Below are positions 1-64,000 of a stretch of DNA of 64,000 nucleotides, one piece after another. Each line of letters opens with the position of its first letter. Positions within the stretch are counted from its first letter, which is position 1. Below the pieces are notes generated by a model. The model made no database searches. It saw nothing but the letters and a program-made list of their open reading frames with translations, and had not been told where the DNA came from. The position numbers were made by a program, and so were the translations under genes. The DNA lies in NCBI RefSeq assembly GCF_036967205.1, contig NZ_CP146022.1, positions 1,302,001-1,366,000 of the forward strand. The letters are read 5' to 3'. Source of the stretch: Streptomyces sp. Q6 (GTDB lineage Bacteria; Actinomycetota; Actinomycetes; Streptomycetales; Streptomycetaceae).

Positions 1-290
1 GACAGCGCGAGCCCGGTTCGGGACTCGTCCGTGTCGAGGAGATCCTCGGGATCGAAGAGGTGCCGCTCGATCTCCCCGAGCTCTCCGTGGAGATCGAGGT
101 AGAGGCGGGCGTAGTACAGCGAGCGGTTCTCCACCTGCCAGTCGTGGCGGGGGTCGCTCAGCACACAGTGGTTCAGAGCCGCGAGAGCCTCGTCCCGCGG
201 CGCCGTCAGGGCGTGCAGCGTGCCGTCACCGCGGCCTCGCTGCAACAGGCCGAGCAGCGTACCGCTGGGCGCTATGACCGGTTCGAACAT
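1..290 (-). CDS. HEAT-repeat protein, N-terminal part only
   Basis: The gene runs off the left edge. Reading leftwards from ATG at 288-290 gives 96 open codons beginning MFEPVIAPSG. A GTGAGG ribosome binding site lies about nine bases upstream. The visible part is acidic and Leu/Arg-rich, with the stretch ENRSLYYARLYLDL and then DPEDLLDTDESRTGLAL. From memory this matches the start of a Streptomyces protein family usually labelled HEAT repeat domain-containing. The repeats themselves would lie outside the window, so the family call rests on the N-terminus alone. Enzymatic function is not expected; HEAT proteins are generally scaffolds. It follows the ankyrin gene on the same strand after a 280-base gap. 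Confidence 0.65.
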   Translation of the reverse strand, partial: MFEPVIAPSGTLLGLLQRGRGDGTLHALTAPRDEALAALNHCVLSDPRHDWQVENRSLYYARLYLDLHGELGEIERHLFDPEDLLDTDESRTGLAL

Positions 291-425
291 GGGAAACAGC
301 CTCACATCAAGCGTCGACGCAACCGGGAACCTGCAACTACCTGGCCACGCGACAACACGTCGGAGCGCCCGCCGTCTCTTGCTTGCTGTAGACCATCTCT
401 CTGCCTCTCGTCCAAGGCCCGATTC

Positions 426-443
426 CGGGCCGCTTACGGCCCG
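426..443 (-). terminator. Possible hairpin after the ankyrin gene
   Basis: CGGGCCG and CGGCCCG pair around a four-base CTTA loop in the 280-base gap between the ankyrin gene (stop at 571) and the HEAT-repeat gene (start at 290). There is no T tract, so it may only be a weak or Rho-assisted terminator. I see nothing else in the gap. Confidence 0.3.
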
Positions 444-570
444 CGCGGCACGTGGGCACCACCTGCCCCGCCGTCGCGTCCGTAAATCACGCCGTCATCA
501 TGACCCAGCGGTTCAGCCCGCCGCGACCACATTTCCTGTACCCCCGTTTTGCCTGGTCAGAGCTGTTGGC

Positions 571-963
571 TCAGGAACCCCCGAAGAGTTCCACCAGCTC
601 CGTCTTGCCGAACATCCGAGCCGTGTCGACCGCCGAGGGCGTCCCCGCGGCCGGATCGGCGCCCCCGTCGAGCAGCGCCCGGATCACGGCCTCCTCGCCC
701 TTGAACACGGCGCCCGCGAGCGGGGTCTGCCCCTTGTCGTTCGGACGGTTCACATCGGCGTCGCGCGCCACCAGGGCGCGGACCGCGTCGGTGTGCCCGT
801 GGTAGGCGGCGAGCATGACGAGCGTGTCTCCCCGGTCGTTCGTGAGGTTCGCGGGCACACCCGCGTCCACGTACGCCGCGAGCGCCTCCGCCTCGCCCTT
901 GCGCGCGAGGTCGAAGATCTTGGTGGCCAGCTCCACGACCTCCGGGTCGGGGGCTTCGCTCAT
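571..963 (-). CDS. Ankyrin-repeat protein
   Basis: A 130-residue cytoplasmic protein made almost entirely of ankyrin repeats. Typical repeat signatures are visible: GDTLVMLAAYHGHTDAVRAL near the middle, then DKGQTPLAGAVFKGEEAVIR, then a shorter last unit ending in FGKTELVELFGGS. The start MSEAPDPEVV at 961-963 is chosen because AAAGGCGG lies just upstream; the open frame continues upstream without a binding site. Ankyrin repeats bind proteins, and nothing here shows the partner. It has no signal peptide or membrane segment. It stands alone, with a 280-base gap before the next minus-strand gene and a divergent small membrane protein gene on the other side. Confidence 0.85.
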   Translation of the reverse strand: MSEAPDPEVVELATKIFDLARKGEAEALAAYVDAGVPANLTNDRGDTLVMLAAYHGHTDAVRALVARDADVNRPNDKGQTPLAGAVFKGEEAVIRALLDGGADPAAGTPSAVDTARMFGKTELVELFGGS

Positions 964-1244
964 CTGCTGAACCGCCTTTCGCGTCCGTGCCGGTACGGCC
1001 CTGCGGCCGTACGAGTGAATCGACAGAGTACTGCCCGCCGGGGCACATGAGCCGACCCCGCCGAGGCAAAGATCACCAACAGTGCCCACGACCGTCCGGT
1101 AGCACGCCCGGGTGGCTCACCAACTGTCTGCCGACCGGGTGAAATCAACAAAATTCCACCCATTTGCACCTTTTGTCGTATAGATACATGCTGTGAGCCT
1201 GGAAGAACTCATGGTGACTGTCCCCATCAACCAGGAGAACCCTC

Positions 1245-1439
1245 ATGATCCTGTCCATCTCGGGCGTCGTGCTGCTCGGCATCATCGTCTTCCTGTTCTT
1301 CCGCAAGGACGGCCTGAAGGCTTCGCACGCACTGGTCTGCGCCCTCTTCGGCTTCTACTTGGCGGGCACGGCCATCGCCCCGAGCATCAAGGCAGGCGGC
1401 GCGAGTCTCGCCAGCCTGCTCGGCGGGATCAAGTTCTGA
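1245..1439 (+). CDS. Small membrane protein upstream of FtsK-like gene
   Basis: A 64-residue protein with two hydrophobic segments, roughly residues 3-19 and 27-46, separated by the charged turn FRKDGLKA. ATG at 1245 has CAGGAG eight bases upstream. It ends 37 bases before the FtsK/SpoIIIE-like gene and very probably shares its transcript. Small membrane proteins next to FtsK-like ATPases are common in the transfer modules of integrated Streptomyces plasmids. That comparison is a family analogy; no other plasmid genes are present here. Function unknown. The 280 bases upstream are AT-richer than average and probably hold the promoter, but I cannot name clear boxes. Confidence 0.75.
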   Translation: MILSISGVVLLGIIVFLFFRKDGLKASHALVCALFGFYLAGTAIAPSIKAGGASLASLLGGIKF

Positions 1440-1476
1440 CGGCCCATCCACCCGCACACACCTTCAGGAGAATGAA

Positions 1477-3051
1477 GTGGCCAGGCGCCCTCTCCCCCGC
1501 ATTCTGAGCAATGGCAGCGCCTCGATCGCCCGGAGCCGGGAAATGGCACGGACGGCCGCCGACGGTGCCACCGACGTTCTCCATCCGCTCATCACGATCA
1601 CCCGAGGACTGCGCCGGCTGGCTGCCGCCGGGCGGCGCAAGTGGTCGGACACTCCCAAGGACCGGCGCGGACCACTGCTGTTCCTGGTGGCCGCCGTCGT
1701 CCTGGTCGTGGTGTTCATTCCGTACGGGCCGCTGCTGGCGCTCATCACCCTGATGGCGGCGGCCGGATGGAAGGGCCGGGACCCCAAGGTGCCGGCCCCC
1801 ACCGGACCGGACGAGTCGCAGGTACAGCGACTGTCCTCGCTGTACGAGGCGCTCGTCCCGTACTTCTCCGTCGCGGAGGACCCGAGCCCGCTCTACGCCC
1901 ACGGCGGCGAGTGGGAGAAGGCCTTCGAGACCTACGACTTCGACGGTGACGGCCGCTTCGACCGCCTGTCGATCCGCTACCCCGCGTACTTCACCGACGG
2001 TGAGCCCGAGTCCAGGGCCCGCATCGAACAGCTGCTCCACGCCAAGCTGGGCCGGGGCCGCGAGTACCACTTCCAGTGGGACGAGGAGGGCAACCACCTG
2101 ACGGTGTCGGTGCTCGCCCCGCTTCCCACCGACATCGCCGCGCAGCGCTTCGTGACCGCTCCCGGCGAGACCGTGCTCGGCTTCACCGACGAGACCGGTG
2201 TGCAGCGCACGCTGCCGGTCCTGGAGGGGGACGAACAGCGGGACGCGCCGCCGGTCGTGTGGCGCACCGGCGTCCGCTCCACCGAGCCGCACCTGCTGAT
2301 CGTCGGCCAGCCCGGCAGCGGCACCACGTCCCTGATGCGCTCGATCGCCCTCCAGGCGCTCCAGCACGGGGACATCCTCGTCATCGAGGGCAGCGGAACC
2401 GGCGACTACGCGTGCCTGGCCGGGCGGGACGGAGTCCTCGCCGTGGAGTGCGGGCTCGCGGGAGCGCTGGCCAGCCTCGAATGGGCCGCCCACGAGACGG
2501 AGCGGCGGCTGATCGCCGCGAACCGGGCGCGGCAGGCCGGGCATCCGGTGCCGGACGACATCAAACGCCCCCTGTGGATCCTGCTGGACCGGCCGAGCGC
2601 CCTGGGACACCTCGCGGCGGCGGACGGCCGTACGGACCCGCAGACCCTGCTCCAGGTTCCGCTGCGGCACGGCAGGGCGGCGGGCGTGACGGTCGTCGTC
2701 GCCGATCAGTTCGACAGCCTCGACGCGGTGATCGAGCCGGTCCGCCAGCACACCCGCGCGCGCGTGGTGCTCGGTCCGGCCACCCTGGACGAGCTCGACG
2801 ACGTCCTGGGCACCCTCCCTCCGACGACCCCCACCGCCGACGTCCCGGCCGGCCGCGGCTACGCGCGCCTCGGCTCGGGCCCGGTCCACCGCCTCCAGGT
2901 GCCGGCGACCCCGGACCCGTACGACGACGCGACGAGCGAGACCCACCGGCAGGCGGTGCTCGCCCTGCTGCCGCAGCGCGTCGCACCGGCCGACTCCGGC
3001 ACCGCGGTCGAGGCGGCGCCGGACGAGGCCGAGGCGCTCGCCGACCGGTAG
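1477..3051 (+). CDS. FtsK/SpoIIIE-like membrane ATPase, degenerate P-loop
   Basis: A 524-residue protein. GTG at 1477 follows TTCAGGAG with good spacing. Residues about 68-100 form one or two membrane segments after a basic N-terminus; the rest looks cytoplasmic. Residues 270-430 follow the FtsK/SpoIIIE fold: a P-loop region, the stretch HETERRLIAANRARQAG, and a Walker-B-like WILLD. The P-loop reads GQPGSGTTS at 277-285, with threonine 283 where the nucleotide-binding lysine should be, and Walker B is LLDR with arginine instead of the second acidic residue. The protein may therefore bind nucleotide weakly or not at all. I recall similar residues in Streptomyces relatives, so this is probably a family trait rather than a mutation. 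The gene follows the small membrane protein as a probable two-gene operon. Confidence 0.8.
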   Translation: MARRPLPRILSNGSASIARSREMARTAADGATDVLHPLITITRGLRRLAAAGRRKWSDTPKDRRGPLLFLVAAVVLVVVFIPYGPLLALITLMAAAGWKGRDPKVPAPTGPDESQVQRLSSLYEALVPYFSVAEDPSPLYAHGGEWEKAFETYDFDGDGRFDRLSIRYPAYFTDGEPESRARIEQLLHAKLGRGREYHFQWDEEGNHLTVSVLAPLPTDIAAQRFVTAPGETVLGFTDETGVQRTLPVLEGDEQRDAPPVVWRTGVRSTEPHLLIVGQPGSGTTSLMRSIALQALQHGDILVIEGSGTGDYACLAGRDGVLAVECGLAGALASLEWAAHETERRLIAANRARQAGHPVPDDIKRPLWILLDRPSALGHLAAADGRTDPQTLLQVPLRHGRAAGVTVVVADQFDSLDAVIEPVRQHTRARVVLGPATLDELDDVLGTLPPTTPTADVPAGRGYARLGSGPVHRLQVPATPDPYDDATSETHRQAVLALLPQRVAPADSGTAVEAAPDEAEALADR

Positions 3052-3057
3052 GAGCGA

Positions 3058-4557
3058 TCAGGCGATCAGGGTGCGCGGCACGTCCCCGCCCGCACCCTGG
3101 CCCTCCGTCACGAGCCGCGCCGCCGCGGCGAGCCGAACCGCCGCTTCGTCGGCGACCGCGCCGCCCACGGTGAACGGCAGCCGCACATAGCCCTCGAACG
3201 CTCCGTCGACGCCGAAGCGCGGTCCCGAGGGGACCCGTACGCCGACCCGCTCGCCCACCTCGGCGAGCCGGGACCCGGACAGACCGCCGGCCTTGACCCA
3301 CAGCGTCAGGCCGCCGTCCGGGACGTCGAACTCCCACCCCGGCAGCTCCCGGCGCACGGCCGCGACCAGCGCGTCCCGGTTCTCCAGCGCCTGTTCACGG
3401 CGCAGTTGCACGGCGTTCTCCCAGCCCCCGGTGTTCATCAGCCAGTTCACGGCCAACTGCTCGACGACCGGGGTGCCCAGGTCGGCGTAGGCGCGCGCGG
3501 CGACCAGGCTGCGGATGACGTCCGGCGCCGCCCGCACCCACCCGATGCGCATCCCCGCCCAGAACGCCTTGCTGGCCGAGCCGACCGTGATGACCGTGGA
3601 TCCGGCGGGGTCGAACGCGCAGACGCGGCGCGGCATCACCCGGTCCGCGTCGAAGTACAGCTCGGTCATCGTCTCGTCGACCACGAGCACCGTGCCGGCC
3701 GAACGCGCGGCGTCGACCAGCGAGCGGCGCTGTTCCTCGTCGGCGAGGGCCCCGGTCGGGTTGTGGAAGTCGGCGACCACGTAGGCGAGCCGGGGCGCGG
3801 CGTCCCGCAGGACCTGCCGCCAACGGTCGAGGTCCCAGCCGGTCAGACCGTCGGCCATCGCGACGGGGACGAGCCGCAGCCCGGCCTCGCGCATGAGCTG
3901 GAGGATGTTGGCGTACGAGGGCGACTCGACGGCCACCCGCTCGCCGCGCCCGGCGAAGAGGTGGCAGATCGCGTCCATGGCGCCCATCGCGCCGGTGGTG
4001 ACCATGATCTGCTCGGGCATGGTCGGGATGCCGTGGGCGGTGTACCGCTCGGCGATCATCGTGCGCAGCGCGGGCAGACCGGCCGGGTAGTCGCCGTGGG
4101 TGTGGGCGTACGGGGGAAGCTCTTCGAGGGCGCCCTGGACGGCCCGGGTCAGCCACGGTTCGGGCGCGGGGAGTGCCGCGGTGCCGAGGTCGATCATCGA
4201 GCCGAGGGCCTCGGGCGGCAGCGGTTCGAGGCCGCGCGCGGGCAGCGGATTGCCGGCCGGGACCGCGGTCCAACTGCCCGCTCCCCTGCGGGACTCCAGG
4301 AACCCCTCGCCGCGCAGCGCCTCGTAGGCGGCGGCGACCGTGGTGCGGCTCACCGACATGGACAGGGCGAGCTCCCGCTCGGCGGGCAGCCGGGTGGCGA
4401 CGGGGACGCGGCCTTCCAGGACGAGCAGCCGGATGCCGTCGGCGAGCGCTCGGTAGGCGGGCGGGCGGCGGGTGCCGGGGCCCGCGGGGCGCGACTGCTG
4501 CGAGGTGAGCAGCCGGGCGAGCTGGGCCGAGCCGATCGCCGAAGTCCACTGAGCCAT
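3058..4557 (-). CDS. MocR-type regulator (GntR DNA-binding plus aminotransferase fold)
   Basis: A 499-residue MocR-subfamily transcription factor. Residues about 35-105 are a GntR winged helix (YRALADGIRLLVLEGRVP, then VSRTTVAAAYEALRGEGFLES). A linker leads to a class I aminotransferase-like domain from about 130. The PLP lysine is K330 in GSASKAFWAG, with upstream DFHNPTG and VVDETM typical of the fold. MAQWTS at 4555-4557 is chosen as start; the 22 codons upstream lack a binding site. It is transcribed away from the YczE-type membrane gene. MocR/YczE divergent pairs are a known arrangement (YczR-type), so it probably controls the membrane protein in response to an amine or B6-type ligand. 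The ligand is not shown by the sequence. Confidence 0.9.
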   Translation of the reverse strand: MAQWTSAIGSAQLARLLTSQQSRPAGPGTRRPPAYRALADGIRLLVLEGRVPVATRLPAERELALSMSVSRTTVAAAYEALRGEGFLESRRGAGSWTAVPAGNPLPARGLEPLPPEALGSMIDLGTAALPAPEPWLTRAVQGALEELPPYAHTHGDYPAGLPALRTMIAERYTAHGIPTMPEQIMVTTGAMGAMDAICHLFAGRGERVAVESPSYANILQLMREAGLRLVPVAMADGLTGWDLDRWRQVLRDAAPRLAYVVADFHNPTGALADEEQRRSLVDAARSAGTVLVVDETMTELYFDADRVMPRRVCAFDPAGSTVITVGSASKAFWAGMRIGWVRAAPDVIRSLVAARAYADLGTPVVEQLAVNWLMNTGGWENAVQLRREQALENRDALVAAVRRELPGWEFDVPDGGLTLWVKAGGLSGSRLAEVGERVGVRVPSGPRFGVDGAFEGYVRLPFTVGGAVADEAAVRLAAAARLVTEGQGAGGDVPRTLIA

Positions 4558-4581
4558 GAGATCCAGTCCACCTTTCCCGAA

Positions 4582-4597
4582 TTGGCCATGGTTGGCC
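4582..4597. promoter_or_regulatory. Candidate MocR operator (direct repeat)
   Basis: TTGGCC occurs at 4582-4587 and again at 4592-4597, a direct repeat with a ten-base period, in the short space between the divergent MocR and YczE starts. MocR regulators are known to bind direct repeats near divergent promoters. The position fits; the binding itself is inference. Confidence 0.4.
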
Positions 4598-4656
4598 TGC
4601 CCATACGAGCCACAGAGTGTCACGAGTCAGGCCACTACCACCACAGGGGGCACCAC

Positions 4657-5337
4657 TTGTCCGCGCCGTCGTCCACCTCACCCACCTCCGTCGGCGGCCC
4701 GTCCCTGCGTCGGCTCGTCCAGCTCTTCGTCGGCCTGATCCTCTACGGGGCAAGCGACGCCCTGCTCGTCCAGGCGGGACTCGGGCTGGAGCCGTGGGGC
4801 GTGCTGCACCAGGGCCTCGCCGAACTGTCGGGCATCTCGATCGGCGTCGTCTCCATCATCATCGGCGCCGTCGTGCTGCTGCTCTGGATCCCGCTGCGGC
4901 AGCGCCCCGGGCTCGGCACGGTCTCCAACGTCTTCCTGGTGGGCCTCTCGATGGACGCGACGATCGCGCTGGTGCCGATGCCCGACGCGTACGGCCTGCG
5001 CGTCCCGATGCTGCTGACCGGCGTCGTGCTCAACGGTGTGGCGACCGGTCTGTACATCGCGGCCAACTACGGCCCGGGTCCGCGCGACGGCCTGATGACC
5101 GGTCTGCACCGGCGTACGGGCCGCTCGATCCGCCTGGTGCGGACCGTCATCGAGGTCACGGTCTGCGTCGTCGGCTTCGCGCTGGGCGGGACCATCGGCG
5201 TGGGCACGGTGGTCTACGCCGTGGCGATCGGCCCGCTGGCCCAGTACTTCCTGCGTGTCTTCGCCGCCGCCGAGCCGCCCGCCGGTCCGACCGCGGCCAC
5301 CGAGGCGTCACCGGGGCAGGCGATACTGCGACCGTGA
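4657..5337 (+). CDS. YczE/YitT-family membrane protein
   Basis: A 226-residue integral membrane protein with five or six hydrophobic segments and the family signature NYGPGPRDGLMTGLHRRTG near the middle. TTG at 4657 is chosen because ACAGGGGG lies about six bases upstream and no ATG or GTG in this frame is better placed. YczE-like proteins are putative transporters that sit divergent to MocR regulators, exactly as here. The stop codon overlaps the start of the phosphodiesterase gene (GTGA at 5334-5337), so the two are translationally coupled. The substrate is unknown. Confidence 0.85.
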   Translation: MSAPSSTSPTSVGGPSLRRLVQLFVGLILYGASDALLVQAGLGLEPWGVLHQGLAELSGISIGVVSIIIGAVVLLLWIPLRQRPGLGTVSNVFLVGLSMDATIALVPMPDAYGLRVPMLLTGVVLNGVATGLYIAANYGPGPRDGLMTGLHRRTGRSIRLVRTVIEVTVCVVGFALGGTIGVGTVVYAVAIGPLAQYFLRVFAAAEPPAGPTAATEASPGQAILRP

Positions 5338-6101
5338 CCGCGCGCGTACGCCACCCCTACCTCGACCATCCGGGTCCGCTCGCCCTCGCCCACCGGGGCG
5401 GGGCGGCGGACAGCCTGGAGAACACCGCCCTCGCGTTCCGCCGCGCGGTGGACCTCGGCTACCGGTACATCGAGACCGACGTCCACACGACGCGGGACGG
5501 CCGGCTCGTCGCCTTCCACGACACGACCCTCGACCGCGTCACGGACGGCAGCGGCCTGATCGCCGACCTGCCCTGGGACGAGGTGCGCCACGCGCGCGTG
5601 GCGGGCAGCGAACCCGTCCCCCTCTTCGAGGAGCTCCTGGAGACCTTCCCGGACGTCCGCTGGAACGTGGACGTCAAGGCCGAGCCCGCGCTCATCCCCC
5701 TCCTCGACCTGATCCGCCGCACGCGCGCGTGGGACCGCGTCTGCGTCGGCTCCTTCTCGGAGGCGCGCGTCGCCCGCGCCCAGGCACTCGCGGGCCCGCG
5801 CCTGGCCACCTCGTACGGCACCAAGGGCGTGCTCGGGCTGCGCCTGAGGTCGTACGGGCTCCCGGCCGCCCTGCGCCGCTCCGCGGTCTGCGCCCAGGTG
5901 CCCGTCGCGCACGCCGGGGTCCGGGTGGTCGACCACCGCTTCGTCCGGGCCGCTCACGCGCGCGGGTTGCAGGTCCATGTCTGGACCGTCAACGAGGAGG
6001 ACGAGATGAGGCGTCTTCTCGACCTCGGGGTCGATGGCATAGTTTCCGATCACATCGAGACGCTGCGCGAAGTGCTGAAGAGCCGGGAAACCTGGGCCTG
6101 A
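5334..6101 (+). CDS. Glycerophosphodiester phosphodiesterase family protein
   Basis: A 255-residue GDPD-family enzyme that hydrolyses glycerophosphodiesters to glycerol-3-phosphate and an alcohol. It has the family motifs in order: AHRGG at residues 19-23 followed by LENT, IETDVHTTRDG, VAFHD, then NVDVKAE and, near the C-terminus, VHVWTVN and GVDGIVSDH. No signal peptide is visible, so a cytoplasmic location is likely. The GTG start overlaps the yczE-like stop by four bases, which implies coupling. Substrate range cannot be read from the sequence. Confidence 0.92.
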   Translation: MTARVRHPYLDHPGPLALAHRGGAADSLENTALAFRRAVDLGYRYIETDVHTTRDGRLVAFHDTTLDRVTDGSGLIADLPWDEVRHARVAGSEPVPLFEELLETFPDVRWNVDVKAEPALIPLLDLIRRTRAWDRVCVGSFSEARVARAQALAGPRLATSYGTKGVLGLRLRSYGLPAALRRSAVCAQVPVAHAGVRVVDHRFVRAAHARGLQVHVWTVNEEDEMRRLLDLGVDGIVSDHIETLREVLKSRETWA

Positions 6102-6144
6102 CGCCCGCGCGGCGGGGGACCACGGGGATCACGAGGGGGCACGG

Positions 6145-7500
6145 GTGGGCACCGGCACCGTGCGGGGGACGGCGACGGGAGCGACCGCGCTCGCCGAGCG
6201 CAGGCGCGAACAACGCGGCTGGTACTTCTACGACTGGGCGTGCTCGGTCTATTCGACGAGTGTCCTGACCGTCTTCCTGGGTCCCTATCTGACCTCGGTC
6301 GCGAAGACGGCGGCGGACGCGGACGGGTTCGTGCACCCGCTCGGCATCCCGGTCCGCGCGGGCTCCTTCTTCGCGTACACGGTCTCCCTGTCGGTGATCC
6401 TGTCCGTCTTCGTGATGCCCCTGGCGGGCGCGGCGGCCGACCGTACGGGCCGCAAGAAGCCGCTGCTCGCCCTCTCCGCCTATACGGGCGCGGCGGCGAC
6501 GGCCGGCATGTTCTTCCTGGAGGGCGAGCGCTACCTGCTCGGCGGCGCTCTTCTTGTAGTGGCGAATTCCGCTCTCGCCGTCTCGATGGTGCTGTACAAC
6601 TCCTACTTGCCGCAGATCGCGCCTCCCGAGGAACGCGACGCGGTGTCGTCGCGCGGCTGGGCCTTCGGCTACGCGTCGGGCGCGCTCGTCCTCGTGGCGA
6701 ATCTGGTGCTGTACGCGAACTACGACACGTTCGGCGTCTCGGAGGCGACGGCCGTGCGCATCTGTCTCGCGTCGGCAGGTGTGTGGTGGGGCGCTTTCAC
6801 CCTGGTGCCGCTACGCCGTCTGCGCGACCGGCGCTCGACACGCGCGCCCGGTGGTACGGCGCCGGGTCTGCGTCACCTGGTCGCCACCGTCCGGGACATG
6901 CGCCGCCACCCGCTGACCCTCTCGTTCCTGCTGGCGTATCTCGTCTACAACGACGGCGTCCAGACGGTGATCTCGCAGGCCTCGGTCTACGGCTCCGAGG
7001 AACTCGGCCTCGAACAGTCGACGCTGATCGTGGCCGTGCTCCTCGTCCAGGTCCTGGCGGTGGTCGGCGCGCTCGCGATGGGCCGCCTCGCGCGCGCGTA
7101 CGGCGCCCAGCGCACGATCCTCGGTTCCCTGGTGGCGTGGACGGTGACGATCGGGGCGGGCTACTTCCTGCCCGCGAACGCGCCCGTGTGGTTCTTCGTC
7201 CTCGCCGTCGGCATCGGGCTCGTCCTGGGCGGCACGCAGGCCCTGTCCCGCTCGCTGTTCTCGCATCTCGTACCGCCGGGCAAAGAAGCGGAGTACTTCT
7301 CCGCGTACGAGATGAGCGACCGGGGCATGAGCTGGCTGGGGCCCCTGGTGTTCGGCCTGGCGTACCAGCTGACCGGGAGCTACCGGGACGCGATCGTGTC
7401 CCTCGTCGCGTTCTTTCTGGTGGGTTTCGTCCTGCTCGCGCGGGTACCTGTGCGGCAGGCGGTGCGCGACGCGGGAAATCCCGTACCGGCCCGGATTTAG
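6145..7500 (+). CDS. UMF1-type MFS transporter
   Basis: A 451-residue membrane protein with about twelve hydrophobic segments. The start region RGWYFYDWACSVYST and the loop DRTGRKKPLLAL are typical of the UMF1 / Atg22-like branch of the major facilitator superfamily. GTG at 6145 has GAGGGGG seven bases upstream. The gene is 43 bases behind the phosphodiesterase and may belong to its transcript. Members are thought to be exporters, but no substrate can be assigned. Confidence 0.88.
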   Translation: MGTGTVRGTATGATALAERRREQRGWYFYDWACSVYSTSVLTVFLGPYLTSVAKTAADADGFVHPLGIPVRAGSFFAYTVSLSVILSVFVMPLAGAAADRTGRKKPLLALSAYTGAAATAGMFFLEGERYLLGGALLVVANSALAVSMVLYNSYLPQIAPPEERDAVSSRGWAFGYASGALVLVANLVLYANYDTFGVSEATAVRICLASAGVWWGAFTLVPLRRLRDRRSTRAPGGTAPGLRHLVATVRDMRRHPLTLSFLLAYLVYNDGVQTVISQASVYGSEELGLEQSTLIVAVLLVQVLAVVGALAMGRLARAYGAQRTILGSLVAWTVTIGAGYFLPANAPVWFFVLAVGIGLVLGGTQALSRSLFSHLVPPGKEAEYFSAYEMSDRGMSWLGPLVFGLAYQLTGSYRDAIVSLVAFFLVGFVLLARVPVRQAVRDAGNPVPARI

Positions 7501-7666
7501 CACCTGAACGCAAAGGCCGGTAGTGTACGCGGTTGGCCTGCCAGGCGTACCGTTACTGCACGTCGATAATACGAAACACTAGGTGACATCTGGTGTCAGA
7601 TGTGACAAACCGGGCGCCGGTGGGTACAACAAGGGGCGGCTACGACGGCGACGCATGACCCGGAAC

Positions 7667-7693
7667 GGGAATCTTTACCGCCGACCGGACGTT
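7667..7693 (+). promoter_or_regulatory. SigR-type promoter of rbpA
   Basis: GGGAAT at 7667-7672 is followed by exactly 18 bases and GTT at 7691-7693. This matches the known SigR consensus (GGAAT-N18-GTT) of the Streptomyces disulfide-stress regulon. It lies 62 bases before the rbpA start. rbpA is an established SigR target, so the match is expected. Confidence 0.85.
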
Positions 7694-7754
7694 GACCGGA
7701 TGACGACGACAGCGACACCTGTCCTGTGGGCGACAAGCCCGGGAGGCACGATTC

Positions 7755-8129
7755 ATGAGTGAGCGAGCTCTTCGCGGTACACGCCTCGTAGTGACGAGCT
7801 ACGAGACGGACCGCGGCATCGACCTGGCCCCGCGCCAGGCCGTGGAGTACGCATGCGAGAAGGGCCATCGCTTTGAGATGCCCTTCTCGGTGGAGGCCGA
7901 AATTCCGTCGGAGTGGGAGTGCAAGGTCTGCGGGGCCCAGGCACTTCTTGTCGACGGTGACGGCCCTGAGGAGAAGAAGGCCAAGCCCGCCCGTACGCAT
8001 TGGGACATGCTGATGGAGCGGCGCACCCGCGAGGAGCTCGAAGAGGTCCTCGAGGAGCGCCTGGCGGTGCTGCGCTCGGGCGCGATGAACATCGCGGTCC
8101 ACCCGAGGGACAGCCGCAAGTCCGCGTGA
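7755..8129 (+). CDS. rbpA: RNA polymerase-binding protein RbpA
   Basis: A 124-residue actinobacterial RNA polymerase-binding protein that stabilises the holoenzyme of the principal sigma factor and open complexes. The zinc-site residues C34, H38, C56 and C59 are all present in YACEKGH and WECKVCG. The C-terminal helix RTREELEEVLEERLAVLR is the sigma-interaction part. ATG at 7755 follows GGGAGG with seven bases spacing. It is monocistronic, with a SigR-type promoter upstream and a strong hairpin after the stop. Length and residues match the family closely. Confidence 0.97.
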   Translation: MSERALRGTRLVVTSYETDRGIDLAPRQAVEYACEKGHRFEMPFSVEAEIPSEWECKVCGAQALLVDGDGPEEKKAKPARTHWDMLMERRTREELEEVLEERLAVLRSGAMNIAVHPRDSRKSA

Positions 8130-8158
8130 CCCTGCGGGGCAACCGCAGTTCGTGAGAC

Positions 8159-8200
8159 GGCCGGGGCCGGACACACATCGTGTGTCCGGCCCCGGCCTTT
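8159..8200. terminator. Bidirectional terminator between rbpA and fxsA
   Basis: A perfect 18-bp stem (8159-8176 with 8180-8197) closes on a three-base loop and is followed by TTT. It lies between the convergent rbpA and fxsA genes and can serve both. Confidence 0.9.
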
Positions 8201-8222
8201 CGCGTGCCTGTCGTCGGGTCGG

Positions 8223-8810
8223 TCAGGCGGGCATGATCGGCGGGCGCGGGTCCGAGTCGTCCCGGTGACCGCCCGGACGCTCGTCCTCCCGGACGACCTC
8301 GCCCTGGATCACGGTGCCACCGGTCTGGCGCATCCGGGCCTGCTGGAACGCGCTGCCCAGCGAGCCCTCGCCGACGGCGCTCATCTTCCGCTCGATGGTG
8401 CGCTCCGTGTAGCGGCTGACGGCCGTGCGCAGCGGCGGCACGAGGAGCAGCAGACCGAGAGCGTCCGAGATCAGCCCGGGGATCATCAGGAGCAGTCCGG
8501 CGAGCATCAGCAGGCCGTTGCCCTGCGAGCGCTGCTCGCCGGTCTCCACGGCCCCGTTCTGCCGGCGCTGGATCGTCTCGGTCAGGTTCTGGAACGCGCG
8601 GCGCCCGGCCGACTTGATCACGACGCCGCCCAGCACCAGGCCGGCCAGCAGGATCAGGAAGACGGTGAAGCCACCGGTCGCGCCCGCCACCATCGTCAGC
8701 AGCCAGATCTCCAGGATCACCCAGGCGGCGACGCCGAGGGGCAGAAGCCTGCGCAGACGGGAGCCTTTGGCTCCTGAGGGCCGGTTGCGGGGCGGGGTGC
8801 CAGTCGTCAT
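8223..8810 (-). CDS. fxsA: FxsA family membrane protein
   Basis: A 195-residue protein whose first 135 residues match FxsA: a membrane segment (PLGVAAWVILEIWLLTMVAG), a second one (TVFLILLAGLVLGGVVIKSA), an amphipathic part, and a third (LMLAGLLLMIPGLISDALGLLLL) ending PPLR. The tail is longer than in E. coli FxsA and is charged and Gly-rich. FxsA was first seen to relieve phage F exclusion by PifA; its normal role is unknown. The start at 8808-8810 is the only ATG ahead of the first membrane segment. Confidence 0.9.
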   Translation of the reverse strand: MTTGTPPRNRPSGAKGSRLRRLLPLGVAAWVILEIWLLTMVAGATGGFTVFLILLAGLVLGGVVIKSAGRRAFQNLTETIQRRQNGAVETGEQRSQGNGLLMLAGLLLMIPGLISDALGLLLLVPPLRTAVSRYTERTIERKMSAVGEGSLGSAFQQARMRQTGGTVIQGEVVREDERPGGHRDDSDPRPPIMPA

Positions 8811-8868
8811 GCCCCCAGTGTGCCTGGGGGCGGGTCCGAGTGGCGTAAGAGAGGGATCAAGATCGCTC

Positions 8869-9642
8869 TCAGCGGACGTCGGAGCCGCGGCCGAGGATCT
8901 TGCCCACCCGCTCCCCCACGCCCCACGTGGTGACCCGCCACAGGGCCTCCACGACGATGTCCTTGCTCATCTTGGAGTCGCCCAGCTCGCGTTCGACGAA
9001 GGTGATGGGGACTTCGACCACGTGGTGGCCGGCCTTGACCGCGCGGCGGGCCAGGTCGACCTGGAAGCAGTAGCCCTGCGAGGCGACCTCGCCGAGTCCG
9101 AGGCTCTCCAGGGTCTCCCGGCGGAAGGCGCGGAAGCCGCCGGTGACGTCGCGGATCGGGACGTCCAGGAGGAGGCGCGAGTACGTGGAGCCGCCGCGGG
9201 AGAGGAACTCGCGGGACTTGGGCCAGTTCACGACCCGGCCGCCCGGCACCCAGCGGGAGCCGAGCACCAGGTCGGCGCCCTTGAGCGCGGTGAGCAGCCG
9301 GGGCAGTTCCTCCGGCTGGTGCGAACCGTCCGCGTCCATCTCGACCAGCACGCCGTAGTCGTGCTCCATGCCCCAGGCGAAGCCCGCGAGATAGGCGGCG
9401 CCGAGGCCTTCCTTGCCGGTGCGGTGCAGGACGTGGACCCGCTCGTCGGCGGCGGCCAGTTCGTCGGCGAGCTTGCCGGTGCCGTCGGGGCTGTTGTCGT
9501 CGGCGACCAGGACGTGCGCCTCGGGCACGGCGGCCCGGACACGCCCCACGATGGACTTGATGTTCTCGGCCTCGTTGAAGGTCGGGATGATCACCAAGGC
9601 CGTACCCAGAGGGCCGAACCTGCGCCCACCGCCGTCGCTCAC
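8869..9642 (-). CDS. Polyprenol monophosphomannose synthase (GT2)
   Basis: A 257-residue glycosyltransferase of family 2, dolichol-phosphate-mannose synthase type. It moves mannose from GDP-mannose to polyprenyl phosphate at the inner membrane face, supplying protein O-mannosylation in actinomycetes. Motifs: [12 protein letters not shown] near the N-terminus, [11 protein letters not shown], then [12 protein letters not shown] carrying the DXD metal site, GSRWVPGG, and VPITFVER. No acyltransferase or membrane domain is fused, as is usual for Streptomyces Ppm1. GTG at 9642 follows AAGGGGAAG. fxsA lies 58 bases downstream and may be cotranscribed. Confidence 0.92.
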
Positions 9643-10142
9643 AGCTTCCCCTTAAAACTTCCGTCCAGAAGGGGACCACCATAGCGAGCACGTCTGTTCG
9701 TTCCGATCAGGCGCCCTGTTCTCGGGCGGATCGGGTCCTGCGGATCGGGGCCGGGCGTCCTTCGGGCCGACCTGGGGCCCGCTGGCTGCGGGTCGACCGA
9801 AAGCCGTTGTCTACTGAACGCCCGGGCCCCACCCGGGTCGCACCTGGCCGACCGGCCGGAACGTTCCAGCGCCCCGTGGCGCGGGCGCTGGGCCTGGCTC
9901 CCAGTGGTGGTACGCCGGTGCGGCGCACCACCCCCTCACCCAGCCGCGTTCGAGCCTCGCGTGGACTTCCCCGGTCGTACCTGGAGGTGGTGGACCCGGC
10001 CGAACCTACCCGCCGACCGCCGCGTGCTGTCAACAGCCGTTCGACCTGGGACTCTTCCTGAACGCCCCTGGTCAGGGCGGAGGACACGCAGGTCGTACGG
10101 GACGACGACGCGCCGGGATCCGGTGCGCGCCGCCCCGGTACA
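9643..10142. other. 500-base non-coding stretch
   Basis: No convincing gene is visible. The open frames here are composition artefacts with unusual residue content and no binding sites. It presumably holds the promoter of the mannosyltransferase gene and the end of the amidohydrolase transcript. Short GC palindromes such as CCCGGG pairs near 9820 are too weak to call a terminator. Confidence 0.5.
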
Positions 10143-11755
10143 TCACTCGTCCGGCCGTACGAAGACCGTCTGTCCGAAGACCACCGTCCGCAGGCAGACC
10201 GGGAGTTGGGCGCCCGGCGTGAGGTCGGGAAGGCCCGGAGTCCCGGAGCGCGGGTCGGTCGACCAGCGGGCGACACGGTCGTCCGGGGCCTGCACGACGA
10301 GCTCGTCCGTGCGCCACACCGCGTAGTCCGCGGGAGCGCCCGGGACGAGGATGCCGGCGTCGTCGCGGCCGACGGCCCGCCAGCCGCCGCGGGTGTGCGC
10401 GGTGAACGCGGCGCGTACGGAGACCCGGTGCTCGGGCGTGCGGTGGAAGGCGGCCGCGCGGATCGTGCCCCACGGGTCGAGCGGGGTGACCGGGCTGTCG
10501 GAGCCGAAGGCGAGCGGGACGCCGGCGCGCAGCAGGGCCGCGTACGGGTTGAGGGTGCGCGCCCGTTCGACGCCGAGGCGGTCGGCGTACATGCCGTCCT
10601 CGCCGCCCCACAGGGCGTCGAAGGCGGGCTGCACCGAGGCGGTGAGGCCGAACTCGGCGAAGGCGGCCACGGTTTCGGGGGTGAGCATCTCGGCGTGCTC
10701 GACGCGGTGCCGGGCGGCGCGCACGCGCGCGAGGCCGACCTTCTCGGCCGCGGCGCGCATCCCGTCGACCACAGCGGTCACGGCGGCGTCCCCGATGGCG
10801 TGGAAGCCCGCCTGGAGGCCCGCCTCGGTGCAGGCGACCACATGGGCCGCGACGTCGTCCGCCGAGAGGTAGGCGGTGCCGGTGTGCCCCGCGTCGGCGT
10901 AGGGGGCGTGGAGGCAGGCCGTGTGGGAGCCGAGGGCGCCGTCGACGAAGAGGTCGCCCGCGGCGCCGAGCGCGCCGAGGCCGCGGGCCCGCTCGATGTC
11001 GCGGTCCGCCCAGTAGCCGGCGACACGGGGGCCGGGCTCGGAGCGGGCGAGGTCGAGCAGTCCGGTGAAGTCGTCCTCGGAGGAGATGTCGGGGCCGCCG
11101 CACTCGTGGAGCGAGCCGATGCCGAGGGAGGCGGCGTGCCGCAGGGCCGCGCGCTGGGCCTCGACGCGCTGCTGCGGTCCGACGGCGCCGAGCGCCGCTC
11201 CGCGCACGGCGTGGTGCGCGTCGCGGGTGAGGGGCCCTCGGGGTCGTATCCGGCGCGGTCGGTGACGCCCGGGACGAGGTCGAGCAGGGCGGTGCTGACG
11301 GCCGCCGAGTGCACGTCGATACGGGAGAGGTAGACCGGGCGGCCGCCGGTGGCCTCGTCGAGTTCGGCGCGGGTGGGCGGCTGCCGGTCGGGCCAGCGGG
11401 CGGCGTCCCAGCCGTGGCCGAGCAGGACCCGGTCGGCGGGTCGGGCCGTGGCGTGTTCCCGTACGAGGGTGAGGGCTTCGGCGCGGGAGCGGGCGGCCGT
11501 GAGGTCGAGGCCGGTCAGGGCGAGGCCGGTCGACGTGGTGTGCACGTGGGCGTCGGTGAACGCCGGGGTGACCAGGGCGCCGTCGAGGTCGACGACCTCG
11601 TCCACACCGTCCGCGAACGCGTCCGCCGCGCCTTCCGAACCGACCCAGGCGACGTGTCCCGCCTCCACGACCATGGCGGTGGCGAAGGGGTCTGCGGGGC
11701 TGTGGACCTCGCCGCGTCGCAGGAGGACGGTACGGGTGCTGGGGGGCGTGCTCAT
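10143..11755 (-). pseudogene. YtcJ-type amidohydrolase with one frameshift
   Basis: Two overlapping frames together make a complete 537-residue amidohydrolase (amidohydrolase_3/YtcJ type, metal-dependent hydrolysis of amide-like bonds). The first frame, from ATG at 11755, carries the N-terminal strand domain and the metal motif DAHVH, and reads correctly to RAGYDPEGP. The second resumes at HAVRGAALGAV and holds HAIGDAAV, HRVEHAEML and FGSDSPV. The break is at GGGG 11231-11234: one extra G there (C on the coding strand) restores PEGPLTRDAHHAVRG. All catalytic motifs survive, so a sequencing error is likelier than a dead gene. The substrate is unknown. Confidence 0.85.
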
Positions 11756-11841
11756 GAGGGACAGTGTCCCGCGCCGGGAGGCCCGGTCCGCCGCCGGGGT
11801 CCCTTTTGTGCCGGGCCGCGACCCGATCCGCCGGGCAGGCC

Positions 11842-12282
11842 CTAGATGCGCGGGGGGCGCGCCTCGTACGGGGTGGAGAGGACCACCGTCGTGCGGGTCG
11901 AGACGCCCGCGAGGGAACGGACCCGGGCGAGGAGGTTCTCCAGTTCGTGCGGGGTCTCCACGCGCACCTTCAGGATGTAGTTCTCGTCGCCGGCCACGCT
12001 GTGGCAGGCCTCGATCTCGGGGACGCCCGCGAGGCGCTCCGCGATGTCGTCGGGGGCGCTCGGGTCGAACGGCTTCACCGAGATGAACGCGGTGAGGGGC
12101 AGGCCGACCGCTTCGGGGTCGACGACCGCGGCGTAGCCACGGATCACGCCGCGCTGTTCGAGGCGGCGCACCCGCTGGTGCACGGCCGACGTGGACAGGC
12201 CCGTGGCCTTGCCCAGGTCGGTGTAGCTCATCCGCCCGTCCTTGACGAGCAGCTGCACGATCTGTCGGTCGAGCTCCTCCAT
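11842..12282 (-). CDS. Lrp/AsnC family regulator
   Basis: A 146-residue transcription regulator. Residues 1-50 are the winged helix (MEELDRQIVQLLVKDGR, then LSTSAVHQRVRRLEQRGVI). Residues 65-140 are the RAM ligand-binding domain (LTAFISVKP, then GDENYILKVRVET). The start at 12280-12282 fits the family length exactly, although the binding site is weak. It lies between the amidohydrolase and a divergent small gene. The effector is probably an amino acid, but nothing in the sequence identifies it. Confidence 0.92.
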   Translation of the reverse strand: MEELDRQIVQLLVKDGRMSYTDLGKATGLSTSAVHQRVRRLEQRGVIRGYAAVVDPEAVGLPLTAFISVKPFDPSAPDDIAERLAGVPEIEACHSVAGDENYILKVRVETPHELENLLARVRSLAGVSTRTTVVLSTPYEARPPRI

Positions 12283-12508
12283 GCCGCAGAACCTACAGGT
12301 CCGGTGATCTCCCCGGATACCGGGAAGACGCCGTCGCGGGCCCTTTCGCCTACCTCTCTCCCCGCATCTGCAATCGGCATGTGACGAAGACCACACCCTT
12401 TGGGCCGTGTCCTGGGGCATGTGGCGATTACCCCGACGGCGGGACGGGAAGTGCTTGCTGTGGTCGAGGCCGCGGCTCCTGGTCGGCCCACCCGAGGGGG
12501 AGATTCCC

Positions 12509-12952
12509 ATGCAGAGTGTGAAGCGTTCCGGACGCCCTGCCACGCGAAACCGCAAGCAGACGATCGTCGAACCCCAGCCGGAGGGTGTCGAACCCGACGC
12601 CTTCGACGACGAAGAGGGCGACGAGTACGACACGTTCGAGATGTACCGGGTGATCTGCCCGGACTGTGCCCAGCCCATCGCGCTCCTGGCGGACGAGGAC
12701 GTGCTGCCCGAGCACGCGCACGTGGCCTCGCCGTGGAACCCGTTCGGGCTCACGGTCTGCGCGGGCACCGGCCGCACGGCCGCCGAGGCGCGGCCCGCCG
12801 ACGAGCTGACGGGCGCGCAGGAGCAGGACACCGCCCTGCTGCTGACGCTCCCGCAGGGGCTCGACTGGCGCACGCAGCCGTTCTCGCACGTCGGCGGTCC
12901 CGGCTCGCGCCCGCTGCGGGTGCCCGAGCAGCCCGCCCGACGCGCCGCCTGA
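12509..12952 (+). CDS. Conserved hypothetical protein with CPDC motif
   Basis: A 147-residue protein. GAGGGGGAG precedes ATG 12509 with good spacing. Residues 18-50 are basic and then very acidic (DDEEGDEYD). A small region follows with VICPDCAQPIALLADEDV, HAHVASPWNPFG and VCAG, which may bind zinc through the two Cys, a His and the last Cys. No membrane segment or known catalytic motif is visible. I recognise it as a protein conserved among Streptomyces but know no function. It is convergent with the phosphotransferase gene, only nine bases away. Confidence 0.75.
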   Translation: MQSVKRSGRPATRNRKQTIVEPQPEGVEPDAFDDEEGDEYDTFEMYRVICPDCAQPIALLADEDVLPEHAHVASPWNPFGLTVCAGTGRTAAEARPADELTGAQEQDTALLLTLPQGLDWRTQPFSHVGGPGSRPLRVPEQPARRAA

Positions 12953-12961
12953 CCGGGGGGA

Positions 12962-14074
12962 TCAGGCCCGCTCGTCCCAGTAACTGCCCTGCACCATGGC
13001 CCGCAGACTGTCGTGGTGCAGGATCAGTGTGTCCGGATCCGCGGGTACCTCGGCCTCGCCGAAGTGGATCTGGCGGTAGGCGACGCGGAGCATCACCACG
13101 GCGTGCCGCAATGCGGCGTAGAGCGTGTAGAAGTCCATGGACCGGGGCGTGTGGCCGGTGAGTTCGGCGTAGCGCGCCTCGACGCGATCGCGGCGCAGGA
13201 AGTCGGGCAGTCCGTCCTGGCCGAAGCTCTCCGTGAGGTCCTGGAAGAACCGGTGGAGGTACACGGTCCAGCCGAGGTCGACCTCGCGCGGGGCGAGCGC
13301 CGCCATCTCCCAGTCGAGGACGGCGGCCGGTTCGAAGCCGTCGTAGATGATGTTGCCGATCCGGGCGTCGCCCCAGTTGAGGACGGAATCACCCACGTCG
13401 TGCGGCCAGAGTTCCTCCAGCCGCTCGAAGGCGCTCTCGATGAGCGGTGAGCGCGGCAGGCCGTCCACCACCCAGGCGTAGTAGGCGCGTTGGGCCGTGA
13501 CGTGGCGGCGCAGCGGGCTGCCCTCTCCCGGCAACGCGAGGAAGTCCGCCTCGCCGGCCGGCACGCCGTCGTGCAGCCGGGCGAGCAACCGGATGCTCGC
13601 GTCCTCCAGACGGGCGCGCTCCTCGTCGCTCGCCGCGTGCAGCCAGTTTCCCTCGTACGTGTAAGGCATCACGTCGGGCGGCACCCGTCCGGCGACGCGC
13701 TCCATCACGAAGAACGGCGCGCCGAGCGGCCCCGGATCCTCCTCCAGCCAGAGCACGCGCGGCACCGGCAGGCCGGTGCGGTCGGCGGCGAGGCGCATCG
13801 TGCGGTACTGCCTCGGCATGTCGTACACCGGGAAGATCGTGTACGCGGACGGGTCCGCCGCCAGCCTCAACGCGCAGGCCCGCGCGGGTGGTTCGGGGTG
13901 CTCGATGTCGAAGAGGAGGGTCTCGCTGGACATGCCGTTGGACTCGGGGACGGTGACGTTCACCGCCTTCGCTCCGGGCAGCCGGTGCGCCAGCCAGGCG
14001 GTGAGGCGCCGGGCGATCTCCTCGGGCTCGCGGGTGGAGGTGCGTGGCCGGGGCTGCCGTGGTGCTGTCGCCAT
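12962..14074 (-). CDS. Phosphotransferase (APH/ACAD10-like kinase) family protein
   Basis: A 370-residue protein of the aminoglycoside-phosphotransferase fold. Visible motifs: SNGMSSETLLF near residue 45 (nucleotide loop), FFVMERVAG (hinge), VLNWGDARIGNIIYD (catalytic loop; the usual HGD is NWGD here) and AVLDWEMA (metal loop). Asp in both motifs is kept, while the His before GD is Trp. Proteins of this type often accompany acyl-CoA dehydrogenases and act on hydroxylated acids, so the nearby dehydrogenase may be a partner. ATG 14074 is preferred over GTG 14077 because GGGAG is then seven bases away. Substrate unknown. Confidence 0.85.
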   Translation of the reverse strand: MATAPRQPRPRTSTREPEEIARRLTAWLAHRLPGAKAVNVTVPESNGMSSETLLFDIEHPEPPARACALRLAADPSAYTIFPVYDMPRQYRTMRLAADRTGLPVPRVLWLEEDPGPLGAPFFVMERVAGRVPPDVMPYTYEGNWLHAASDEERARLEDASIRLLARLHDGVPAGEADFLALPGEGSPLRRHVTAQRAYYAWVVDGLPRSPLIESAFERLEELWPHDVGDSVLNWGDARIGNIIYDGFEPAAVLDWEMAALAPREVDLGWTVYLHRFFQDLTESFGQDGLPDFLRRDRVEARYAELTGHTPRSMDFYTLYAALRHAVVMLRVAYRQIHFGEAEVPADPDTLILHHDSLRAMVQGSYWDERA

Positions 14075-14110
14075 CACCGAACTCCCTTTCCGTACCGGGT
14101 TGTCGGGGTG

Positions 14111-15247
14111 TCAGGGCCGGGCGGGCGCCACCGAGTCGAAGCCGGTGAAGCCGCTCGGGTCGTGGCGGCCGAAGCTGCCGTGCTCGAAGATGCCGTGGCC
14201 GACCTGCCCGTCGAGGGTGTAGCGGGCGGCGTGGTCGATGACTCCGTAGGCGGCCATCGGGTGTGCCGCGGGGTCGGAGAGGTCGTACGCCCGGCGGTCG
14301 GTCCAGCCGCGGCCCCGCCAAGTGCCGTGCTGCCAGTCGTCGGCCGGCGGGTAGCCCGCGCCGACGGCCAGCGGCGACGAGGCGAGGATCTCCACGCCCA
14401 GTTCGAGCGGTTTGCCGTCGGCCGGGTCGGTGAGGCGGATGATGGCGCTCTCGGGGTGGCGGGTGCCGGGGCGGTAGGTGATGTCGGTGCGGGGCCAGCC
14501 GAGTTGGCGGTCGCGGCGGCCTTCGCGGACGAGGGTGGCGTCGTTCAGCGTGCGGTGGCCGTCGGCGTCCTCCTGGGTGATGACCATCAGGAAGCGGTCG
14601 TCGAAGCGGACCGGCGCCCAGATCCAGTGGAAGCCCTCGGTCGGGTGCTCCTGGGCGAGCCGGCCACCCTCCTCGCCGGGCACGGGGCGCACGCCCCAAC
14701 TCCGGTCACGGGTCCCGGTCCAGCCCTCGACGTCGAGGTCCCTGCCGCCGATCCGCAGCCGTCCGTCGCACCGCCCGGCCTGCACGAACCGCTTGCCCTC
14801 CAGGGTCAGCCTGCCGCCCTTGCGCTGGATGTGGTGCGGCTCCCACAGGGCGGGGAAGTCGGCGCTCCAGTTCATCTCGTACGAGAGTCCGTCGGGGTCG
14901 TCCGGGTCCGCGGCGCAGGTGAGGATGAAATCCTTCAGCGGGCGCTCGACCATGATGCGCAGCGGGCCGACGGCCATCTTCATACGGGTGTCGTCGCGCA
15001 GGGCGTCCGAGGCGCGGACGGCGTGCAGGGTGTCGCCGACGCGCAGAGTGGCGTAGGCGTCGATCACTCCGAGGTTGGGGTAGACGCCGAGGCCGACGAT
15101 GAGGAGGAACTCCCCCGTGGGGTCGACGAGATGGAAGATGCAGCGGTCGTAGGCGTTGCGGTCGCTCGTCGCGACGTGCTTCATCGACAGGGGCACCTGA
15201 TGGACGGGGTACTCGTCGAGAGCGACGGGTCGGTCGTCGTCGACCAC
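14111..15247 (-). CDS. Conserved hypothetical protein (AttH/lipocalin-like beta-rich)
   Basis: A 378-residue protein starting at GTG 15247 behind a perfect AGGAGG. It is rich in Trp, Asp and Arg with alternating hydrophobic strands. Stretches such as YEMNWSADFPALWEPHHIQR and WTGTRDRSWGVRPV resemble the AttH / hydroxyneurosporene-synthase-like lipocalin family, whose members are tentatively linked to lipid or terpenoid binding. No signal peptide is visible. The gene is 36 bases upstream of the phosphotransferase on the same strand, so the two probably form an operon and act on a common metabolite. Function unproven. Confidence 0.75.
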   Translation of the reverse strand: MVDDDRPVALDEYPVHQVPLSMKHVATSDRNAYDRCIFHLVDPTGEFLLIVGLGVYPNLGVIDAYATLRVGDTLHAVRASDALRDDTRMKMAVGPLRIMVERPLKDFILTCAADPDDPDGLSYEMNWSADFPALWEPHHIQRKGGRLTLEGKRFVQAGRCDGRLRIGGRDLDVEGWTGTRDRSWGVRPVPGEEGGRLAQEHPTEGFHWIWAPVRFDDRFLMVITQEDADGHRTLNDATLVREGRRDRQLGWPRTDITYRPGTRHPESAIIRLTDPADGKPLELGVEILASSPLAVGAGYPPADDWQHGTWRGRGWTDRRAYDLSDPAAHPMAAYGVIDHAARYTLDGQVGHGIFEHGSFGRHDPSGFTGFDSVAPARP

Positions 15248-15445
15248 GGCAAACCTCCTCGGGCGTACGGCAGTTGACGTCGCCCGGAAGGGGTGCGGCC
15301 CGCCCGGCGGCGGACTTGACGGTACGTCAGCTCTCGATCAGAGGCCAGATGTTCGACTTGTCTACGCACGGGCACGGTTATGCCGCGAACTCACGCTCGA
15401 TTACGTCAACCGGTGACCGCCCCGTCCCCCTGCCGTTGTTCTGGC

Positions 15446-15760
15446 ATGACCCCGACGCAGCCCCCTGCCACTGCGCCCACCGGCCGACGCAGGCGCATCC
15501 TGGTCCCTGCTGCCTCAGCGACCGCAGAATCGGTTCACCCGCCACAGGCGCCGCTCGCGACACACACGCCTCTTCCGTCTCCTCAGCCCCACGCCCACCC
15601 GCAGGATCCGCCGATCTACCGGGCCCTGATCACCACCTGGGCCGATCGCGGCAGGACGCTGCCGGGGCGGCACGACCCCGAGTGGGCGCGCCTGATCGCG
15701 CCCACCGTACGGACCGGTCAGTTCAGCGCGACTCCGGACCCGCGAGGTGACGTGCGATGA
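15446..15760 (+). CDS. Small conserved Streptomyces protein
   Basis: Up to 104 residues. The N-terminal half is Pro/Ala-rich and low-complexity. The C-terminal 45 residues (YRALITTWADRGRTLPGRHD then EWARLIAP) look conserved, and I recall this core from other Streptomyces genomes. The start is uncertain: neither ATG 15446 nor ATG 15380 has a binding site. The last 38 bases overlap the end of the acyl-CoA dehydrogenase gene on the other strand. No function is known. Confidence 0.5.
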   Translation: MTPTQPPATAPTGRRRRILVPAASATAESVHPPQAPLATHTPLPSPQPHAHPQDPPIYRALITTWADRGRTLPGRHDPEWARLIAPTVRTGQFSATPDPRGDVR

Positions 15761-16886
15761 CCATGCGCTGGATCTGATTGGTGCCCTCGACGATCTGGAG
15801 CACCTTGGCCTCCCGCATGAAGCGCTCGACCGGGAAGTCCGCGGTGTAGCCGTATCCGCCGAAGACCTGCACCGCGTCCGTGGTGACCTTCATGGCGGCG
15901 TCCGTGCACAGCAGCTTCGCCATGGCCGCCTGCTTGGAGAACGGCCGGCCCGCGTCCCGCAGTCTGGCCGCCGACAGATACAGGGCGCGACCCGCCTCGA
16001 TCTGCGTCGCCATGTCCGCGAGCATGAAGCGAAGGCCCTGGAAGTCGGCGATGGGGTGGCCGAACTGCGACCGGTCCTTCGCGTACGCCACCGCCGCGTC
16101 GAGCGCGGCCTGGGCCACGCCGATCGCGCAGGCCGCGATGCCGAGCCGGCCCGAGTCGAGCGCGGACAGGGCGATCTGGAAGCCCTGCCCCTCGTCCCCG
16201 ATGCGGCGCGTGTCACTGATCCGCACGCCGTCGAAGTGGACCTGGGCGGTGGGCGAGCCCTTCATGCCCATCTTCTTCTCCGGCGCCGCCGCGCTCAGAC
16301 CCTCCGCGTCCCCGGGCACCAGGAACGCCGTGATGCCGCGCGCGCCTTCGCCACCGCTGCGGGCGAGGACCGTGTAGAAGTCGGCGACGCCGCCATGGGT
16401 GATCCACGCCTTGGTCCCCGTGAGCACCCACGCGTCACCGTCCTTGACCGCCTTCGTCCGCAACGAGGCGGCGTCGGACCCGGACGCGGGTTCGGAGAGG
16501 CAGTACGCGCCGAGCAGGCCGCCGCCGAGCATGTCGGGCAGGTGCTCCGAGCGCTGCTCCTTGGTGCCGAAGTTCGCGAGGGCGTGACAGGCCAGCGAGT
16601 GCACGCTGACGCCGAGCCCCACCGTGAGCCGGGCGGCCGCCAGCTCTTCGAGGACCTGGAGGTAGACCTCGTACGGCTGGTCGCCGCCGCCGAACTCCGA
16701 GTCGTACGGCAGACCGAGCAGGCCCGACGACGAGAGCAGGGTGAACGTCTCGCGGGGGAAGCGGCCCGCCTCCTCGTCCTCGGACGCACGCGGGGCGATC
16801 TCCCGCTGCGCCAGGTCCCGGACCAACTGCATCAGGTCCTGAGCTTCGTCCGTCGGCAGCTGACGCTCGACTCCTGGCTCCGGCAT
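15723..16886 (-). CDS. Acyl-CoA dehydrogenase
   Basis: A 387-residue flavoenzyme that introduces the alpha-beta double bond in acyl-CoA. The three-domain layout is complete: N-terminal helices, middle beta domain (YCLSEPASGSDAASLRT, then WITHGG) and C-terminal helices with DRSQFGHPI, QVFGGYGYTADFPVER and the catalytic glutamate E367 in VEGTNQIQR. This is the short/branched-chain type in length. ATG at 16886 has GGGAGGAG upstream; the longer open frame has no sign of coding. It has no adjacent electron-transfer flavoprotein. The 341 bases between this gene and chitinase 1 hold the two divergent promoters. Confidence 0.93.
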   Translation of the reverse strand: MPEPGVERQLPTDEAQDLMQLVRDLAQREIAPRASEDEEAGRFPRETFTLLSSSGLLGLPYDSEFGGGDQPYEVYLQVLEELAAARLTVGLGVSVHSLACHALANFGTKEQRSEHLPDMLGGGLLGAYCLSEPASGSDAASLRTKAVKDGDAWVLTGTKAWITHGGVADFYTVLARSGGEGARGITAFLVPGDAEGLSAAAPEKKMGMKGSPTAQVHFDGVRISDTRRIGDEGQGFQIALSALDSGRLGIAACAIGVAQAALDAAVAYAKDRSQFGHPIADFQGLRFMLADMATQIEAGRALYLSAARLRDAGRPFSKQAAMAKLLCTDAAMKVTTDAVQVFGGYGYTADFPVERFMREAKVLQIVEGTNQIQRMVIARHLAGPESR

Positions 16887-17126
16887 GGCGACGCTCTCCT
16901 CCCTGGGCGGGCGCTGCGGCGGTGCACGCGGGGTGAGGCGGCGCCGCCGGGTGGTCACTCCGAGCCGATGCTGCGCTTCCGGGTCTCGGAAAGTGCTGAT
17001 CAGCGGCTTCGGTGTGTTGAGTATTCCCGATCCGGAGCCTCCCGTCACTAGTTAACGACCGCTTACTCCAAGTTTTTGGCGAGGGGCCCCTGGGGCGGGT
17101 GCGGCGCGTGAAGGAACCGGGGAAAT

Positions 17127-17160
17127 TGGTTCGGACCATTGACCTCACTGGTCTAGTCCT
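17127..17160 (+). promoter_or_regulatory. Chitinase promoter repeats / DasR-type site
   Basis: Two 12-base repeats, TGGTTCGGACCA (17127-17138) and TGGTCTAGTCCT (17149-17160), are separated by ten bases containing TTGACC. This is the known direct-repeat layout of Streptomyces chitinase promoters. The second repeat with its flank matches the DasR-responsive element (ACTGGTCTAGACC-type). Expected effect: repression by DasR, relieved by glucosamine-6-phosphate and chitin breakdown. Confidence 0.8.
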
Positions 17161-17227
17161 TCTAATCTGCGGCGCGCAGGTCCAGCACGACTTCCCCCCA
17201 TGCTCCCCTCCCCCACGAGGAGACACG

Positions 17228-18469
<1,242 letters not shown>

Positions 18470-18488
18470 ACGTCACCCGAAGGGATTC

Positions 18489-18522
18489 GGGCGGGGTTCC
18501 GGTGCGCCGGGCCCCGCCCTTC
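18489..18522. terminator. Terminator between chitinase 1 and tetR
   Basis: GGGCGGGG (18489-18496) pairs with CCCCGCCC (18512-18519), followed by TTCT. The loop can extend the stem a little. It separates two convergent genes. Confidence 0.75.
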
Positions 18523-18529
18523 TCGTCCC

Positions 18530-19159
18530 TCACGGGCGCGGCGGCGCCGGGTACGACGGCTCGAACTCCTCGATGACGCGCAGGGTTTCGCCGAGCGTGC
18601 GGACCAACAGGGCGCGCACCGTGCTCCGTTCGACCTCCTGGTGGCCGATCCAGTCGAGCGTGATGCCCTCCACGCTGCACAGCCAGCCGAGCAGCGCCAT
18701 GCGGGCCAGCTGGGGCAGCTCCGGCCGCCCGTAGACGCCCTGGGCGATCGTCTCGATCATCACCGCGCGCACGCCGTCCCGTACGGCCTGCACCTGGGTG
18801 TCGAAGCCGACGCCCCCGGTGACGATCGTGCGGTACGCCGCCTGGTGGTGCTCGGCGTAGCGCAGGTAGCCGTCGATGGTGCGGTGGACGCGGTCGACCG
18901 GGGCGAGGTCCCCGGCGGTGGCGGCACGGTCGACGAGGTCGCCGACGGAGTCCTCGATGATCGCGAGGTAGTAGCCGCGCTTGGACGTGAAGTAGTAGTA
19001 GATCAGACCCTTGGCGACGCCCGCGTGCTGTGCGATCTCGTCCATGGACAGGGCGTCGTAGGACGTGTCGGCGAACAACTTCCGGCCGATGGCGATGAGT
19101 TCGGCGCGGCGGGTGGCGGACCGGTCGGTGCCGCGCGCCCGCTGGTGGCTCTCGTTCAA
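18530..19159 (-). CDS. TetR family regulator
   Basis: A 209-residue regulator. Residues 15-62 form the TetR helix-turn-helix: RRAELIAIGRKLFADTSYDA, MDEIAQHAGVAKGLIYYYFTSKRG. The remaining helical domain would bind a ligand. TTG at 19159 follows AGGACCCGAA, and no ATG is available upstream of the helix-turn-helix. The gene stands between chitinase 1 (convergent) and a tiny membrane protein. Target and ligand are unknown; the adjacent membrane gene is the natural candidate target. Confidence 0.9.
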   Translation of the reverse strand: MNESHQRARGTDRSATRRAELIAIGRKLFADTSYDALSMDEIAQHAGVAKGLIYYYFTSKRGYYLAIIEDSVGDLVDRAATAGDLAPVDRVHRTIDGYLRYAEHHQAAYRTIVTGGVGFDTQVQAVRDGVRAVMIETIAQGVYGRPELPQLARMALLGWLCSVEGITLDWIGHQEVERSTVRALLVRTLGETLRVIEEFEPSYPAPPRP

Positions 19160-19230
19160 TTCGGGTCCTGGTCTCCGGCTCCCTGCGGAGTCCGCAGTAT
19201 GGCAGCTTCCCGGACCCCGGGTGGCTCAGG

Positions 19231-19383
19231 TCACATCCAGCCGACCTGTGTGACGAACATCGCGAGGACCACGACGAAGGTCCAGCCCATGACGTGTTCG
19301 AGGATCTTCGGTCCGCCGTCCTCGGGGCCGCCCGTGCGGGTGCGGGCGGAGGCGGGGGCGGCGGCAGCGGAGCTTGCGGTCAT
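19231..19383 (-). CDS. SCO1431 family small membrane protein
   Basis: Fifty residues: an Ala/Ser-rich start, a polar part with GGPEDGGPKILEHVMGW, and one membrane segment (FVVVLAMFVTQVGWM) at the very C-terminus. It matches a tiny conserved Streptomyces protein family named after SCO1431. ATG at 19381-19383 gives the usual length. It lies 71 bases upstream of the TetR gene on the same strand. Function unknown. Confidence 0.8.
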   Translation of the reverse strand: MTASSAAAAPASARTRTGGPEDGGPKILEHVMGWTFVVVLAMFVTQVGWM

Positions 19384-19618
19384 GGGTGTCTCGCTCGGGT
19401 CGTGGTCGTCGTCGTGACAGCAGTCCCGGCAGTGGCCCTGGCAGCGGCCCCGGCCGTGACTCCCCCCGTCCCGTCCACCTTGCCACCGGTCCGCCTTTTT
19501 GCGGCCGAGACCTTGGTCACGCACAACCGGGGCGCGATGCCGTGCGTCCGACATTGCGTCCCGTGTTTCGACGCGTCCGGGGTTCTTCGACGCGTTCCGT
19601 CCGACCGGAAGGTTCACG

Positions 19619-21100
19619 ATGCGCACGTACCGGACGTCCCGCCGCAGAGCCCGTCTCGCGCTCGCCGCCGCGCTCACCGTCACCGCCGCGCTGACCGGTC
19701 CCGCGGCCGTCTCGCGGGCCAGTGCCGAGACGCCCACGCCGGGTGCGGCGGGCCTCGGTGACCCGATGTTCCCGCTCGACGGAAACGGCGGGTACACGGT
19801 CCGCCACTACAAGCTCGACTTCGACTGGCGGGCGCCGAAGACCCCGTTCCCCGCGGCGACGACGATCCGGGCGACCGCCACGCAGGCCCTTTCGCGCTTC
19901 GACCTGGACTTCGCGGGCAACGAACTGCACGCGGTCACCGTCAACGGCAGCCCCGCGCAGACCCGCAGGGACGGCGACGAGCTGATCATCACGCCCAAGT
20001 CCCCTATACCAAGAGGTAGTTCGTTCACCGTGAAGGTCGGGTACACCGCCGATCCGACACAGATCCGCCACCGCGACGACGCGATCGAGGACTACGGCTG
20101 GATCCCCACGCCGGACGGCACGGTCCTGTATCCACAGCCCAACGGCGCCAAGATGATCTTCCCGTCGAACGATCACCCGAGCGCCCGCGCGCCCTTCACG
20201 GTGCGCGTCACGACGCCCGGCGACCTCACGGCCGTCTCCAACGGCAGACTCGTCGACCGGGCCGAGCGGCCCGGCGGGCGCGTGCGCTGGACGTACGACT
20301 CGGAGCAGCCGGTCGCCACCCAGCTGGTCCAACTGGCCATCGGGAAGTACCGGTTGATCGACAGCACCGGCCCGGACGGCGTCGCCCTGCGCGATGTCGT
20401 ACCCGACGACCTGGTGGCCCCCACGAAGCAGTACCGAGACCTGACACCGGATCACCTCGCATGGCTGCGCGCCCAGTTGGGCTCGTACCCCTTCAAGCGG
20501 TACGGGGTTCTCGTCGGCGACACCGATCTGGGGGTCGCCCTGGAGACGCAGACGCTCTCCCTGCTCCCCAAGGCGGACTTGCTCGGCACCCGGGTCGACG
20601 CCGAGCGCAACCTCGTCCACGAGCTGACCCACCAGTGGATCGGCGACAGCGTCGGGATCGCGACCTGGTCGGACCTGTGGCTCAGCGAGGGCCACGCCCG
20701 CTTCTACGAGCGGCTCTACTCCGAGGCACACGGCGGCGACAGCTTCGAGGCCGCGATGAGGACGGCGTACGAGAACCACGACCAGTGGCGCCACGACTAC
20801 GGCGCCCCGGCCGAGCCCACCGAGCCCAACCTCTTCAAGCGGATGCGCTACGACGGCTCCGCACTCGTCCTGTACGCGCTGCGCGAGAAGGTCGGCACCG
20901 AGACGTTCCAGCGGATCGAGCGGGCCTGGGTGGCGAAGTACCGCGGCCGGACGACGTCGACGGCCGACTACATCGCCACCGCCTCGAAGGCCGCGGGCCA
21001 GGACCTGTCCGGCTTCCTGCGGCCGTGGCTGTACGGGGCGACGACGCCGCCGATGCCGGGCCACCCGGACTGGGTGGTGCGGCCGGTCGTCACCGGCTGA
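19619..21100 (+). CDS. Secreted M1 family metallopeptidase
   Basis: A 493-residue secreted zinc peptidase. Residues 1-38 are a signal peptide with an RRRAR start, so Sec or Tat export is possible. The zinc site is complete: H334-E335-L-T-H338, then E357 in LWLSEG, spaced as in M1 aminopeptidases. The substrate-loop motif GAMEN of classical aminopeptidases is replaced by ALETQTL, as in several M1 subfamilies. The C-terminal helical domain is short, so the protein is much smaller than PepN. GGAAGG lies six bases before ATG 19619. It probably trims peptides outside the cell. Confidence 0.9.
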   Translation: MRTYRTSRRRARLALAAALTVTAALTGPAAVSRASAETPTPGAAGLGDPMFPLDGNGGYTVRHYKLDFDWRAPKTPFPAATTIRATATQALSRFDLDFAGNELHAVTVNGSPAQTRRDGDELIITPKSPIPRGSSFTVKVGYTADPTQIRHRDDAIEDYGWIPTPDGTVLYPQPNGAKMIFPSNDHPSARAPFTVRVTTPGDLTAVSNGRLVDRAERPGGRVRWTYDSEQPVATQLVQLAIGKYRLIDSTGPDGVALRDVVPDDLVAPTKQYRDLTPDHLAWLRAQLGSYPFKRYGVLVGDTDLGVALETQTLSLLPKADLLGTRVDAERNLVHELTHQWIGDSVGIATWSDLWLSEGHARFYERLYSEAHGGDSFEAAMRTAYENHDQWRHDYGAPAEPTEPNLFKRMRYDGSALVLYALREKVGTETFQRIERAWVAKYRGRTTSTADYIATASKAAGQDLSGFLRPWLYGATTPPMPGHPDWVVRPVVTG

Positions 21101-21108
21101 CACGCGAA

Positions 21109-21139
21109 CGCCCTGCCGGTGCATAACGTCGGCAGGGCG
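21109..21139 (+). terminator. Terminator after the M1 peptidase gene
   Basis: CGCCCTGCCG (21109-21118) pairs perfectly with CGGCAGGGCG (21130-21139) eight bases after the stop codon. No long T tract follows, as is usual in Streptomyces. Confidence 0.75.
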
Positions 21140-21496
21140 TCCTCGAGTAGCCATCACGCCCGCAGACGCGAATGGATGCCCCGAGCGTACTCACGGGCAC
21201 TGACATCAAGGGCCGCTGAAGCCGGGGCGTGCAGGCGCCCGGCTTCAGCGGCGGAGGGGACAGCGGACGGGGTAGGTCAGGCCCGCTGCCTCTCCGATAC
21301 ATACGGCTCGCACGCGGAGACCGGATGCAGCATCGGCCCACAATTTCTCGGGGCCGCCGACGCCGAGGCGCAGCGGCGTCGTCCCCAACAGATCACCCTG
21401 CGCGCCACGTTGAGGATCGGCTGCTCCCGGCTGCACCAGGCGAGGTGGCGGCGCTCAGACAGTCGTATCGAGGGCCAGAGGGCGCGGCATGTGCCC
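21140..21496. other. Gene-free stretch before the cysteine-rich gene
   Basis: About 360 bases without a recognisable gene. The only clear structure is the inverted repeat at 21212-21252. Open frames on both strands have no family resemblance, no binding site and ragged codon choice. It could be the decayed remains of a gene or the trailer of the cysteine-rich gene. Confidence 0.4.
21212..21252. repeat. Perfect 15-bp inverted repeat
   Basis: GCCGCTGAAGCCGGG (21212-21226) is repeated in inverse orientation at 21238-21252 with an 11-base loop. It could serve as a terminator for the minus-strand gene that ends at 21497, or be a second terminator for the M1 peptidase gene. There is no T tract on either side. 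Confidence 0.6.
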
Positions 21497-22129
21497 TCAA
21501 GCGCCCGCGTGCGCGGTCAGGCAGGCCGTCATGACCCCGGCGGATGTGGTGAGTTCGGCGAGGAACGTGAGCCGAGTGCCGGGGTAGTTCTCCTGGCAGA
21601 CGGCGAGGGGGACACCGGTGTCGAGGTCCGTGATGTCGACGAAGGCGGTGCACCGGTACGCCGGCACGTCGAACCCCTGGTACTCGGCGGTCCCCGTCGC
21701 CCAGTTCGTGCTGGACAGCGTCAAGCAGGCACCGCTCTCGACAAGAGCCGCGTTGCTGACGTAGACGCGGGCGACCGGGGCCGGACCGCACAGGACGTCG
21801 ATGATCGGCGAGAACATCGGCGATCCGAGTGCGCGGACTTTCGTCCTGGGTTCGCACGAGGCAGGTCCGTCCGGACTCTTGTACCGGACGTGTACGCAGG
21901 CTGGTTCAGCCAGTGGGCTGGTGACGGCCGGTTGCGGCGACTGGCTCACCGGCACAGCCTCAGGGCCGGCGGTACGGGTCCGCGTGGCTGTGACCGTGAC
22001 GCGTGGTGCGGGGGTCTGGCTGGTCGGGGTGAGGGAGGCATCGGGCTTCTTGCCGGCGGTGCGGCTGCCGACTGGGTGAGCGACGAGAGCGTAGCCGGAG
22101 CCGATGACCATCAGGCCGAGGAGCGCCAC
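21497..22129 (-). CDS. Membrane-anchored cysteine-rich protein, unknown
   Basis: A 210-residue protein that I do not recognise. It begins with a hydrophobic anchor or signal (LLGLMVIGSGYALVAHP), followed by a Thr/Pro/Ser-rich linker (residues about 28-70) and a domain with seven cysteines after residue 75, so it probably works outside the cell with disulfides. The frame stays open upstream of GTG 22129, reading RRWKAAAL in front of the anchor, but contains no start codon, so the 5' end may be altered or a rare start may be used. Its base composition is slightly less GC-rich than its neighbours. It looks lineage-specific. It follows the C39 peptidase gene on the same strand. Confidence 0.6.
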   Translation of the reverse strand: MALLGLMVIGSGYALVAHPVGSRTAGKKPDASLTPTSQTPAPRVTVTATRTRTAGPEAVPVSQSPQPAVTSPLAEPACVHVRYKSPDGPASCEPRTKVRALGSPMFSPIIDVLCGPAPVARVYVSNAALVESGACLTLSSTNWATGTAEYQGFDVPAYRCTAFVDITDLDTGVPLAVCQENYPGTRLTFLAELTTSAGVMTACLTAHAGA

Positions 22130-22292
22130 CAGGGCTGCCGCCTTCCATCTGCGCTGCCGATGTCCCGGGAGTTCAAGGCGGTCAAGTTCGACGAGTCCTG
22201 CCCGTAGCCACGCCGCTGCGCCCCGCTCCCCCGCCGAGGCCGGGGAAGCGGGGCGCAGCGCTGCGAGGGGCGCGAGGACCCGTGCGCTGCCT

Positions 22293-23666
22293 CTAGCGGA
22301 TGCCCACCTTGGACAGTGCTCGCCTTTGTGCCGGGGAGACGTGGGCCGGGAAGTACAGGTAGCAGACGCCGCCGGTGCCGGAGACGATCTTGCCTGTGGC
22401 GTTGTAGCGCTTCGTGCGGAGCCAGATGTTCTCCCACTCGCGGCGCTTGTAGATACGGCGGACCGCCGGGTCGCTCGGTGAGGCCGGGTCGTTGGCGATC
22501 ACGTCGCCGTCGGGCGTGAAGCCGATGACCGTCATCAGGTGGCCCGACGTGCCGTAGCCGGCGCCCGTCAGCTCCTCCTTGAGGAACGACTGGGACGTTA
22601 TGGCCGGGATGCCGGCCGCGATCAGCGTCTCCAGGTCGGCGAGCGAGGAGAGCCGGGTGACGACGCCCTGGAGGTCCTTGTACGTGGCCGCGTAGGCCGC
22701 GTTGAAGGGCCAGTTGCCGCAGCCCTCGTACTGGTAGTCGTACGTGAACCGGGCCGCGTGGCAGACCTGCGGGTCCGCGTAGGCCGGGTCGACCCAGGCC
22801 AGCTGGGCGGCGGTGGGCTTGCGGCCCCAGTACTCGATGATCATCTGCGAGGAGGTGGGGCTACACCAGGCCTCGCCGCCGTTGTCGTACTCGGGGTACT
22901 GGCCCGCGTGGATGTTCTGCGAGTAGCGCGGCACCGCCAGTTCCTTGGCGAGGCCGGGCGTGGAGGCCGGGACCGTGAAGCGGTCGGGGACGTCGGAGCC
23001 CATCGCGCCGAGGCGCCACACGGTCGGCGCGGCCTTCGTGCCGGGCCTGCGCAGCAGCGTCAGGCGCAGCGCGTACGAGGTGAGGCGCAGGCCGGAGGCC
23101 GTGTCGTCGATGGAGAACGTGTCCGTCCAGATGCTCGACCTGCCGTCGCTCTGGTCGTCGACCGAGGTGCGGCGGATGTCGACGTCCGCGTCGTCACCGG
23201 CGGTCCAGCGGCCCATCACGTACCAGGGCGTCGCCGTGCCGTCGGAGTACGTGCCGCGGAGTTCGATCTGGATCCAGGTGCCGGCCGGGGTGTGCGCGTT
23301 CCAGGACGCGATGACCTCGGTGGCGGGGACCGTGAGCGCGTGGACGGGGGACGTCCACTGCGCGTACTCCCACTCGGCCGTCTTGTTCAGGTGCGGGTCG
23401 GTGTACGTGGTCGTGCCGGCCGCCGCTGCGATCGTCACGCCGGGGCGGGCGCCCGCGAGGAGGCGGACCCCGGAGCCGGTGCCGGAGCGCCAGTCGGAGT
23501 ACGTCGTCCAGGCGCGGTTGTCCACGAGGCGGGCCGCGGCCTGGCTCGGCGCGGCTCCCGCGGCGTGCGCGGTGCCTGTGGCGGCCGTGGCGGCGAGCGC
23601 GACGCCCGCGGCCGCGGCGAGCACGGTTCTACGGGTCACCGGGGCGGTGGGTTCGGATCGGGTCAT
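22293..23666 (-). CDS. Secreted C39-type cysteine peptidase
   Basis: A 457-residue secreted protein. The N-terminus has a Tat-type signal (VTRRTVLAAAAGVALAATAA). Residues 45-225 form a beta-rich domain with many Trp and Asp. Residues 240-457 are a papain-like C39 fold with Cys268 in GEAWCSPTSS, His376 in GTSGHLMTV and Asp393 in ANDPAS, so the triad appears intact. Related Streptomyces proteins are annotated as peptidase C39 family proteins; they are not fused to bacteriocin transporters. ATG at 23666 follows GGGGGATC. The substrate is unknown, but a cell-wall or peptide role outside the cell is likely. Confidence 0.88.
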   Translation of the reverse strand: MTRSEPTAPVTRRTVLAAAAGVALAATAATGTAHAAGAAPSQAAARLVDNRAWTTYSDWRSGTGSGVRLLAGARPGVTIAAAAGTTTYTDPHLNKTAEWEYAQWTSPVHALTVPATEVIASWNAHTPAGTWIQIELRGTYSDGTATPWYVMGRWTAGDDADVDIRRTSVDDQSDGRSSIWTDTFSIDDTASGLRLTSYALRLTLLRRPGTKAAPTVWRLGAMGSDVPDRFTVPASTPGLAKELAVPRYSQNIHAGQYPEYDNGGEAWCSPTSSQMIIEYWGRKPTAAQLAWVDPAYADPQVCHAARFTYDYQYEGCGNWPFNAAYAATYKDLQGVVTRLSSLADLETLIAAGIPAITSQSFLKEELTGAGYGTSGHLMTVIGFTPDGDVIANDPASPSDPAVRRIYKRREWENIWLRTKRYNATGKIVSGTGGVCYLYFPAHVSPAQRRALSKVGIR

Positions 23667-23858
23667 CGGGTGGATCCCCCAGTCGACGGATCGGGCGGAC
23701 GGGACGGACGTGCCGGGTGCGCCAACTATGGCTGCCGGGGAGGGACTTCCACCAGCTTTTCGAGGTCGGCCGCGGCTACCAATATTGGTCTTCACCACTG
23801 GCATGACCTGCGGCGGCGTACGGCAAACCGATCCGCTCACCGACGTACCCTTGCGGCC

Positions 23859-24500
23859 GTGAGCTACCACCACGTGCCCCTCGCCCGCTACGCCGACCGG
23901 CTGCGGCGGCTGCCGCCCTCGTGCGGCCCCGTGCGGCTCGTCGGCGTCGACGGGCACGCGGGCTCCGGGAAGTCGACCTTCGCGGCGCGGCTCGCCGAGG
24001 CGCTCGGCGGCGCGCCCGTGCTGCGGCTCGACGACCTCGCGAGCCACGACGCCCTCTTCGGGTGGACGGACCGGCTGCGCACCCAGGTGCTCGCGCCGCT
24101 GTCCCGCGGCGAGGCCGCGCGGTACGAGACGTACGACTGGCACGCCCGGCGCTTCGACGGTGTGCGTCAACTCCCGCCCGCCGACGTGGTGCTGGTGGAG
24201 GGCGTGGGCGCCGGGAGGCGTGCGGTGCGGCCGTACCTGGCGCGGCTGGTGTGGATGGAGATGGCGGGTGAGCTGTCGTGGGCGCGGGGGCGGGCCCGGG
24301 ACGGAGCGGCGCAGCGCACGTTCTGGGACGGCTGGATCCCGGCGGAACGCGAGCACTTCGCGGACGACCCTTCGCGGCCCTTCGCCAAGGAATTGGTAAG
24401 AGAGTGCCCGGAGGGATACGCGATGCGGAAGGGGCCTGGTGAGCCCCCATCGCCCCACCGCTCCGTCACTCACGGTGAAGGACCGCCAGCGGTGCGCTGA
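23859..24500 (+). CDS. Uridine kinase-like P-loop kinase
   Basis: A 213-residue kinase of the uridine/NMP kinase type. The P-loop GHAGSGKS is at residues 32-39 in VGVDGHAGSGKSTFAARL. LRLDDL and YDWHARRFDG follow as in uridine kinases, and VVLVEGVGAG is the Walker-B strand. There is no ribosome binding site. A TACCCT box at 23846-23851 ends seven bases before GTG 23859, which suggests a leaderless transcript starting at the G of the start codon. The nucleoside or other substrate cannot be fixed from the sequence. It is divergent from the C39 peptidase gene. Confidence 0.82.
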   Translation: MSYHHVPLARYADRLRRLPPSCGPVRLVGVDGHAGSGKSTFAARLAEALGGAPVLRLDDLASHDALFGWTDRLRTQVLAPLSRGEAARYETYDWHARRFDGVRQLPPADVVLVEGVGAGRRAVRPYLARLVWMEMAGELSWARGRARDGAAQRTFWDGWIPAEREHFADDPSRPFAKELVRECPEGYAMRKGPGEPPSPHRSVTHGEGPPAVR

Positions 24501-24549
24501 ACCTTCGGAAACGGCGTTGCGCCAGTTTCCGGGAGTGCCTCAACTCTGC

Positions 24550-24579
24550 TTGACCGAGGGGCCGTACAGGACTTACGTT
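24550..24579 (+). promoter_or_regulatory. Strong vegetative-type promoter
   Basis: TTGACC (24550-24555) and TACGTT (24574-24579) are separated by 18 bases, close to the HrdB consensus. No gene begins within the next 300 bases. A structured region and a terminator follow directly, so it probably drives a small RNA. Confidence 0.6.
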
Positions 24580-24585
24580 CTGAAT

Positions 24586-24655
24586 GTGCGGCCTTTCGGG
24601 GCCGCCCGCAGTCGCGAAGCCCCCGGTTGTTCCCCCGTGATCGGGGGCTTCGTTC
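24586..24655 (+). ncRNA. Candidate small RNA
   Basis: Downstream of the promoter lies a region of about 70 bases with two hairpins. GCGGCC (24588-24593) pairs with GGCCGC (24600-24605). GAAGCCCCCG (24616-24625) pairs with CGGGGGCTTC (24642-24651), followed by GTTCT, which looks like an intrinsic terminator. No start codon with a binding site lies inside. The rest of the gap up to the ATPase gene at 24895 shows nothing else. The call rests on promoter, structure and terminator in the right order; no RNA family is recognised. Confidence 0.5.
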
Positions 24656-24894
24656 TGCCCGCAATGCCCTTTCCCGCGTGCGCCGAGCCGCTTGCCGTTC
24701 ACCCTGGGTCACCATGCGGCACCCCGCTCACCTGCACCGTGTCCCCGGCCCGTGCGCCGAACCGACCCCGTCGCGCCCTACGGCCTCCCCCACGCCCGCA
24801 GGTACGATGCCTCTCGGTGCGGCCTAGGACGGCTCGCTGTCCGCATCGTGACAACTCCCGTCCATGACAGAGCGGTTCATCGGGGGCACGGTTT

Positions 24895-26781
24895 GTGGGG
24901 GACGTGATGGACTTCGGCACCGGTACGCCGGCCGGCCCGGCCGATCTGGCCTGGCTGCGCGGCGTCGACGCCTACACCATGGGCGCCTATCCGCAGGCGG
25001 AGGAGGAGTTCCGCGCCGCCGTGCGGATGGACCCGGGGATGGCCGACGGCTGGCTCGGGCTGCATGCCCTGCGCATCGACACGACGACGGCGCTGCTGCG
25101 GATGTTCCGGCACCGGGACAGGTTCGGCGAGCAGCGCACGAGGCACCGGCGCACGCTCAACTCCTGGTACTGGCTGGGCTGGTGGGTGCAGCCGGTCCTG
25201 GAGCATCCACGCGACCTCTTACTCGCGCACGCCTCGCACTGGCTCGACGGCCGCCATGTCCCGGACCTGGACCGGGCGTTGGCCACGCTGCCGCCGGTCG
25301 ACGCGGATCCGCAGGTGCGGTTCCTGCACGCGTGCCGGGCGTATCTGGTGAAGGACTGGGAGCAGTTGGTCCGGCACACGGACTCGCTGATCGACGATCC
25401 GATGCTCGGCATCGAGGCCGGGCTCTTCGGCGGTATGGCCCGGGTGCGCCTGGAGATGTACGGGCAGGCGGAGCCCCTGCTCTCCTCCGCCCTGATGCGC
25501 TGCCGCAGCGAGCAGCCCCAGCGCAAGGAGCTGCGCTACTGGCTGGCCAGGGCGCACGAGGGCACGGGCCGCAGCGCGGCCGCGCTCCCCCTGTACCGGG
25601 CCGTGCACCGGGTCGACCCCGCCTTCATGGACACCTCGGCACGGCTCGCGGCCATCTCCGAGGGCGACGGGTACGTGGACTTCGCCGACGGCGCCGACCT
25701 GACGACGATGACACTGACGGGTTATCAGGAGGGCCTGGACGGCGGCGAGTCGGTCGATCCGCTGTACGCCGGCGACGGGCGGGGTCTGAAGGTCACCGAG
25801 CCGGATCTGCCGCCGCCGGGCGGCTCCGGCGCGGAGGATCCCGACATGGTGCGGGAGAAGGCGGTGGTGCCGGTGTCGCCGCCGCTGCCGACCGGCCCCG
25901 CCGATCCGGCGCTGCTGGAGGCGGCCCTCGCGGAGCTGGAGCGGATGGTCGGCCTGGAGCCGGTGAAGCGTCAAGTCAAGGCGCTGTCGGCCCAGTTGAA
26001 CATGGCACGCCTGCGCGCCGGGCAGGGTCTGCCCGTCCAGCCGCCGAAACGACACTTCGTCTTCTCCGGCCCCTCGGGCACCGGCAAGACCACGGTGGCC
26101 CGCATTCTCGGCCGGGTCTTCTACGCGCTCGGGCTGCTCGGCGGGGACCATCTCGTCGAGGCGCAGCGGGCGGATCTGGTCGGCGAGTACCTCGGCCAGA
26201 CCGCGGTCAAGGCCAACGAACTCATCGACTCCGCGCTCGGCGGCGTGCTGTTCGTGGACGAGGCGTACGCGCTGTCCAACTCCGGTTACGGGAAGGGCGA
26301 CGCGTACGGGGACGAGGCGCTCCAGGTGCTGCTGAAGCGGGCCGAGGACAACCGGGACCACCTGGTGGTGATCCTCGCGGGCTACCCGGAGGGCATGGAC
26401 CGGCTGCTCGCGGCGAACCCCGGTCTTTCGTCGCGCTTCACGACACGGGTCGACTTCCCCTCGTACCGGCCGCTCGAACTGACCTCGATCGGCGAGGTGC
26501 TGGCGGGCGAGAACGGGGACGCGTGGGACGAGGAGGCCCTCGACGAGCTGCGCTCGATCGCCGGGCACGTGGTGGATCAGGGGTGGATCGACGAGCTCGG
26601 CAACGGGCGGTTCCTGCGGACGCTGTACGAGAAGTCGTGCGCGTACCGTGATCTGCGGCTCACCGGCTATCTGGTCGAGCCCACGCGGGACGATCTGGCG
26701 ACGCTGCGGCTGCCGGATCTGATGCAGGCCTACGGGGAGGTTCTTTCGGGGCGCGGGCCGCAGGATCCCTCCGCCATGTGA
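24895..26781 (+). CDS. CbxX/EccA-type AAA ATPase with TPR-like N-terminus
   Basis: A 628-residue AAA ATPase. Residues 1-330 are helical TPR-like repeats (GAYPQAEEEFRAAVRMDPGMAD near the start). A Pro/Gly linker leads to the CbbX/CfxQ AAA domain. Walker A is GPSGTGKT at 392-399, Walker B VLFVDEAYAL with D455-E456, and the second region has AGYPEGMDRLLAANPGLSSRF. EccA of type VII secretion has the same layout, but no other ESX gene is present, so I call it only EccA-like. GTG 24895 has GGGGG eight bases upstream; ATG 24907 is an alternative. It probably remodels a protein complex. Confidence 0.88.
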   Translation: MGDVMDFGTGTPAGPADLAWLRGVDAYTMGAYPQAEEEFRAAVRMDPGMADGWLGLHALRIDTTTALLRMFRHRDRFGEQRTRHRRTLNSWYWLGWWVQPVLEHPRDLLLAHASHWLDGRHVPDLDRALATLPPVDADPQVRFLHACRAYLVKDWEQLVRHTDSLIDDPMLGIEAGLFGGMARVRLEMYGQAEPLLSSALMRCRSEQPQRKELRYWLARAHEGTGRSAAALPLYRAVHRVDPAFMDTSARLAAISEGDGYVDFADGADLTTMTLTGYQEGLDGGESVDPLYAGDGRGLKVTEPDLPPPGGSGAEDPDMVREKAVVPVSPPLPTGPADPALLEAALAELERMVGLEPVKRQVKALSAQLNMARLRAGQGLPVQPPKRHFVFSGPSGTGKTTVARILGRVFYALGLLGGDHLVEAQRADLVGEYLGQTAVKANELIDSALGGVLFVDEAYALSNSGYGKGDAYGDEALQVLLKRAEDNRDHLVVILAGYPEGMDRLLAANPGLSSRFTTRVDFPSYRPLELTSIGEVLAGENGDAWDEEALDELRSIAGHVVDQGWIDELGNGRFLRTLYEKSCAYRDLRLTGYLVEPTRDDLATLRLPDLMQAYGEVLSGRGPQDPSAM

Positions 26782-26806
26782 GGGCGCGGCCCGCGCCCCG
26801 GCGGCA

Positions 26807-26830
26807 GGGCGCCCCGTCACCGGGGCGCCC
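26807..26830. terminator. Terminator between ATPase and CNNM gene
   Basis: GGGCGCCCCG (26807-26816) and CGGGGCGCCC (26821-26830) form a perfect ten-base-pair stem with a TCAC loop between two convergent genes. Confidence 0.8.
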
Positions 26831-26839
26831 GCGCACCTG

Positions 26840-27919
26840 TCACATCAGTGCTCCCTCCCGGGGCCTCGCCACCGGGACCTGCGGCCGCGCGTCCCGGTGG
26901 GCCGGGTCGCGCACCTCGCCGACCAGGAGTTCCAGGACGTCCTCCAGGGCGACGAGGCCGAGGACGCGGCCCGTGGGGTCCGCCACCTGGGCCAGATGGG
27001 TGGCCGCCCGGCGCATCACCGTGAGCGCGTCGTCCAGCGGGAGTTCGGCGCGCAGGGTCGTCATGGGACGCCACACGTGCTGCGGCACCGCGCGGTCCAT
27101 GTCGGGGCCGTCGATCAGGTCGAGGACGTCCTTGACGTGGAGGTAGCCCATGAAAGCGCCGCTGTCGGAGCAGATCGGGAAGCGGGAGAAGCCCGTACGG
27201 CCGGTGAGTCCGATGACCTCGGCCGGGGTGACCGAGGCACCCACTGTCACCAGGGACGCCTTGGACAGCAGGACGTCCGTCACCGGGCGGGAACCCAGCT
27301 CCAGGGCGTCCTCCAGGCGCTCCTGCTCCTCCGGGCCGAGCAGGCCCGCCTGACCGGAGTCCTCCACCAGCTGGTTGAGCTGCTCGCTGGTGAAGACCGC
27401 CTCGACCTCGTCCTTCGGCTCCACCCGGAAGAGCTTCAGGACCAGCCGGGCGCAGGCGCCGAGGGCGATCGTGACCGGCTTGCACAGACGGGCGAAGGCG
27501 ACGAGGCCGGGGCTGAACCACAGCGCCGTCTTCTCGGGCGCCGCCATCGCCAGGTTCTTCGGGACCATCTCGCCGATGACGAGGTGGAGGAAGACGACGG
27601 CCATCAGCGCGATCACATAGCCCAGGGGGTGGATCATGCCGTGCGGGATGTGGATCGCCTCGAAGACGGGTTCGAGGAGGTGCGCCACCGTCGGCTCGGC
27701 GACCGCGCCGAGCGTCAACGAGCAGATGGTGATGCCGAACTGGGCCGCCGCCATCATCTTGGGCAGGTGTTCGAGCCCGTACAGGACCTGGCGGGCCCGC
27801 TTGGTGTCGAGGGGTTCGATCTGGCTGCGGCGCACCGAGACGAGGGCGAACTCCGCCCCGACGAAGAAGCCGTTCGCCAGCACGAGGAGTACGGCGAAGA
27901 GGAGTTGCAGGGCGCTCAT
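26840..27919 (-). CDS. CNNM/hemolysin-family membrane protein with CBS domains
   Basis: A 359-residue protein. Residues 1-180 are a CNNM (DUF21) membrane domain with VLANGFFVGAEFALVSVRRS at the start and VIGEMVPKNLA in the middle. Two CBS domains follow (about 200-330). The CorC_HlyC domain of its upstream partner is missing and replaced by a short tail. The family is linked to magnesium or cobalt transport; the name hemolysin is historical. ATG 27919 overlaps the stop of the preceding gene by four bases, so the two are coupled and may work as a heteromeric pair. Confidence 0.9.
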   Translation of the reverse strand: MSALQLLFAVLLVLANGFFVGAEFALVSVRRSQIEPLDTKRARQVLYGLEHLPKMMAAAQFGITICSLTLGAVAEPTVAHLLEPVFEAIHIPHGMIHPLGYVIALMAVVFLHLVIGEMVPKNLAMAAPEKTALWFSPGLVAFARLCKPVTIALGACARLVLKLFRVEPKDEVEAVFTSEQLNQLVEDSGQAGLLGPEEQERLEDALELGSRPVTDVLLSKASLVTVGASVTPAEVIGLTGRTGFSRFPICSDSGAFMGYLHVKDVLDLIDGPDMDRAVPQHVWRPMTTLRAELPLDDALTVMRRAATHLAQVADPTGRVLGLVALEDVLELLVGEVRDPAHRDARPQVPVARPREGALM

Positions 27920-29256
27920 CGTGCCGCCTCCAGGACCGCGCCGTGCGCGGTGTCCGACGTACGTACTATGCGGACGCGCTCGGCCCGGTAGTGGTCGACC
28001 TGGCGGACCGCGAGCCGCCAGCCGGGGAGTTCGGCCTTGTCACCCGGGGCGGGGATCCGGCCGAGCAGGTCGGCGACCAGGCCGGCGACCGTCTCGTACG
28101 GGCCTTCGGGGACTTCGAGGCCTATGCGGCGCAGGATGTCGACGCGGCAGCTGCCGTCGGCGTCCCACGCGGGCCGGCCGTCCTCCGGCGGTGCGACGGC
28201 GAGTTCGGGCAGGTCGAGCCCGTCGTGCTCGTCGCGGACCTCGCCGACCAGCTCCTCCACGATGTCCTCCAGGGTCACGACCCCGGCCGTGCCGCCGTAC
28301 TCGTCGACGACGACGGCTATGGGCTGCTCGCTGCGAAGGCGGGCGAGGAGCGGCTGTACGGGGAGGGTCTCGGGCACGAGCAGCGGGGGCTGCGCGATCC
28401 GGCTGACCGGGGTGCGCAGGCGCTCGTGCGCGGGCATCGTGAGCGCGTCCTTGAGATGGACCATGCCGATGACCTCGTCGATCCGCTCCCGGTAGACGGG
28501 GAAGCGGGACAGGCCGGTGGCGCGGGTCAGGTTGACGACGTCCTCGGCGGTCGCGGACGCCTGGAGCGCGCTGACCTTCACGCGCGGCGTCATGACGTGC
28601 TGGGCGGTCAGTTCGCCGAGCGAGAGGGTGCGGACGAAGAGGTCGGCCGTGTCCTGTTCCAGGGTGCCGGCCTGCGCGGAGTGGCGGGCCAGGGAGACCA
28701 GTTCGCCGGGCGTGCGGGCCGAGGCCAGCTCGTCGGCGGGCTCGACGCCGAGCGCGCGGACGAGCCGGTTCGCGACCGCGTTCAGCAGGGCGATGACCGG
28801 GCGGAACAGGCGCGAGAAGGTGTGCTGGGGGCCGGCGACGAAGCGGGCCACCTGGAGCGGCTTGGACACCGCCCAGTTCTTCGGCACGAGTTCGCCGATC
28901 ACCATCTGCACGGCGGACGCGAGCAGCATGCCGACGACGACGGAGACGCCGCCGACGGCGCCCTCGGGCAGGCCGACGGCGGTGAACGGGCCGCGGAGCA
29001 GCTCGGCCAGAGCCGGTTCGGCGAGCATGCCGACGACGAGGGAGGTGATGGTGATGCCGAGCTGGGTGCCGGAGAGCTGGAAGGAGAGTTCCTTCAGGGC
29101 GCTCACCACGGTGCGGGCGCGTTTGTCGCCCGCGGCCGCGGCCCGCTCGGCCTCGGGCCGCTCGACCGTGACGAGGCCGAACTCGGCCGCCACGAAGAAG
29201 CCGTTGGCGAGGATCAGGAGGAACGCGGCCGCGAGAAGCAGCAACGGGATGGTCAT
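27916..29256 (-). CDS. CNNM/CBS/CorC-domain membrane protein
   Basis: A 446-residue protein with the full family layout: CNNM membrane domain (LILANGFFVAAEFGLVTVER, then VIGELVPKNWA), two CBS domains around residues 215-340 (ATGLSRFPVYRERIDEVIGM, VVVDEYGGTAGVVTLEDIVE), and a C-terminal CorC_HlyC domain (WDADGSCRVDILRRIGLEV). Such proteins are thought to move or sense divalent cations, with nucleotides binding the CBS pair. GGAGG lies eight bases before ATG 29256. It is first in a two-gene operon with the shorter paralogue. Confidence 0.92.
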   Translation of the reverse strand: MTIPLLLLAAAFLLILANGFFVAAEFGLVTVERPEAERAAAAGDKRARTVVSALKELSFQLSGTQLGITITSLVVGMLAEPALAELLRGPFTAVGLPEGAVGGVSVVVGMLLASAVQMVIGELVPKNWAVSKPLQVARFVAGPQHTFSRLFRPVIALLNAVANRLVRALGVEPADELASARTPGELVSLARHSAQAGTLEQDTADLFVRTLSLGELTAQHVMTPRVKVSALQASATAEDVVNLTRATGLSRFPVYRERIDEVIGMVHLKDALTMPAHERLRTPVSRIAQPPLLVPETLPVQPLLARLRSEQPIAVVVDEYGGTAGVVTLEDIVEELVGEVRDEHDGLDLPELAVAPPEDGRPAWDADGSCRVDILRRIGLEVPEGPYETVAGLVADLLGRIPAPGDKAELPGWRLAVRQVDHYRAERVRIVRTSDTAHGAVLEAAR

Positions 29257-29565
29257 GCCGCCGCCTCCGGGGACGTACGCGCGGGGGGCGCGGTATGTCG
29301 GGAGGGGGCGGCGCAGGTACTACCGGACGATCCGTCCATCGCTGGAGGGACTCACTCCTCGGTTAGCAGGAGCCCCTGGCCGCCTGTCCGGGCGCCCCAG
29401 GGGCGGGGCGGCACACGGCGCACGCCCCGACAACAGATTAATCAAGAGTTGGGGTGGAACGTCAGGGGCTACACCCCCGAGTCAACCCTGAGTCCCCCGC
29501 GACCGGATCCGGCCGGGGGTACGGGCGTCGCCCCCCGGATGAATCCGGAGGGAAACAGCGCCCCG
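29257..29565. other. Intergenic region with possible terminator and promoter
   Basis: 309 bases between two minus-strand genes, with no gene visible. GCCCCTGG near 29370 and CCAGGGGC near 29396 can pair and may end the rib-his transcript. An AT-rich patch, ACAGATTAATCAAG near 29435, stands out and may hold the promoter of the CNNM operon (TAATCT read on the minus strand), but I cannot fix a -35 box. Confidence 0.4.
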
Positions 29566-30009
29566 TCAGCCCTGATGACCCGTGTGGGCCGCCTCGGTCA
29601 AGGCGCGCAGTGCCTTCGCGTCGCGGATCGCGCTCTGCTTGGCGATGCCCGGCTGGATGCCCATCGCGGCCATGCTCGTGCCGTCGGTGAGGTCGAGGAA
29701 GACCCAGGGATCGCCCGGACGCAGGTTGACCTGGACGATCTCCGCCCAGGTCAGGCTGCGGCTGCGGGCGACGTTCACGACGGTCACGCCCTGGTCGTTG
29801 GCGACGACCTTGGGACGGGCGAGCAGGGCGAGCACGCCCCAGAACAGCGCCGCGGTGAACACGAAACTGACGCGCTCCCCCGGGCTCATGCCGTCCAGGA
29901 TCAGCGCGATCACGGTGATCGTCACGAAGCAGGCGGCACCGAGCGCGTGCAGGATGACGCGGGTACGGCCCGGCCGGAAGGTGACGGGAAGGTCGGGTAC
30001 GTCAGACAT
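29566..30009 (-). CDS. PH-domain membrane protein
   Basis: A 147-residue protein with two membrane segments (about residues 20-40 and 48-64) and a C-terminal bacterial PH-like domain (VVANDQGVTVVNVARSRSLT, WAEIVQVNLRPGDPW). Proteins of this type are common in actinomycetes and have no fixed function. GAGGAC precedes ATG 30009. The gene begins 11 bases after the hisG stop on the same strand, so it is the last member of the rib-his transcript. Confidence 0.85.
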   Translation of the reverse strand: MSDVPDLPVTFRPGRTRVILHALGAACFVTITVIALILDGMSPGERVSFVFTAALFWGVLALLARPKVVANDQGVTVVNVARSRSLTWAEIVQVNLRPGDPWVFLDLTDGTSMAAMGIQPGIAKQSAIRDAKALRALTEAAHTGHQG

Positions 30010-30020
30010 GACCGGCGTCC

Positions 30021-30869
30021 TCAGAGGCGGCAGGCGTGGATGGCCGTGGTCAGGATGGCCCGCGCGCCCAGGGCGTACAGGTCGTCCATGATCCGCTGCG
30101 CGTCCTTGGCGGGGACCATGGCGCGCACGGCGACCCAGCCCTCGTTGTGCAGCGGGGAGACCGTCGGGGACTCCAGGCCCGGAGTCAGGGCGACGGCCCG
30201 CTCCAGGTGCTCGGCACGGCAGTCGTAGTCCATCATCACGTACGTACGGGCGACGAGGACGCCCTGGAGGCGGCGCAGGAACCGCTGCACCTTCGGGTCG
30301 TCCTCCGTGGAGCCCTTGCGGCGGATGACGCACGCCTCGGACTTCATGATCGGCTCGCCGAAGACCTCCAGGCCCGCGTTGCGCAGCGAGGTGCCGGTCT
30401 CGACGACGTCCGCGATGGCCTCGGCGACACCGAGCTCGATGGCGGTCTCGACCGCGCCGTCGAGGTGCACGACGTCGGCGTCGACGCCGCGCTCGGCGAG
30501 GTACTTGCCGACGATGCCCTCGTACGAGGTGGCGATCGTCTTGCCGGCGAGGTCGGCGAGGTCCTTGACGGCACCCGGGCGGGACGCGAAGCGGAAGGTG
30601 GAGCGGGCGAAGCCGAGCGGCAGGATCGTCTCGGCGTTCGCGTTCGAGTCGATCAGCAGGTCCTGCCCGGTGATGCCGATGTCGAGCTTGCCGGAGGACA
30701 CGTAGATCGCGATGTCCTTGGGGCGCAGGTAGAAGAACTCGACCTCGTTGTCCGGGTCGACCGTGACGAGTTCCTTGGACTCCTTGCGCTGCCGGTATCC
30801 GGCCTCATGGAGCATCGCCGACGCAGGTCCGGACAGTGAACCCTTGTTGGGGACGGCGATGCGCAGCAT
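30021..30869 (-). CDS. hisG: ATP phosphoribosyltransferase (long form)
   Basis: The first enzyme of histidine synthesis, joining ATP and PRPP to give phosphoribosyl-ATP. 282 residues is the long, HisZ-independent form with a C-terminal regulatory domain that binds histidine. Motifs: MLRIAVPNKGSL at the start, DIGITGQDLL, then DADVVHLDGAVETAIELGVA and the PRPP loop ADVVETGTSL. The last 70 residues (SPTVSPLHNEGWVAVRAMV) are the regulatory part. AAAGGAATCC precedes ATG 30869. It follows hisE after 52 bases. Confidence 0.97.
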   Translation of the reverse strand: MLRIAVPNKGSLSGPASAMLHEAGYRQRKESKELVTVDPDNEVEFFYLRPKDIAIYVSSGKLDIGITGQDLLIDSNANAETILPLGFARSTFRFASRPGAVKDLADLAGKTIATSYEGIVGKYLAERGVDADVVHLDGAVETAIELGVAEAIADVVETGTSLRNAGLEVFGEPIMKSEACVIRRKGSTEDDPKVQRFLRRLQGVLVARTYVMMDYDCRAEHLERAVALTPGLESPTVSPLHNEGWVAVRAMVPAKDAQRIMDDLYALGARAILTTAIHACRL

Positions 30870-30921
30870 GAGGTCGGATTCCTTTGCGTGGTGGTGGGTT
30901 GAGCGAGCGCGGCGGTACGGC

Positions 30922-31194
30922 TCAGAGGTGGGCGTACACGTCGTCGAGGGAGATGCCGCGAGCGACCATCATCACCTGGACGTGGTAGAGCAGCTGCGAG
31001 ATCTCCTCGGCGGCTGCGTCCTTGCCCTCGTACTCGGCGGCCATCCAGACTTCGGCGGCCTCCTCGACGACCTTCTTGCCGATGGCATGGACGCCCTTGC
31101 CGACCAGCTCTGCGGTGCGGGAAGTGGCGGGGTCGCCCGTGGCGGCCTTCTGCTGGAGCTCGGTGAAGAGCTCCTCGAACGTCTTATTGGACAT
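30922..31194 (-). CDS. hisE: Phosphoribosyl-ATP pyrophosphatase
   Basis: A 90-residue MazG-like pyrophosphatase that performs the second step of histidine synthesis. It starts [10 protein letters not shown] and carries [15 protein letters not shown] and the acidic metal helix [19 protein letters not shown]. It stands alone, not fused to HisI, as usual in actinomycetes. The binding site is poor, and a TAAAGT box (minus strand) ends ten bases before the ATG, so a transcript with almost no leader is possible in addition to read-through from ribH. Confidence 0.95.
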
Positions 31195-31229
31195 GGTGCT
31201 GCCTACTTTACGCGGCTCTCCCGTACCCC

Positions 31230-31715
31230 TTAACGCCAGGGCTCGGAGACGGTACGCAGCGTGGTCGCGGTGGCGACGGCCGCGGTGACCGCTTCGTGGC
31301 CCTTGTCCTCGTTCGAGCCCTCGATGCCGGCGCGGTCGAGCGCCTGCTCCTCGGTGTCGCAGGTCAGTACGCCGAAGCCGATCGGGACGCCGGTGTCGAC
31401 GGAGACCTGGGTGAGGCCGTTGGTGACGCCCTGGCACACGTAATCGAAGTGCGGGGTGCCGCCGCGGATGACGACGCCGAGCGCGACGATCGCGTCGTAG
31501 CCGCGGCCCGCGAGGACCTTGGCGACGACCGGGAGCTCGAAGCTGCCGGGGACGCGCAGGACGGTGGGCTCGCTGATACCCAGCTCGTTCAGGGCGCGCA
31601 GGGCGCCGTCGACGAGTCCGTCCATGACCTTCTCGTGCCACTGGGCGGCGATGACGGCGACGCGCAGGTCGCCGCAGTTCTTCACGCTCAGTTCGGGTGC
31701 ACCCTTGCCGCTCAC
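31230..31715 (-). CDS. ribH: 6,7-dimethyl-8-ribityllumazine synthase
   Basis: A 161-residue lumazine synthase, the penultimate step of riboflavin synthesis. It has [17 protein letters not shown]-like start motifs ([16 protein letters not shown]), [33 protein letters not shown] with the catalytic His, and [16 protein letters not shown] 31715 follows GAGGAG with seven bases spacing. It is the fourth gene of the riboswitch-controlled operon; hisE begins 35 bases further on with no clear terminator between them. Confidence 0.96.
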
Positions 31716-31756
31716 GCGCTTCTCCTCGTACGTAACTGAACAGTCGGTGATGGGGA

Positions 31757-33037
31757 CTACTGGTTGTTGCAGGCGGACGTCTTGGGGGCGTCCAGCCAGG
31801 GGAGGTCGTGGCCCATCCGGTCCCGCTTGGTGCGCAGGTAGCGGAGGTTGTGCTCGCCCGCGGTGACCGGCATCGGTTCGCGGGCGCTCACGTCGAGGCC
31901 GTGCCGGGTGAGGGCGTCGACCTTGTCGGGGTTGTTGGTCAGCAGTCGCAGGCCGCGCACGCCGAGGTCGGCGAGGATCTGGGCGCCGGCCGCGTAGTCG
32001 CGGGCGTCGGCGGGCAGGCCGAGTTCCAGGTTGGCGTCGAGGGTGTCGCGGCCCTGCTCCTGGAGCTCGTAGGCGCGCAGCTTGGAGAGCAGGCCGATGC
32101 CGCGGCCCTCGTGTCCGCGCAGGTAGACGACGACGCCGCGGCCCTCCTCGACGATGCGGCGCATGGACTCCTCCAGCTGGGGGCCGCAGTCGCAGCGCAG
32201 CGAGTGGAAGACGTCGCCGGTGAGGCATTCGGAGTGGATGCGGACGAGGACGTCCTCGCCGTCGCCGATCTCGCCGTGGACGAGGGCGACGTGCTCGACG
32301 CCGTCGACCGTGGAGCGGTAGCCGTACGCCGTGAACTCGCCGTGGGAGGTGGGGAGTTGGACGGTCGCCTCGCGCTTGACGGTGGGCTCGGCGCTCTTGC
32401 GGTACGCGATCAGGTCCTCGATGGAGATGATCGTCAGGCCGTGCTTGCGGGCGAACGGGACCAGCTCGGGCAGGCGCAGCATCACGCCGTCCTCGCCGGC
32501 GATCTCCACGATGGCGCCGGCCGGGCGCAGGCCCGCGAGGCGGGCGAGGTCGACGGCGGCCTCGGTGTGGCCGTTGCGCACGAGGACGCCGCCGGAGCGG
32601 GCGCGCAGCGGGAAGACGTGGCCGGGGCGGACGAAGTCGCCCGGCTCGCTGGTCCCGGAGGCGAGGAGCTGGAGGGTGGTGGCGCGGTCGGCGGCGGAGA
32701 TGCCGGTGGTCACGCCGTGGGCGCCGGACGCGTCGACGGAGACGGTGAAGGCGGTCTTCATCGACTCGGTGTTGTGGTCGACCATCTGCGGCAGGTCGAG
32801 CCGCTCCAGCTCGTCGGCCTCCATGGGGGCGCAGATCAGGCCGCGGCACTCGGTCATCATGAAGGCGATGACCTCGGGGGTCGCCTTCTCGGCGGCGATG
32901 ACGAGGTCGCCCTCGTTCTCCCGGTCCTCGTCGTCGACGACCACGACGGGGCGGCCCGCCGCGATGTCGCGGATGGCCTGCTCGACCGGGTCGAGGGACA
33001 GGTCGGGGACCTCGTACAGAACAGGTGCCGTGCTCAT
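31757..33037 (-). CDS. ribAB: Bifunctional DHBP synthase / GTP cyclohydrolase II
   Basis: A 426-residue fusion supplying both riboflavin precursors. Residues 1-205 are 3,4-dihydroxy-2-butanone-4-phosphate synthase ([44 protein letters not shown]). Residues 215-426 are GTP cyclohydrolase II with the zinc cysteines in [20 protein letters not shown] and the motif [20 protein letters not shown] lies eight bases before ATG 33037, which overlaps the ribM stop by four bases. Confidence 0.96.
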
Positions 33038-33681
33038 GCGTGGGCTCCTTCGAGCGCAGGGGCGGCGGCCGCGGCGCGCGACCGCAGCCACCAGTCGCGC
33101 ATGCCCCACAGGACGAGCGCGCCGTAGATGACGTAGACGAAGCCGGAGAAGGCGAAGCCGTTGGCAAAGTTCAGGGGGACGCCGACGAGGTCGACGAGCA
33201 GCCACGCGAACCAGAACTCGACCATGCCGCGGGCCTGGGCGTACATCGCGACGACCGTGCCGACGAAGATGTACGCGTCCGGCCACGGGTCCCAGGACAG
33301 CGTCGGGAACGCGGTGAACAGGCCGCCGACGGCGAGGGTGCCGAGCGCCGCCGCGCCGATCAGGACGCCGCGCTCGCGCCAGGTGGCGAAGCGGACGGCG
33401 ATGGAGCCGTCCTGCGCCTGCCCCTTGCCGCGGTTCCACTGCCACCAGCCGAACAGGGCGACGACGATGACGACGAGCTGCTTGCCCGCGCTGCCCGACA
33501 GGTGGGCGGTCGCGAAGGCGGTGAGCAGGATGGCGCCGGAGATCAGCTGGGCGGGCCAGGTCCATATGGAGCGGCGCCAGCCGAGCGCGAGGGCGATCAG
33601 GCCGATGGTGTTGCCGATCATGTCCGACCAGAGGATGTGCTGATCGAAGACGGTGAAGGCTTCGGTGTTGAGCCAGTTCAC
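33034..33681 (-). CDS. ribM: Riboflavin transporter of the PnuC/RibM type
   Basis: A 215-residue membrane protein of the PnuC family with about seven hydrophobic segments. WGWRRS-like and WWQWNRGK motifs typify the family. PnuC itself carries nicotinamide riboside, but its homologue inside riboflavin operons with an FMN riboswitch is RibM, shown in Streptomyces davaonensis and Corynebacterium to carry riboflavin. The operon position here (ribE-ribM-ribAB-ribH) argues for RibM. GTG 33681 overlaps the ribE stop and the gene end overlaps ribAB, so all three are coupled. Confidence 0.9.
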
Positions 33682-34304
33682 TGGGTGCCCCCCGTAGAGC
33701 TCTGCTGCCGGTCGCCGAGCATCCGCTCGACGTACTTCGCGATGACGTCGACCTCGAGGTTGACCGGGTCGCCGGGCTGCTTGAGGCCGAGCGTGGTCAG
33801 GGCGAGGGTGGTGGGGATGAGGCTGATGGTGAAGTAGTCGACGCCCGCCTCGACGACCGTCAGGCTCACGCCGTCGACGGTGATCGAGCCCTTCTCGACG
33901 ACGTACCGGGACAGCTCGGCGGGGAGCGAGATCTTGACGATCTCCCAGTGCTCGGAGGGGCGGCGCTCGATCAGCGTGCCGGTGCCGTCGACGTGGCCCT
34001 GCACGATGTGCCCGCCGAAGCGGCCGTCGGCCACCATCGGGCGTTCGAGGTTGACGCGGGAGCCCGCGGTGAGCGCGCCGAGGCTGGAGCGCTTGAGGGT
34101 CTCTGCCATGACGTCGGCGGTGAACTCGTCGCCCTCGTGCTCGACGACGGTGAGACAGACACCGTTGACCGCGATGGAGTCACCGTGCTTGGCGCCGTCG
34201 GTGACGACGGGGCCGCGGACGCGGAAGCGGGACGCCTCGACCGGGTCGCCGAGGTTCTCGACGGCCGTGATCTCGCCCAGCTCTTCGACGATTCCGGTGA
34301 ACAC
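33678..34304 (-). CDS. ribE: Riboflavin synthase, alpha subunit
   Basis: A 208-residue riboflavin synthase that dismutates two lumazines to riboflavin. It has two tandem lumazine-binding repeats: the first with [12 protein letters not shown] and [11 protein letters not shown], the second with [12 protein letters not shown] and [13 protein letters not shown] 34304 follows GGGAGGA at eight bases. It is the first gene of the operon behind the FMN riboswitch, with a leader of about 170 bases between riboswitch and start. Confidence 0.96.
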
Positions 34305-34475
34305 TTCCCGGGTCCTCCCTCTACGGGCACAGACTCCGGGGCACTGTCGTACGACGACGACAGAACGTACGGGCGACGACACCGGGAGCGACGACGCCTC
34401 GTTCGACACCGCTCCCTTGCGGGAACGACGAAACAGACGGCGACGCGCACACGTGGTGCCCGCCCGCCGCGCACT

Positions 34476-34598
34476 GCCTCCCATCCGGACTTTAACCGTC
34501 GGTCCAGGAATTTCACCTGGTCAACCGGTCACTGGACGTGACCGGGTCGCGGACTGTAACCGCCGGTTCGGACTTTCACCGACCCCGGAGTGCGCTGC
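34476..34598 (-). promoter_or_regulatory. FMN riboswitch (RFN element)
   Basis: Read on the minus strand, the conserved RFN pieces occur in order: GGGGTCGGTGAAAGTCCG, AACCGGCGGT, AGTCCGCGA, a variable GGTCACGTCCAGTGACC stem, TTGACCAGGTGAAATTCC, TGGACCGACGGTTAAAGTCC and GGATGGGAG. FMN binding would lower expression of the ribE operon. The 170-base stretch between this element and the ribE start must hold the expression platform; I see no obvious terminator with a T tract, so control of translation or a Rho-type mechanism is possible. Confidence 0.95.
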
Positions 34599-34741
34599 TT
34601 CTGGTACACGGCCAGTGTGCCACGTCCGGTCCATGTGCATGCAAGCGAATGTTGTGGGCTGACTCACAGGCCGTCGCGATGGTTTTCGGCCGCTGTCGGG
34701 AATACGGCGCCAACTCGGCAGGCGGGCCAGGTAGTTGAGAT

Positions 34742-34775
34742 TGGTACAGACCTATTGACGCGTTGGTCTAGTCCT
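34742..34775 (+). promoter_or_regulatory. Chitinase 2 promoter repeats / DasR-type site
   Basis: TGGTACAGACCT (34742-34753) and TGGTCTAGTCCT (34764-34775) are again separated by ten bases, here containing ATTGACG. The layout equals that of chitinase 1, and the second repeat is identical in both promoters. Regulation by DasR and induction by chitin products are expected. Confidence 0.8.
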
Positions 34776-34821
34776 TTTAAGTTCCTCGCAACCCACCGAT
34801 CCCGCCTTGGGAGGAACCGCC

Positions 34822-37194
34822 GTGCCGTTCCCCAGACCCCCCAGACCGGCCCTGTTCGCAGGGGCGGCCGCCGTCGCCGGACTGCTGCTCGCCTCGCTGC
34901 CCGCGACCTCGTCGCAGGCGGCGGACCAGGAGTCCTGTCGCCCCGACGGCCTGTACGAGACGCCCGGCGTCTCGGTCCCCTACTGCTCGGTCTACGACAC
35001 CGAAGGCCGCGAGAAGATGGGCGCCGACCACCAGCGGCGTGTCATCGGCTACTTCACGGGCTGGCGCACCGGCAAGGACGGGACGCCCGCGTACCTCGCC
35101 TCCGACATCCCGTGGGACAAGGTCACCCACCTCAACTACGCCTTCGCGCACGTCGACGCGGCGCACAGGATCTCGGTCGGCACGGACTCCGAGAAGAACG
35201 CCGCGACGGGGATGACCTGGCCGGGTGTCGCGGGTGCGGAGATGGACCCGGGCCTCCCGTACAAGGGTCATTTCAATCTCCTCAACAAATTCAAGAAGCA
35301 GCACCCGAACGTGAAGACCATGATTTCGGTGGGCGGTTGGGCCGAGACGGGCGGGTATTTCGACGACTCCGGCAAGCGTGTCGACTCGGGCGGCTTCTAC
35401 GCGATGGCGACGAACGCGGACGGCAGCGTCAACCAGGCGGGTATCGACACGTTCGCGGATTCGGCGGTCGCGTTCGTCAAGAAGTACGGGTTCAACGGCG
35501 TGGACATCGACTACGAGTACCCGACCACGATGAAGGACGCGGGCAATCCGCTCGACTGGACGCTGTCGAACGCCCGGCGGGCCGGACTGGTCAAGGGCTA
35601 CGCGGCGCTGATGAAGTCGCTGCGCGAGAAGCTCGACCGGGCGGGCGCGGCCGACGGCCGGCACTACCTGCTGTCGGTGGCGGCTCCGTCGTCCGGGTAC
35701 CTGCTGCGCGGTATGGAGACGTTCCAGGTCCAGAAGTACCTGGACTACGTCAACATCATGTCGTACGACCTGCACGGCGCGTGGAACGAGTACGTCGGCC
35801 CGAACGCCTCGCTCTACGACGACGGTAAGGACGCCGAGCTCACCGCCGCGAGCGTCTATTCCACGTCGCAGTACGGCGGAATCGGCTATCTCAACACCGA
35901 CTGGGCGTACCACTATTTCCGCGGTTCGATGCCGGCGGGCCGCATCAACATCGGACTCCCCTACTACACCCGCGGATTCAAGAACGTGCAGGGCGGGACG
36001 AACGGGCTGTGGGGCAGGGCCGCGTCGACCGATTGTCCGGCGGGCACGGGCCTGACGAAATGCGGTGACGGTGCCGTCGGGATCGACAATCTCTGGCACG
36101 ACCTCGACACCAACGGCAAGGAAGCACCCGCCGGTTCCAATCCGATGTGGCACGCGAAGAACCTGGAGAAGGGGATCGTCGGGGACTACGTGACGAGGTA
36201 CGGATTCCCCTCCGACACGAAACTGACGGGCACGTACCGGCGGAACTACGACTCCACGCTCGTCGCGCCCTGGCTGTGGAACTCCGAGAAGAAGGTCTTC
36301 CTGTCGACCGAGGACGAGCAGTCGGTGGCGGCCAAGGCCTCCTACGTCGCGGACAAGGGCATCGGCGGCGCGATGATCTGGGAGCTGGCCGGTGACTACG
36401 GGTGGAACGCGACGAAGGGCCAGTACGAGCCCGGTTCCACGCTGACGAGCACGCTCTACGACGCCTTCAGGTCGACGACCCCGTACGGCGCGAAGCGGTC
36501 CACGATCGACCTGCCGAGCGAGGCGCTCGATGTCGACGTGAGCTTCGGCGAGTTCCCGCTCGGCGACTCCAACTACCCGATCTCGCCCAAGGTGAAGATC
36601 ACCAACAACACGACGGCGACGCTGCCGGGCGGCACGGAGTTCCGGTTCGACTACGGCACGTCGGCGCCGGGCAACGCCAAGGACCAGTCCGGGTTCGGGA
36701 CGACGATCGTGCGCAGCGACCACAGCGGCAGCAACGTGGGCGGGCTGAAGGGTGACTACCACCGGGTCTCGCTGAAGCTGCCGAGCTGGCAGTCGCTCGC
36801 GCCGGGGGCGTCCGTGACCGTCGACTTCGTCTACTACCTGCCGGTGTCGACGCCCTCCAACTGGACGGTGACGTTCGGCGGGAAGACGTACGCGCTCGCC
36901 GGTGATCTGGCACGGGGCACGACGGTCGTGCAGCCGGGCACGGCCACCGGGACGCCGTCCCCGTCCCCGACTTCCTCGACATCGCCGTCCCCTTCCCCGA
37001 CCTCTCCGTCCCCGTCCCCTTCCCCCAGCGGGGGCACCTGCGCCGCCGGGGCCTGGAGCGCGACCGCCGAGTACGGCGGCGGCACCGTCGTCTCGCACGG
37101 CGGTCACACCTGGAAGGCGAAGTGGTGGACGAAGGGCGAGGAGCCCGGGACGACCGGCGAGTGGGGGGTGTGGCAGGACCAGGGGGCCTGCTGA
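34822..37194 (+). CDS. Secreted multidomain GH18 chitinase with CBM5/12
   Basis: A 790-residue secreted chitinase. The N-terminus is a signal peptide ending near SSQAADQ. Residues 70-545 are the GH18 barrel with insertion domain: HLNYAFAHVD, ISVGGWAETGGYF, catalytic NGVDIDYEYP with E232, IMSYDLHGAWNEYVG and IWELAGDYGW. A beta-sandwich region (about 560-700, with SPKVKITNNTTATLPGG) resembles the chitinase C-terminal domain. A Ser/Pro/Thr linker leads to a chitin-binding CBM5/12 domain (about 740-790) with EYGGGTVVSHGGHTWKAKWW and closing cysteines. GTG 34822 follows GGGAGG. From memory it resembles S. coelicolor ChiI. Confidence 0.94.
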   Translation: MPFPRPPRPALFAGAAAVAGLLLASLPATSSQAADQESCRPDGLYETPGVSVPYCSVYDTEGREKMGADHQRRVIGYFTGWRTGKDGTPAYLASDIPWDKVTHLNYAFAHVDAAHRISVGTDSEKNAATGMTWPGVAGAEMDPGLPYKGHFNLLNKFKKQHPNVKTMISVGGWAETGGYFDDSGKRVDSGGFYAMATNADGSVNQAGIDTFADSAVAFVKKYGFNGVDIDYEYPTTMKDAGNPLDWTLSNARRAGLVKGYAALMKSLREKLDRAGAADGRHYLLSVAAPSSGYLLRGMETFQVQKYLDYVNIMSYDLHGAWNEYVGPNASLYDDGKDAELTAASVYSTSQYGGIGYLNTDWAYHYFRGSMPAGRINIGLPYYTRGFKNVQGGTNGLWGRAASTDCPAGTGLTKCGDGAVGIDNLWHDLDTNGKEAPAGSNPMWHAKNLEKGIVGDYVTRYGFPSDTKLTGTYRRNYDSTLVAPWLWNSEKKVFLSTEDEQSVAAKASYVADKGIGGAMIWELAGDYGWNATKGQYEPGSTLTSTLYDAFRSTTPYGAKRSTIDLPSEALDVDVSFGEFPLGDSNYPISPKVKITNNTTATLPGGTEFRFDYGTSAPGNAKDQSGFGTTIVRSDHSGSNVGGLKGDYHRVSLKLPSWQSLAPGASVTVDFVYYLPVSTPSNWTVTFGGKTYALAGDLARGTTVVQPGTATGTPSPSPTSSTSPSPSPTSPSPSPSPSGGTCAAGAWSATAEYGGGTVVSHGGHTWKAKWWTKGEEPGTTGEWGVWQDQGAC

Positions 37195-37225
37195 CCTCGC
37201 CCCCCCGTTCTGGCAGGCTGAGGGC

Positions 37226-37489
37226 GTGACGACCGCGCAGACCCCCGACCGCGCCGCCGAGTTCGAGCGGCACCGCCCGCGGATGTTCGGTCTCGCCTAC
37301 CGCATGCTCGGCTCCGCCGAGGAGGCGCAGGACGCGGTGCAGGACGCGTATCTGCGGTTCGGCGCGACCGAGCCGGGAGCCGTCGAGCACGTGGGCGCCC
37401 GGCTGCCCGCACCCGTGCTCACGGCGGACGGCGCGCTCGGCCCGCTGGAGTCGGCCGGATCCCGGGCGCCTCGGCCAAGCTGCCGGTGA
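37226..37489 (+). pseudogene. Remnant of an ECF41-like sigma factor gene
   Basis: From GTG 37226 the frame encodes a good sigma region 2 start (EFERHRPRMFGLAYRMLGSA, then EEAQDAVQDAYLRF). It then jumps to EHVGARLPAPVLTADGALG, a stretch that in full ECF41/SigJ-type proteins lies about 35 residues further on, and soon stops. Region 4 and the SnoaL-like tail are gone. Two deletions must have occurred: one inside region 2 and one removing the rest together with the start of the next gene. It cannot act as a sigma factor. Confidence 0.75.
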
Positions 37490-37794
37490 TGCTGCTCCCC
37501 GCCGGCGTCGGCGACCAGCCGATCGAGGTCGCCGAAGTCGCCGACCGGCTGGCCGAGTTGGCCGTCGCGCCACCGGCCGGGCGGGTGGCCGACATGGGCG
37601 GGCCCGAGGTGCGGACGTTCACAGATCTGGCCCGTACGTATCTGAAGGCGACGGGGAAGCGGCGCGCGGTGGCCGGAGAGCCGCTGCCCGGAAAGACGAT
37701 GCGAGCGTTCCGCGCGGGCGGCCATCTCGCGCCGGAGCGTGCGGTGGGGAAGGGCACGTTCGAGGAGTACCTGGCGGGGCGGCGGGCGGGTTAG
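37462..37794 (+). pseudogene. Remnant of an NmrA-type NAD(P)H oxidoreductase gene
   Basis: About 110 codons homologous to the C-terminus of NmrA-like or epimerase-type oxidoreductases: AKLPVMLLPAGVGDQPIEV, DRLAELAVAPPAGRVADMGG, then FTDLARTYLKATGKRRAV and LAPERAVGKGTFEEYLA. The Rossmann domain is missing. The 5' end joins the sigma-factor fragment in another frame near 37455-37462, so one deletion fused the two genes. Such oxidoreductases are typical neighbours of ECF41 sigma factors, which supports a single former locus. Confidence 0.75.
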
Positions 37795-37804
37795 AGGGGC
37801 GGGG

Positions 37805-37980
37805 CTCGCCGCTGCGAGAGGGCGGGCTCGCGGCTCTCAAGGACTCGCGGCTGCGAGAGGGCGGGCCCGCGGCTCCCAAGGACTCGCCGCTGCGAGAGGG
37901 CGGGCTCGCGGCTCCCAAGGACTCGCCGCTGCGAGAGGGCGGGCTCGCGGCTCCCAAGGACTCGCGGCTCCGAGAGAGGG
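37805..37980. repeat. 39-bp tandem repeat, about 4.5 copies
   Basis: Copies begin at 37805, 37844, 37883 and 37922, with a partial fifth at 37961. Each starts CTCGCSGCTGCGAGAGGGCG and ends GCTCCCAAGGA. Copies 3 and 4 are identical; copies 1 and 2 differ at two or three bases. The period is a multiple of three, and the minus strand reads as a 13-residue repeat (RVLGSREPALSQR), but the ROK gene stops just before it (37985). Each unit contains short inverted halves (CTCGCCGC and GCGGCGAG-like), so it can fold. Confidence 0.95.
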
Positions 37981-37984
37981 CCGA

Positions 37985-39155
37985 TCACGTCGTAGGCGGC
38001 GCGAAGACGTCCCGTTGGGCGGACTCGCGGGCCATCAGGAGGGCTCCGCGCAGTACCGCCCCGCCACCGAGTTCCCCGGCCCTGACCTCGGTCGGGAGCG
38101 GTGACATCACGGTCAGCCGCTCCGCGACCCGTCGGGCCAGGGCGTCGCCGCCCGCCCGGCCGACCTCGCCCGCGAGCACGACGCACCCCGGGTCGAGCAC
38201 CGCGACCACCGCGGCGGCCCCGAGCACGACCCGGTCGGCGAGCGCGTCGAGGAACCCGTCCGCCCCGCCGCGCACGGCCTCCTTCACCACGTCCGCCGCC
38301 CGCTCCACCGGCTCCCCGGCTCCACGAGCCCGTGGGCGGCGGCCAGTTCGAGGATCGCCGCGGAACCGGCGAGCGAGTGGAACCCGCCGTCGCACCCGGT
38401 CGCGGACGGCAGCTGCCGCGTCCCGGGCACGGGCAGGAAGCCGACCTCGCCCGTGCCGCCGGAGGCGCCCCGGCGCAGCGTGCCGTCGAGGACCACGGCC
38501 GCGCCGATGCCGATCCCGAGCCAGAGCAGGACGAATGTGTCGCGGTCGCGGGTGGCGCCGTCGCGCTGTTCGGCGAGGGCGGCCAGGTTCGTCTCGTTCT
38601 CGACCAGCACCCGCGCGGGCAACCGCTCCTGGAGCGCCGTGTTCAGGAGGCGGTGCCATTCGGGGAGCCCAGAGGAGTCACGCAGTTCGCCCGTGGCCGG
38701 GTCGATCAGGCCGGGCGCCCCGACGCCGACCGTGTGCAGCCGCTCGGCGCCCGCCTCCTTCGCCGTACGTTGGACGAGGGCGACGGCGCGCTCGACGGCG
38801 TCGCCCGTGCTCTCCCCGGCGCGACGGGCGCGGACGCCTCGGCGAGCACGGTGCCGAGCAGGTCGGCGACGACGAGCCGGACGCCCCCGGTACGCACGTC
38901 GAGCGCGGCGAGGTGGGCTCGGTCGGCGACGATCCCGTAGAGCCGCGCGTTCGGGCCGCGCCGCTGGGCGCCCGTCTCCCCGACGACCTCGATCAGGCCG
39001 GACGCGCTGAGGCGCTCGACGAGGTCGGCGACGCTGGGCCGGGACAGGCCGGTCAGTTCCTTCAACTGCCCTGCGGTGAGCGGCCCTTCCTCCTGGAGGT
39101 GGCGGAGCGCGAGCCGGTCGTTGATGGCGCGGGCGGTCCTCGGCGATGCGGGCAT
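37985..39155 (-). pseudogene. ROK family regulator with two frameshifts
   Basis: Three frames join to a complete 390-residue ROK repressor. From ATG 39155: winged helix (RPSVADLVERLSASGLIEVV). After a break at CCCC 38814-38817: DAVERAVALVQRTAKEAG, VGAPGLIDP, the sugar-kinase-like fold with VENETNLAAL, LGIGIGAAVVLDG and the CDGGFHSLAG region. After a second break at CCCC 38314-38317: ERAADVVKEAV to the end. One extra C at each site on the plus strand restores VAPGESTGDAV and LVEPGEPVERA. The gene is divergent from an MFS gene, with a perfect palindrome between. It probably represses that transporter in response to a sugar. Confidence 0.85.
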
Positions 39156-39181
39156 GGCGGGATCCTACGCGGAATCGGGGT

Positions 39182-39208
39182 AACTATCAGGCAGGGTTCC
39201 TGATAGTT
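39182..39208. promoter_or_regulatory. ROK operator palindrome
   Basis: AACTATCAGG (39182-39191), seven bases, and CCTGATAGTT (39199-39208) form a perfect inverted repeat between the divergent ROK and MFS genes, where an operator is expected. It is strikingly AT-rich for this genome. ROK proteins bind such palindromes as dimers. Confidence 0.75.
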
Positions 39209-39250
39209 TACATCGGCGCCAGCACACGTATTCGGGAGGGGACCCGTCGG

Positions 39251-40462
39251 ATGAGTGAAGTCACCTACGCGCCAGGGGAGTTGAAGCGGGCCCGGTACGC
39301 CGTGGCCGCCGTCTTCGCCGTGCACGGCGCTGTCGCCGGCTCGTTCGCGACGCGCGTCCCCTGGATCCAGGACCACGCCCACCTGAGCGCGGGCCACCTG
39401 GGGATCGCCCTCGCCTTCACCGCGTTCGGCGCCTCCTGCTCGATGCCGCTGGCCGGCCGGATCAGCCATCGCTTCGGCAGCCGTACGGCGCTGCGCGGGC
39501 TGATCGCGCTGTGGACGCTGGCCCTGGTGCTGCCGTCCCTCGCGACGAACTTCGCCCTGCTGTGTCTGGCGATGTTCGTCTACGGCGCGACCGCGGGCAT
39601 GGCCGACGTCGCGATGAACGCGCTGGGCGTCGAAGTCGAGCGACTTCTCGACAAATCGATCATCTCCGGTCTGCACGGCATGTGGAGCGTGGGCGCCCTG
39701 GTCGGCTCGGCGGGCGGCACGCTCGCCGCCCACCTCGGCTCGGACGCGCGGCTGCACTTCGCCCTGGCGGCGGCGGTGCTCACCGTCCTCGGCGTGACGG
39801 CCTGCCGGTGGGTGCTCGACCTCCAGCCCACGGAGGACGAGGAGCCGCCGCCGCGGTTCGCCCTGCCGCCCAAGTCCGCGCTGCTGATCGGCGCGGTCGG
39901 CTTCTGCGCGGTGTTCGCCGAGGGCGCGAGCCTGGACTGGTCGGCCGTCTACCTGCGCGACCGGCTGGACACCTCGGCCGGCCTGGCGGCCGCGTGCACG
40001 ACCGGGTTCATGCTCACCATGGCGGTGGCCCGGCTGGTGGGCGACGCCGTGGTCAACCGGTTCGGCGCGGTCCGCACGGTCCGCACGGGCGGCGGCCTCG
40101 CCGTCGCCGGCGGGCTGCTGGTCGTCAGCTCACCGAACCCGGTCGTGGCCATGGCGGGATTCGCGCTCCTCGGCCTCGGTATCGCGGTCGTCGTCCCGCT
40201 GTGCTTCGCGGCGGCGGGTCACAGCGGCCCGAACCCGAGCCAGGCCATCGCGGGCGTCGCGACCATCACGTACACCTCGGGTCTGATCGCGCCCGGCCTG
40301 ATCGGCGGTGTGGCGCAGGCGACGAACCTGACGGTCTCGTTCGTCCTGGTCACCGTGCTCGCCTGCGGGCTCGCCGTGTTCGCGGGCGTCCTGCGCGGCG
40401 GTGGCCGCACGACGACGCAGGTCACTGCCGTGAGCGCGGCGGATCCCGCCGCGAAGTCCTGA
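39251..40462 (+). CDS. MFS transporter controlled by ROK regulator
   Basis: A 403-residue transporter with twelve predicted membrane segments. LAGRISHRFGSRTALRG is the conserved loop between segments 2 and 3; FVYGATAGMADVAMNALGVEVE and SGLHGMWSVGALVGS are typical of the YbjJ/fucose-permease-like branch. ATG 39251 follows GGGAGGGGA. It is divergent from the ROK regulator with the operator between them. A sugar or sugar-like substrate is suggested by the regulator type only. Confidence 0.88.
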   Translation: MSEVTYAPGELKRARYAVAAVFAVHGAVAGSFATRVPWIQDHAHLSAGHLGIALAFTAFGASCSMPLAGRISHRFGSRTALRGLIALWTLALVLPSLATNFALLCLAMFVYGATAGMADVAMNALGVEVERLLDKSIISGLHGMWSVGALVGSAGGTLAAHLGSDARLHFALAAAVLTVLGVTACRWVLDLQPTEDEEPPPRFALPPKSALLIGAVGFCAVFAEGASLDWSAVYLRDRLDTSAGLAAACTTGFMLTMAVARLVGDAVVNRFGAVRTVRTGGGLAVAGGLLVVSSPNPVVAMAGFALLGLGIAVVVPLCFAAAGHSGPNPSQAIAGVATITYTSGLIAPGLIGGVAQATNLTVSFVLVTVLACGLAVFAGVLRGGGRTTTQVTAVSAADPAAKS

Positions 40463-40600
40463 ACCCGCTCGCGCTCCGGCGGCCTCGGCACCCGTATGCC
40501 GTCGAGGTCGCCGGCGCCGGGCGGCGGTCAGACCCTTACGCCGCATTAACATGAAGCGATCTTTTTGAGCCACGAAGGCACCACAGAAAGCAGAACTCTC

Positions 40601-41989
40601 ATGGACCTCGGCGTGCGCTGGAAACTGCACGGCGACGGGCGCACCCCGGCCCCCGGCGCAGTCGTCCGCCCCGACGAGCGGCTTTCGTGGCCGCGCACCA
40701 TCGGGCTCGGCGCCCAGCACGTGGTCGCCATGTTCGGCGCCTCGTTCGTCGCCCCGGTCCTGATGGGGCTCGACCCGAACCTCGCGATCATGATGTCCGG
40801 TGTCGCGACGGTCATCTTCCTGATCGCCACGCGCGGCCGGGTCCCCAGCTACCTGGGCTGTTCGCTCTCCTTCGTGGGCGTCGCCGCCGTGATCCGGGCC
40901 TCGGGCGGGACGAGCGCCACGGTCACCGGCGCGGTCTTCGTCGTCGGCGTCGTGCTGTTCCTCGTCGGTCTCGCGGTGCAGAAGTTCGGCGCGCGGATCA
41001 TCCACGCCGCGATGCCGCCGATCGTGACCGGCGCGGTCGTCATGCTGATCGGCTTCAACCTGGCGCCGGTCACGGCCTCCACCTACTGGCCGACCGACCA
41101 GTGGACGGCGCTGCTCGTCATGCTGTTCACCGGTTTGGCCGTGGTGTGCCTGCGCGGTTTCTGGTCCCGGATCGCGATCTTCCTCGGCCTGCTCTTCGGC
41201 TACGGCATCTCCTGGGTCTTCGACCAGGTCTTCGGCAAGATCCACTCGGCGAACGGCGGCACGGAGGCGGTCGACCACTGGCGTCTGGACCTCTCCGCGG
41301 TCGGCAAGGCGGACTGGATCGGCCTGCCCTCCTTCCACGCGCCGTCCTTCGAGTGGTCGGCGATCCTCGTGGCGCTGCCTGTCGTCATCGCGCTGATCGC
41401 GGAGAACGCCGGACACGTCAAGGCGGTCGGGGAGATGACCGGCGACAACCTGGACGACAAGCTGGGCACCGCGATCTCCGCGGACGGCGCCGCGTCGATG
41501 CTCTCCACCGCGGTCGGCGGCCCGCCGAACACCACGTACTCCGAGAACATCGGCGTCATGGCCGCGACCCGCGTCTACTCGACGGCGGCCTACTGGGCCG
41601 CGGCCGGTTTCGCCCTCCTGTTCGGTCTGTGCCCGAAGTTCGGCGCGATCGTGGCCGCGATCCCGGGCGGCGTCCTCGGCGGCATCACCGTCATCCTGTA
41701 CGGCATGATCGGCCTGCTCGGCGCGCAGATCTGGATCAACGCCAAGGTCGACCTGCGCAACCCGCTGAACCTGGTCCCCGCCGCCGCGGGCATCATCATC
41801 GGCGTCGGCAACGTCTCGCTGAAGTTCACCGACAACTTCTCGCTGAGCGGCATCGCCCTCGGCACGATCGTCGTCATCACCGGCTACCACGCGCTGCGCG
41901 CGATGGCCCCCGCGCACCTCAAGTCGCAGGAGCCGCTGCTCGACTCCGGTACGTCCACGTACGACAAGGAGTCCGCGGACAAGGGCTGA
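40601..41989 (+). CDS. NCS2 nucleobase permease (uracil/xanthine type)
   Basis: A 462-residue member of the nucleobase:cation symporter-2 family with about 14 membrane segments. WPRTIGLGAQHVVAMFGAS is the family start. AENAGHVKAVGEMTG and VGGPPNTTYSENIGVMAAT are the substrate-site motifs; the Glu in the first is the UraA proton/substrate residue. MDLGVRWKLHGDG at 40601 is preferred to TTG 40565 from recalled family starts, though the binding site is weak. It ends ten bases before the end of ubiX on the other strand. Uracil is the likeliest substrate. Confidence 0.88.
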   Translation: MDLGVRWKLHGDGRTPAPGAVVRPDERLSWPRTIGLGAQHVVAMFGASFVAPVLMGLDPNLAIMMSGVATVIFLIATRGRVPSYLGCSLSFVGVAAVIRASGGTSATVTGAVFVVGVVLFLVGLAVQKFGARIIHAAMPPIVTGAVVMLIGFNLAPVTASTYWPTDQWTALLVMLFTGLAVVCLRGFWSRIAIFLGLLFGYGISWVFDQVFGKIHSANGGTEAVDHWRLDLSAVGKADWIGLPSFHAPSFEWSAILVALPVVIALIAENAGHVKAVGEMTGDNLDDKLGTAISADGAASMLSTAVGGPPNTTYSENIGVMAATRVYSTAAYWAAAGFALLFGLCPKFGAIVAAIPGGVLGGITVILYGMIGLLGAQIWINAKVDLRNPLNLVPAAAGIIIGVGNVSLKFTDNFSLSGIALGTIVVITGYHALRAMAPAHLKSQEPLLDSGTSTYDKESADKG

Positions 41990-41999
41990 GCCCGCCCTT

Positions 42000-42563
42000 C
42001 TAGCCGCCGGCCCACCGCTCCACCGCGGGTCCCGGCAGGGACAGCTGGTCGAGGATCCGTGCGACCGTGTGGTCGACCAGGTCCTCGACCGTGCGGGGGC
42101 GCTGGTAGAAGGCCGGCATGGGCGGCACGATGCGGACGCCCATGCGGGACAGGGCCAGCATGTTCTCCAGGTGGATTTCTTGCAGCGGGCTCTCGCGCGG
42201 GACGAGGACGAGCGGGCGGCGTTCCTTGAGGGTGACGTCGGCGGCCCGGCCGACGAGCCCGTCGGCGTAGCCGGCCCGGATTCCCGCGAGGGTCTTCATG
42301 CTGCACGGCGCGATCACCATGCCGTCGGTGCGGAACGAACCCGAGGAGACCGCGGCCGCCTGGTCCCCCGGCCGGTACGTCACGTCGGCGAGCTTGACGA
42401 CGTCCTCGACGCGGCGGCCCGTCTCCAGCTCGATCGTGGTGCGGGCCCAGCGGCTCAGGACGAGATGCCGTTCGACGCCGGGAGCCGTCTCGCGCAGTAC
42501 CTCCAGGAGCCGGATCCCGTAGACCGCGCCGGTCGCCCCCGTGATGCCGACGATCAGCCGCAC
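42000..42563 (-). CDS. UbiX-like flavin prenyltransferase
   Basis: A 187-residue UbiX/Pad1-type enzyme that makes prenylated FMN, the cofactor of UbiD decarboxylases. It starts VRLIVGITGATGAVYGIRLL with the flavin-binding GITGATGA. VLSRWARTTIELE, SGSFRTDGMVIAPCSMKTLAGI and LVLVPRESPLQEIHLENM are the remaining family motifs. GTG 42563 lies ten bases inside the end of the ubiD gene, so both are coupled. Having its own UbiX next to UbiD suggests a self-contained decarboxylation module. Confidence 0.92.
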   Translation of the reverse strand: MRLIVGITGATGAVYGIRLLEVLRETAPGVERHLVLSRWARTTIELETGRRVEDVVKLADVTYRPGDQAAAVSSGSFRTDGMVIAPCSMKTLAGIRAGYADGLVGRAADVTLKERRPLVLVPRESPLQEIHLENMLALSRMGVRIVPPMPAFYQRPRTVEDLVDHTVARILDQLSLPGPAVERWAGG

Positions 42564-43963
42564 GGCGCGCCACGTCGGTCGAGGAGGGCGCGGGCCCGCG
42601 CGGTGCGGGCCGGGTCGGTGCGGATGCGTACGGCGTCGAAGTGCGGCCCGCGGGTCGCGTCGAGACCCATCCGGGACGTCGTGCCGTCGGGGGTGGAGGA
42701 CGGGTCGAGGGGGCTGCCGGGCAGGCCGTCGACCGTGAACACGTCGGCGTGCGGCTGGAGATGGGTCGCCAGCGCCCACAGCACGTCCTCGTCGCGGGTC
42801 ACGTCCACGTCGTCGTCGACCGCGACGACCGTCTTCAGATACGGGTCCCAGCCCAGCAGCGCGAGGAGGATCTGGCGGGCCTGACCCGGCCGGGCCTGCC
42901 GCAGGGCGACGTACGCGTGGAAGTGCGTGCCCGAGGTCGGGTAGTGCAGGGCCGTGACCTCCGGGAAGCGGGCCATGAGCTGTTCGGCCATCTCCGACTC
43001 GCGCGGGATGCGCGCGAGGTTGAGATGGTCGGCGCTGTTGCCTCCGACCACGTCGAACAGGACCGCGTCGCGGCGGCGCAGCACGCTGTGCACCGTGAGG
43101 ACGTTGTTCGTGGAGCGGTCGGAGGAGTAGCCGGAGAACTCGCCGAAGGGGCCTTCGGGCGCGGTCCGCGCCGGGTCGATGACGCCTTCGACGACGAGTT
43201 CGGCGCTCGCGGGGACACGGATGCCGTGCCGCGGGGTCCGTACGACGTCGAGGGGGGCGCCCGACAGGCCGCCCGCCAGGGTGCGTTCGTCGACGTCGGG
43301 GGCGACACGGGCGGACGCGGCGAGCTGGAAGAGCGGGTGCGCGCCGACGACCATCGCGACCGGCAGGACCTCGCCGCGTTCCTCGGCGAGACGCAGCAGC
43401 TGCCACAGGTGGCCCCGGGAGTGCAGGCTCGTGGCGAGTTCGGTGCGGCGGTGGACGAGGGCGCGGTGGTAGCTGAGGTTGCCGGCCCGTCCCGGCACGC
43501 CGGCCGGGGCCTCCGCGGTGATGACGCCGCTGGTCAGGTACGGGCCGCGGTCGGAGTCGAAGTGCTTCAGGAGCGGCAGGGCGGTGAGGTCGACGGCCTC
43601 GCCCTCGGCGACCGTGTCGAGGACGGGGCCGGTGGGGACGAGGCGCGGCTCCACGCGGCGGGCCGCCGCCCGTTGGTAGGCGCGGTGCAGTCCGGCCGGG
43701 TCCGTGCCGAGGAGCCGGGCGACGCGGCGCCGCGAGGCGAAGACGTTGGTGACGAGGGTGGTGCCGTCCAGACCCTTCACCCAGGGGCAGACCAGGAGCT
43801 CGTCACGGCCGCGCGCGGCGAGTTCGGCGACGAGCGCGGCGACGTCCTCCCCCGCGATCTCCTCGTCGACGGTCAGGACGTCGTCGGGGTGCGCCGCGGT
43901 GTACGCGGCGAGGAAAGCGTGCAGGTCCTGACCCTCGCGCACGGCCGTCTCAGTGACTGTCAC
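42554..43963 (-). CDS. UbiD family decarboxylase
   Basis: A 469-residue UbiD-type enzyme that reversibly decarboxylates unsaturated or (hetero)aromatic acids with prenylated FMN. The family core PEGPFGEFSGY carries E270 and E275. KHFDSDRGPYLTSGVITA, RHGIRVPASAELVVEG and GGNSADHLNLARIPRE are further hallmarks. GTG 43963 overlaps the upstream gene by 14 bases, behind GGGGGTG. Sequence alone does not give the substrate; members act on phenolic, indole, pyrrole, furan and other acids. It is part of the eight-gene minus-strand cluster. Confidence 0.92.
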   Translation of the reverse strand: MTVTETAVREGQDLHAFLAAYTAAHPDDVLTVDEEIAGEDVAALVAELAARGRDELLVCPWVKGLDGTTLVTNVFASRRRVARLLGTDPAGLHRAYQRAAARRVEPRLVPTGPVLDTVAEGEAVDLTALPLLKHFDSDRGPYLTSGVITAEAPAGVPGRAGNLSYHRALVHRRTELATSLHSRGHLWQLLRLAEERGEVLPVAMVVGAHPLFQLAASARVAPDVDERTLAGGLSGAPLDVVRTPRHGIRVPASAELVVEGVIDPARTAPEGPFGEFSGYSSDRSTNNVLTVHSVLRRRDAVLFDVVGGNSADHLNLARIPRESEMAEQLMARFPEVTALHYPTSGTHFHAYVALRQARPGQARQILLALLGWDPYLKTVVAVDDDVDVTRDEDVLWALATHLQPHADVFTVDGLPGSPLDPSSTPDGTTSRMGLDATRGPHFDAVRIRTDPARTARARALLDRRGAPCG

Positions 43964-44693
43964 AGCACACCCCCGCGTGCACCCCGCCCGTGAACAGCCC
44001 ACCCCAGGACGGCGATTCGACCGCGGTGCCGAGCAGGTCGAGCCCGGTGCGGACGGCGACCCGCGCCCCGTCGTGCACGGGTTTGCCGAGCTCCCGCTCC
44101 ACCATGGCCGCGACGGGCGCCACCGGCAGTTCCGTACCGGCGACGACGAGGCACTGGGCGTCCGCCGAGTCGGCGTCGAGGAGGATGCGGCGGACCCGGG
44201 CCACGGGCAGCTCGGCCGCCTCGCGCGGGGTGCCCAGGCCGAGCGCGGTGACCGAGGCCAGGCGCAGGCCCGCCGCGAGGAACGTGTCGGCGAGGCGTCC
44301 CGCGCTGCGCTCGGTGCCCGCCGTGACCAGGGCGACGGAGTGGGTGCCGGACCGGGCGAGGAGGTCGAGCTGGCCGAGGGTCACGGTGGAGGCGCGCACG
44401 CCGGCCGTCCGCTCGATGACGCGGGACACGGCGCGGGCGTGGGCGGCGCCGTCGAGCCCCGCGGAGGTGCCGTGCCACACGATGGCGTCGGCGCCGGCCT
44501 GCGCCAACTGGTCGGCGGCGCGCTCCAGTTCGACGGAGTGGGAGGGCGCGAGGCCGGGCCCGTACTGGATCTCGGGGAGGGTGGCGCGGGCGGTGGGGTG
44601 GGCGATCTCGACCTGGACCGGCGCGCAGATCTGGGCGACCCAGCGGTCGGCGCCGAGCGAGGTGGCGGGCAGGAGGTGTCCGATGCGCTGCAT
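43950..44693 (-). CDS. Asp/Glu racemase superfamily protein, arylmalonate-decarboxylase-like
   Basis: A 247-residue protein of the Asp/Glu racemase fold (maleate isomerase, arylmalonate decarboxylase). The first catalytic loop reads AIVWHGTSAG with G75-T76-S77, as in arylmalonate decarboxylase, where Gly replaces the first cysteine and Thr-Ser hold the carboxylate. At the second site the usual SC(G/T) is VAGT, with A185 in place of the only remaining cysteine. Neither catalytic Cys is therefore present at its usual place; C181 lies four residues upstream. ATG 44693 has GGAG upstream. It overlaps ubiD. Role: perhaps decarboxylation or isomerisation in the same pathway. Confidence 0.75.
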   Translation of the reverse strand: MQRIGHLLPATSLGADRWVAQICAPVQVEIAHPTARATLPEIQYGPGLAPSHSVELERAADQLAQAGADAIVWHGTSAGLDGAAHARAVSRVIERTAGVRASTVTLGQLDLLARSGTHSVALVTAGTERSAGRLADTFLAAGLRLASVTALGLGTPREAAELPVARVRRILLDADSADAQCLVVAGTELPVAPVAAMVERELGKPVHDGARVAVRTGLDLLGTAVESPSWGGLFTGGVHAGVCCDSH

Positions 44694-44773
44694 GAGGGCT
44701 CCACGAGAGGGTGACGGGCACGGGCGGGGGTGCGGGTGGCCGGTCCCCCGGACCGGCCACCCGCGACCGGGCG

Positions 44774-45703
44774 TCAGGTACGCGCGACCGTGTCCAGGGA
44801 CGCGTACGTGTCCGTCAGCCGCAGCTGCGCCTCCTCCTGGTCGCGCGGCGGCGGTGTCGGCTTGAGGCCGAGGAGCTTGGCCATGTTGTTGCCGAGGTAG
44901 CCCTCCAGGTGTTCCTCGGACAGGTGCATGCCCTGCGGCGGCGGGCCGCACAGCACCTCCAGCTCGCGCGCCCACATGCCCGGTTCGTTGGGCGGCGAGT
45001 CGGTGCCGAAGACGAGCTGGTGCTTCTCCATCTGCTGCGCGAACTCGACGATGCGCGACTGGAGCAGCCAGCCGGACTCCCCGTACACGTTCGGCGAGTC
45101 GAGGATCATGTAGAGCGCCTCGAAGCAGTAGACGCCGCCGGTCTGCACCCCGAAGTGCGCGAGGATGAAGTTGACGTCCTTGAACTCGCGGATGATCGGA
45201 TAGAACTGGGTCGGGATCGAGTACGGACCGTCGCCGGTGTGGATGAGGACGACGACACCCAGTTCGTCGCAGACCCGCAGCACGGGCCGCAGCCAGTCCA
45301 GGGCACGGTCGGGACGGTACGCGTGCATGTTGGCATGCAGCTTGACCATCTTGTAGCCGTACTCCTTGACGTGGAACTCCAGCTCCTTCGCCCCGTTCTC
45401 GGGCCCGAAGCGCGGGTTGTACATGAAGTTCCCGATGAACCGGTCGGGGTACGCCTGGACCAGTTCGGTGATGTACGACATGTAGTCGCGGATGCCCTCG
45501 CGTCCGGTGCGCATCCCGTCCTGCCAGACGGAGTTGCCGGGCGGCGGCATGATGCAGCCGTAGTCGATGCGGCGGGGCTTTCCGTTGATCATGTAGGGGC
45601 CGTTCATCATCTCCAGCGTGCGCTCACCGGTGAACGGGGAGCCGTCGTGCCGCCACGCCTGGTCGACGATGTTCGTCGGGTGCATATGGGTGTCGATGAT
45701 CAA
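44774..45703 (-). CDS. ACMSD-like metal-dependent hydrolase (amidohydrolase 2)
   Basis: A 309-residue amidohydrolase-2 family enzyme. The first metal motif is IIDTHMHP at the very start; MVKLHANMHAYRPD, VVVLIHTGDG, FILAHFGVQTGG and LVFGTDSPPNEPG supply the other ligands. The family includes ACMS decarboxylase, resorcylate and isoorotate decarboxylases and related hydratases/hydrolases, so C-C cleavage is as likely as hydrolysis. TTG 45703 follows AAGGAA and gives the expected start at the metal motif. It is in the minus-strand catabolic cluster, between the Mo hydroxylase and racemase-like genes. Confidence 0.85.
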   Translation of the reverse strand: MIIDTHMHPTNIVDQAWRHDGSPFTGERTLEMMNGPYMINGKPRRIDYGCIMPPPGNSVWQDGMRTGREGIRDYMSYITELVQAYPDRFIGNFMYNPRFGPENGAKELEFHVKEYGYKMVKLHANMHAYRPDRALDWLRPVLRVCDELGVVVLIHTGDGPYSIPTQFYPIIREFKDVNFILAHFGVQTGGVYCFEALYMILDSPNVYGESGWLLQSRIVEFAQQMEKHQLVFGTDSPPNEPGMWARELEVLCGPPPQGMHLSEEHLEGYLGNNMAKLLGLKPTPPPRDQEEAQLRLTDTYASLDTVART

Positions 45704-45778
45704 GGTGCTGTTTCCTTCCCAGCTGGTGCCAACCGTGTTCCGTGGTGGACCGTTTGGGGACCCAGGGCAGGGCCCGCC

Positions 45779-48016
45779 TCACCTCCTCTCGCTGTGGGTG
45801 ATGTCCTCGGGGCGCACCGGCACCTTGGGCAGCTCCAGGCCGGTCGCGGCGCGCAGCGCGTTGGCGATGGCCGGCGTGGAGGACAGGGTGGGCGGCTCGC
45901 CGACGCCGTTGAGGCCGTACGGGGAGTCGGGGTGCGGAAGTTCCAGCAGGTCGATGGGGACGTGCGGCATGTCGGCGATGGTGGGGATGAGGTAGTCGGT
46001 GAAGGACGGGTTGCGCACCCGCCCGTTCTCGACGCGCAGCTCCTCCATCACGGCGAGGCCGAGCCCCTGGGCGCTGCCGCCCTCGATCTGGCCCTCGACG
46101 GCGAGGGGGTTCATCGCCTTGCCGACGTCCTGCGCGGTGGCCAGCTCGACGACTTTGACGAGGCCGAGTTCGGTGTCCACGTCGACGACGGCACGGTGCG
46201 CGGCGAACGCGAACGCGATGTGGGCGTCTCCCTGGCCGCGTTCGGCGTCGACGGGGTGGGTGCGGCGGTGCGCGTACTCGTACTCCTCCTCCAGCGGGCC
46301 GTGCACGGCGAGGAGTTCGGTCAGTGACCCCTCCCCCAGTACGGTGATGCGCTCGCGCAGCGCCTTGCAGGCGCCCTGGACCGCTCCCCCGCTCATCCAG
46401 GTGATGCGGGACGCGGAGGACGAGCCCGCGTCGCCGACCTGGGTGTCGGCGGGCAGGACGACGACGCGCTCGACGCCGAGTTCGGTGCGGACGATCTGGG
46501 CCTGCACGGTGACGATGCCCTGGCCGCACTCGGCGGCGGCGGTGTGCACCTCGGCGACGGGCTCGCCGCCGTTCAGGGTGAGCCGGACGCGGGCCACGGA
46601 GCGGTCGTCGACGCCGCCGGAGAAGCCGATGGCCTTGACGCCGATCGCGTAGCCGACGCCGCGCCGGACGCCCTCGCCGTGGCTGGTGTTGTTGAGGCCG
46701 CCGGGGGTGCCGAAGGGGCCGTCCCCGGCGGGAGGCAGCGGCCGGGCGCGGAGTCGTTCGAGGAGTTCGGCGGCGGGGGCGGGCCCGTCGACGGCCTGCC
46801 CCGTCGGCAGGACCGTCCCGGTCGTCATGGCGTTGCGCACCCGCAACTCGACCGGGTCCATGCCGAGTTCACGGGCGAGCTTGTCGAGGTTGGACTCGAC
46901 GCCGTAGCAGGACTGCACAGCGCCGAAGCCGCGCATCGCCCCGCAGGGCGGGTTGTTGGTGAAGACGGAGAAGCCGTCGATCTCGGCGTGCGGCACGTCG
47001 TAGGCGCCGGCCGCGAAGTACGAGCCGTTGGCGATGACGACCTGGGAGGTGGAGGTGTAGGCGCCGCCGTCGAACAGGAGCCGCGCCTTCACGAAGACGA
47101 TCCGTCCCTCGCGGGTGGCGCCGTGCTCGAACCACATGCGGGCGGGATGGCGGTGCACGTGCCCGTAGAAGGACTCCTCGCGGTGGTAGCTCATCTTGAC
47201 GGGGCGGCCGGTGTGCAGGGCGAGCATCGCCGCGTGGATCTGCACGGAGACGTCCTCGCGGCCGCCGAACGCGCCGCCCACGCCGGAGAGCGTGAGCCGC
47301 ACCTTGTCCGGGGGCAGGCCGAGCGCCGCGCACATCTGGTGCTGGTCGTCGTGGAGCCACTGCGTGGAGACGTAGACGTCGACGCCGCCGTCCTCGGCGG
47401 GGATCGCGAGTCCGGACTCGGGCCCGAGGAACGCCTGGTCCTGCATGCCGACCTCGTACGTGCCGCTGACGACGACGTCGGCCTCGCGGCGGGCGGCGTC
47501 CAGGTCGCCGTGGCGGATGCGGACATGGCGGACCACGTTGCCCGGCCTGCCGTCGACGCGGGTCTCGTGGACCAGGGGGCCCACTCCCCGCACGGCGTCC
47601 TCGGGGTCGGTGAGCGCCGGCAGCTCCTCGTACGTGACGTCGATCAGGGCGAGGGCGCGGCGGGCCGTCTCGGGGTGGTCGGCGGCGACGAGGGCCACCG
47701 GTTCGCCCTGGTAACGGACGCGGTCGGCGGCGAGGACGGGCTGGTCGGCGACCTTCATGCCGTACGTCGCCTGTCCCGGCACGTCCTCGTGGGTGAGCAC
47801 CGCCACGACCCCGGGCAGCCGCAGCGCCGCCGTCGTGTCGATCCCGACGATGCGGGCGCTGGGGTGCGGCGAGCGCAGGGTCGCGCCCCACACCATGCCC
47901 TCGGCCCGCAGGTCGGAGGAGTACGCGAAGTCCCCCCTGACCTTCAGGCGGCCGTCGGGGCGCGGGGTGCTGGCGCCGACGCCGTCACGCGTGGCGGCTC
48001 CGGTGGCGGTGCTCAC
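45779..48016 (-). CDS. Xanthine dehydrogenase family molybdenum-binding subunit
   Basis: A 745-residue large subunit of a molybdenum hydroxylase, which adds water-derived OH to electron-poor heteroaromatic rings. It starts with RLKVRGDFAYSSDL and has GVGGAFGGREDVSVQIHAA, CGAMRGFGAVQSCYGVE and the catalytic GLNGVGE with E707. The usual partners, an FAD subunit and a 2Fe-2S subunit, are not in the window, so it must borrow them or act with an unlinked pair. GTG 48016 is the family start. It lies 79 bases behind the GntR gene on the same strand. Confidence 0.9.
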   Translation of the reverse strand: MSTATGAATRDGVGASTPRPDGRLKVRGDFAYSSDLRAEGMVWGATLRSPHPSARIVGIDTTAALRLPGVVAVLTHEDVPGQATYGMKVADQPVLAADRVRYQGEPVALVAADHPETARRALALIDVTYEELPALTDPEDAVRGVGPLVHETRVDGRPGNVVRHVRIRHGDLDAARREADVVVSGTYEVGMQDQAFLGPESGLAIPAEDGGVDVYVSTQWLHDDQHQMCAALGLPPDKVRLTLSGVGGAFGGREDVSVQIHAAMLALHTGRPVKMSYHREESFYGHVHRHPARMWFEHGATREGRIVFVKARLLFDGGAYTSTSQVVIANGSYFAAGAYDVPHAEIDGFSVFTNNPPCGAMRGFGAVQSCYGVESNLDKLARELGMDPVELRVRNAMTTGTVLPTGQAVDGPAPAAELLERLRARPLPPAGDGPFGTPGGLNNTSHGEGVRRGVGYAIGVKAIGFSGGVDDRSVARVRLTLNGGEPVAEVHTAAAECGQGIVTVQAQIVRTELGVERVVVLPADTQVGDAGSSSASRITWMSGGAVQGACKALRERITVLGEGSLTELLAVHGPLEEEYEYAHRRTHPVDAERGQGDAHIAFAFAAHRAVVDVDTELGLVKVVELATAQDVGKAMNPLAVEGQIEGGSAQGLGLAVMEELRVENGRVRNPSFTDYLIPTIADMPHVPIDLLELPHPDSPYGLNGVGEPPTLSSTPAIANALRAATGLELPKVPVRPEDITHSERR

Positions 48017-48095
48017 GGTCGTTCACGTCCCTTCTGCGACAAACCTGGTGCCGAACGGGAGTGGAGCGGGTGCGTGGTGCGGTCGCGCTGTGCGG

Positions 48096-48809
48096 TCAGT
48101 CGACGGGTCGGACGTGCCCCGGGCCGGACGAGGGGCCGGGGGCGACCGCCTGGGAGAGGCGGATGCGCAGCTTGCGGATGTGGTCGCGGGCCGCGAGGTC
48201 GGCGGCGTCCGGGTCGCCGGACGTCATCGCCTCGAAGATCCGCCGGTGCTCGGCGACGGCGAGCCGCGGTGCCTCCTGGCCGCGCCACAGCTGGTGCAGC
48301 GCGAGGTGGGCCTTGCCCTGGATGGTGTCGAGGGCGGCCGTCAGGTGGGCGTTGCCCGCCACTTCACGGATGGTGCGGTGGTAGGCCATGTCCATCTCGA
48401 TGTGGGTGCGCTCGTCCACGCCGGTGCCGACCTCGCGCTCGTGGCGCTCCAGGAGGTCGTGCAGTTCGGCGACCCGGGAGGCGTCGAGGCGCTCGGTGGC
48501 CAGGCGCGCGGCCAGTCCCTCCATCACCTCGCGGACGACGTACAGCTGGCGTACGTCCTCCACGTCGACGGTGGCGACCACGGCGCCCTTGTGCGGGACG
48601 TGCGTGGCGAGGCCGTCGTGGATGAGGCGCTGCACCGCCTCCCGTACGGGGCTGCGGCTGATGTTCATCTGGGCCGCGAGGGCGGGCACGGACAAGGCGT
48701 CGCCGGGCCGCAGCCGGTTGGCGAGGACGGCGCTCTTAAGTTCCTCGTACGCCCGGTCCGCCAGGAGGCTGCCGGCCGCGACCGGGTTGACCGCTCGCTC
48801 TGCGTTCAT
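48096..48809 (-). CDS. GntR/FadR-subfamily regulator of the catabolic cluster
   Basis: A 237-residue regulator. Residues 15-85 are the GntR winged helix (ADRAYEELKSAVLANRLRPG, MNISRSPVREAVQRLIHDGL). Residues 95-220 are an all-helical FCD effector domain with conserved D and H metal ligands (DMAYHRTI, GNAHL, EHRRIFEAM). ATG 48809 is chosen over TTG 48815 because GAGGGGGAG is then correctly spaced. It lies inside the cluster, and two matching palindromes lie about 45 bases ahead of its own start and 37 bases ahead of the first gene of the cluster. Confidence 0.9.
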   Translation of the reverse strand: MNAERAVNPVAAGSLLADRAYEELKSAVLANRLRPGDALSVPALAAQMNISRSPVREAVQRLIHDGLATHVPHKGAVVATVDVEDVRQLYVVREVMEGLAARLATERLDASRVAELHDLLERHEREVGTGVDERTHIEMDMAYHRTIREVAGNAHLTAALDTIQGKAHLALHQLWRGQEAPRLAVAEHRRIFEAMTSGDPDAADLAARDHIRKLRIRLSQAVAPGPSSGPGHVRPVD

Positions 48810-48822
48810 CGTCAACTCCCCC

Positions 48823-50274
48823 TCACTGCTTGCCCGTTGGACTTACATGTTGCATGTAATGTTCGGGCGGGTCAATGGACGTGACGGACTTCGCGCGATC
48901 CTCCCGGCGCCGCAGCCGCGGGATCCGCAGGTGGTGGAAGAACAGGTTGAGCAGCACCGCCGTGATCGTGCCGAGGATGATCCCGCTCTCGAACAGGGCG
49001 TGCAGCTGGCGGCCCGGCATCTGCTCGGCGAACTGCGGGAAGGCGGTGGGCAGGAAGCCGACGCCCATGCTCGCGGCGACGAGGATGGTGTTGCGCTGGT
49101 CGGTGAGGTCGGCCTGGACGAGGATCTGGACGCCGACGACCGCGATGGTGGAGAAGAGGACGATGGTCGCGCCGCCGAGCACGGAGGACGGCATCGCCGC
49201 CACGACCGCCCCGACCTTCGGCATCAGCCCGAGCACCATCATGATCACGCCGGACGCGGCGACGATCCACCGGGATTTGACGCGGGTCAGCCGGATCAGC
49301 CCGATGTTCTGCGAGTACACCGTGCTGGGGAAGGAGTTGAAGACGCCGGCGAGCGCCGTGGCGAGCCCGTCGGCACGCAGCGCGCGCGTCACGTGCCGCC
49401 CTTGCACCTCGCGCCCCACGATCTCGCCGACCGCGAAGAACTGCCCGATGGACTCGACCGCGATGATCACCATCACGAGGACGATGGACAGCACGGCGAT
49501 GACGTCGAACCGCGGGGCGCCGTAGTGCAGCGGCGCGGCCGTCCCCAGCCAGGACGCGGACCCGATCCGCGAGAAGTCGGTGAACCCGGCGACGGCCGCC
49601 ACGACCGTCCCCACCACCAGCCCGACCAGCACCGCGACGGTGGCGGCGAAGCCCCGGGACAGCTTGTGCAGCAGCAGGATGACGACGAGCGTGACGGCGG
49701 CGAGCCCCAGGTGCGCGGGCGAGCCGAACGAGCCCTGGCTCGGATCCCCGCCGCCCACCTGACGTGCGGCGACCGCGAGCAGGGTGATGCCGACGACGGT
49801 CACGATGGTGCCGGTGACCAGCGGCGGGAAGAAGCGCACCAGCTTGCTGAAGACGGGCGCGACCACGAACAGCGCGAGCCCGGCCGCGATGACCGCGCCG
49901 AACACCGTCGGCAGCCCGGCTTCGGCGCCGCCGGCCGCGAGCCCCACCGACACCAGCGAGGGCACGGCCGTGGTCGACGTGCCCTGCACCACGGGCAGCC
50001 GGATGCCGATACCGGGCAGCCCGACCGACTGGAGCAGCGTGGCGAGGCCGCAGGTCAGCAGCGAGGCGTTGACGAGCAGGGCGATGTCGTCGCCCTTCAT
50101 TCCGATGCCCTCGGCGACGAGCAGCGGCATGACGACCGCGCCCGCGTAGAAGGCGAGCACGTGCTGGAATCCGTAGACGACGAGCCGCCACAGCGAGGGC
50201 ACGGCCTCGACGGGGTCCTGCGGTGCGGCCGCGCCGGCCGGCTCGGTCCCGTCCTTCACTTCCTTGTCGGACAT
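48823..50274 (-). CDS. NCS2 family permease of the catabolic cluster
   Basis: A 483-residue nucleobase:cation symporter-2 type permease (xanthine/uric acid branch) with about 14 membrane segments. PSLWRLVVYGFQHVLAFYAG is the family start; QSVGLPGIGIRLPVVQGTS and GEIVGREVQGRHVTRALRAD are the Glu-containing site, followed by NSFPSTVYSQNIGLI. GGAGGGAGA precedes ATG 50274. Its presence suggests import of a heterocycle. The last 40 bases of the gene contain one of the two GntR-type palindromes. Confidence 0.92.
   Translation of the reverse strand: MSDKEVKDGTEPAGAAAPQDPVEAVPSLWRLVVYGFQHVLAFYAGAVVMPLLVAEGIGMKGDDIALLVNASLLTCGLATLLQSVGLPGIGIRLPVVQGTSTTAVPSLVSVGLAAGGAEAGLPTVFGAVIAAGLALFVVAPVFSKLVRFFPPLVTGTIVTVVGITLLAVAARQVGGGDPSQGSFGSPAHLGLAAVTLVVILLLHKLSRGFAATVAVLVGLVVGTVVAAVAGFTDFSRIGSASWLGTAAPLHYGAPRFDVIAVLSIVLVMVIIAVESIGQFFAVGEIVGREVQGRHVTRALRADGLATALAGVFNSFPSTVYSQNIGLIRLTRVKSRWIVAASGVIMMVLGLMPKVGAVVAAMPSSVLGGATIVLFSTIAVVGVQILVQADLTDQRNTILVAASMGVGFLPTAFPQFAEQMPGRQLHALFESGIILGTITAVLLNLFFHHLRIPRLRRREDRAKSVTSIDPPEHYMQHVSPTGKQ
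48847..48862. promoter_or_regulatory. GntR operator inside the permease gene
   Basis: ATGTTGCATGTAATGT, centred on TTGCATGTAA (48850-48859), is an imperfect palindrome within the last codons of the permease gene and about 45 bases before the gntR start. It shares the TTGCATG-AA core with the palindrome at 51792-51809. Binding by the GntR protein is inferred. Confidence 0.6.
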
Positions 50275-50359
50275 GTGCGTTCTCCCTCCACCCGCCGCGC
50301 GGGTGTTGTCTCGTGCACACTTGCCGGGGCCGCGGACGGACGGCCGGGGGCGACGGGTC

Positions 50360-51763
50360 TCAGCGCCGCCAGGGGATGGTGAGCGGGCCGAATCCGGCCC
50401 GGTGGACGAGGCGTTCGGCCCGTTCCTGGGCTTCGGCCAGGACCGCCTCCTCGTCGACGAGGGTGCAGCGTCCCTCCTCCACGACGACGCGGCCGCCGAC
50501 CACGGTCATCTCGACGTCACCGCCCCGCGCGGAGTAGACGAGCGCGGCCACCGCCCGGTGCAGCGGCCGCAGGTGGGGCCGGTCGAGCGCGACGACGGCG
50601 AGGTCGGCGGGGGCGCCGGGCGCGAGCACTCCGGCGCCGGAGCCGACGTACCGGCCGCCCTCGCGGGTGGCGAGTTCCAGGGCCTCCTCGCAGCGCGCCA
50701 CCGCCGGGTCGAGGGTGTCGAGGCGCTGGGCGAACAGGGTCTGTTTCATCACCTCGAACATGTCCTGGCGGTGCCCGGCGCTCGGCCCGTCGGTGCCGAG
50801 CGCCACCGCGGCCCCGGCGTCGCGGAGCCGGCGCAGCGACATCACGCCGGACGCCAGGTAGGCGTTGGAGGACGGATTGTGGGAGACACCGGCGCCGCGC
50901 TCCCCGACCGCCTTGACCTCGTCGTCGTCGAGCCAGACGGCGTGGGCGAGGGTGGCCCGCTCGTCCAGCAGCCCCTCCGCCGCCAGCCAGTTGACGGGCC
51001 TGATCCCGTACGCGTCGAGATAGCTCGCCGGGTCCTTGGCGCCCTCGCTGCAGTGGGTGTGCCACTTGGTGCCGTGCGTACGGGCCAACTCGGCGGCGCC
51101 GCGCACCAGTTCCTGGTCGACGTAGCTGAGGTTGAGCGGCGCGGGCCAGATCTCGACGGGCGAGCCGGGCGGTCGGGCCCGCATGCAGTCGCGGGTCAGG
51201 TCGAGCTCGTCGGCGACCGAGTAGCGGAACAGGGCGTCGGGCAGGCCGCGCGCGGCGGCGACCGCGGTCCTGTGGCCGATCATGCCGCGCGCGACGACCC
51301 CGCGGAGCCCGGTCGCCTCGATGGCGTCGGCCACCGAGAGCACGGTCTCCGCGTCGGTCGGCGCGTAGTGGTTGTCGACGACGGTCGTGATGCCGGCCCG
51401 CAGCGCCTCGACCGCGCCGAGCGTGGCCGCGACGCGCGCGTCCTCGGCGTCGACGGCGATGGAGTACGGCCACATGAACTCGCAGAGCCAGGGCCAGATC
51501 GACTGTCCCTCGCCCAGGCCGCGGGCGAGCGCCTGGAAGAGGTGGCTGTGGCCGTCGACGAAGCCGGGCAGGACGGCGCGGCCCCGGCAGTCCACGGTCC
51601 GGGCAGCCCGCCAGGCGGCCTCGATGTCCGCCGCGGGTCCCACCGCGACGATCCGCCCGCCGGTCACGGCGACGGCACCGGGCTCGTACACGTTCCTGGA
51701 GTCGTCGACGGTGACCACGTGACCGCCGGTCAAGAGGAGATCGCAGATGCGCGGGGAGTCCAT
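50360..51763 (-). CDS. Deaminase-type amidohydrolase (8-oxoguanine deaminase-like)
   Basis: A 467-residue amidohydrolase of the chlorohydrolase/deaminase branch. Metal ligands: VDGHSH, WHTHCSEGA, and LGTDGPSAG; the family's VSHNPSSNAYLASG is also present. Annotated relatives include 8-oxoguanine and guanine deaminases and TrzA/AtzB-like enzymes acting on heterocyclic amines. GGAGG precedes ATG 51763; the ATG at 51793 would lie inside the operator. It is the first gene of the eight-gene cluster and 85 bases ahead of the permease gene. Confidence 0.85.
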   Translation of the reverse strand: MDSPRICDLLLTGGHVVTVDDSRNVYEPGAVAVTGGRIVAVGPAADIEAAWRAARTVDCRGRAVLPGFVDGHSHLFQALARGLGEGQSIWPWLCEFMWPYSIAVDAEDARVAATLGAVEALRAGITTVVDNHYAPTDAETVLSVADAIEATGLRGVVARGMIGHRTAVAAARGLPDALFRYSVADELDLTRDCMRARPPGSPVEIWPAPLNLSYVDQELVRGAAELARTHGTKWHTHCSEGAKDPASYLDAYGIRPVNWLAAEGLLDERATLAHAVWLDDDEVKAVGERGAGVSHNPSSNAYLASGVMSLRRLRDAGAAVALGTDGPSAGHRQDMFEVMKQTLFAQRLDTLDPAVARCEEALELATREGGRYVGSGAGVLAPGAPADLAVVALDRPHLRPLHRAVAALVYSARGGDVEMTVVGGRVVVEEGRCTLVDEEAVLAEAQERAERLVHRAGFGPLTIPWRR

Positions 51764-51791
51764 GGAGCCTCCAAGGGGTCGGCCGGACTTC

Positions 51792-51809
51792 ATATTGCAT
51801 GCAACATAT
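51792..51809. promoter_or_regulatory. GntR operator before the deaminase gene
   Basis: ATATTGCATGCAACATAT, with the perfect core TTGCATGCAA (51795-51804), lies 29-46 bases ahead of the deaminase start. It is the best palindrome in the region and AT-rich. It matches the element before gntR. Confidence 0.65.
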
Positions 51810-51877
51810 TCTGGCCAGTTGAACTGTCAACCCCTCGCGCTGTCACGGCACTTGGCCGCGGGGACCCGCGATCGCCG

Positions 51878-53071
51878 TCAGTCGGCCAGCTCGTAGGCGT
51901 AGTCCGGCGTGAAGGTCCCCGGCCGCCCCTTGCAGCCGTCGGACTCGCCGGGCAGCTTCACCCACAGATAGGCGTCGATCCCGGGCTCACCGGTCCGCAG
52001 GGTCGGCGCCTGCCCCAGCTTGCGGCCGTCGGGGTCGCACCACTCGCCGTCCGCCGGGGCGCCGTTGCCGTTGCGGCTGGTGTCGATGACGGCGCCGAGG
52101 CCGCTCGGGCCGCCCATCGCGGCGAGCACCCGGCGGGCGTACGCGATCTCGTCCGCGGTCCGGTTGAAGTTCGAGACGTTGCTGAAGATCCCGTCGGAGG
52201 ACGCGGCCGACGCGGCGCCGGCCGCCCGCAGCCGCGCCGCCTGGGTGCCGGCCGGGTTCCAGTCGGAGTGGCCCGCGTCGTAGTAGACCCGGGCCCGCGG
52301 GTTCGCGGCCTTCATGACTCGGCCCGCGCGCGCCAACGCCGCGTACCGGTCGTCCCGTTGGCCTCCGCTGAGGCACTCCGTCTGGGACAGCGCGTCGGGC
52401 TCCAGGATCACGATGACCTCCCGGGAGCCGAGGCCGGCGGCGAACTTGTCGATCCAGGCGTCGTAGGCGGGGATGTCGGGCGCCCCGCCGTCCGAGTAGC
52501 CGCCGCAGTCGCGCCCGGGGATCGCGTACGCCACGACCGCCGGGACCTGCCCGGCGCCCGCCGCCCCCGAGGTCACCGCGCGCACCCGGGACGTGATCGT
52601 GTCGGGTGTGAAGTCGGCGAACCAGACGGCGGCGGGCCGGTCCGCGATGCGGGACTCGATCAGCGGGCGCCGCGGGTCGGAGCGGTTGGCCCGCACCCAG
52701 TCCTGGACCTGCGAGTCGCCGTGCCGGTAGAGGCCGGTCGAGGCCGGTGCCGCGGGCGCCTTCGTCGTGGGCCTCGGCCGTGCGGGCGCGGACTTCTTCA
52801 CCGCGGGCTTCGTCGCGCGCTTCGACGGGGACGGGGACGGGGAGGCACTGGGGAACGAGGGAGCCGGCAGCGGGGCCATGCTGGGCGACTCGCTGACCAC
52901 GGGCCGCGCCTCGTCGCCGCCGTCCGGGCCGCTGTCCAGAGCGGAGACCAGACCCGTGACCGCCCCGACGGCCACCACGGCCGAGGCGGCCGCGACCATC
53001 GCGCCGCGTCGCGCCGCCCTCCGCCGTGCGGCCCGGCGCTCGGCGAGCCGCCGCGCACGTAACCCTGACAC
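51878..53071 (-). CDS. GH6 family cellulase, membrane-anchored or secreted
   Basis: A 397-residue glycoside hydrolase family 6 protein (endoglucanase/cellobiohydrolase). The N-terminus is very Arg-rich, then one membrane segment (about 25-45), then a Ser/Pro/Lys linker (60-110). The catalytic domain has VVAYAIPGRDCGGYSDGG, VIVILEPDALSQTECL with the acid Asp, YYDAGHSDWNP, VSNFNRT and EWCDPDGRKLG. No cellulose-binding module is present. GTG 53071 follows GAGGGGGAG. The basic start and anchor suggest it stays with the membrane, or is released after cleavage. Confidence 0.9.
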   Translation of the reverse strand: MSGLRARRLAERRAARRRAARRGAMVAAASAVVAVGAVTGLVSALDSGPDGGDEARPVVSESPSMAPLPAPSFPSASPSPSPSKRATKPAVKKSAPARPRPTTKAPAAPASTGLYRHGDSQVQDWVRANRSDPRRPLIESRIADRPAAVWFADFTPDTITSRVRAVTSGAAGAGQVPAVVAYAIPGRDCGGYSDGGAPDIPAYDAWIDKFAAGLGSREVIVILEPDALSQTECLSGGQRDDRYAALARAGRVMKAANPRARVYYDAGHSDWNPAGTQAARLRAAGAASAASSDGIFSNVSNFNRTADEIAYARRVLAAMGGPSGLGAVIDTSRNGNGAPADGEWCDPDGRKLGQAPTLRTGEPGIDAYLWVKLPGESDGCKGRPGTFTPDYAYELAD

Positions 53072-53169
53072 CGTGTTCTCCCCCTCGTCCTGGCCCGCCG
53101 TTCCCTCGTTCTGGGGAAGCCCCCGGCCAGCCGACACCCGCGTCAGCCTACGACTGGGACCCTTCGTGC

Positions 53170-53886
53170 ATGGCGCAGTTGGAATGGATCACACAACCCC
53201 ACGCACCCGCCGTCCACGAGGTCGACTCGGTGATCGCGAGGATGCGGGCACTCGGCGCGGATCTGCCGCCCAGGGACGGCGTGGCGGTCTTCAACCGCGT
53301 CTACCTCTCGGTCACGGAGGCGCTCGACCGGGCCATCGGCACCGGTCGGGCGGGCGGCTTCGGGGACCGGACGGCGGCGGCCACGCTGGACGTCCGCTTC
53401 GCGGAGCGCTACCTCGCGGCCGTCGACGCGGCGTCCCACGGCGTGCGCGGGCCGGCGTGCTGGCGTCCGCTGTTCCAGTTCCGGCGCCATCCCGGCGTAC
53501 GCCCGTTGCAGTTCGCGCTCGCGGGCATCAATGCGCACATCGGCCACGATCTCGCGCTGGCGGTGGTGGACTCCTGTCGTACGCTCGGCTGCGAACCGAG
53601 CGCCCTGGAGGACGAGTTCGAGCGCGTGGGCGATCTCCTCGTCACGCTGGAGGAGCGCATCCGCGAGGAGCTGATGCCGGGTCCCGACCTCCTCCAGGTC
53701 GCCGATCCGCTGACCCATCTGCTCGGCGCCTGGACCCTGGAGCGTGCCCGCGACGGCGCGTGGGCGGCGGCCCAGGCGCTGTGGGCGCTGCGTGAACTGC
53801 CGTCCCTGGCAGCCGAGTTCAGTCACCGCCTCGACGCCTCCGTGGGCCTGGTGAGCCGCATGCTGCTCACCCCGCTCCCTGACTGA
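53170..53886 (+). CDS. DUF5995 family protein
   Basis: A 238-residue helical protein with FNRVYLSVTEALDRAI, FAERYLAAVDAA, CWRPLFQFR and FALAGINAHIGHDLALAVVD. I recognise the pattern as the DUF5995 family of actinomycetes. The conserved His residues (NAHIGHD) could bind a metal. No signal peptide is seen. ATG 53170 has no good binding site and the start is uncertain. It is divergent from the GH6 gene. Function unknown. Confidence 0.8.
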   Translation: MAQLEWITQPHAPAVHEVDSVIARMRALGADLPPRDGVAVFNRVYLSVTEALDRAIGTGRAGGFGDRTAAATLDVRFAERYLAAVDAASHGVRGPACWRPLFQFRRHPGVRPLQFALAGINAHIGHDLALAVVDSCRTLGCEPSALEDEFERVGDLLVTLEERIREELMPGPDLLQVADPLTHLLGAWTLERARDGAWAAAQALWALRELPSLAAEFSHRLDASVGLVSRMLLTPLPD

Positions 53887-54025
53887 AATCGACCCCGTGG
53901 CACCCGGAACTCCCGTGTGATCTCTGTACGTTGAAGCCTGCGGCGCCTGATGCGCGTGTGCGCGGCCAGCGGCCAGCGCGGACGACGCCGACGCGATGAC
54001 GACACCGATCACGAAGGAGCACCGC

Positions 54026-54955
54026 ATGGCGACCCGACTCGGTCTGAGCCTCCCGCAGATGAAGCAGTACGACATCGGCCGCGACATCCCCGACGTGGCA
54101 CGCGCCGCGGAGGCCACCGGGTACGAGAGCCTGTGGGTGTTCGAGCGGATCCTGTTCCCGGACCCCGCCACCCAGGGCCTGTACGGGATTCCGGGACTGC
54201 CCTGGCCGGAGCAGTACCGATCGGTGGCCGACCCGCTGGTCTCGCTCACCCTCGCCGCGTCGGCCACGTCCCGGGCCCGGCTCGGCACCAGCGTCCTGGT
54301 GGCGCCGCTGCACGTCCCGTTCCAGCTCGCCCGCTCCCTGGCCTCGCTGGACGCGGCGAGCGGCGGCCGCGTCGTCGCGGGGATCGGCACCGGCTGGTCG
54401 CACGACGAGTACGCGGCGGCCGCGGTGGCCCCCTTCGAGCAGCGCGGCAAGGTCCTGGACGAGCTGATCGACGTGTGCCGGGCGGTGTGGGGTCCCGACC
54501 CGGTCGCGTACGAGGGCGCGCTGACGACCATCGCGCCGTCCGAGGTCGGCCCCAAGCCGGCCGGTCCGCTGCCGATCCTGCTCCCGGCGAACAGCCCGAA
54601 GGCCGCGCGCCGTCTGGTCGACCGCGCGGACGGCTGGATGCCCGCGGCGATGGGCGCCGAGCAGCTCAAGCAGCAGTGGGCGGATCTCCAGGCCCTGGCG
54701 GAGGAGCGCGGTCGCACGGCACCGTTGCAGAGCGTGCTGCGCGTGAACACGACGTACACGCGCGACCCGTACACGGGCGACGACCGCAGGCCGTTCCAGG
54801 GCAGCGTCGACCAGATCGTCGAGGACCTGGTCGCGCACGACGAGGTGGGCCTGGAGGAGATCCTCATCGACCTCCAGGGCCTGGTCCGCGACGCGCAGGA
54901 GCTGAAGGCCGTGGCGGCGGAGGTCTACGAGAAGGCCCGCGCCGCCGGTATCTGA
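54026..54955 (+). CDS. LLM class F420-dependent oxidoreductase
   Basis: A 309-residue luciferase-like barrel protein. LGLSLPQMKQYDIGRDIPDV at the start, YESLWVFERIL, GTSVLVAPLHVPFQLARSLA, GRVVAGIGTGWSHDEYAA and LPILLPANSP are typical of mycobacterial and Streptomyces F420-dependent enzymes. AAGGAG lies six bases before ATG 54026. The family oxidises alcohols or reduces activated double bonds with coenzyme F420; the substrate here is unknown. It is convergent with davB, 17 bases apart. Confidence 0.9.
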   Translation: MATRLGLSLPQMKQYDIGRDIPDVARAAEATGYESLWVFERILFPDPATQGLYGIPGLPWPEQYRSVADPLVSLTLAASATSRARLGTSVLVAPLHVPFQLARSLASLDAASGGRVVAGIGTGWSHDEYAAAAVAPFEQRGKVLDELIDVCRAVWGPDPVAYEGALTTIAPSEVGPKPAGPLPILLPANSPKAARRLVDRADGWMPAAMGAEQLKQQWADLQALAEERGRTAPLQSVLRVNTTYTRDPYTGDDRRPFQGSVDQIVEDLVAHDEVGLEEILIDLQGLVRDAQELKAVAAEVYEKARAAGI

Positions 54956-54972
54956 CCCCGCTCCGACCTGCC

Positions 54973-56667
54973 CTAGTCCTCCGGCAGTTCGACCGGAGCG
55001 ATCTCGTCGTACACGTCACCCGGGCCGGGGTTGGCCGCGTCGGTCTCCCCACCCAGGTGGTGCATGACGCCCCACACCGCGTTCAGGGCGGTCTGCACGG
55101 CGCCCTCGGCCCAGCCGGCCGTCCACGAGATGTCGTCACCGGCGAGGAAGATGCCTCGGCGGTCGGCCGGCAGGTCCTTCTGCATGAAGTGCGTGAACAG
55201 GCGGCGCTGGTAGCGGTAGTGGCCGGGCAGGTTCGCCTTGAACGCGCCCATGAAGTAGGGCTCGTTCTCCCAGGACACGGTCACCGGGTTGCCGATGATG
55301 TGCTTGCGGATGTCGACCTTGGGATAGATCTCGCCGAGCGACTTCAGCATGACTTCGAGGCGCTCGTTGGCCGACAGCGGCAGCCACTTCAGGCTGTCGT
55401 CGCACCACGTGTAGGAGAGGCAGATGACGGCGGGCTTGTCGGGGCCGTCGTCGAGGAGGTAGGTGCCGCGCGTCATCCGGTCGGTGAGCGTCATCGACAT
55501 CACGTCACGGCCCGTCTCCTCGTCCTTGTCCAGCCAGAACGGCCGGTCGACGGGGACGAACAGCTTGCTGGACTCCATGTAGTGGGTGCGCTCGATCGCC
55601 GTCCAGTGGTCGATCGGGAACAGTTCGTCGTCGCACGCCACCTTGGAGAGCAGCATCCAGGACTGCGCGGTGAAGATCGCGGCCTTGTACGTGCGGATGT
55701 CGCCGTCGGCGTCGGTGACGGTGATCCGGTTGCCCGCGGTGCGGGCGAGCCGGGTCACGGCCGGGCGCGGGGTGCCGTCCGCGTGCAGCGACGCGAGCGA
55801 GGTCCCGTACGCCCAGTGCACGATCTTCTCGGGCTCGCGCTCCCACAGGCGCAGCGGCAGCTGCTGCGAGCCGCCGACGATGCCGCGGTGGTGGTCGTCG
55901 GCCTCGGTGTAGACGACGCGCAGGATCTCCAGGATGGAGTTCGGGAAGTCCGTGTCCCAGCCACCGGTCCCGAAGCCGACCTGCCCGAAGATCTCCCGGT
56001 GCCGGAACGACTTGAACGCCTCGGACTCGCACAGGAACCCGTAGAAGGTCTGGTTGTCGAGCTTCTCGACGAGCTTGCCCCAGATCTCGCGGATGCGCGG
56101 CACGTCGCGCTCGCGCATCGCCTGGTTCATGTCGGAGAAGTCGGCGCCCTCGTCGAGGCACTTGTTCCAGGCGGCGGCGACGTCGCGGTAGACCTGCGGC
56201 AGGTCGTCGATCGTCTCGGCGTAGTGCGACTCGCCCTTGAGGTCGACGACCGTCGAAGGCGTCGACTCCGCGAGGGGGTTGGGGAACGGGCTGGTCTTCA
56301 GGTCCACCAGGTCGATGTAGTGCTGGAGCGCCGTCGAGGACGGCGGGAAGCGCATCGCGCCCATCTCGGCGGTGAGCGACGGGTCGCAGCCGTCGAAGCC
56401 GACCGTGCGCAGCCGGCCGCCGATCCGGTCGGCCTCGTAGACGACGGGCTTGAGACCCATCTTCATCAGCTCGTACGCGGCGACGATGCCGGACAGGCCG
56501 CCGCCGATGACGGCGATCTCGGTGCCGTGCTCGGTCGCGGGTATCTGGCCGAGGCCCGCCGGGTGGGCGAGGAAGTCGTCGTACGCGTACGGGAAGTCCG
56601 GCCCGAACATGGTGATCGGGGGCTGCGCGTCGGTGTGCTGGACGGCGGTGGGCACCGTGGACGTCAT
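54973..56667 (-). CDS. davB: L-lysine 2-monooxygenase-like flavoprotein
   Basis: A 564-residue flavin monoamine oxidase family protein. ITMFGPDFPYAYDDFLAHPA at the start, the FAD loop G55-x-G57-x-x-G60, YELMKMGLKPVVYEA, FGQVGFGTGGWDTDFPNS, DRMTRGTYLLDDG and GIFLAGDDISWT follow Pseudomonas DavB closely from memory. DavB converts L-lysine with oxygen to 5-aminovaleramide. Tryptophan and phenylalanine 2-monooxygenases are cousins, so another amino acid is possible, but the DavA-like partner next door supports lysine. AAGGAG precedes ATG 56667. Confidence 0.85.
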   Translation of the reverse strand: MTSTVPTAVQHTDAQPPITMFGPDFPYAYDDFLAHPAGLGQIPATEHGTEIAVIGGGLSGIVAAYELMKMGLKPVVYEADRIGGRLRTVGFDGCDPSLTAEMGAMRFPPSSTALQHYIDLVDLKTSPFPNPLAESTPSTVVDLKGESHYAETIDDLPQVYRDVAAAWNKCLDEGADFSDMNQAMRERDVPRIREIWGKLVEKLDNQTFYGFLCESEAFKSFRHREIFGQVGFGTGGWDTDFPNSILEILRVVYTEADDHHRGIVGGSQQLPLRLWEREPEKIVHWAYGTSLASLHADGTPRPAVTRLARTAGNRITVTDADGDIRTYKAAIFTAQSWMLLSKVACDDELFPIDHWTAIERTHYMESSKLFVPVDRPFWLDKDEETGRDVMSMTLTDRMTRGTYLLDDGPDKPAVICLSYTWCDDSLKWLPLSANERLEVMLKSLGEIYPKVDIRKHIIGNPVTVSWENEPYFMGAFKANLPGHYRYQRRLFTHFMQKDLPADRRGIFLAGDDISWTAGWAEGAVQTALNAVWGVMHHLGGETDAANPGPGDVYDEIAPVELPED

Positions 56668-56734
56668 GGGGTGCGGACTCCTTGCGGATACAGGGCGGTG
56701 AGGGCGGGAAGGGGAGGGAAGGGCGGGGGCTGGG

Positions 56735-57538
56735 TCACGTCAGGGACGTGTAGAGCCCCGGGCGGCGGTCGGTGAGGTACGGGTTCGCGGTGCGCGACGC
56801 GGCGAGCAGGGCCGGGTCGACGTCACCGGTGACCAGCTCGTCGGCGCGTCCCGCGCGGGCCCGCGCGACCCCGTCGGGTCCGGCGAGCACGGACAGCCCG
56901 ACGAAGTCGAACTCCCCTTCCCTGCCGACCCTGTTGGCGTAGGCGACGTACATCTGGTTCTCGAAGGCGCGCACCGGCACGACGGACTCGGCGACGAACT
57001 CGAAGGGGTGCATCTGCGCGGTCGGCACGAGGAGGAGGTCGGTGCCGGCGAGGGCGTGGGCGCGGACGTTCTCCGGGAACTCGACGTCGTAGCAGATCAT
57101 GATCCCGATCCGTACGCCGTCGAACTCGGCCTGTACGACGGCCTGTTGCCCGGCGCTGAAGTGCGCCCGCTCGAAGTCGCCGAAGAGGTGGGTCTTGCGG
57201 TAGGCGGCGAGGCGGCTGCCGTCGGGGCCGATCAGCTGGGCCGCGTTGAAGACGTCGGCGCCGTCGCGTTCCGGCCAGCCGTAGGCCACGGCCAGGTCGT
57301 GCCGGGCGGCGATCCGGGCGACGGCGTCGGACGAGGGGCCGTCCGCGGGTTCGGCGAGGCGGCGCAGGTCGGCACCGATCGCGTACCCGGTGAGGAACAT
57401 CTCCGGCGCGACGAGCAGCCGGGCGCCGGCCGCGGCGGCGCGGCCCGCGGCCACGTCGAGCGCCGCGAGGTTCTCGGCGACGACGCCGGGACGGCCCGAG
57501 CTCTGGAGCAGGGCGGTGCGCAGCGGCAACGACGGCAT
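56735..57538 (-). CDS. davA: 5-aminovaleramidase-like carbon-nitrogen hydrolase
   Basis: A 267-residue nitrilase-superfamily amidase with the triad E46 (VAPEMFLTGY), K115 (YRKTHLFG) and C149 (MICYDVEFPE). It resembles Pseudomonas DavA, which hydrolyses 5-aminovaleramide to 5-aminovalerate. It lies 67 bases upstream of the davB-like gene on the same strand. GAGGAC precedes ATG 57538. The pair would open lysine breakdown towards glutarate, although the next enzymes (DavT, DavD) are not in the window. Confidence 0.85.
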   Translation of the reverse strand: MPSLPLRTALLQSSGRPGVVAENLAALDVAAGRAAAAGARLLVAPEMFLTGYAIGADLRRLAEPADGPSSDAVARIAARHDLAVAYGWPERDGADVFNAAQLIGPDGSRLAAYRKTHLFGDFERAHFSAGQQAVVQAEFDGVRIGIMICYDVEFPENVRAHALAGTDLLLVPTAQMHPFEFVAESVVPVRAFENQMYVAYANRVGREGEFDFVGLSVLAGPDGVARARAGRADELVTGDVDPALLAASRTANPYLTDRRPGLYTSLT

Positions 57539-57621
57539 GACTGTCCTCGGAGTCGTACGAAAGGGTGGGAGGGATCGACATGACGGTACGTTTCCGCCGG
57601 TCGGCGCGACAAGAGAGGACC

Positions 57622-57680
57622 GTTGCGTCTCAGCGTGCGATCTGTTGCGTGCGCGGGGCCGGGAACGGCGATTCGTTGCG
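57622..57680. promoter_or_regulatory. Phased GTTGCG boxes upstream of davA
   Basis: GTTGCG occurs at 57622, 57644 and 57675, spaced 22 and 31 bases, that is two and three helical turns, between the Lrp gene and davA. The same element repeats before the permease gene (59851-59928). Phased arrays on one helix face are typical of Lrp-family wrapping sites. Confidence 0.6.
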
Positions 57681-57754
57681 CGCTCGCGTGAGTCCTTGGT
57701 CGCGGTCCGTACGGATCCGTCTCCCCCGGGGCGACGACCCGGTGGATCAGCAGC

Positions 57755-58207
57755 TCAGGCGGGCGATCCGGAGGTGAAGCGGCGCATCAGCGGGGAGAGC
57801 ACGAGCACCGATTTGGTCCGCTCGACGAACGGCTCCCCCGCGATCCGCTCCAGGACCCGCTCGAAGTGCCGCATGTCGGAGGCGAAGACCTGGACGAGGG
57901 CGTCCGCCTCACCGGTGACGGTGGAGGCGGACGCGACCTCGGGGTAACGCTCCAGACCTCGGCGAATCGAGTCCGGCGAGGTGTTGCGGCGGCAGTAGAT
58001 CTCGATGAAGCCCTCGGTCTCCCAGCCGAGCGCGGCCGGGTCGACCCGCACGGTGAACCCGGTGATGGCGCCGGTGGCGCGCAGCCGGTCCACGCGCCGC
58101 TTCACGGCGGGCGCGGACAGGCCGACGAGCTGGCCGATGTCGGCGTAGGAGCGGCGGGCGTCCTCCGCGAGGGCGTGCACGATGCGTTCGTCGAGATCGT
58201 TCAGCAA
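57755..58207 (-). CDS. Lrp/AsnC regulator of the lysine cluster
   Basis: A 150-residue Lrp/AsnC protein: winged helix in residues 1-55 (LNDLDERIVHALAEDARRSY, LSAPAVKRRVDRLRATGAI) and RAM domain (GFIEIYCRRNTSP, GEADALVQVFASDM). TTG 58207 gives the family start and lies ten bases after the permease stop, so permease and regulator form one unit. It probably senses lysine or a breakdown product and binds the TTGCG arrays on both sides. Confidence 0.9.
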   Translation of the reverse strand: MLNDLDERIVHALAEDARRSYADIGQLVGLSAPAVKRRVDRLRATGAITGFTVRVDPAALGWETEGFIEIYCRRNTSPDSIRRGLERYPEVASASTVTGEADALVQVFASDMRHFERVLERIAGEPFVERTKSVLVLSPLMRRFTSGSPA

Positions 58208-58217
58208 GGCAGGCGCT

Positions 58218-59699
58218 TCACTTCTGTGCGGGCACGGGTGCCGCGGGAGCGGCGAGACGGGAGCGACGCATCCCGTAGCAGAAGTAGAACACGAGCCCGA
58301 CGACCATCCAGGCACCGAAGACGATCCAGGTGATCACGGACAGACTGCCCATCATCCAGACGCACAGGGCGAAGCCGATCAGGGGGAGGACCGGCGACAG
58401 CGGCACCCGGAAGGTGCGCTTCATGTCGGGCCGGGTGCGGCGCAGCATGATCACGGCGATGTTGACCAGGGCGAACGCGAAGAGCGTGCCGATGCTGGTG
58501 GCGTCGGCGAGCTGGCCGAGCGGAATGGCGGCCGCGAGGACGCCGCAGAACAGGGACACGATGACGGTGTTGGCGCGCGGCGCGCCCGTCTTCGGGTGGA
58601 CCTTGGAGAACACCTTGGGCACGAGCCCGTCGCGGGACATCGCGAAGAGGATGCGGGTCTGGCCGTAGAGCACGGTGAGCACGACGGACGCGATGGCGAT
58701 GACGGCCCCGGCGGCGAGCAGCGTCGCCCAGAACGACTGCCCCGTGACGTCCTTCATGATCCCGGCGAGCGCGGCCTCCGAGTCGGTGAACTGCTTCCAG
58801 GGCTTGGCTCCGACGGCGACCGCGGCGACGAGGACGTACAGCGCGGTGACGATGACGAGCGAGAGCATGATGGCGCGCGGCAGGTCGCGCTGCGCGTTCT
58901 TCGCCTCCTCGCCGGCGGTGGAGGCGGCGTCGAACCCGATGTACGAGAAGAAGAGGGTGGCGCCCGCGGCGCTGACGCCCGCCATGCCGAGCGGCATGAA
59001 GTGCTCGTAGTTGCCGGACTGGAAGCCCTTGATGCCGATGGCGCAGAAGAGCAGCAGGGCCGCGATCTTCACGGCGACCATGATCGTGTTGGCGCGGGCG
59101 GACTCCTTGGCGCCGCCCAGCAGGAACACCATGGCGAGCAGTACCACTATCAGGGCGGGCAGGTTGAAGATCCCGCCGTCGCCGGGCGGCGCGGAGAGCG
59201 CGTCCGGGATGGTGACGCCGATCGTGCCGTCGAGCAGCTCGTTGAGGTACTCGCCCCAGCCGACCGCCACGGCGGCGACCGAGACGCCGTACTCCAGGAC
59301 CAGGCACCAGCCGCACACCCAGGCGATCAGCTCACCCATCGTTGCGTATGCGTACGAGTACGAGGACCCGGCGACCGGGATGGTACCGGCCAACTCGGCG
59401 TACGAGAGGGCCGAGAAGAGGGCGGTGAGCCCGGCGATCACGAAGGACAGGGTGACGGCGGGCCCCGCCTTCGGCACGGCCTCGCCGAGGACCACGAAGA
59501 TACCGGTGCCGAGCGTGGCACCGATGCTGATCATGGTCAGCTGCCAGAGGCCGAGGGAGCGCCGCAGCGAACCGCCCTCACCCTGACCACCCTCGGCGAC
59601 CAGCCGTTCCACCGGCTTGCGTCGCATGAGGCGGGTACCGAACCCGGGAGGTGCGGTGTCGACGGGTGGGGTGCGCGGGGGTGCGCCGTGATCGAGCAC
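58218..59699 (-). CDS. Cationic amino-acid permease (APC superfamily, CAT type)
   Basis: A 493-residue permease with twelve to fourteen membrane segments. SLGLWQLTMISIGATLGTGIF is the APC start; AGLTALFSALSYAELAGTIP, GSSYSYAYATMGELIAWVCG and FFSYIGFDAASTAGEEAKNAQ are hallmarks of the cationic amino-acid transporter branch. AAGGAG precedes GTG 59699. Its place before an Lrp regulator and davA-davB makes lysine import the likeliest role. Confidence 0.9.
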   Translation of the reverse strand: MLDHGAPPRTPPVDTAPPGFGTRLMRRKPVERLVAEGGQGEGGSLRRSLGLWQLTMISIGATLGTGIFVVLGEAVPKAGPAVTLSFVIAGLTALFSALSYAELAGTIPVAGSSYSYAYATMGELIAWVCGWCLVLEYGVSVAAVAVGWGEYLNELLDGTIGVTIPDALSAPPGDGGIFNLPALIVVLLAMVFLLGGAKESARANTIMVAVKIAALLLFCAIGIKGFQSGNYEHFMPLGMAGVSAAGATLFFSYIGFDAASTAGEEAKNAQRDLPRAIMLSLVIVTALYVLVAAVAVGAKPWKQFTDSEAALAGIMKDVTGQSFWATLLAAGAVIAIASVVLTVLYGQTRILFAMSRDGLVPKVFSKVHPKTGAPRANTVIVSLFCGVLAAAIPLGQLADATSIGTLFAFALVNIAVIMLRRTRPDMKRTFRVPLSPVLPLIGFALCVWMMGSLSVITWIVFGAWMVVGLVFYFCYGMRRSRLAAPAAPVPAQK

Positions 59700-59850
59700 G
59701 GGCCGGCTCCTTCATCGCTGCCAGTTGAGGCTGCGGGGAACGCGGCGGCCCACGCCCTGACCGGGGGACCGCCGAGCAGGCCGTCCCCCGCCACGCCACG
59801 TACAGCGGACGACTCTAGAGGAGAGGGCTTCCCGGCTGTAATGCAGCAAC

Positions 59851-59928
59851 CTTGCGCACCGCCGCATGATCGTTGCGCGGATCGTCATGGGACGCACGTT
59901 CGTTGCGGTGCCCGTTTCGTCTGTTGCG
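59851..59928. promoter_or_regulatory. Phased TTGCG boxes upstream of the permease
   Basis: CTTGCG at 59851 and GTTGCG at 59872, 59902 and 59923 are spaced 21, 30 and 21 bases. Together with the davA array they make seven copies in two intergenic regions of one cluster. The rest of the 415-base gap up to rsbR shows no gene. Confidence 0.6.
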
Positions 59929-60114
59929 CCCACAGTGACGGGAGTCACACCTCACGCGCAGGAGTGAAACCCCCGACCAGGGGTATTCGTTGGGGCCGTC
60001 CCAGCCGTTGATCCCCGGGACGGTCTGCCGTCGACCCGGCAGAGGACCGCGGCAATTCGAACCTGTGCATGATGGACAGGTCGCATATGCCGAGATGGAC
60101 GATGAGAGGGGCTT

Positions 60115-60999
60115 GTGAGTACCAGCGAAACGGACATCCGCAATCTGCTGCTCGAGGCACTGAGGGGCCAGGAGGAACAGATCGCCGACCGCTGGACGAC
60201 GCTCCAGCTGGAACAGGCGGCACTCGGTACGGACATGAGTGAGAGCGAGCTGCGTGAAGAGGCGCTGCTCCTGATCGACGCGCTGACCGAAGCGCTGGCC
60301 AGTGACACCCCGGTGGAGCGGCTCGTGACGTCGCACCACAATCTGCGCACGACGGTCACCGAGCTGTCCCTGCGCAGAGTGCGGGCCGGGGCCACCCCCA
60401 CCGACACCTCGCTCGCCGTGCTCTCCCTCAAGGAGGCACTGCTCGCCGCGGTGCAGCACACGACGCGCGACACGAGCGAGCTGTTCTCCGCCGCCGTGCT
60501 CGTGAACCGGATGCTCGACGCGGCCGGCGCGCTCTCCTTCGAGACGTACGTCGAGGGCCGCGAGGAGATCATCCAGCGGCAGAGCCGCCAGCTGATGGAG
60601 CTGTCCACACCCGTCGTGCGGTTGTGGCGGCACGTCCTCGCGGTGCCGCTCATCGGCACCCTGGACACGGCCCGCACCCAGATCGTCATGGAGTCGCTGC
60701 TCCAGGCCATCCAGGACCACGAGGCCAAGGTCGCCATCATCGACATCACCGGGGTGCTCACGGTCGACACGGCCGTCGCCCAGCACCTCATGCACACCGT
60801 CAACGCGGTCCGCCTGATGGGCGCGGACTGCGTCATCAGCGGCATCAGGCCGCCCATCGCCCAGACCATCGCCCAGTTGGGGATCGACCTGTCCACCATC
60901 CTGACCCGCGCCACCCTGGCGGACGCCCTGACCGCGGCGGTCAAGCTCACCGACCAGCCCGCTGTCGGTCTCGCCGTCGCCGAGTCGGCGCAGCGGTGA
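60115..60999 (+). CDS. rsbR: RsbR-type stressosome protein
   Basis: A 294-residue RsbR. Residues 1-150 are the helical N-terminal sensory domain (ADRWTTLQLEQ, FETYVEGREEIIQRQ). Residues 165-280 are the STAS domain. The two phosphorylation threonines match T185 in GTLDTARTQIVM and T219 in VDTAVAQHL; GIRPPIAQTIAQLGIDL is conserved. RsbR and RsbS build the stressosome that holds the kinase RsbT until stress. GTG 60115 follows GAGGGG. The stop overlaps the rsbS start. Confidence 0.93.
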   Translation: MSTSETDIRNLLLEALRGQEEQIADRWTTLQLEQAALGTDMSESELREEALLLIDALTEALASDTPVERLVTSHHNLRTTVTELSLRRVRAGATPTDTSLAVLSLKEALLAAVQHTTRDTSELFSAAVLVNRMLDAAGALSFETYVEGREEIIQRQSRQLMELSTPVVRLWRHVLAVPLIGTLDTARTQIVMESLLQAIQDHEAKVAIIDITGVLTVDTAVAQHLMHTVNAVRLMGADCVISGIRPPIAQTIAQLGIDLSTILTRATLADALTAAVKLTDQPAVGLAVAESAQR

Positions 61000-61397
61000 A
61001 CTCGCCGCGCCCTACGGGCGTTCCCATCCTGCGGCTCGGCGACGTCCTGGTGACAGGGCTGCTCAACGAGCTGGACGACCGGTCCGCGGTCGCCTTCACC
61101 GACGAGCTGACCGAGCGGATCGTGGCCGACAGCGCCCGCGGGGTGCTGATCGACATCTCCCGCCTGGAGATCATCGACTCGTTCGTGGCCCGTACGTTGA
61201 TGGAACTGACCACGATGTCGCGGCTGCTGGGTGCCCGCGTCATCGTCGCGGGCATGCGTCCCGCGGTCGCGATCACCCTGGTCGAGCTCGGCATCCAGCT
61301 GACGGGCGTGGAGACCGCGCTCAACGCGGAGCAGGGTCTGATCGCGCTCGGCTGGCAGCGGACACCGGAGGGCCCAGGCCGTGACCATGTCCGATGA
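60996..61397 (+). CDS. rsbS: RsbS stressosome antagonist
   Basis: A 133-residue STAS-only protein. PILRLGDVLVTGLLNELDD begins the fold and S62 in IIDSFVAR is the phosphorylated serine. It binds RsbT in the stressosome and releases it on phosphorylation. GTG 60996 overlaps the rsbR stop by four bases, so the two are coupled. Confidence 0.93.
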   Translation: MNSPRPTGVPILRLGDVLVTGLLNELDDRSAVAFTDELTERIVADSARGVLIDISRLEIIDSFVARTLMELTTMSRLLGARVIVAGMRPAVAITLVELGIQLTGVETALNAEQGLIALGWQRTPEGPGRDHVR

Positions 61398-61839
61398 GCG
61401 CATCCTGCACCGAGCACGGCCGACCGGAACGCAGGTGACGGTCAGCCGCAGCTACGACGTGCGATCCGACGACGACCTGTTGACGGTGCGTCATGCCGTG
61501 CGCGCGGCCACGGTCGAGTGCGGCTTCGGCCTCGTCGACCAGACCCGGGTGGTGACGGCCGCGAGCGAACTCGCCCGCAACGCCTACATCCACGGCGGGG
61601 GCGGCACGCTCACCGTGGAACTGCTGACCCGGCCCGGCGCGGGCGGCATCCGCCTCGTCATAAAGGACGAGGGCCCCGGCATCCCCGACATCGCCGCGGC
61701 GATGACGGACGGCTGGACCTCGGGCAACGGCCTCGGCCACGGCCTGGGCGGGGCGCGGCGGCTGATGGAGGAGTTCCACCTGGACACCCGTCCCGGCGCC
61801 GGAACGACGGTGACCGCGACGCGCTGGACGACGCCATGA
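61381..61839 (+). CDS. rsbT: RsbT serine/threonine kinase
   Basis: A 152-residue GHKL-type protein kinase. N-box TAASELARNAYIHGGG, then IKDEGPGIPD and GHGLGGARRLMEEF form the ATP site. It phosphorylates RsbS and RsbR and, when free, activates an RsbU-type phosphatase. GTG 61381 follows GGAGGG; ATG 61387 is an alternative. It overlaps rsbS by 17 bases and the next gene by four. Confidence 0.93.
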   Translation: MTMSDERILHRARPTGTQVTVSRSYDVRSDDDLLTVRHAVRAATVECGFGLVDQTRVVTAASELARNAYIHGGGGTLTVELLTRPGAGGIRLVIKDEGPGIPDIAAAMTDGWTSGNGLGHGLGGARRLMEEFHLDTRPGAGTTVTATRWTTP

Positions 61840-62848
61840 GGCCACCGGCCGACACCGCCGTCACCTCGCACGTGATCGTCGACCACACCAGCGCGGTGCA
61901 CCACGCGGCCGCGCTGGCCAGGGCGTCGGCGCTCGCGGGCGGCCTCGGTATCGCCGTCGCCGAACGGACCGCGGTGCTCACCAGCGAGCTCGCCGGGAAC
62001 CTGCTGCGGCACGCGGTGGGCGGCGCCGTCTACGTCCAGCGCCTCCCGCAGGGCGGCGGCCTCGACGTGGTCGCCGTCGACCGGGGGCCCGGCATGGCCC
62101 AGCCGGACCGGGCGATGGTCGACGGATTCAGCACGGCGGGGTCCCTCGGCTCCGGCATGGGCGCGGTCCGGCGCCTCGCGGACGAGCTGGCGCTGCGCAC
62201 GCTGCCCGGCGTGGGCACGCTGATCTGCGCCCGGTTCCTTGCGCCCGGCAGCACTCCCCGCGCGCCGACATCGGGCTGCTGTGCCTGCCGGTACGTGGCG
62301 AGGAGCAGTGCGGGGACAGCGCGGCGGTGGTGGACGCCCCGGGCGGCCGCACCGCCGTCGTCGTGGACGGCCTCGGGCACGGCCCGGAGGCCGCCGAGGC
62401 GAGCGCCGCCGCCGTGGCCGCCTTCCACGCCGCGCCCGACCGGCCGTTGCCCGAGCTCCTCGCGGCGATGGACCGGGCGCTGCGCGCGGGGCGCGGCGCC
62501 GCCGTCGGCCTGCTGCGGCTGCGGCCGGGCACCGCGGAGCACTGCGGTGTCGGCAACGTACGACTGCTGCTCGTCGCGCACGACGGCGTACGCGCGCGGG
62601 CCGTGGGCCAGCCGGGCGTGGTCGGCTGGAACATGCCCCGGCCGCTGCCCCGCACCCTGGCCATGCCCGACGAGTGCGCGGCCGTCCTGCACAGCGACGG
62701 CATCGCGACACGCTGGCCGGACACCGCCACACCCTTCCTGCTGGGGCTGCCGCCCCGGCTGCTCGCCGCGGCCCTCGGGCACGGCCACCGCTCGGCACGC
62801 GACGACGCGACAGCCCTGGTCACCGGGGCCGCCAGGAGGAGCACATGA
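61836..62848 (+). pseudogene. GHKL ATPase-SpoIIE/RsbX-like phosphatase with one frameshift
   Basis: Two frames join to a 337-residue protein. The first 130 residues (from ATG 61836) are an RsbT-like GHKL domain (TSELAGNLLRHAVGG, DRGPGMAQ, GSGMGAVRRL). After the break comes an RsbX/SpoIIE-type PP2C domain: GDSAAVVDAPGGRTAVVVDG, LGHGPEAAEA and LHSDGIATRW. One extra C at CCCC 62256-62259 restores TPPRADIGLLCLPVRG across the gap. All domains look intact, so an error in the sequence is likely. It probably resets the stressosome by dephosphorylation. Confidence 0.85.
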
Positions 62849-64000
62849 CGGACCAGGCCGCGGCGGCGCGGCACCCCGGGCCCGAGCGCCCGCACCGCAC
62901 CACCCACCGCTCGCTGCCCGAACTGCGTTCGGCCGTAAGGTCGTTGGCGGCTTCGCTGCGCCTTCCGGCCGAGCTGCGCACACGGCTGACCCTGTCGGTG
63001 ACCCGGGTCGCCGAGCCCGAACTGCGGGCGGGGCGGATCGTCACGCTGGAGTCCGACCCCGAACAGGGCGCGCGCGAGCGGACGATGACCCTGCGGCTGC
63101 GGACGCCGTACGCCCCGTGGCCCGCTCCTTCCCAGGGGCTGCCGCTCCCGGCGCAGCGCGAGGAGGACACCCTGGTGTGGCAGCTGCCGCTGCCCGCGCA
63201 GCGGGAGGGCGCGGCGCCCCGGCGCGAGCCCGACCCCCACGACAGCGTGGAACTCCTGGAGGAGGAGCTGCGGGTGGCCGTCGCCCGCGCCGAGGCGCTG
63301 GAGACCGACCGGCGCCGCCTCACCCATGAGCTGGACGAGACCAACAGCGGAGTGCTCGCGCTGTACGTGCAGTTGGAGGAGCGCGACGAGCAACTGCGCC
63401 GCGCGCACGGGCAGATGCTGCGCGAGCTGGAGGACGCGCTGCGTCCCGGTCCGATGAAGGTGGACGGCCTCGAACTGGCCATCCACTACGCGCCCGCCGG
63501 CACGGACGCCCCGACCGGCGGAGACCTCTACGACTGGTTCCAACTGCCGGACGGCACCGTGCACATCACGGTCGTCGACGCCCTCGGCCACGGCCTGACC
63601 TCCACCCGCAGCGCCCTCAACGTGACGCACGCCGTGCGCACGCTCGCCCTGGAGGGGCATCCGCTGGAGACGGTGGTCGCGCGCACCGACGAGATCCTGA
63701 TGCCGTACGACCGTGAGCTGATGGCGACCGTGCTGCTCGCCCGGATCGACCCGGTCTCCGGGCACCTCACGCTCGCCAACGGCAGTCATCCGCCACCCCT
63801 GCTGGTCTCCGAGGACGGCTCCGCCCGCTTCCTCGAAGTGCGCGGCAGGGGCATCGGCTACCCGATGGCGGGCAGTGAACGACTGTGGCACGAGAAACTC
63901 GCGCCCGGTGATCTGCTCGTCCTGTACACGGACGGCCTCACCGAGAGCCGTCGCGACCCCTATGAGGGCGAGCGCCGGCTCACGTCGGCGACCGTCCGTC
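62845..64000 (+). CDS. RsbU-like SpoIIE phosphatase, cut by window end
   Basis: Starts at ATG 62845, overlapping the previous stop by four bases, behind GGAGGAGC, and runs open to the window end (385 codons visible). The first 130 residues have no clear family. A coiled coil follows (about 135-200, ELLEEELRVAVARAEALE, QLEERDEQLRRAHGQ). The PP2C phosphatase domain then starts: APTGGDLYDWFQL, HITVVDALGHGLTS, LANGSHPPPLL and YTDGLTESR. It is probably the target of RsbT. Its substrate, an anti-anti-sigma factor, is not in the window. Confidence 0.85.
   Translation, partial: MTDQAAAARHPGPERPHRTTHRSLPELRSAVRSLAASLRLPAELRTRLTLSVTRVAEPELRAGRIVTLESDPEQGARERTMTLRLRTPYAPWPAPSQGLPLPAQREEDTLVWQLPLPAQREGAAPRREPDPHDSVELLEEELRVAVARAEALETDRRRLTHELDETNSGVLALYVQLEERDEQLRRAHGQMLRELEDALRPGPMKVDGLELAIHYAPAGTDAPTGGDLYDWFQLPDGTVHITVVDALGHGLTSTRSALNVTHAVRTLALEGHPLETVVARTDEILMPYDRELMATVLLARIDPVSGHLTLANGSHPPPLLVSEDGSARFLEVRGRGIGYPMAGSERLWHEKLAPGDLLVLYTDGLTESRRDPYEGERRLTSATVR

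Follow-up and report, generated by a model that had tools for sequence, protein, structure and literature searches.

A gene set shared by Streptomyces and distant soil bacteria that looks like an undescribed route from a pterin or similar ring to xanthine

Eight clustered genes of Streptomyces sp. Q6 belong to a gene set that is found as a group in soil bacteria of distant lineages and looks, from sequence comparison, like an undescribed route by which a pterin, or a similar ring, is turned into xanthine as a nutrient. Our tentative reading, which we give a little under an even chance, is that the cluster imports a pteridine and converts it to xanthine for the ordinary urate route. What is observed are the genes, their families, their co-occurrence, two shared operator-like sites, and a urate oxidase both in this genome and beside one related cluster; from these we infer the substrate, the order of the steps and the reactions. 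The sequence-only reading knew of no described pathway with this combination, and none was found in the literature searched, in which S. meliloti locus tags received one passing mention.

Almost all cells make pterins and folates. In the literature searched, no bacterial genes were found for cleaving the pteridine ring once it is deaminated, and a 2022 Variovorax study ends at deaminopteroate and asks in its discussion who degrades deaminopteroate further. A defined, portable gene set makes the fate of the pteridine ring after deamination testable. If true, the reading would supply a gene for an activity known since the 1960s, add to the reactions ascribed to prFMN enzymes, and account for the marker protein AH2, which is 71–75% identical between Actinomycetota and Proteobacteria yet has no NCBIfam name.

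The cluster lies in the window (the whole 64,000-nucleotide stretch that was analysed), with the following features.

51794..51809, plus strand: operator-like site ATTGCATGCAACATAT, upstream of AHdea
50360..51763, minus strand: AHdea, deaminase of TRZ/ATZ/COG0402 type, 467 aa (Amidohydro_1 PF01979, 176 bits)
48823..50274, minus strand: NCS2 nucleobase:cation symporter of xanthine-permease (PbuX) type (TIGR03173 pbuX, 483 bits, cut-off 414)
48845..48860, minus strand: operator-like site ATTACATGCAACATGT, inside the NCS2 gene near its 3' end and upstream of gntR
48096..48809, minus strand: GntR/FCD transcriptional regulator (PF07729 and PF00392)
45779..48016, minus strand: PucD-type xanthine dehydrogenase Mo-binding subunit (TIGR03196 pucD, 864 bits, cut-off 784)
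44774..45703, minus strand: AH2, Amidohydro_2 (ACMSD-superfamily) enzyme, the pathway marker (PF04909, 130 bits)
43950..44693, minus strand: AMDase/Asp-Glu-racemase-fold protein (PF17645, 42.8 bits, cut-off 25.9)
42554..43963, minus strand: UbiD, prFMN-dependent decarboxylase (PF01977/PF20696; TIGR00148, 257 bits, cut-off 245)
42000..42563, minus strand: UbiX, flavin prenyltransferase supplying prFMN (TIGR00421, 248 bits, cut-off 109)

Pfam and NCBIfam profile matches place the eight minus-strand genes at 42000–51763, where the sequence-only reading had put them, and the coordinates bear out the overlaps and short gaps that it described. The AMDase-fold and UbiD genes overlap by 14 bp and UbiD and UbiX by 10 bp; NCS2 and GntR are 13 bp apart, and the remaining gaps are 75–85 bp. 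No folate or pterin biosynthesis genes are present among the eight. A search of the strain's 8.95-Mb genome (G000) for the 16-bp motif, allowing up to 2 mismatches, gave two matches, both inside this cluster. The ATGCAACAT core is found upstream of gntR in 14/14 Streptomyces loci and upstream of the deaminase in 8/14, and upstream of gntR in 0/3 Actinomadura/Bailinhaonella loci (scope L005–L021). The operator-like sites support a dedicated catabolic regulon, presumably under GntR control. That the genes are one catabolic unit, as first proposed, is upheld by the uniqueness of the two sites in the genome and by the constancy of AH2 with UbiD in other genomes.

Genome contigs were scanned for AH2 loci with peptide patterns from the window AH2, so that the scan recovers close relatives only. 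Among 60 AH2 loci in all, UbiD is found in 59, NCS2 and a deaminase in 57 each, the xanthine dehydrogenase (XDH) Mo subunit in 54, and the AMDase-fold protein in 14. No two genes occur together more constantly than AH2 and UbiD, which are separated by 1.2–10.2 kb (median 3.2 kb, 59 loci), and the single AH2 locus without UbiD (L038) begins at a contig end just beyond UbiX. Because the whole genome of the strain has just two UbiD-family matches, yet 59/60 loci are paired, the linkage exceeds chance. Homologues that never co-occur elsewhere, named at the outset as the outcome fatal to the proposal, are thus not what is seen. The hosts are Actinomycetota, Proteobacteria and one Chloroflexota metagenome-assembled genome. 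The Chloroflexota version consists of GntR, UbiD, AH2, an XDH trio and a BMP-type importer, and neither deaminase nor NCS2 was seen in the 13.5 kb of its contig that were covered, a stretch which starts at the contig end. This gene set is the core that the pteridine scheme needs. BMP-type nucleoside importers occur in the Rhizobiaceae copies as well. AH2 is present in 2/120 relatives at E 1e-20, the strain's own genome counted, which supports the earlier suggestion of accessory DNA, and in 2/396 genomes of a phylum survey aimed at distant families, at E 1e-100 (G000 and the source of L078).

AH2 is 91–98% identical to the window copy in Streptomyces, Actinomadura and Bailinhaonella loci, 77–81% in the remaining loci from the contig scan, and 71–75% in 14 counted plasmid loci of Proteobacteria. 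Residues H6, H8, K121, H155, H183 and D235 are invariant in 52/52 sequences, and the PF04909 match, these residues and the fold matches agree on an Amidohydro_2 fold that has the HxH, H, H and D ligand set. The set HxH, K, H, H, D suits cyclic-amide hydrolysis. No NCBIfam family matches AH2, and its profile retrieved nothing from the PDB sequences at E 0.01; a single-sequence search gave two weak LigW matches (E 2e-4). The AlphaFold model is only fair (pLDDT 64, pTM 0.68) and its fold neighbours range over decarboxylases, hydratases and hydrolases, including 5-carboxyvanillate, dihydroxybenzoate and isoorotate decarboxylases, so that the fold does not decide the reaction type. The model places AH2 in its superfamily without separating decarboxylase from hydrolase. 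Proteobacteria carry an AH2a/AH2b tandem, in which the paralogue has no metal ligands. Because of this tandem a dimetal-oxygenase reading was considered; Foldseek neighbours also include AibH1H2 and SfbO, no sequence link was found, and the reading is left as unlikely.

UbiD and UbiX both exceed their family cut-offs, as expected of a prFMN system, and UbiD E270, E275 and H313 are conserved in 51/51 sequences and R321 in 50/51. By analogy, we take E270 and E275 to be catalytic. The best PDB match of UbiD (177 bits) is 6h6v, which is HmfF, furan-2,5-dicarboxylate decarboxylase (PMC8988006). The indole-3-carboxylate decarboxylase AnInD, which accepts indole-3-carboxylate only (PMC8988006), is among the best solved relatives (149 bits). 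Counted along the alignment, H313 and R321 align with H296 and R304 of chain 6h6v; HmfF H297 is named as key for furan substrates (PMC7976604).

The Mo subunit, by its score against pucD, is of the xanthine dehydrogenase PucD type. It is 57% identical to its counterpart at L064 (6.78 Mb), where the genome has a complete XDH locus. There is no FAD subunit gene among the eight cluster genes, and the genome has four Mo large subunits and three [2Fe-2S] partners (Fer2_2 matches), none of the latter at the cluster. A complete local Mo hydroxylase is therefore ruled out, and the window Mo subunit is an orphan. Related clusters, such as L010, L019, L047 and L057, encode both FAD and FeS subunits. Those of L019 are 75% and 79% identical to the subunits of L064, a likeness which suggests that L064 may serve the window Mo subunit in trans. 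In this strain the Mo subunit would have to borrow both subunits, most simply from the 6.78-Mb locus.

The best NCBIfam match of AHdea is PRK07228 (293 bits, below its cut-off of 522) and its best PDB match is 4v1x, AtzA (196 bits). It is 26–32% identical to three other deaminase types that fill the same slot in relatives. The deaminases of the Burkholderiales clusters have 2paj_A as best PDB relative (457 bits; 3hpa, 292; 8-oxoguanine deaminase 7ww2, 283), are 52–53% identical to 2PAJ, and have the APTT and ADH[HN]Y motifs in common with it. APTT is found in 2PAJ, L058, L068, L069, L071, L074, L075 and L076. The window AHdea is 28% identical to 2PAJ and has APLN in place of APTT; it is not of the 2PAJ (isoxanthopterin deaminase) type. 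2PAJ is presumably an isoxanthopterin/pterin-6-carboxylate deaminase, one of the Hall 2010a enzymes. The Hall enzymes deaminate isoxanthopterin and pterin-6-carboxylate (PMC5270733). The proteins nearest to 2PAJ (63–64%) are from Pantoea and Rahnella and are located outside AH2 clusters, and 12 records 47–53% identical to the Caballeronia protein have no genus in common with 91 AH2 plasmid records.

The AMDase-fold protein had been called arylmalonate-decarboxylase-like, of which the fold stands (PF17645) and the function does not. At the two positions that we take to be the catalytic Cys residues, the window protein and all 9 Streptomyces-type sequences in an alignment of 12 have Gly, so that the likeness is at the level of fold only and arylmalonate-type decarboxylation is ruled out for them. 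The score against NF052327 is 43.5 bits, short of the cut-off of 225. In the proteins of L028, L058 and L062 the second of the two positions is still Cys.

Three observations narrow the purine-, pyrimidine- or pyridine-like acid of the sequence-only reading to a purine or pteridine ring that would enter the urate route. In Georgenia (L047), urate oxidase (344 bits, cut-off 168), HIU hydrolase, UraD and MoaA adjoin a cluster of AH2, UbiD, UbiX, NCS2, CobW, XdhC and the FAD, FeS and Mo subunits; this is the one locus with urate-route genes beside it. PucR regulators adjoin 5/60 loci at 100 bits and 8/60 at 70 bits. The third is the 2PAJ-type deaminase of the Burkholderiales copies. In the strain itself, uricase, HIUase and OHCU decarboxylase genes lie in a row at 6.86 Mb.

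In the pteridine scheme, NCS2 would import the substrate, which may be pterin, isoxanthopterin, xanthopterin or a form carboxylated at C6, and AHdea would remove the amino group at C2, giving lumazine from pterin. Oxidation at C7 and C6, up to tetraoxypteridine, would fall to the Mo hydroxylase. AH2 would treat the oxidised pyrazine ring like any cyclic amide and open it, with re-closure to xanthine-8-carboxylate (the EC 5.5.1.3 reaction). UbiD, with prFMN from UbiX, would convert this to xanthine, for degradation by xanthine dehydrogenase and urate oxidase. Xanthine oxidase is known to convert lumazine to violapterin (PMC9966888), and XDH to form leucopterin from xanthopterin (PMC11121863). 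The scheme has against it that AHdea of the window is not 2PAJ-like, that the nearest relatives of 2PAJ are located away from AH2, that urate-route genes adjoin a single locus, and that none of the eight genes belongs to folate or pterin biosynthesis. A stronger version makes AH2, as a metal-dependent amidohydrolase (with its metal-ligand-less tandem paralogue in Proteobacteria), the missing EC 5.5.1.3 gene, UbiD the first known prFMN enzyme on a purine, and the whole a funnel from pterin to xanthine that Actinomycetota, Proteobacteria and Chloroflexota have in common; we think this rather unlikely. We know of no prFMN enzyme acting on a purine.

Published prFMN chemistry weighs on several of the readings. 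PA0254/HudA does not decarboxylate imidazole-2-carboxylate, the C2 of imidazole being, its authors argue, electronically unsuited; it has 1.3% trace activity on imidazole-4-carboxylate and does not decarboxylate pyrrole-3-carboxylate (PMC7976604). Xanthine-8-carboxylate is a compound of the imidazole-2-carboxylate type, so this result counts against the UbiD step of the pteridine scheme. The activity on the 4-carboxylate favours a hydrolytic xanthine route of Rabinowitz-Barker type, in which AH2 or the COG0402 enzyme would convert xanthine to 4-ureido-5-imidazole carboxylate, UbiD would decarboxylate 4-amino-5-imidazole carboxylate, and the deaminase would turn 4-aminoimidazole into imidazolone. 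The xanthine-type permease fits this route, for whose steps genes are missing even from what is known of Clostridium acidurici (PMC3519856). However, with urate oxidase in this genome and in Georgenia a second xanthine route would be redundant, the annotated part of the neighbours showed neither an imidazolonase nor a formiminoglycine enzyme, and the 2PAJ-type deaminases also speak against it. The hosts, moreover, are presumably mostly aerobes, and we hold this route improbable. Breakdown of 7-deazapurines (7-carboxy-7-deazaguanine and relatives) would have UbiD act on a pyrrole-3-carboxylate, the deaminase yield 7-deazaxanthine, the Mo enzyme oxidise C8 and AH2 open the lactam. It is chemically kind to UbiD, given AnInD among the best solved relatives, and suits the nucleoside importers of the Rhizobiaceae and Chloroflexota copies; but PA0254 is inactive on such a substrate, AnInD is confined to its own, and urate oxidase, the PucR neighbours and the 2PAJ-type deaminase would go unexplained, which leaves it a very slim chance.

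The broader earlier reading carries a small probability; here the substrate would be a carboxylic acid of pyridine, pyrimidine or another N-heteroaromatic ring, and neither a pteridine nor a purine. UbiD, a Mo hydroxylase and an ACMSD-superfamily enzyme are a usual aromatic-acid toolkit, and the decarboxylases among the fold neighbours of AH2 point the same way. Against it, the annotated neighbourhoods have no ring-cleaving dioxygenase or maleamate-type gene within the cluster, the sole aromatic dioxygenase, hppD (L063), lies about 11 kb upstream amid other genes, and the urate-route and PucR neighbours and the above-cut-off xanthine-type permease and PucD-type subunit also speak against it. 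Deaminase, permease and XDH would by themselves fit guanine to urate, and the cluster could then be ordinary purine salvage (guanine-type deaminase, xanthine permease, XDH) with an attached UbiD/AH2 pair of other function. This is highly improbable in our view, since that pair is the most constant part of the cluster and stays with XDH in the Chloroflexota stretch where neither deaminase nor NCS2 is seen, and purine genes of the strain lie apart from the cluster, at 6.78 and 6.86 Mb.

The pteridine scheme has partial counterparts among known systems. AH2 is less than 20% identical to LigW, 2,6-DHBD, IDCase and LigJ of the ACMSD superfamily, and the invariant Lys with which its strand 4 ends is not known from ACMSD itself. 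The ring contraction to xanthine-8-carboxylate proposed for AH2 resembles EC 5.5.1.3, the tetraoxypteridine isomerase of Alcaligenes with which McNutt and Damle in 1964 reportedly contracted an oxidised pteridine to that product; the likeness is one of proposed reaction. To our knowledge this activity of the 1960s is still without a gene, and the literature searched contained no description of it or of McNutt's work. Of the pterin and isoxanthopterin deaminases (Arad3529, 2PAJ), 2PAJ is the best solved relative of the Burkholderiales cluster deaminase, whereas the window enzyme belongs to another lineage. Fan et al. 2013 reportedly suggested Arad3529 as the possible first enzyme of an undescribed route of pterin breakdown; we know of these deaminases as single enzymes, with no downstream step assigned. 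Canonical actinobacterial purine genes (XDH, NCS2, PucR, urate oxidase) share the permease and Mo-enzyme families of the cluster, but in this genome they lie elsewhere (L064, L080), without AH2 (of which the genome has one), either UbiD match or the cluster operator motif. The Hmf furan-2,5-dicarboxylate pathway has in common a UbiD of the HmfF branch, and it also contains a Mo-dependent dehydrogenase; the cluster, in contrast, has no CoA enzymes, and a nucleobase permease stands there together with a deaminase and AH2.

The eight genes that the sequence-only reading had joined into one minus-strand unit do run in the same direction between 42000 and 51763, in a genome of 8.95 Mb. From the 5' end they encode a deaminase, an NCS2 permease, a GntR regulator, a molybdenum hydroxylase (Mo) subunit, AH2 (an Amidohydro_2 enzyme of the ACMSD superfamily, 44774-45703), an AMDase-fold protein, UbiD and UbiX. 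The AMDase-fold and UbiD genes overlap by 14 bp and the UbiD and UbiX genes by 10 bp; the remaining intergenic gaps are 13 to 85 bp. The flanking genes and two operator-like sites are as follows.

40601-41989, plus strand: NCS2 permease, closer to uracil permeases, convergent with the cluster
48845-48860: operator-like site, one of the two genome-wide matches to the motif ATTRCATGCAACATRT
51794-51809: operator-like site, the other genome-wide match to ATTRCATGCAACATRT
51878-53137, minus strand: glycosyl hydrolase family 6 gene

The motif ATTRCATGCAACATRT is common to both internal upstream regions. With up to two mismatches it has exactly two matches in the genome, a count that is not an independent test because the pattern was built from those two sites; 100 shuffles of the window and the reversed genome gave no match. 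Independent support comes from the ATGCAACAT core in a comparison that covered loci L005-L021: it precedes gntR in 14/14 Streptomyces loci and the deaminase gene in 8 of these 14, and is found in 0/3 Actinomadura/Bailinhaonella loci. We infer that both 16-bp sites are putative operators for the cluster's own GntR.

Elsewhere in the window, a ROK-type gene on the minus strand (37985-39155) is present as three overlapping or adjoining pieces, one with a MarR-type HTH match and two with ROK matches, of which one is just below cut-off; a disrupted gene or local sequencing errors would look like this. ORF translations at 37739-38186 contain a short in-frame tandem repeat of GLAAARGRARGSQ units. Genes for a flavin amine oxidase, a carbon-nitrogen hydrolase, an Lrp/AsnC regulator and an amino-acid permease lie in a row at 54973-59627 and probably form an amine or amino-acid catabolic unit.

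AH2 was chosen as bait because NCBIfam has no family matching it. Sixty loci were compared: 44 from a single genome_contigs scan, 14 on plasmids and two from other genomes. The scan hosts are Streptomyces, Actinomadura, Bailinhaonella, Amycolatopsis, Pseudonocardia, Nocardia, Nocardiopsis, Murinocardiopsis, Saccharopolyspora, Georgenia and a Caldilineales MAG; the nearest named loci, from Streptomyces, have AH2 proteins 97-98% identical to that of the window. Plasmid records bearing AH2 at E 1e-60 number 91, of which 63 are from Sinorhizobium; 15 of the 91 were inspected and 14 entered the count. The gene set, which the sequence-only reading had suggested seeking in other actinomycete genomes, recurs elsewhere: UbiD accompanies AH2 in 59/60 loci, and NCS2 and a deaminase in 57/60 each, at thresholds that we set at 100 bits (80 bits for short proteins), although the loci are not independent, many being congeners. 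The sole locus without UbiD (L038) is truncated by a contig end. The distance between AH2 and UbiD ranges from 1.2 to 10.2 kb, with a median of 3.2 kb. Other partners are the Mo subunit (54/60), UbiX (49/60), a CobW-type GTPase (42/60), GntR (39/60), the FeS subunit (29/60), the FAD subunit (25/60) and the AMDase-fold protein (14/60). Gene order and strand vary among Streptomyces, Actinomadura, Nocardia/Amycolatopsis, Rhizobiaceae and Burkholderiales, and the association therefore outlives rearrangement. The cluster is rare: with the window's genome counted, AH2 was found in 2/120 relatives (36 genera) and in 2/396 genomes of the phylum.

Four of the six loci without a counted Mo subunit (L058, L067, L068 and L070) have a weaker match, at 25-35%, adjoining an FeS subunit; L062 and L072 have no match within the sequence stretch covered. 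In the window the Mo subunit is solitary, and the genome holds four large subunits versus three Fer2_2 partners. The FAD and FeS subunits encoded within the cluster of another Streptomyces (L019) share 75% and 79% identity with their counterparts at the complete XDH locus in the window's genome (L064, at 6.78 Mb), a likeness that makes pairing of the solitary subunit in trans with L064 plausible. In Streptomyces-type AMDase-fold proteins Gly occupies both cysteine positions; those of L028, L058 and L062 retain one Cys. UbiX was not found beside 11/60 cluster copies, in which it may be supplied from elsewhere. In another actinobacterial genome, a second UbiD, 31% identical to the cluster UbiD, lies between the Mo subunit and AH2 (L078:5667-6977).

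AH2 residues H6, H8, K121, H155, H183 and D235 are invariant in 52/52 sequences, and a structure model of fair quality places them at the ends of strands 1, 4, 5, 6 and 8. A strand-4 Lys is a feature of two-metal hydrolases such as dihydroorotase. Proteobacteria have tandem copies, AH2a and AH2b. The AH2a genes located are:

L057:14035-14961, tandem paralogue of AH2
L058:17069-18001, tandem paralogue of AH2
L062:17042-17983, tandem paralogue of AH2

AH2a and the window AH2 share 61-68% identity. The AH2a copies of S. meliloti, Caballeronia and Paracoccus have S-C-Y in place of HxH and Gln in place of the strand-4 Lys; given this loss of metal motif and Lys, AH2a is probably a non-catalytic (pseudoenzyme) partner of AH2b.

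Four lines of evidence favour a purine-like or pteridine ring as the cluster's substrate. The NCS2 protein exceeds the xanthine permease family cut-off and the Mo subunit the pucD cut-off. The Georgenia cluster (L047), which carries genes for XdhC and for FAD, FeS and Mo subunits of its own, adjoins urate oxidase, hydroxyisourate hydrolase, UraD and MoaA; to the same line belongs the purine regulator PucR, adjacent to 5/60 loci at a 100-bit threshold (Nocardia in every case) and to 8/60 at 70 bits, the three extra being Actinomadura. The Caldilineales MAG version consists of GntR, UbiD, AH2, an XDH trio and a BMP-type importer, on a contig that starts only 2.6 kb before AH2; judged by it, the pathway core appears to be hydroxylation together with AH2 and UbiD, with deamination and the permease as the entry. 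The remaining line is the deaminase slot, in which four distantly related types occur (26-33% identity in local, 19-31% in global alignment): the window type in 38 loci, and those of L057, L058 and L010 in 8, 6 and 5. Such exchange of enzymes suggests that the incoming ring has to be deaminated, whichever enzyme does it. A separate purine locus of the window's genome (G000:C1:6860000-6875000) has consecutive genes for OHCU decarboxylase, HIUase and uricase. It also encodes two proteins similar to NCS2 permeases and a COG0402-type amidohydrolase that shares 40% identity with the Caballeronia deaminase.

The best solved relative of the L058-type deaminase (Burkholderiales) is 2PAJ, far above 8-oxoguanine deaminase. 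2PAJ is reportedly one of the enzymes of Hall 2010a. Deamination of isoxanthopterin and pterin-6-carboxylate by those enzymes is described in a review (PMC5270733). Spacing was read in seven of eight records, all but Caballeronia SBC2: L058-type deaminases start about 5-16 kb from the start of AH2 in six of six loci, and 6 kb from it by coordinates in the seventh. The proteins nearest 2PAJ occur in Pantoea and Rahnella, where their gene neighbours differ from the cluster. These deaminases and a Qingshengfaniella relative (L074:7994-11454, L075:6423-11479 and L076:6531-10407) have a 2OG-Fe(II) oxygenase and ABC substrate-binding proteins as neighbours, which makes another gene group, perhaps for pterins.

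McNutt and Damle reportedly described an Alcaligenes tetraoxypteridine isomerase (EC 5.5.1.3) that yields xanthine-8-carboxylate; we know of no gene for it. A pteridine pathway of this kind would need a deaminase, a Mo hydroxylase, an amidohydrolase and a heteroaromatic-acid decarboxylase, which the cluster could provide, the last two as AH2 and UbiD. AH2 would carry out the isomerase step to xanthine-8-carboxylate, and UbiD would decarboxylate this to xanthine, an end product that would explain the urate-route neighbours. For the hydroxylation, two papers give lumazine to violapterin by xanthine oxidase (PMC9966888) and isoxanthopterin and leucopterin as XDH products (PMC11121863). A study of PA0254/HudA reports no decarboxylation of imidazole-2-carboxylate and explains this on electronic grounds (PMC7976604). 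If this limit is general to prFMN enzymes, the substrate of UbiD must be a different acid, such as a 6-carboxy-pteridine, and the 8-carboxylate would be lost by AH2 or without any enzyme. Because this result and the lack of an APTT motif in the window deaminase speak against it, the pteridine catabolic reading is held tentatively, the balance lying slightly against it, and the exact reactions assigned to AH2 and UbiD are, jointly, unlikely.

Among the matches listed (best 20 of 197 in one search), no paper connects UbiD and a Mo hydroxylase with the breakdown of pterins or purines. On the basis of genome context, a 2013 paper on Arad3529 reportedly suspected that a pterin pathway awaited description. 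If the context in question is this cluster, the pathway as an idea has been put forward before, and its enzymes would still, to our knowledge, be new assignments.
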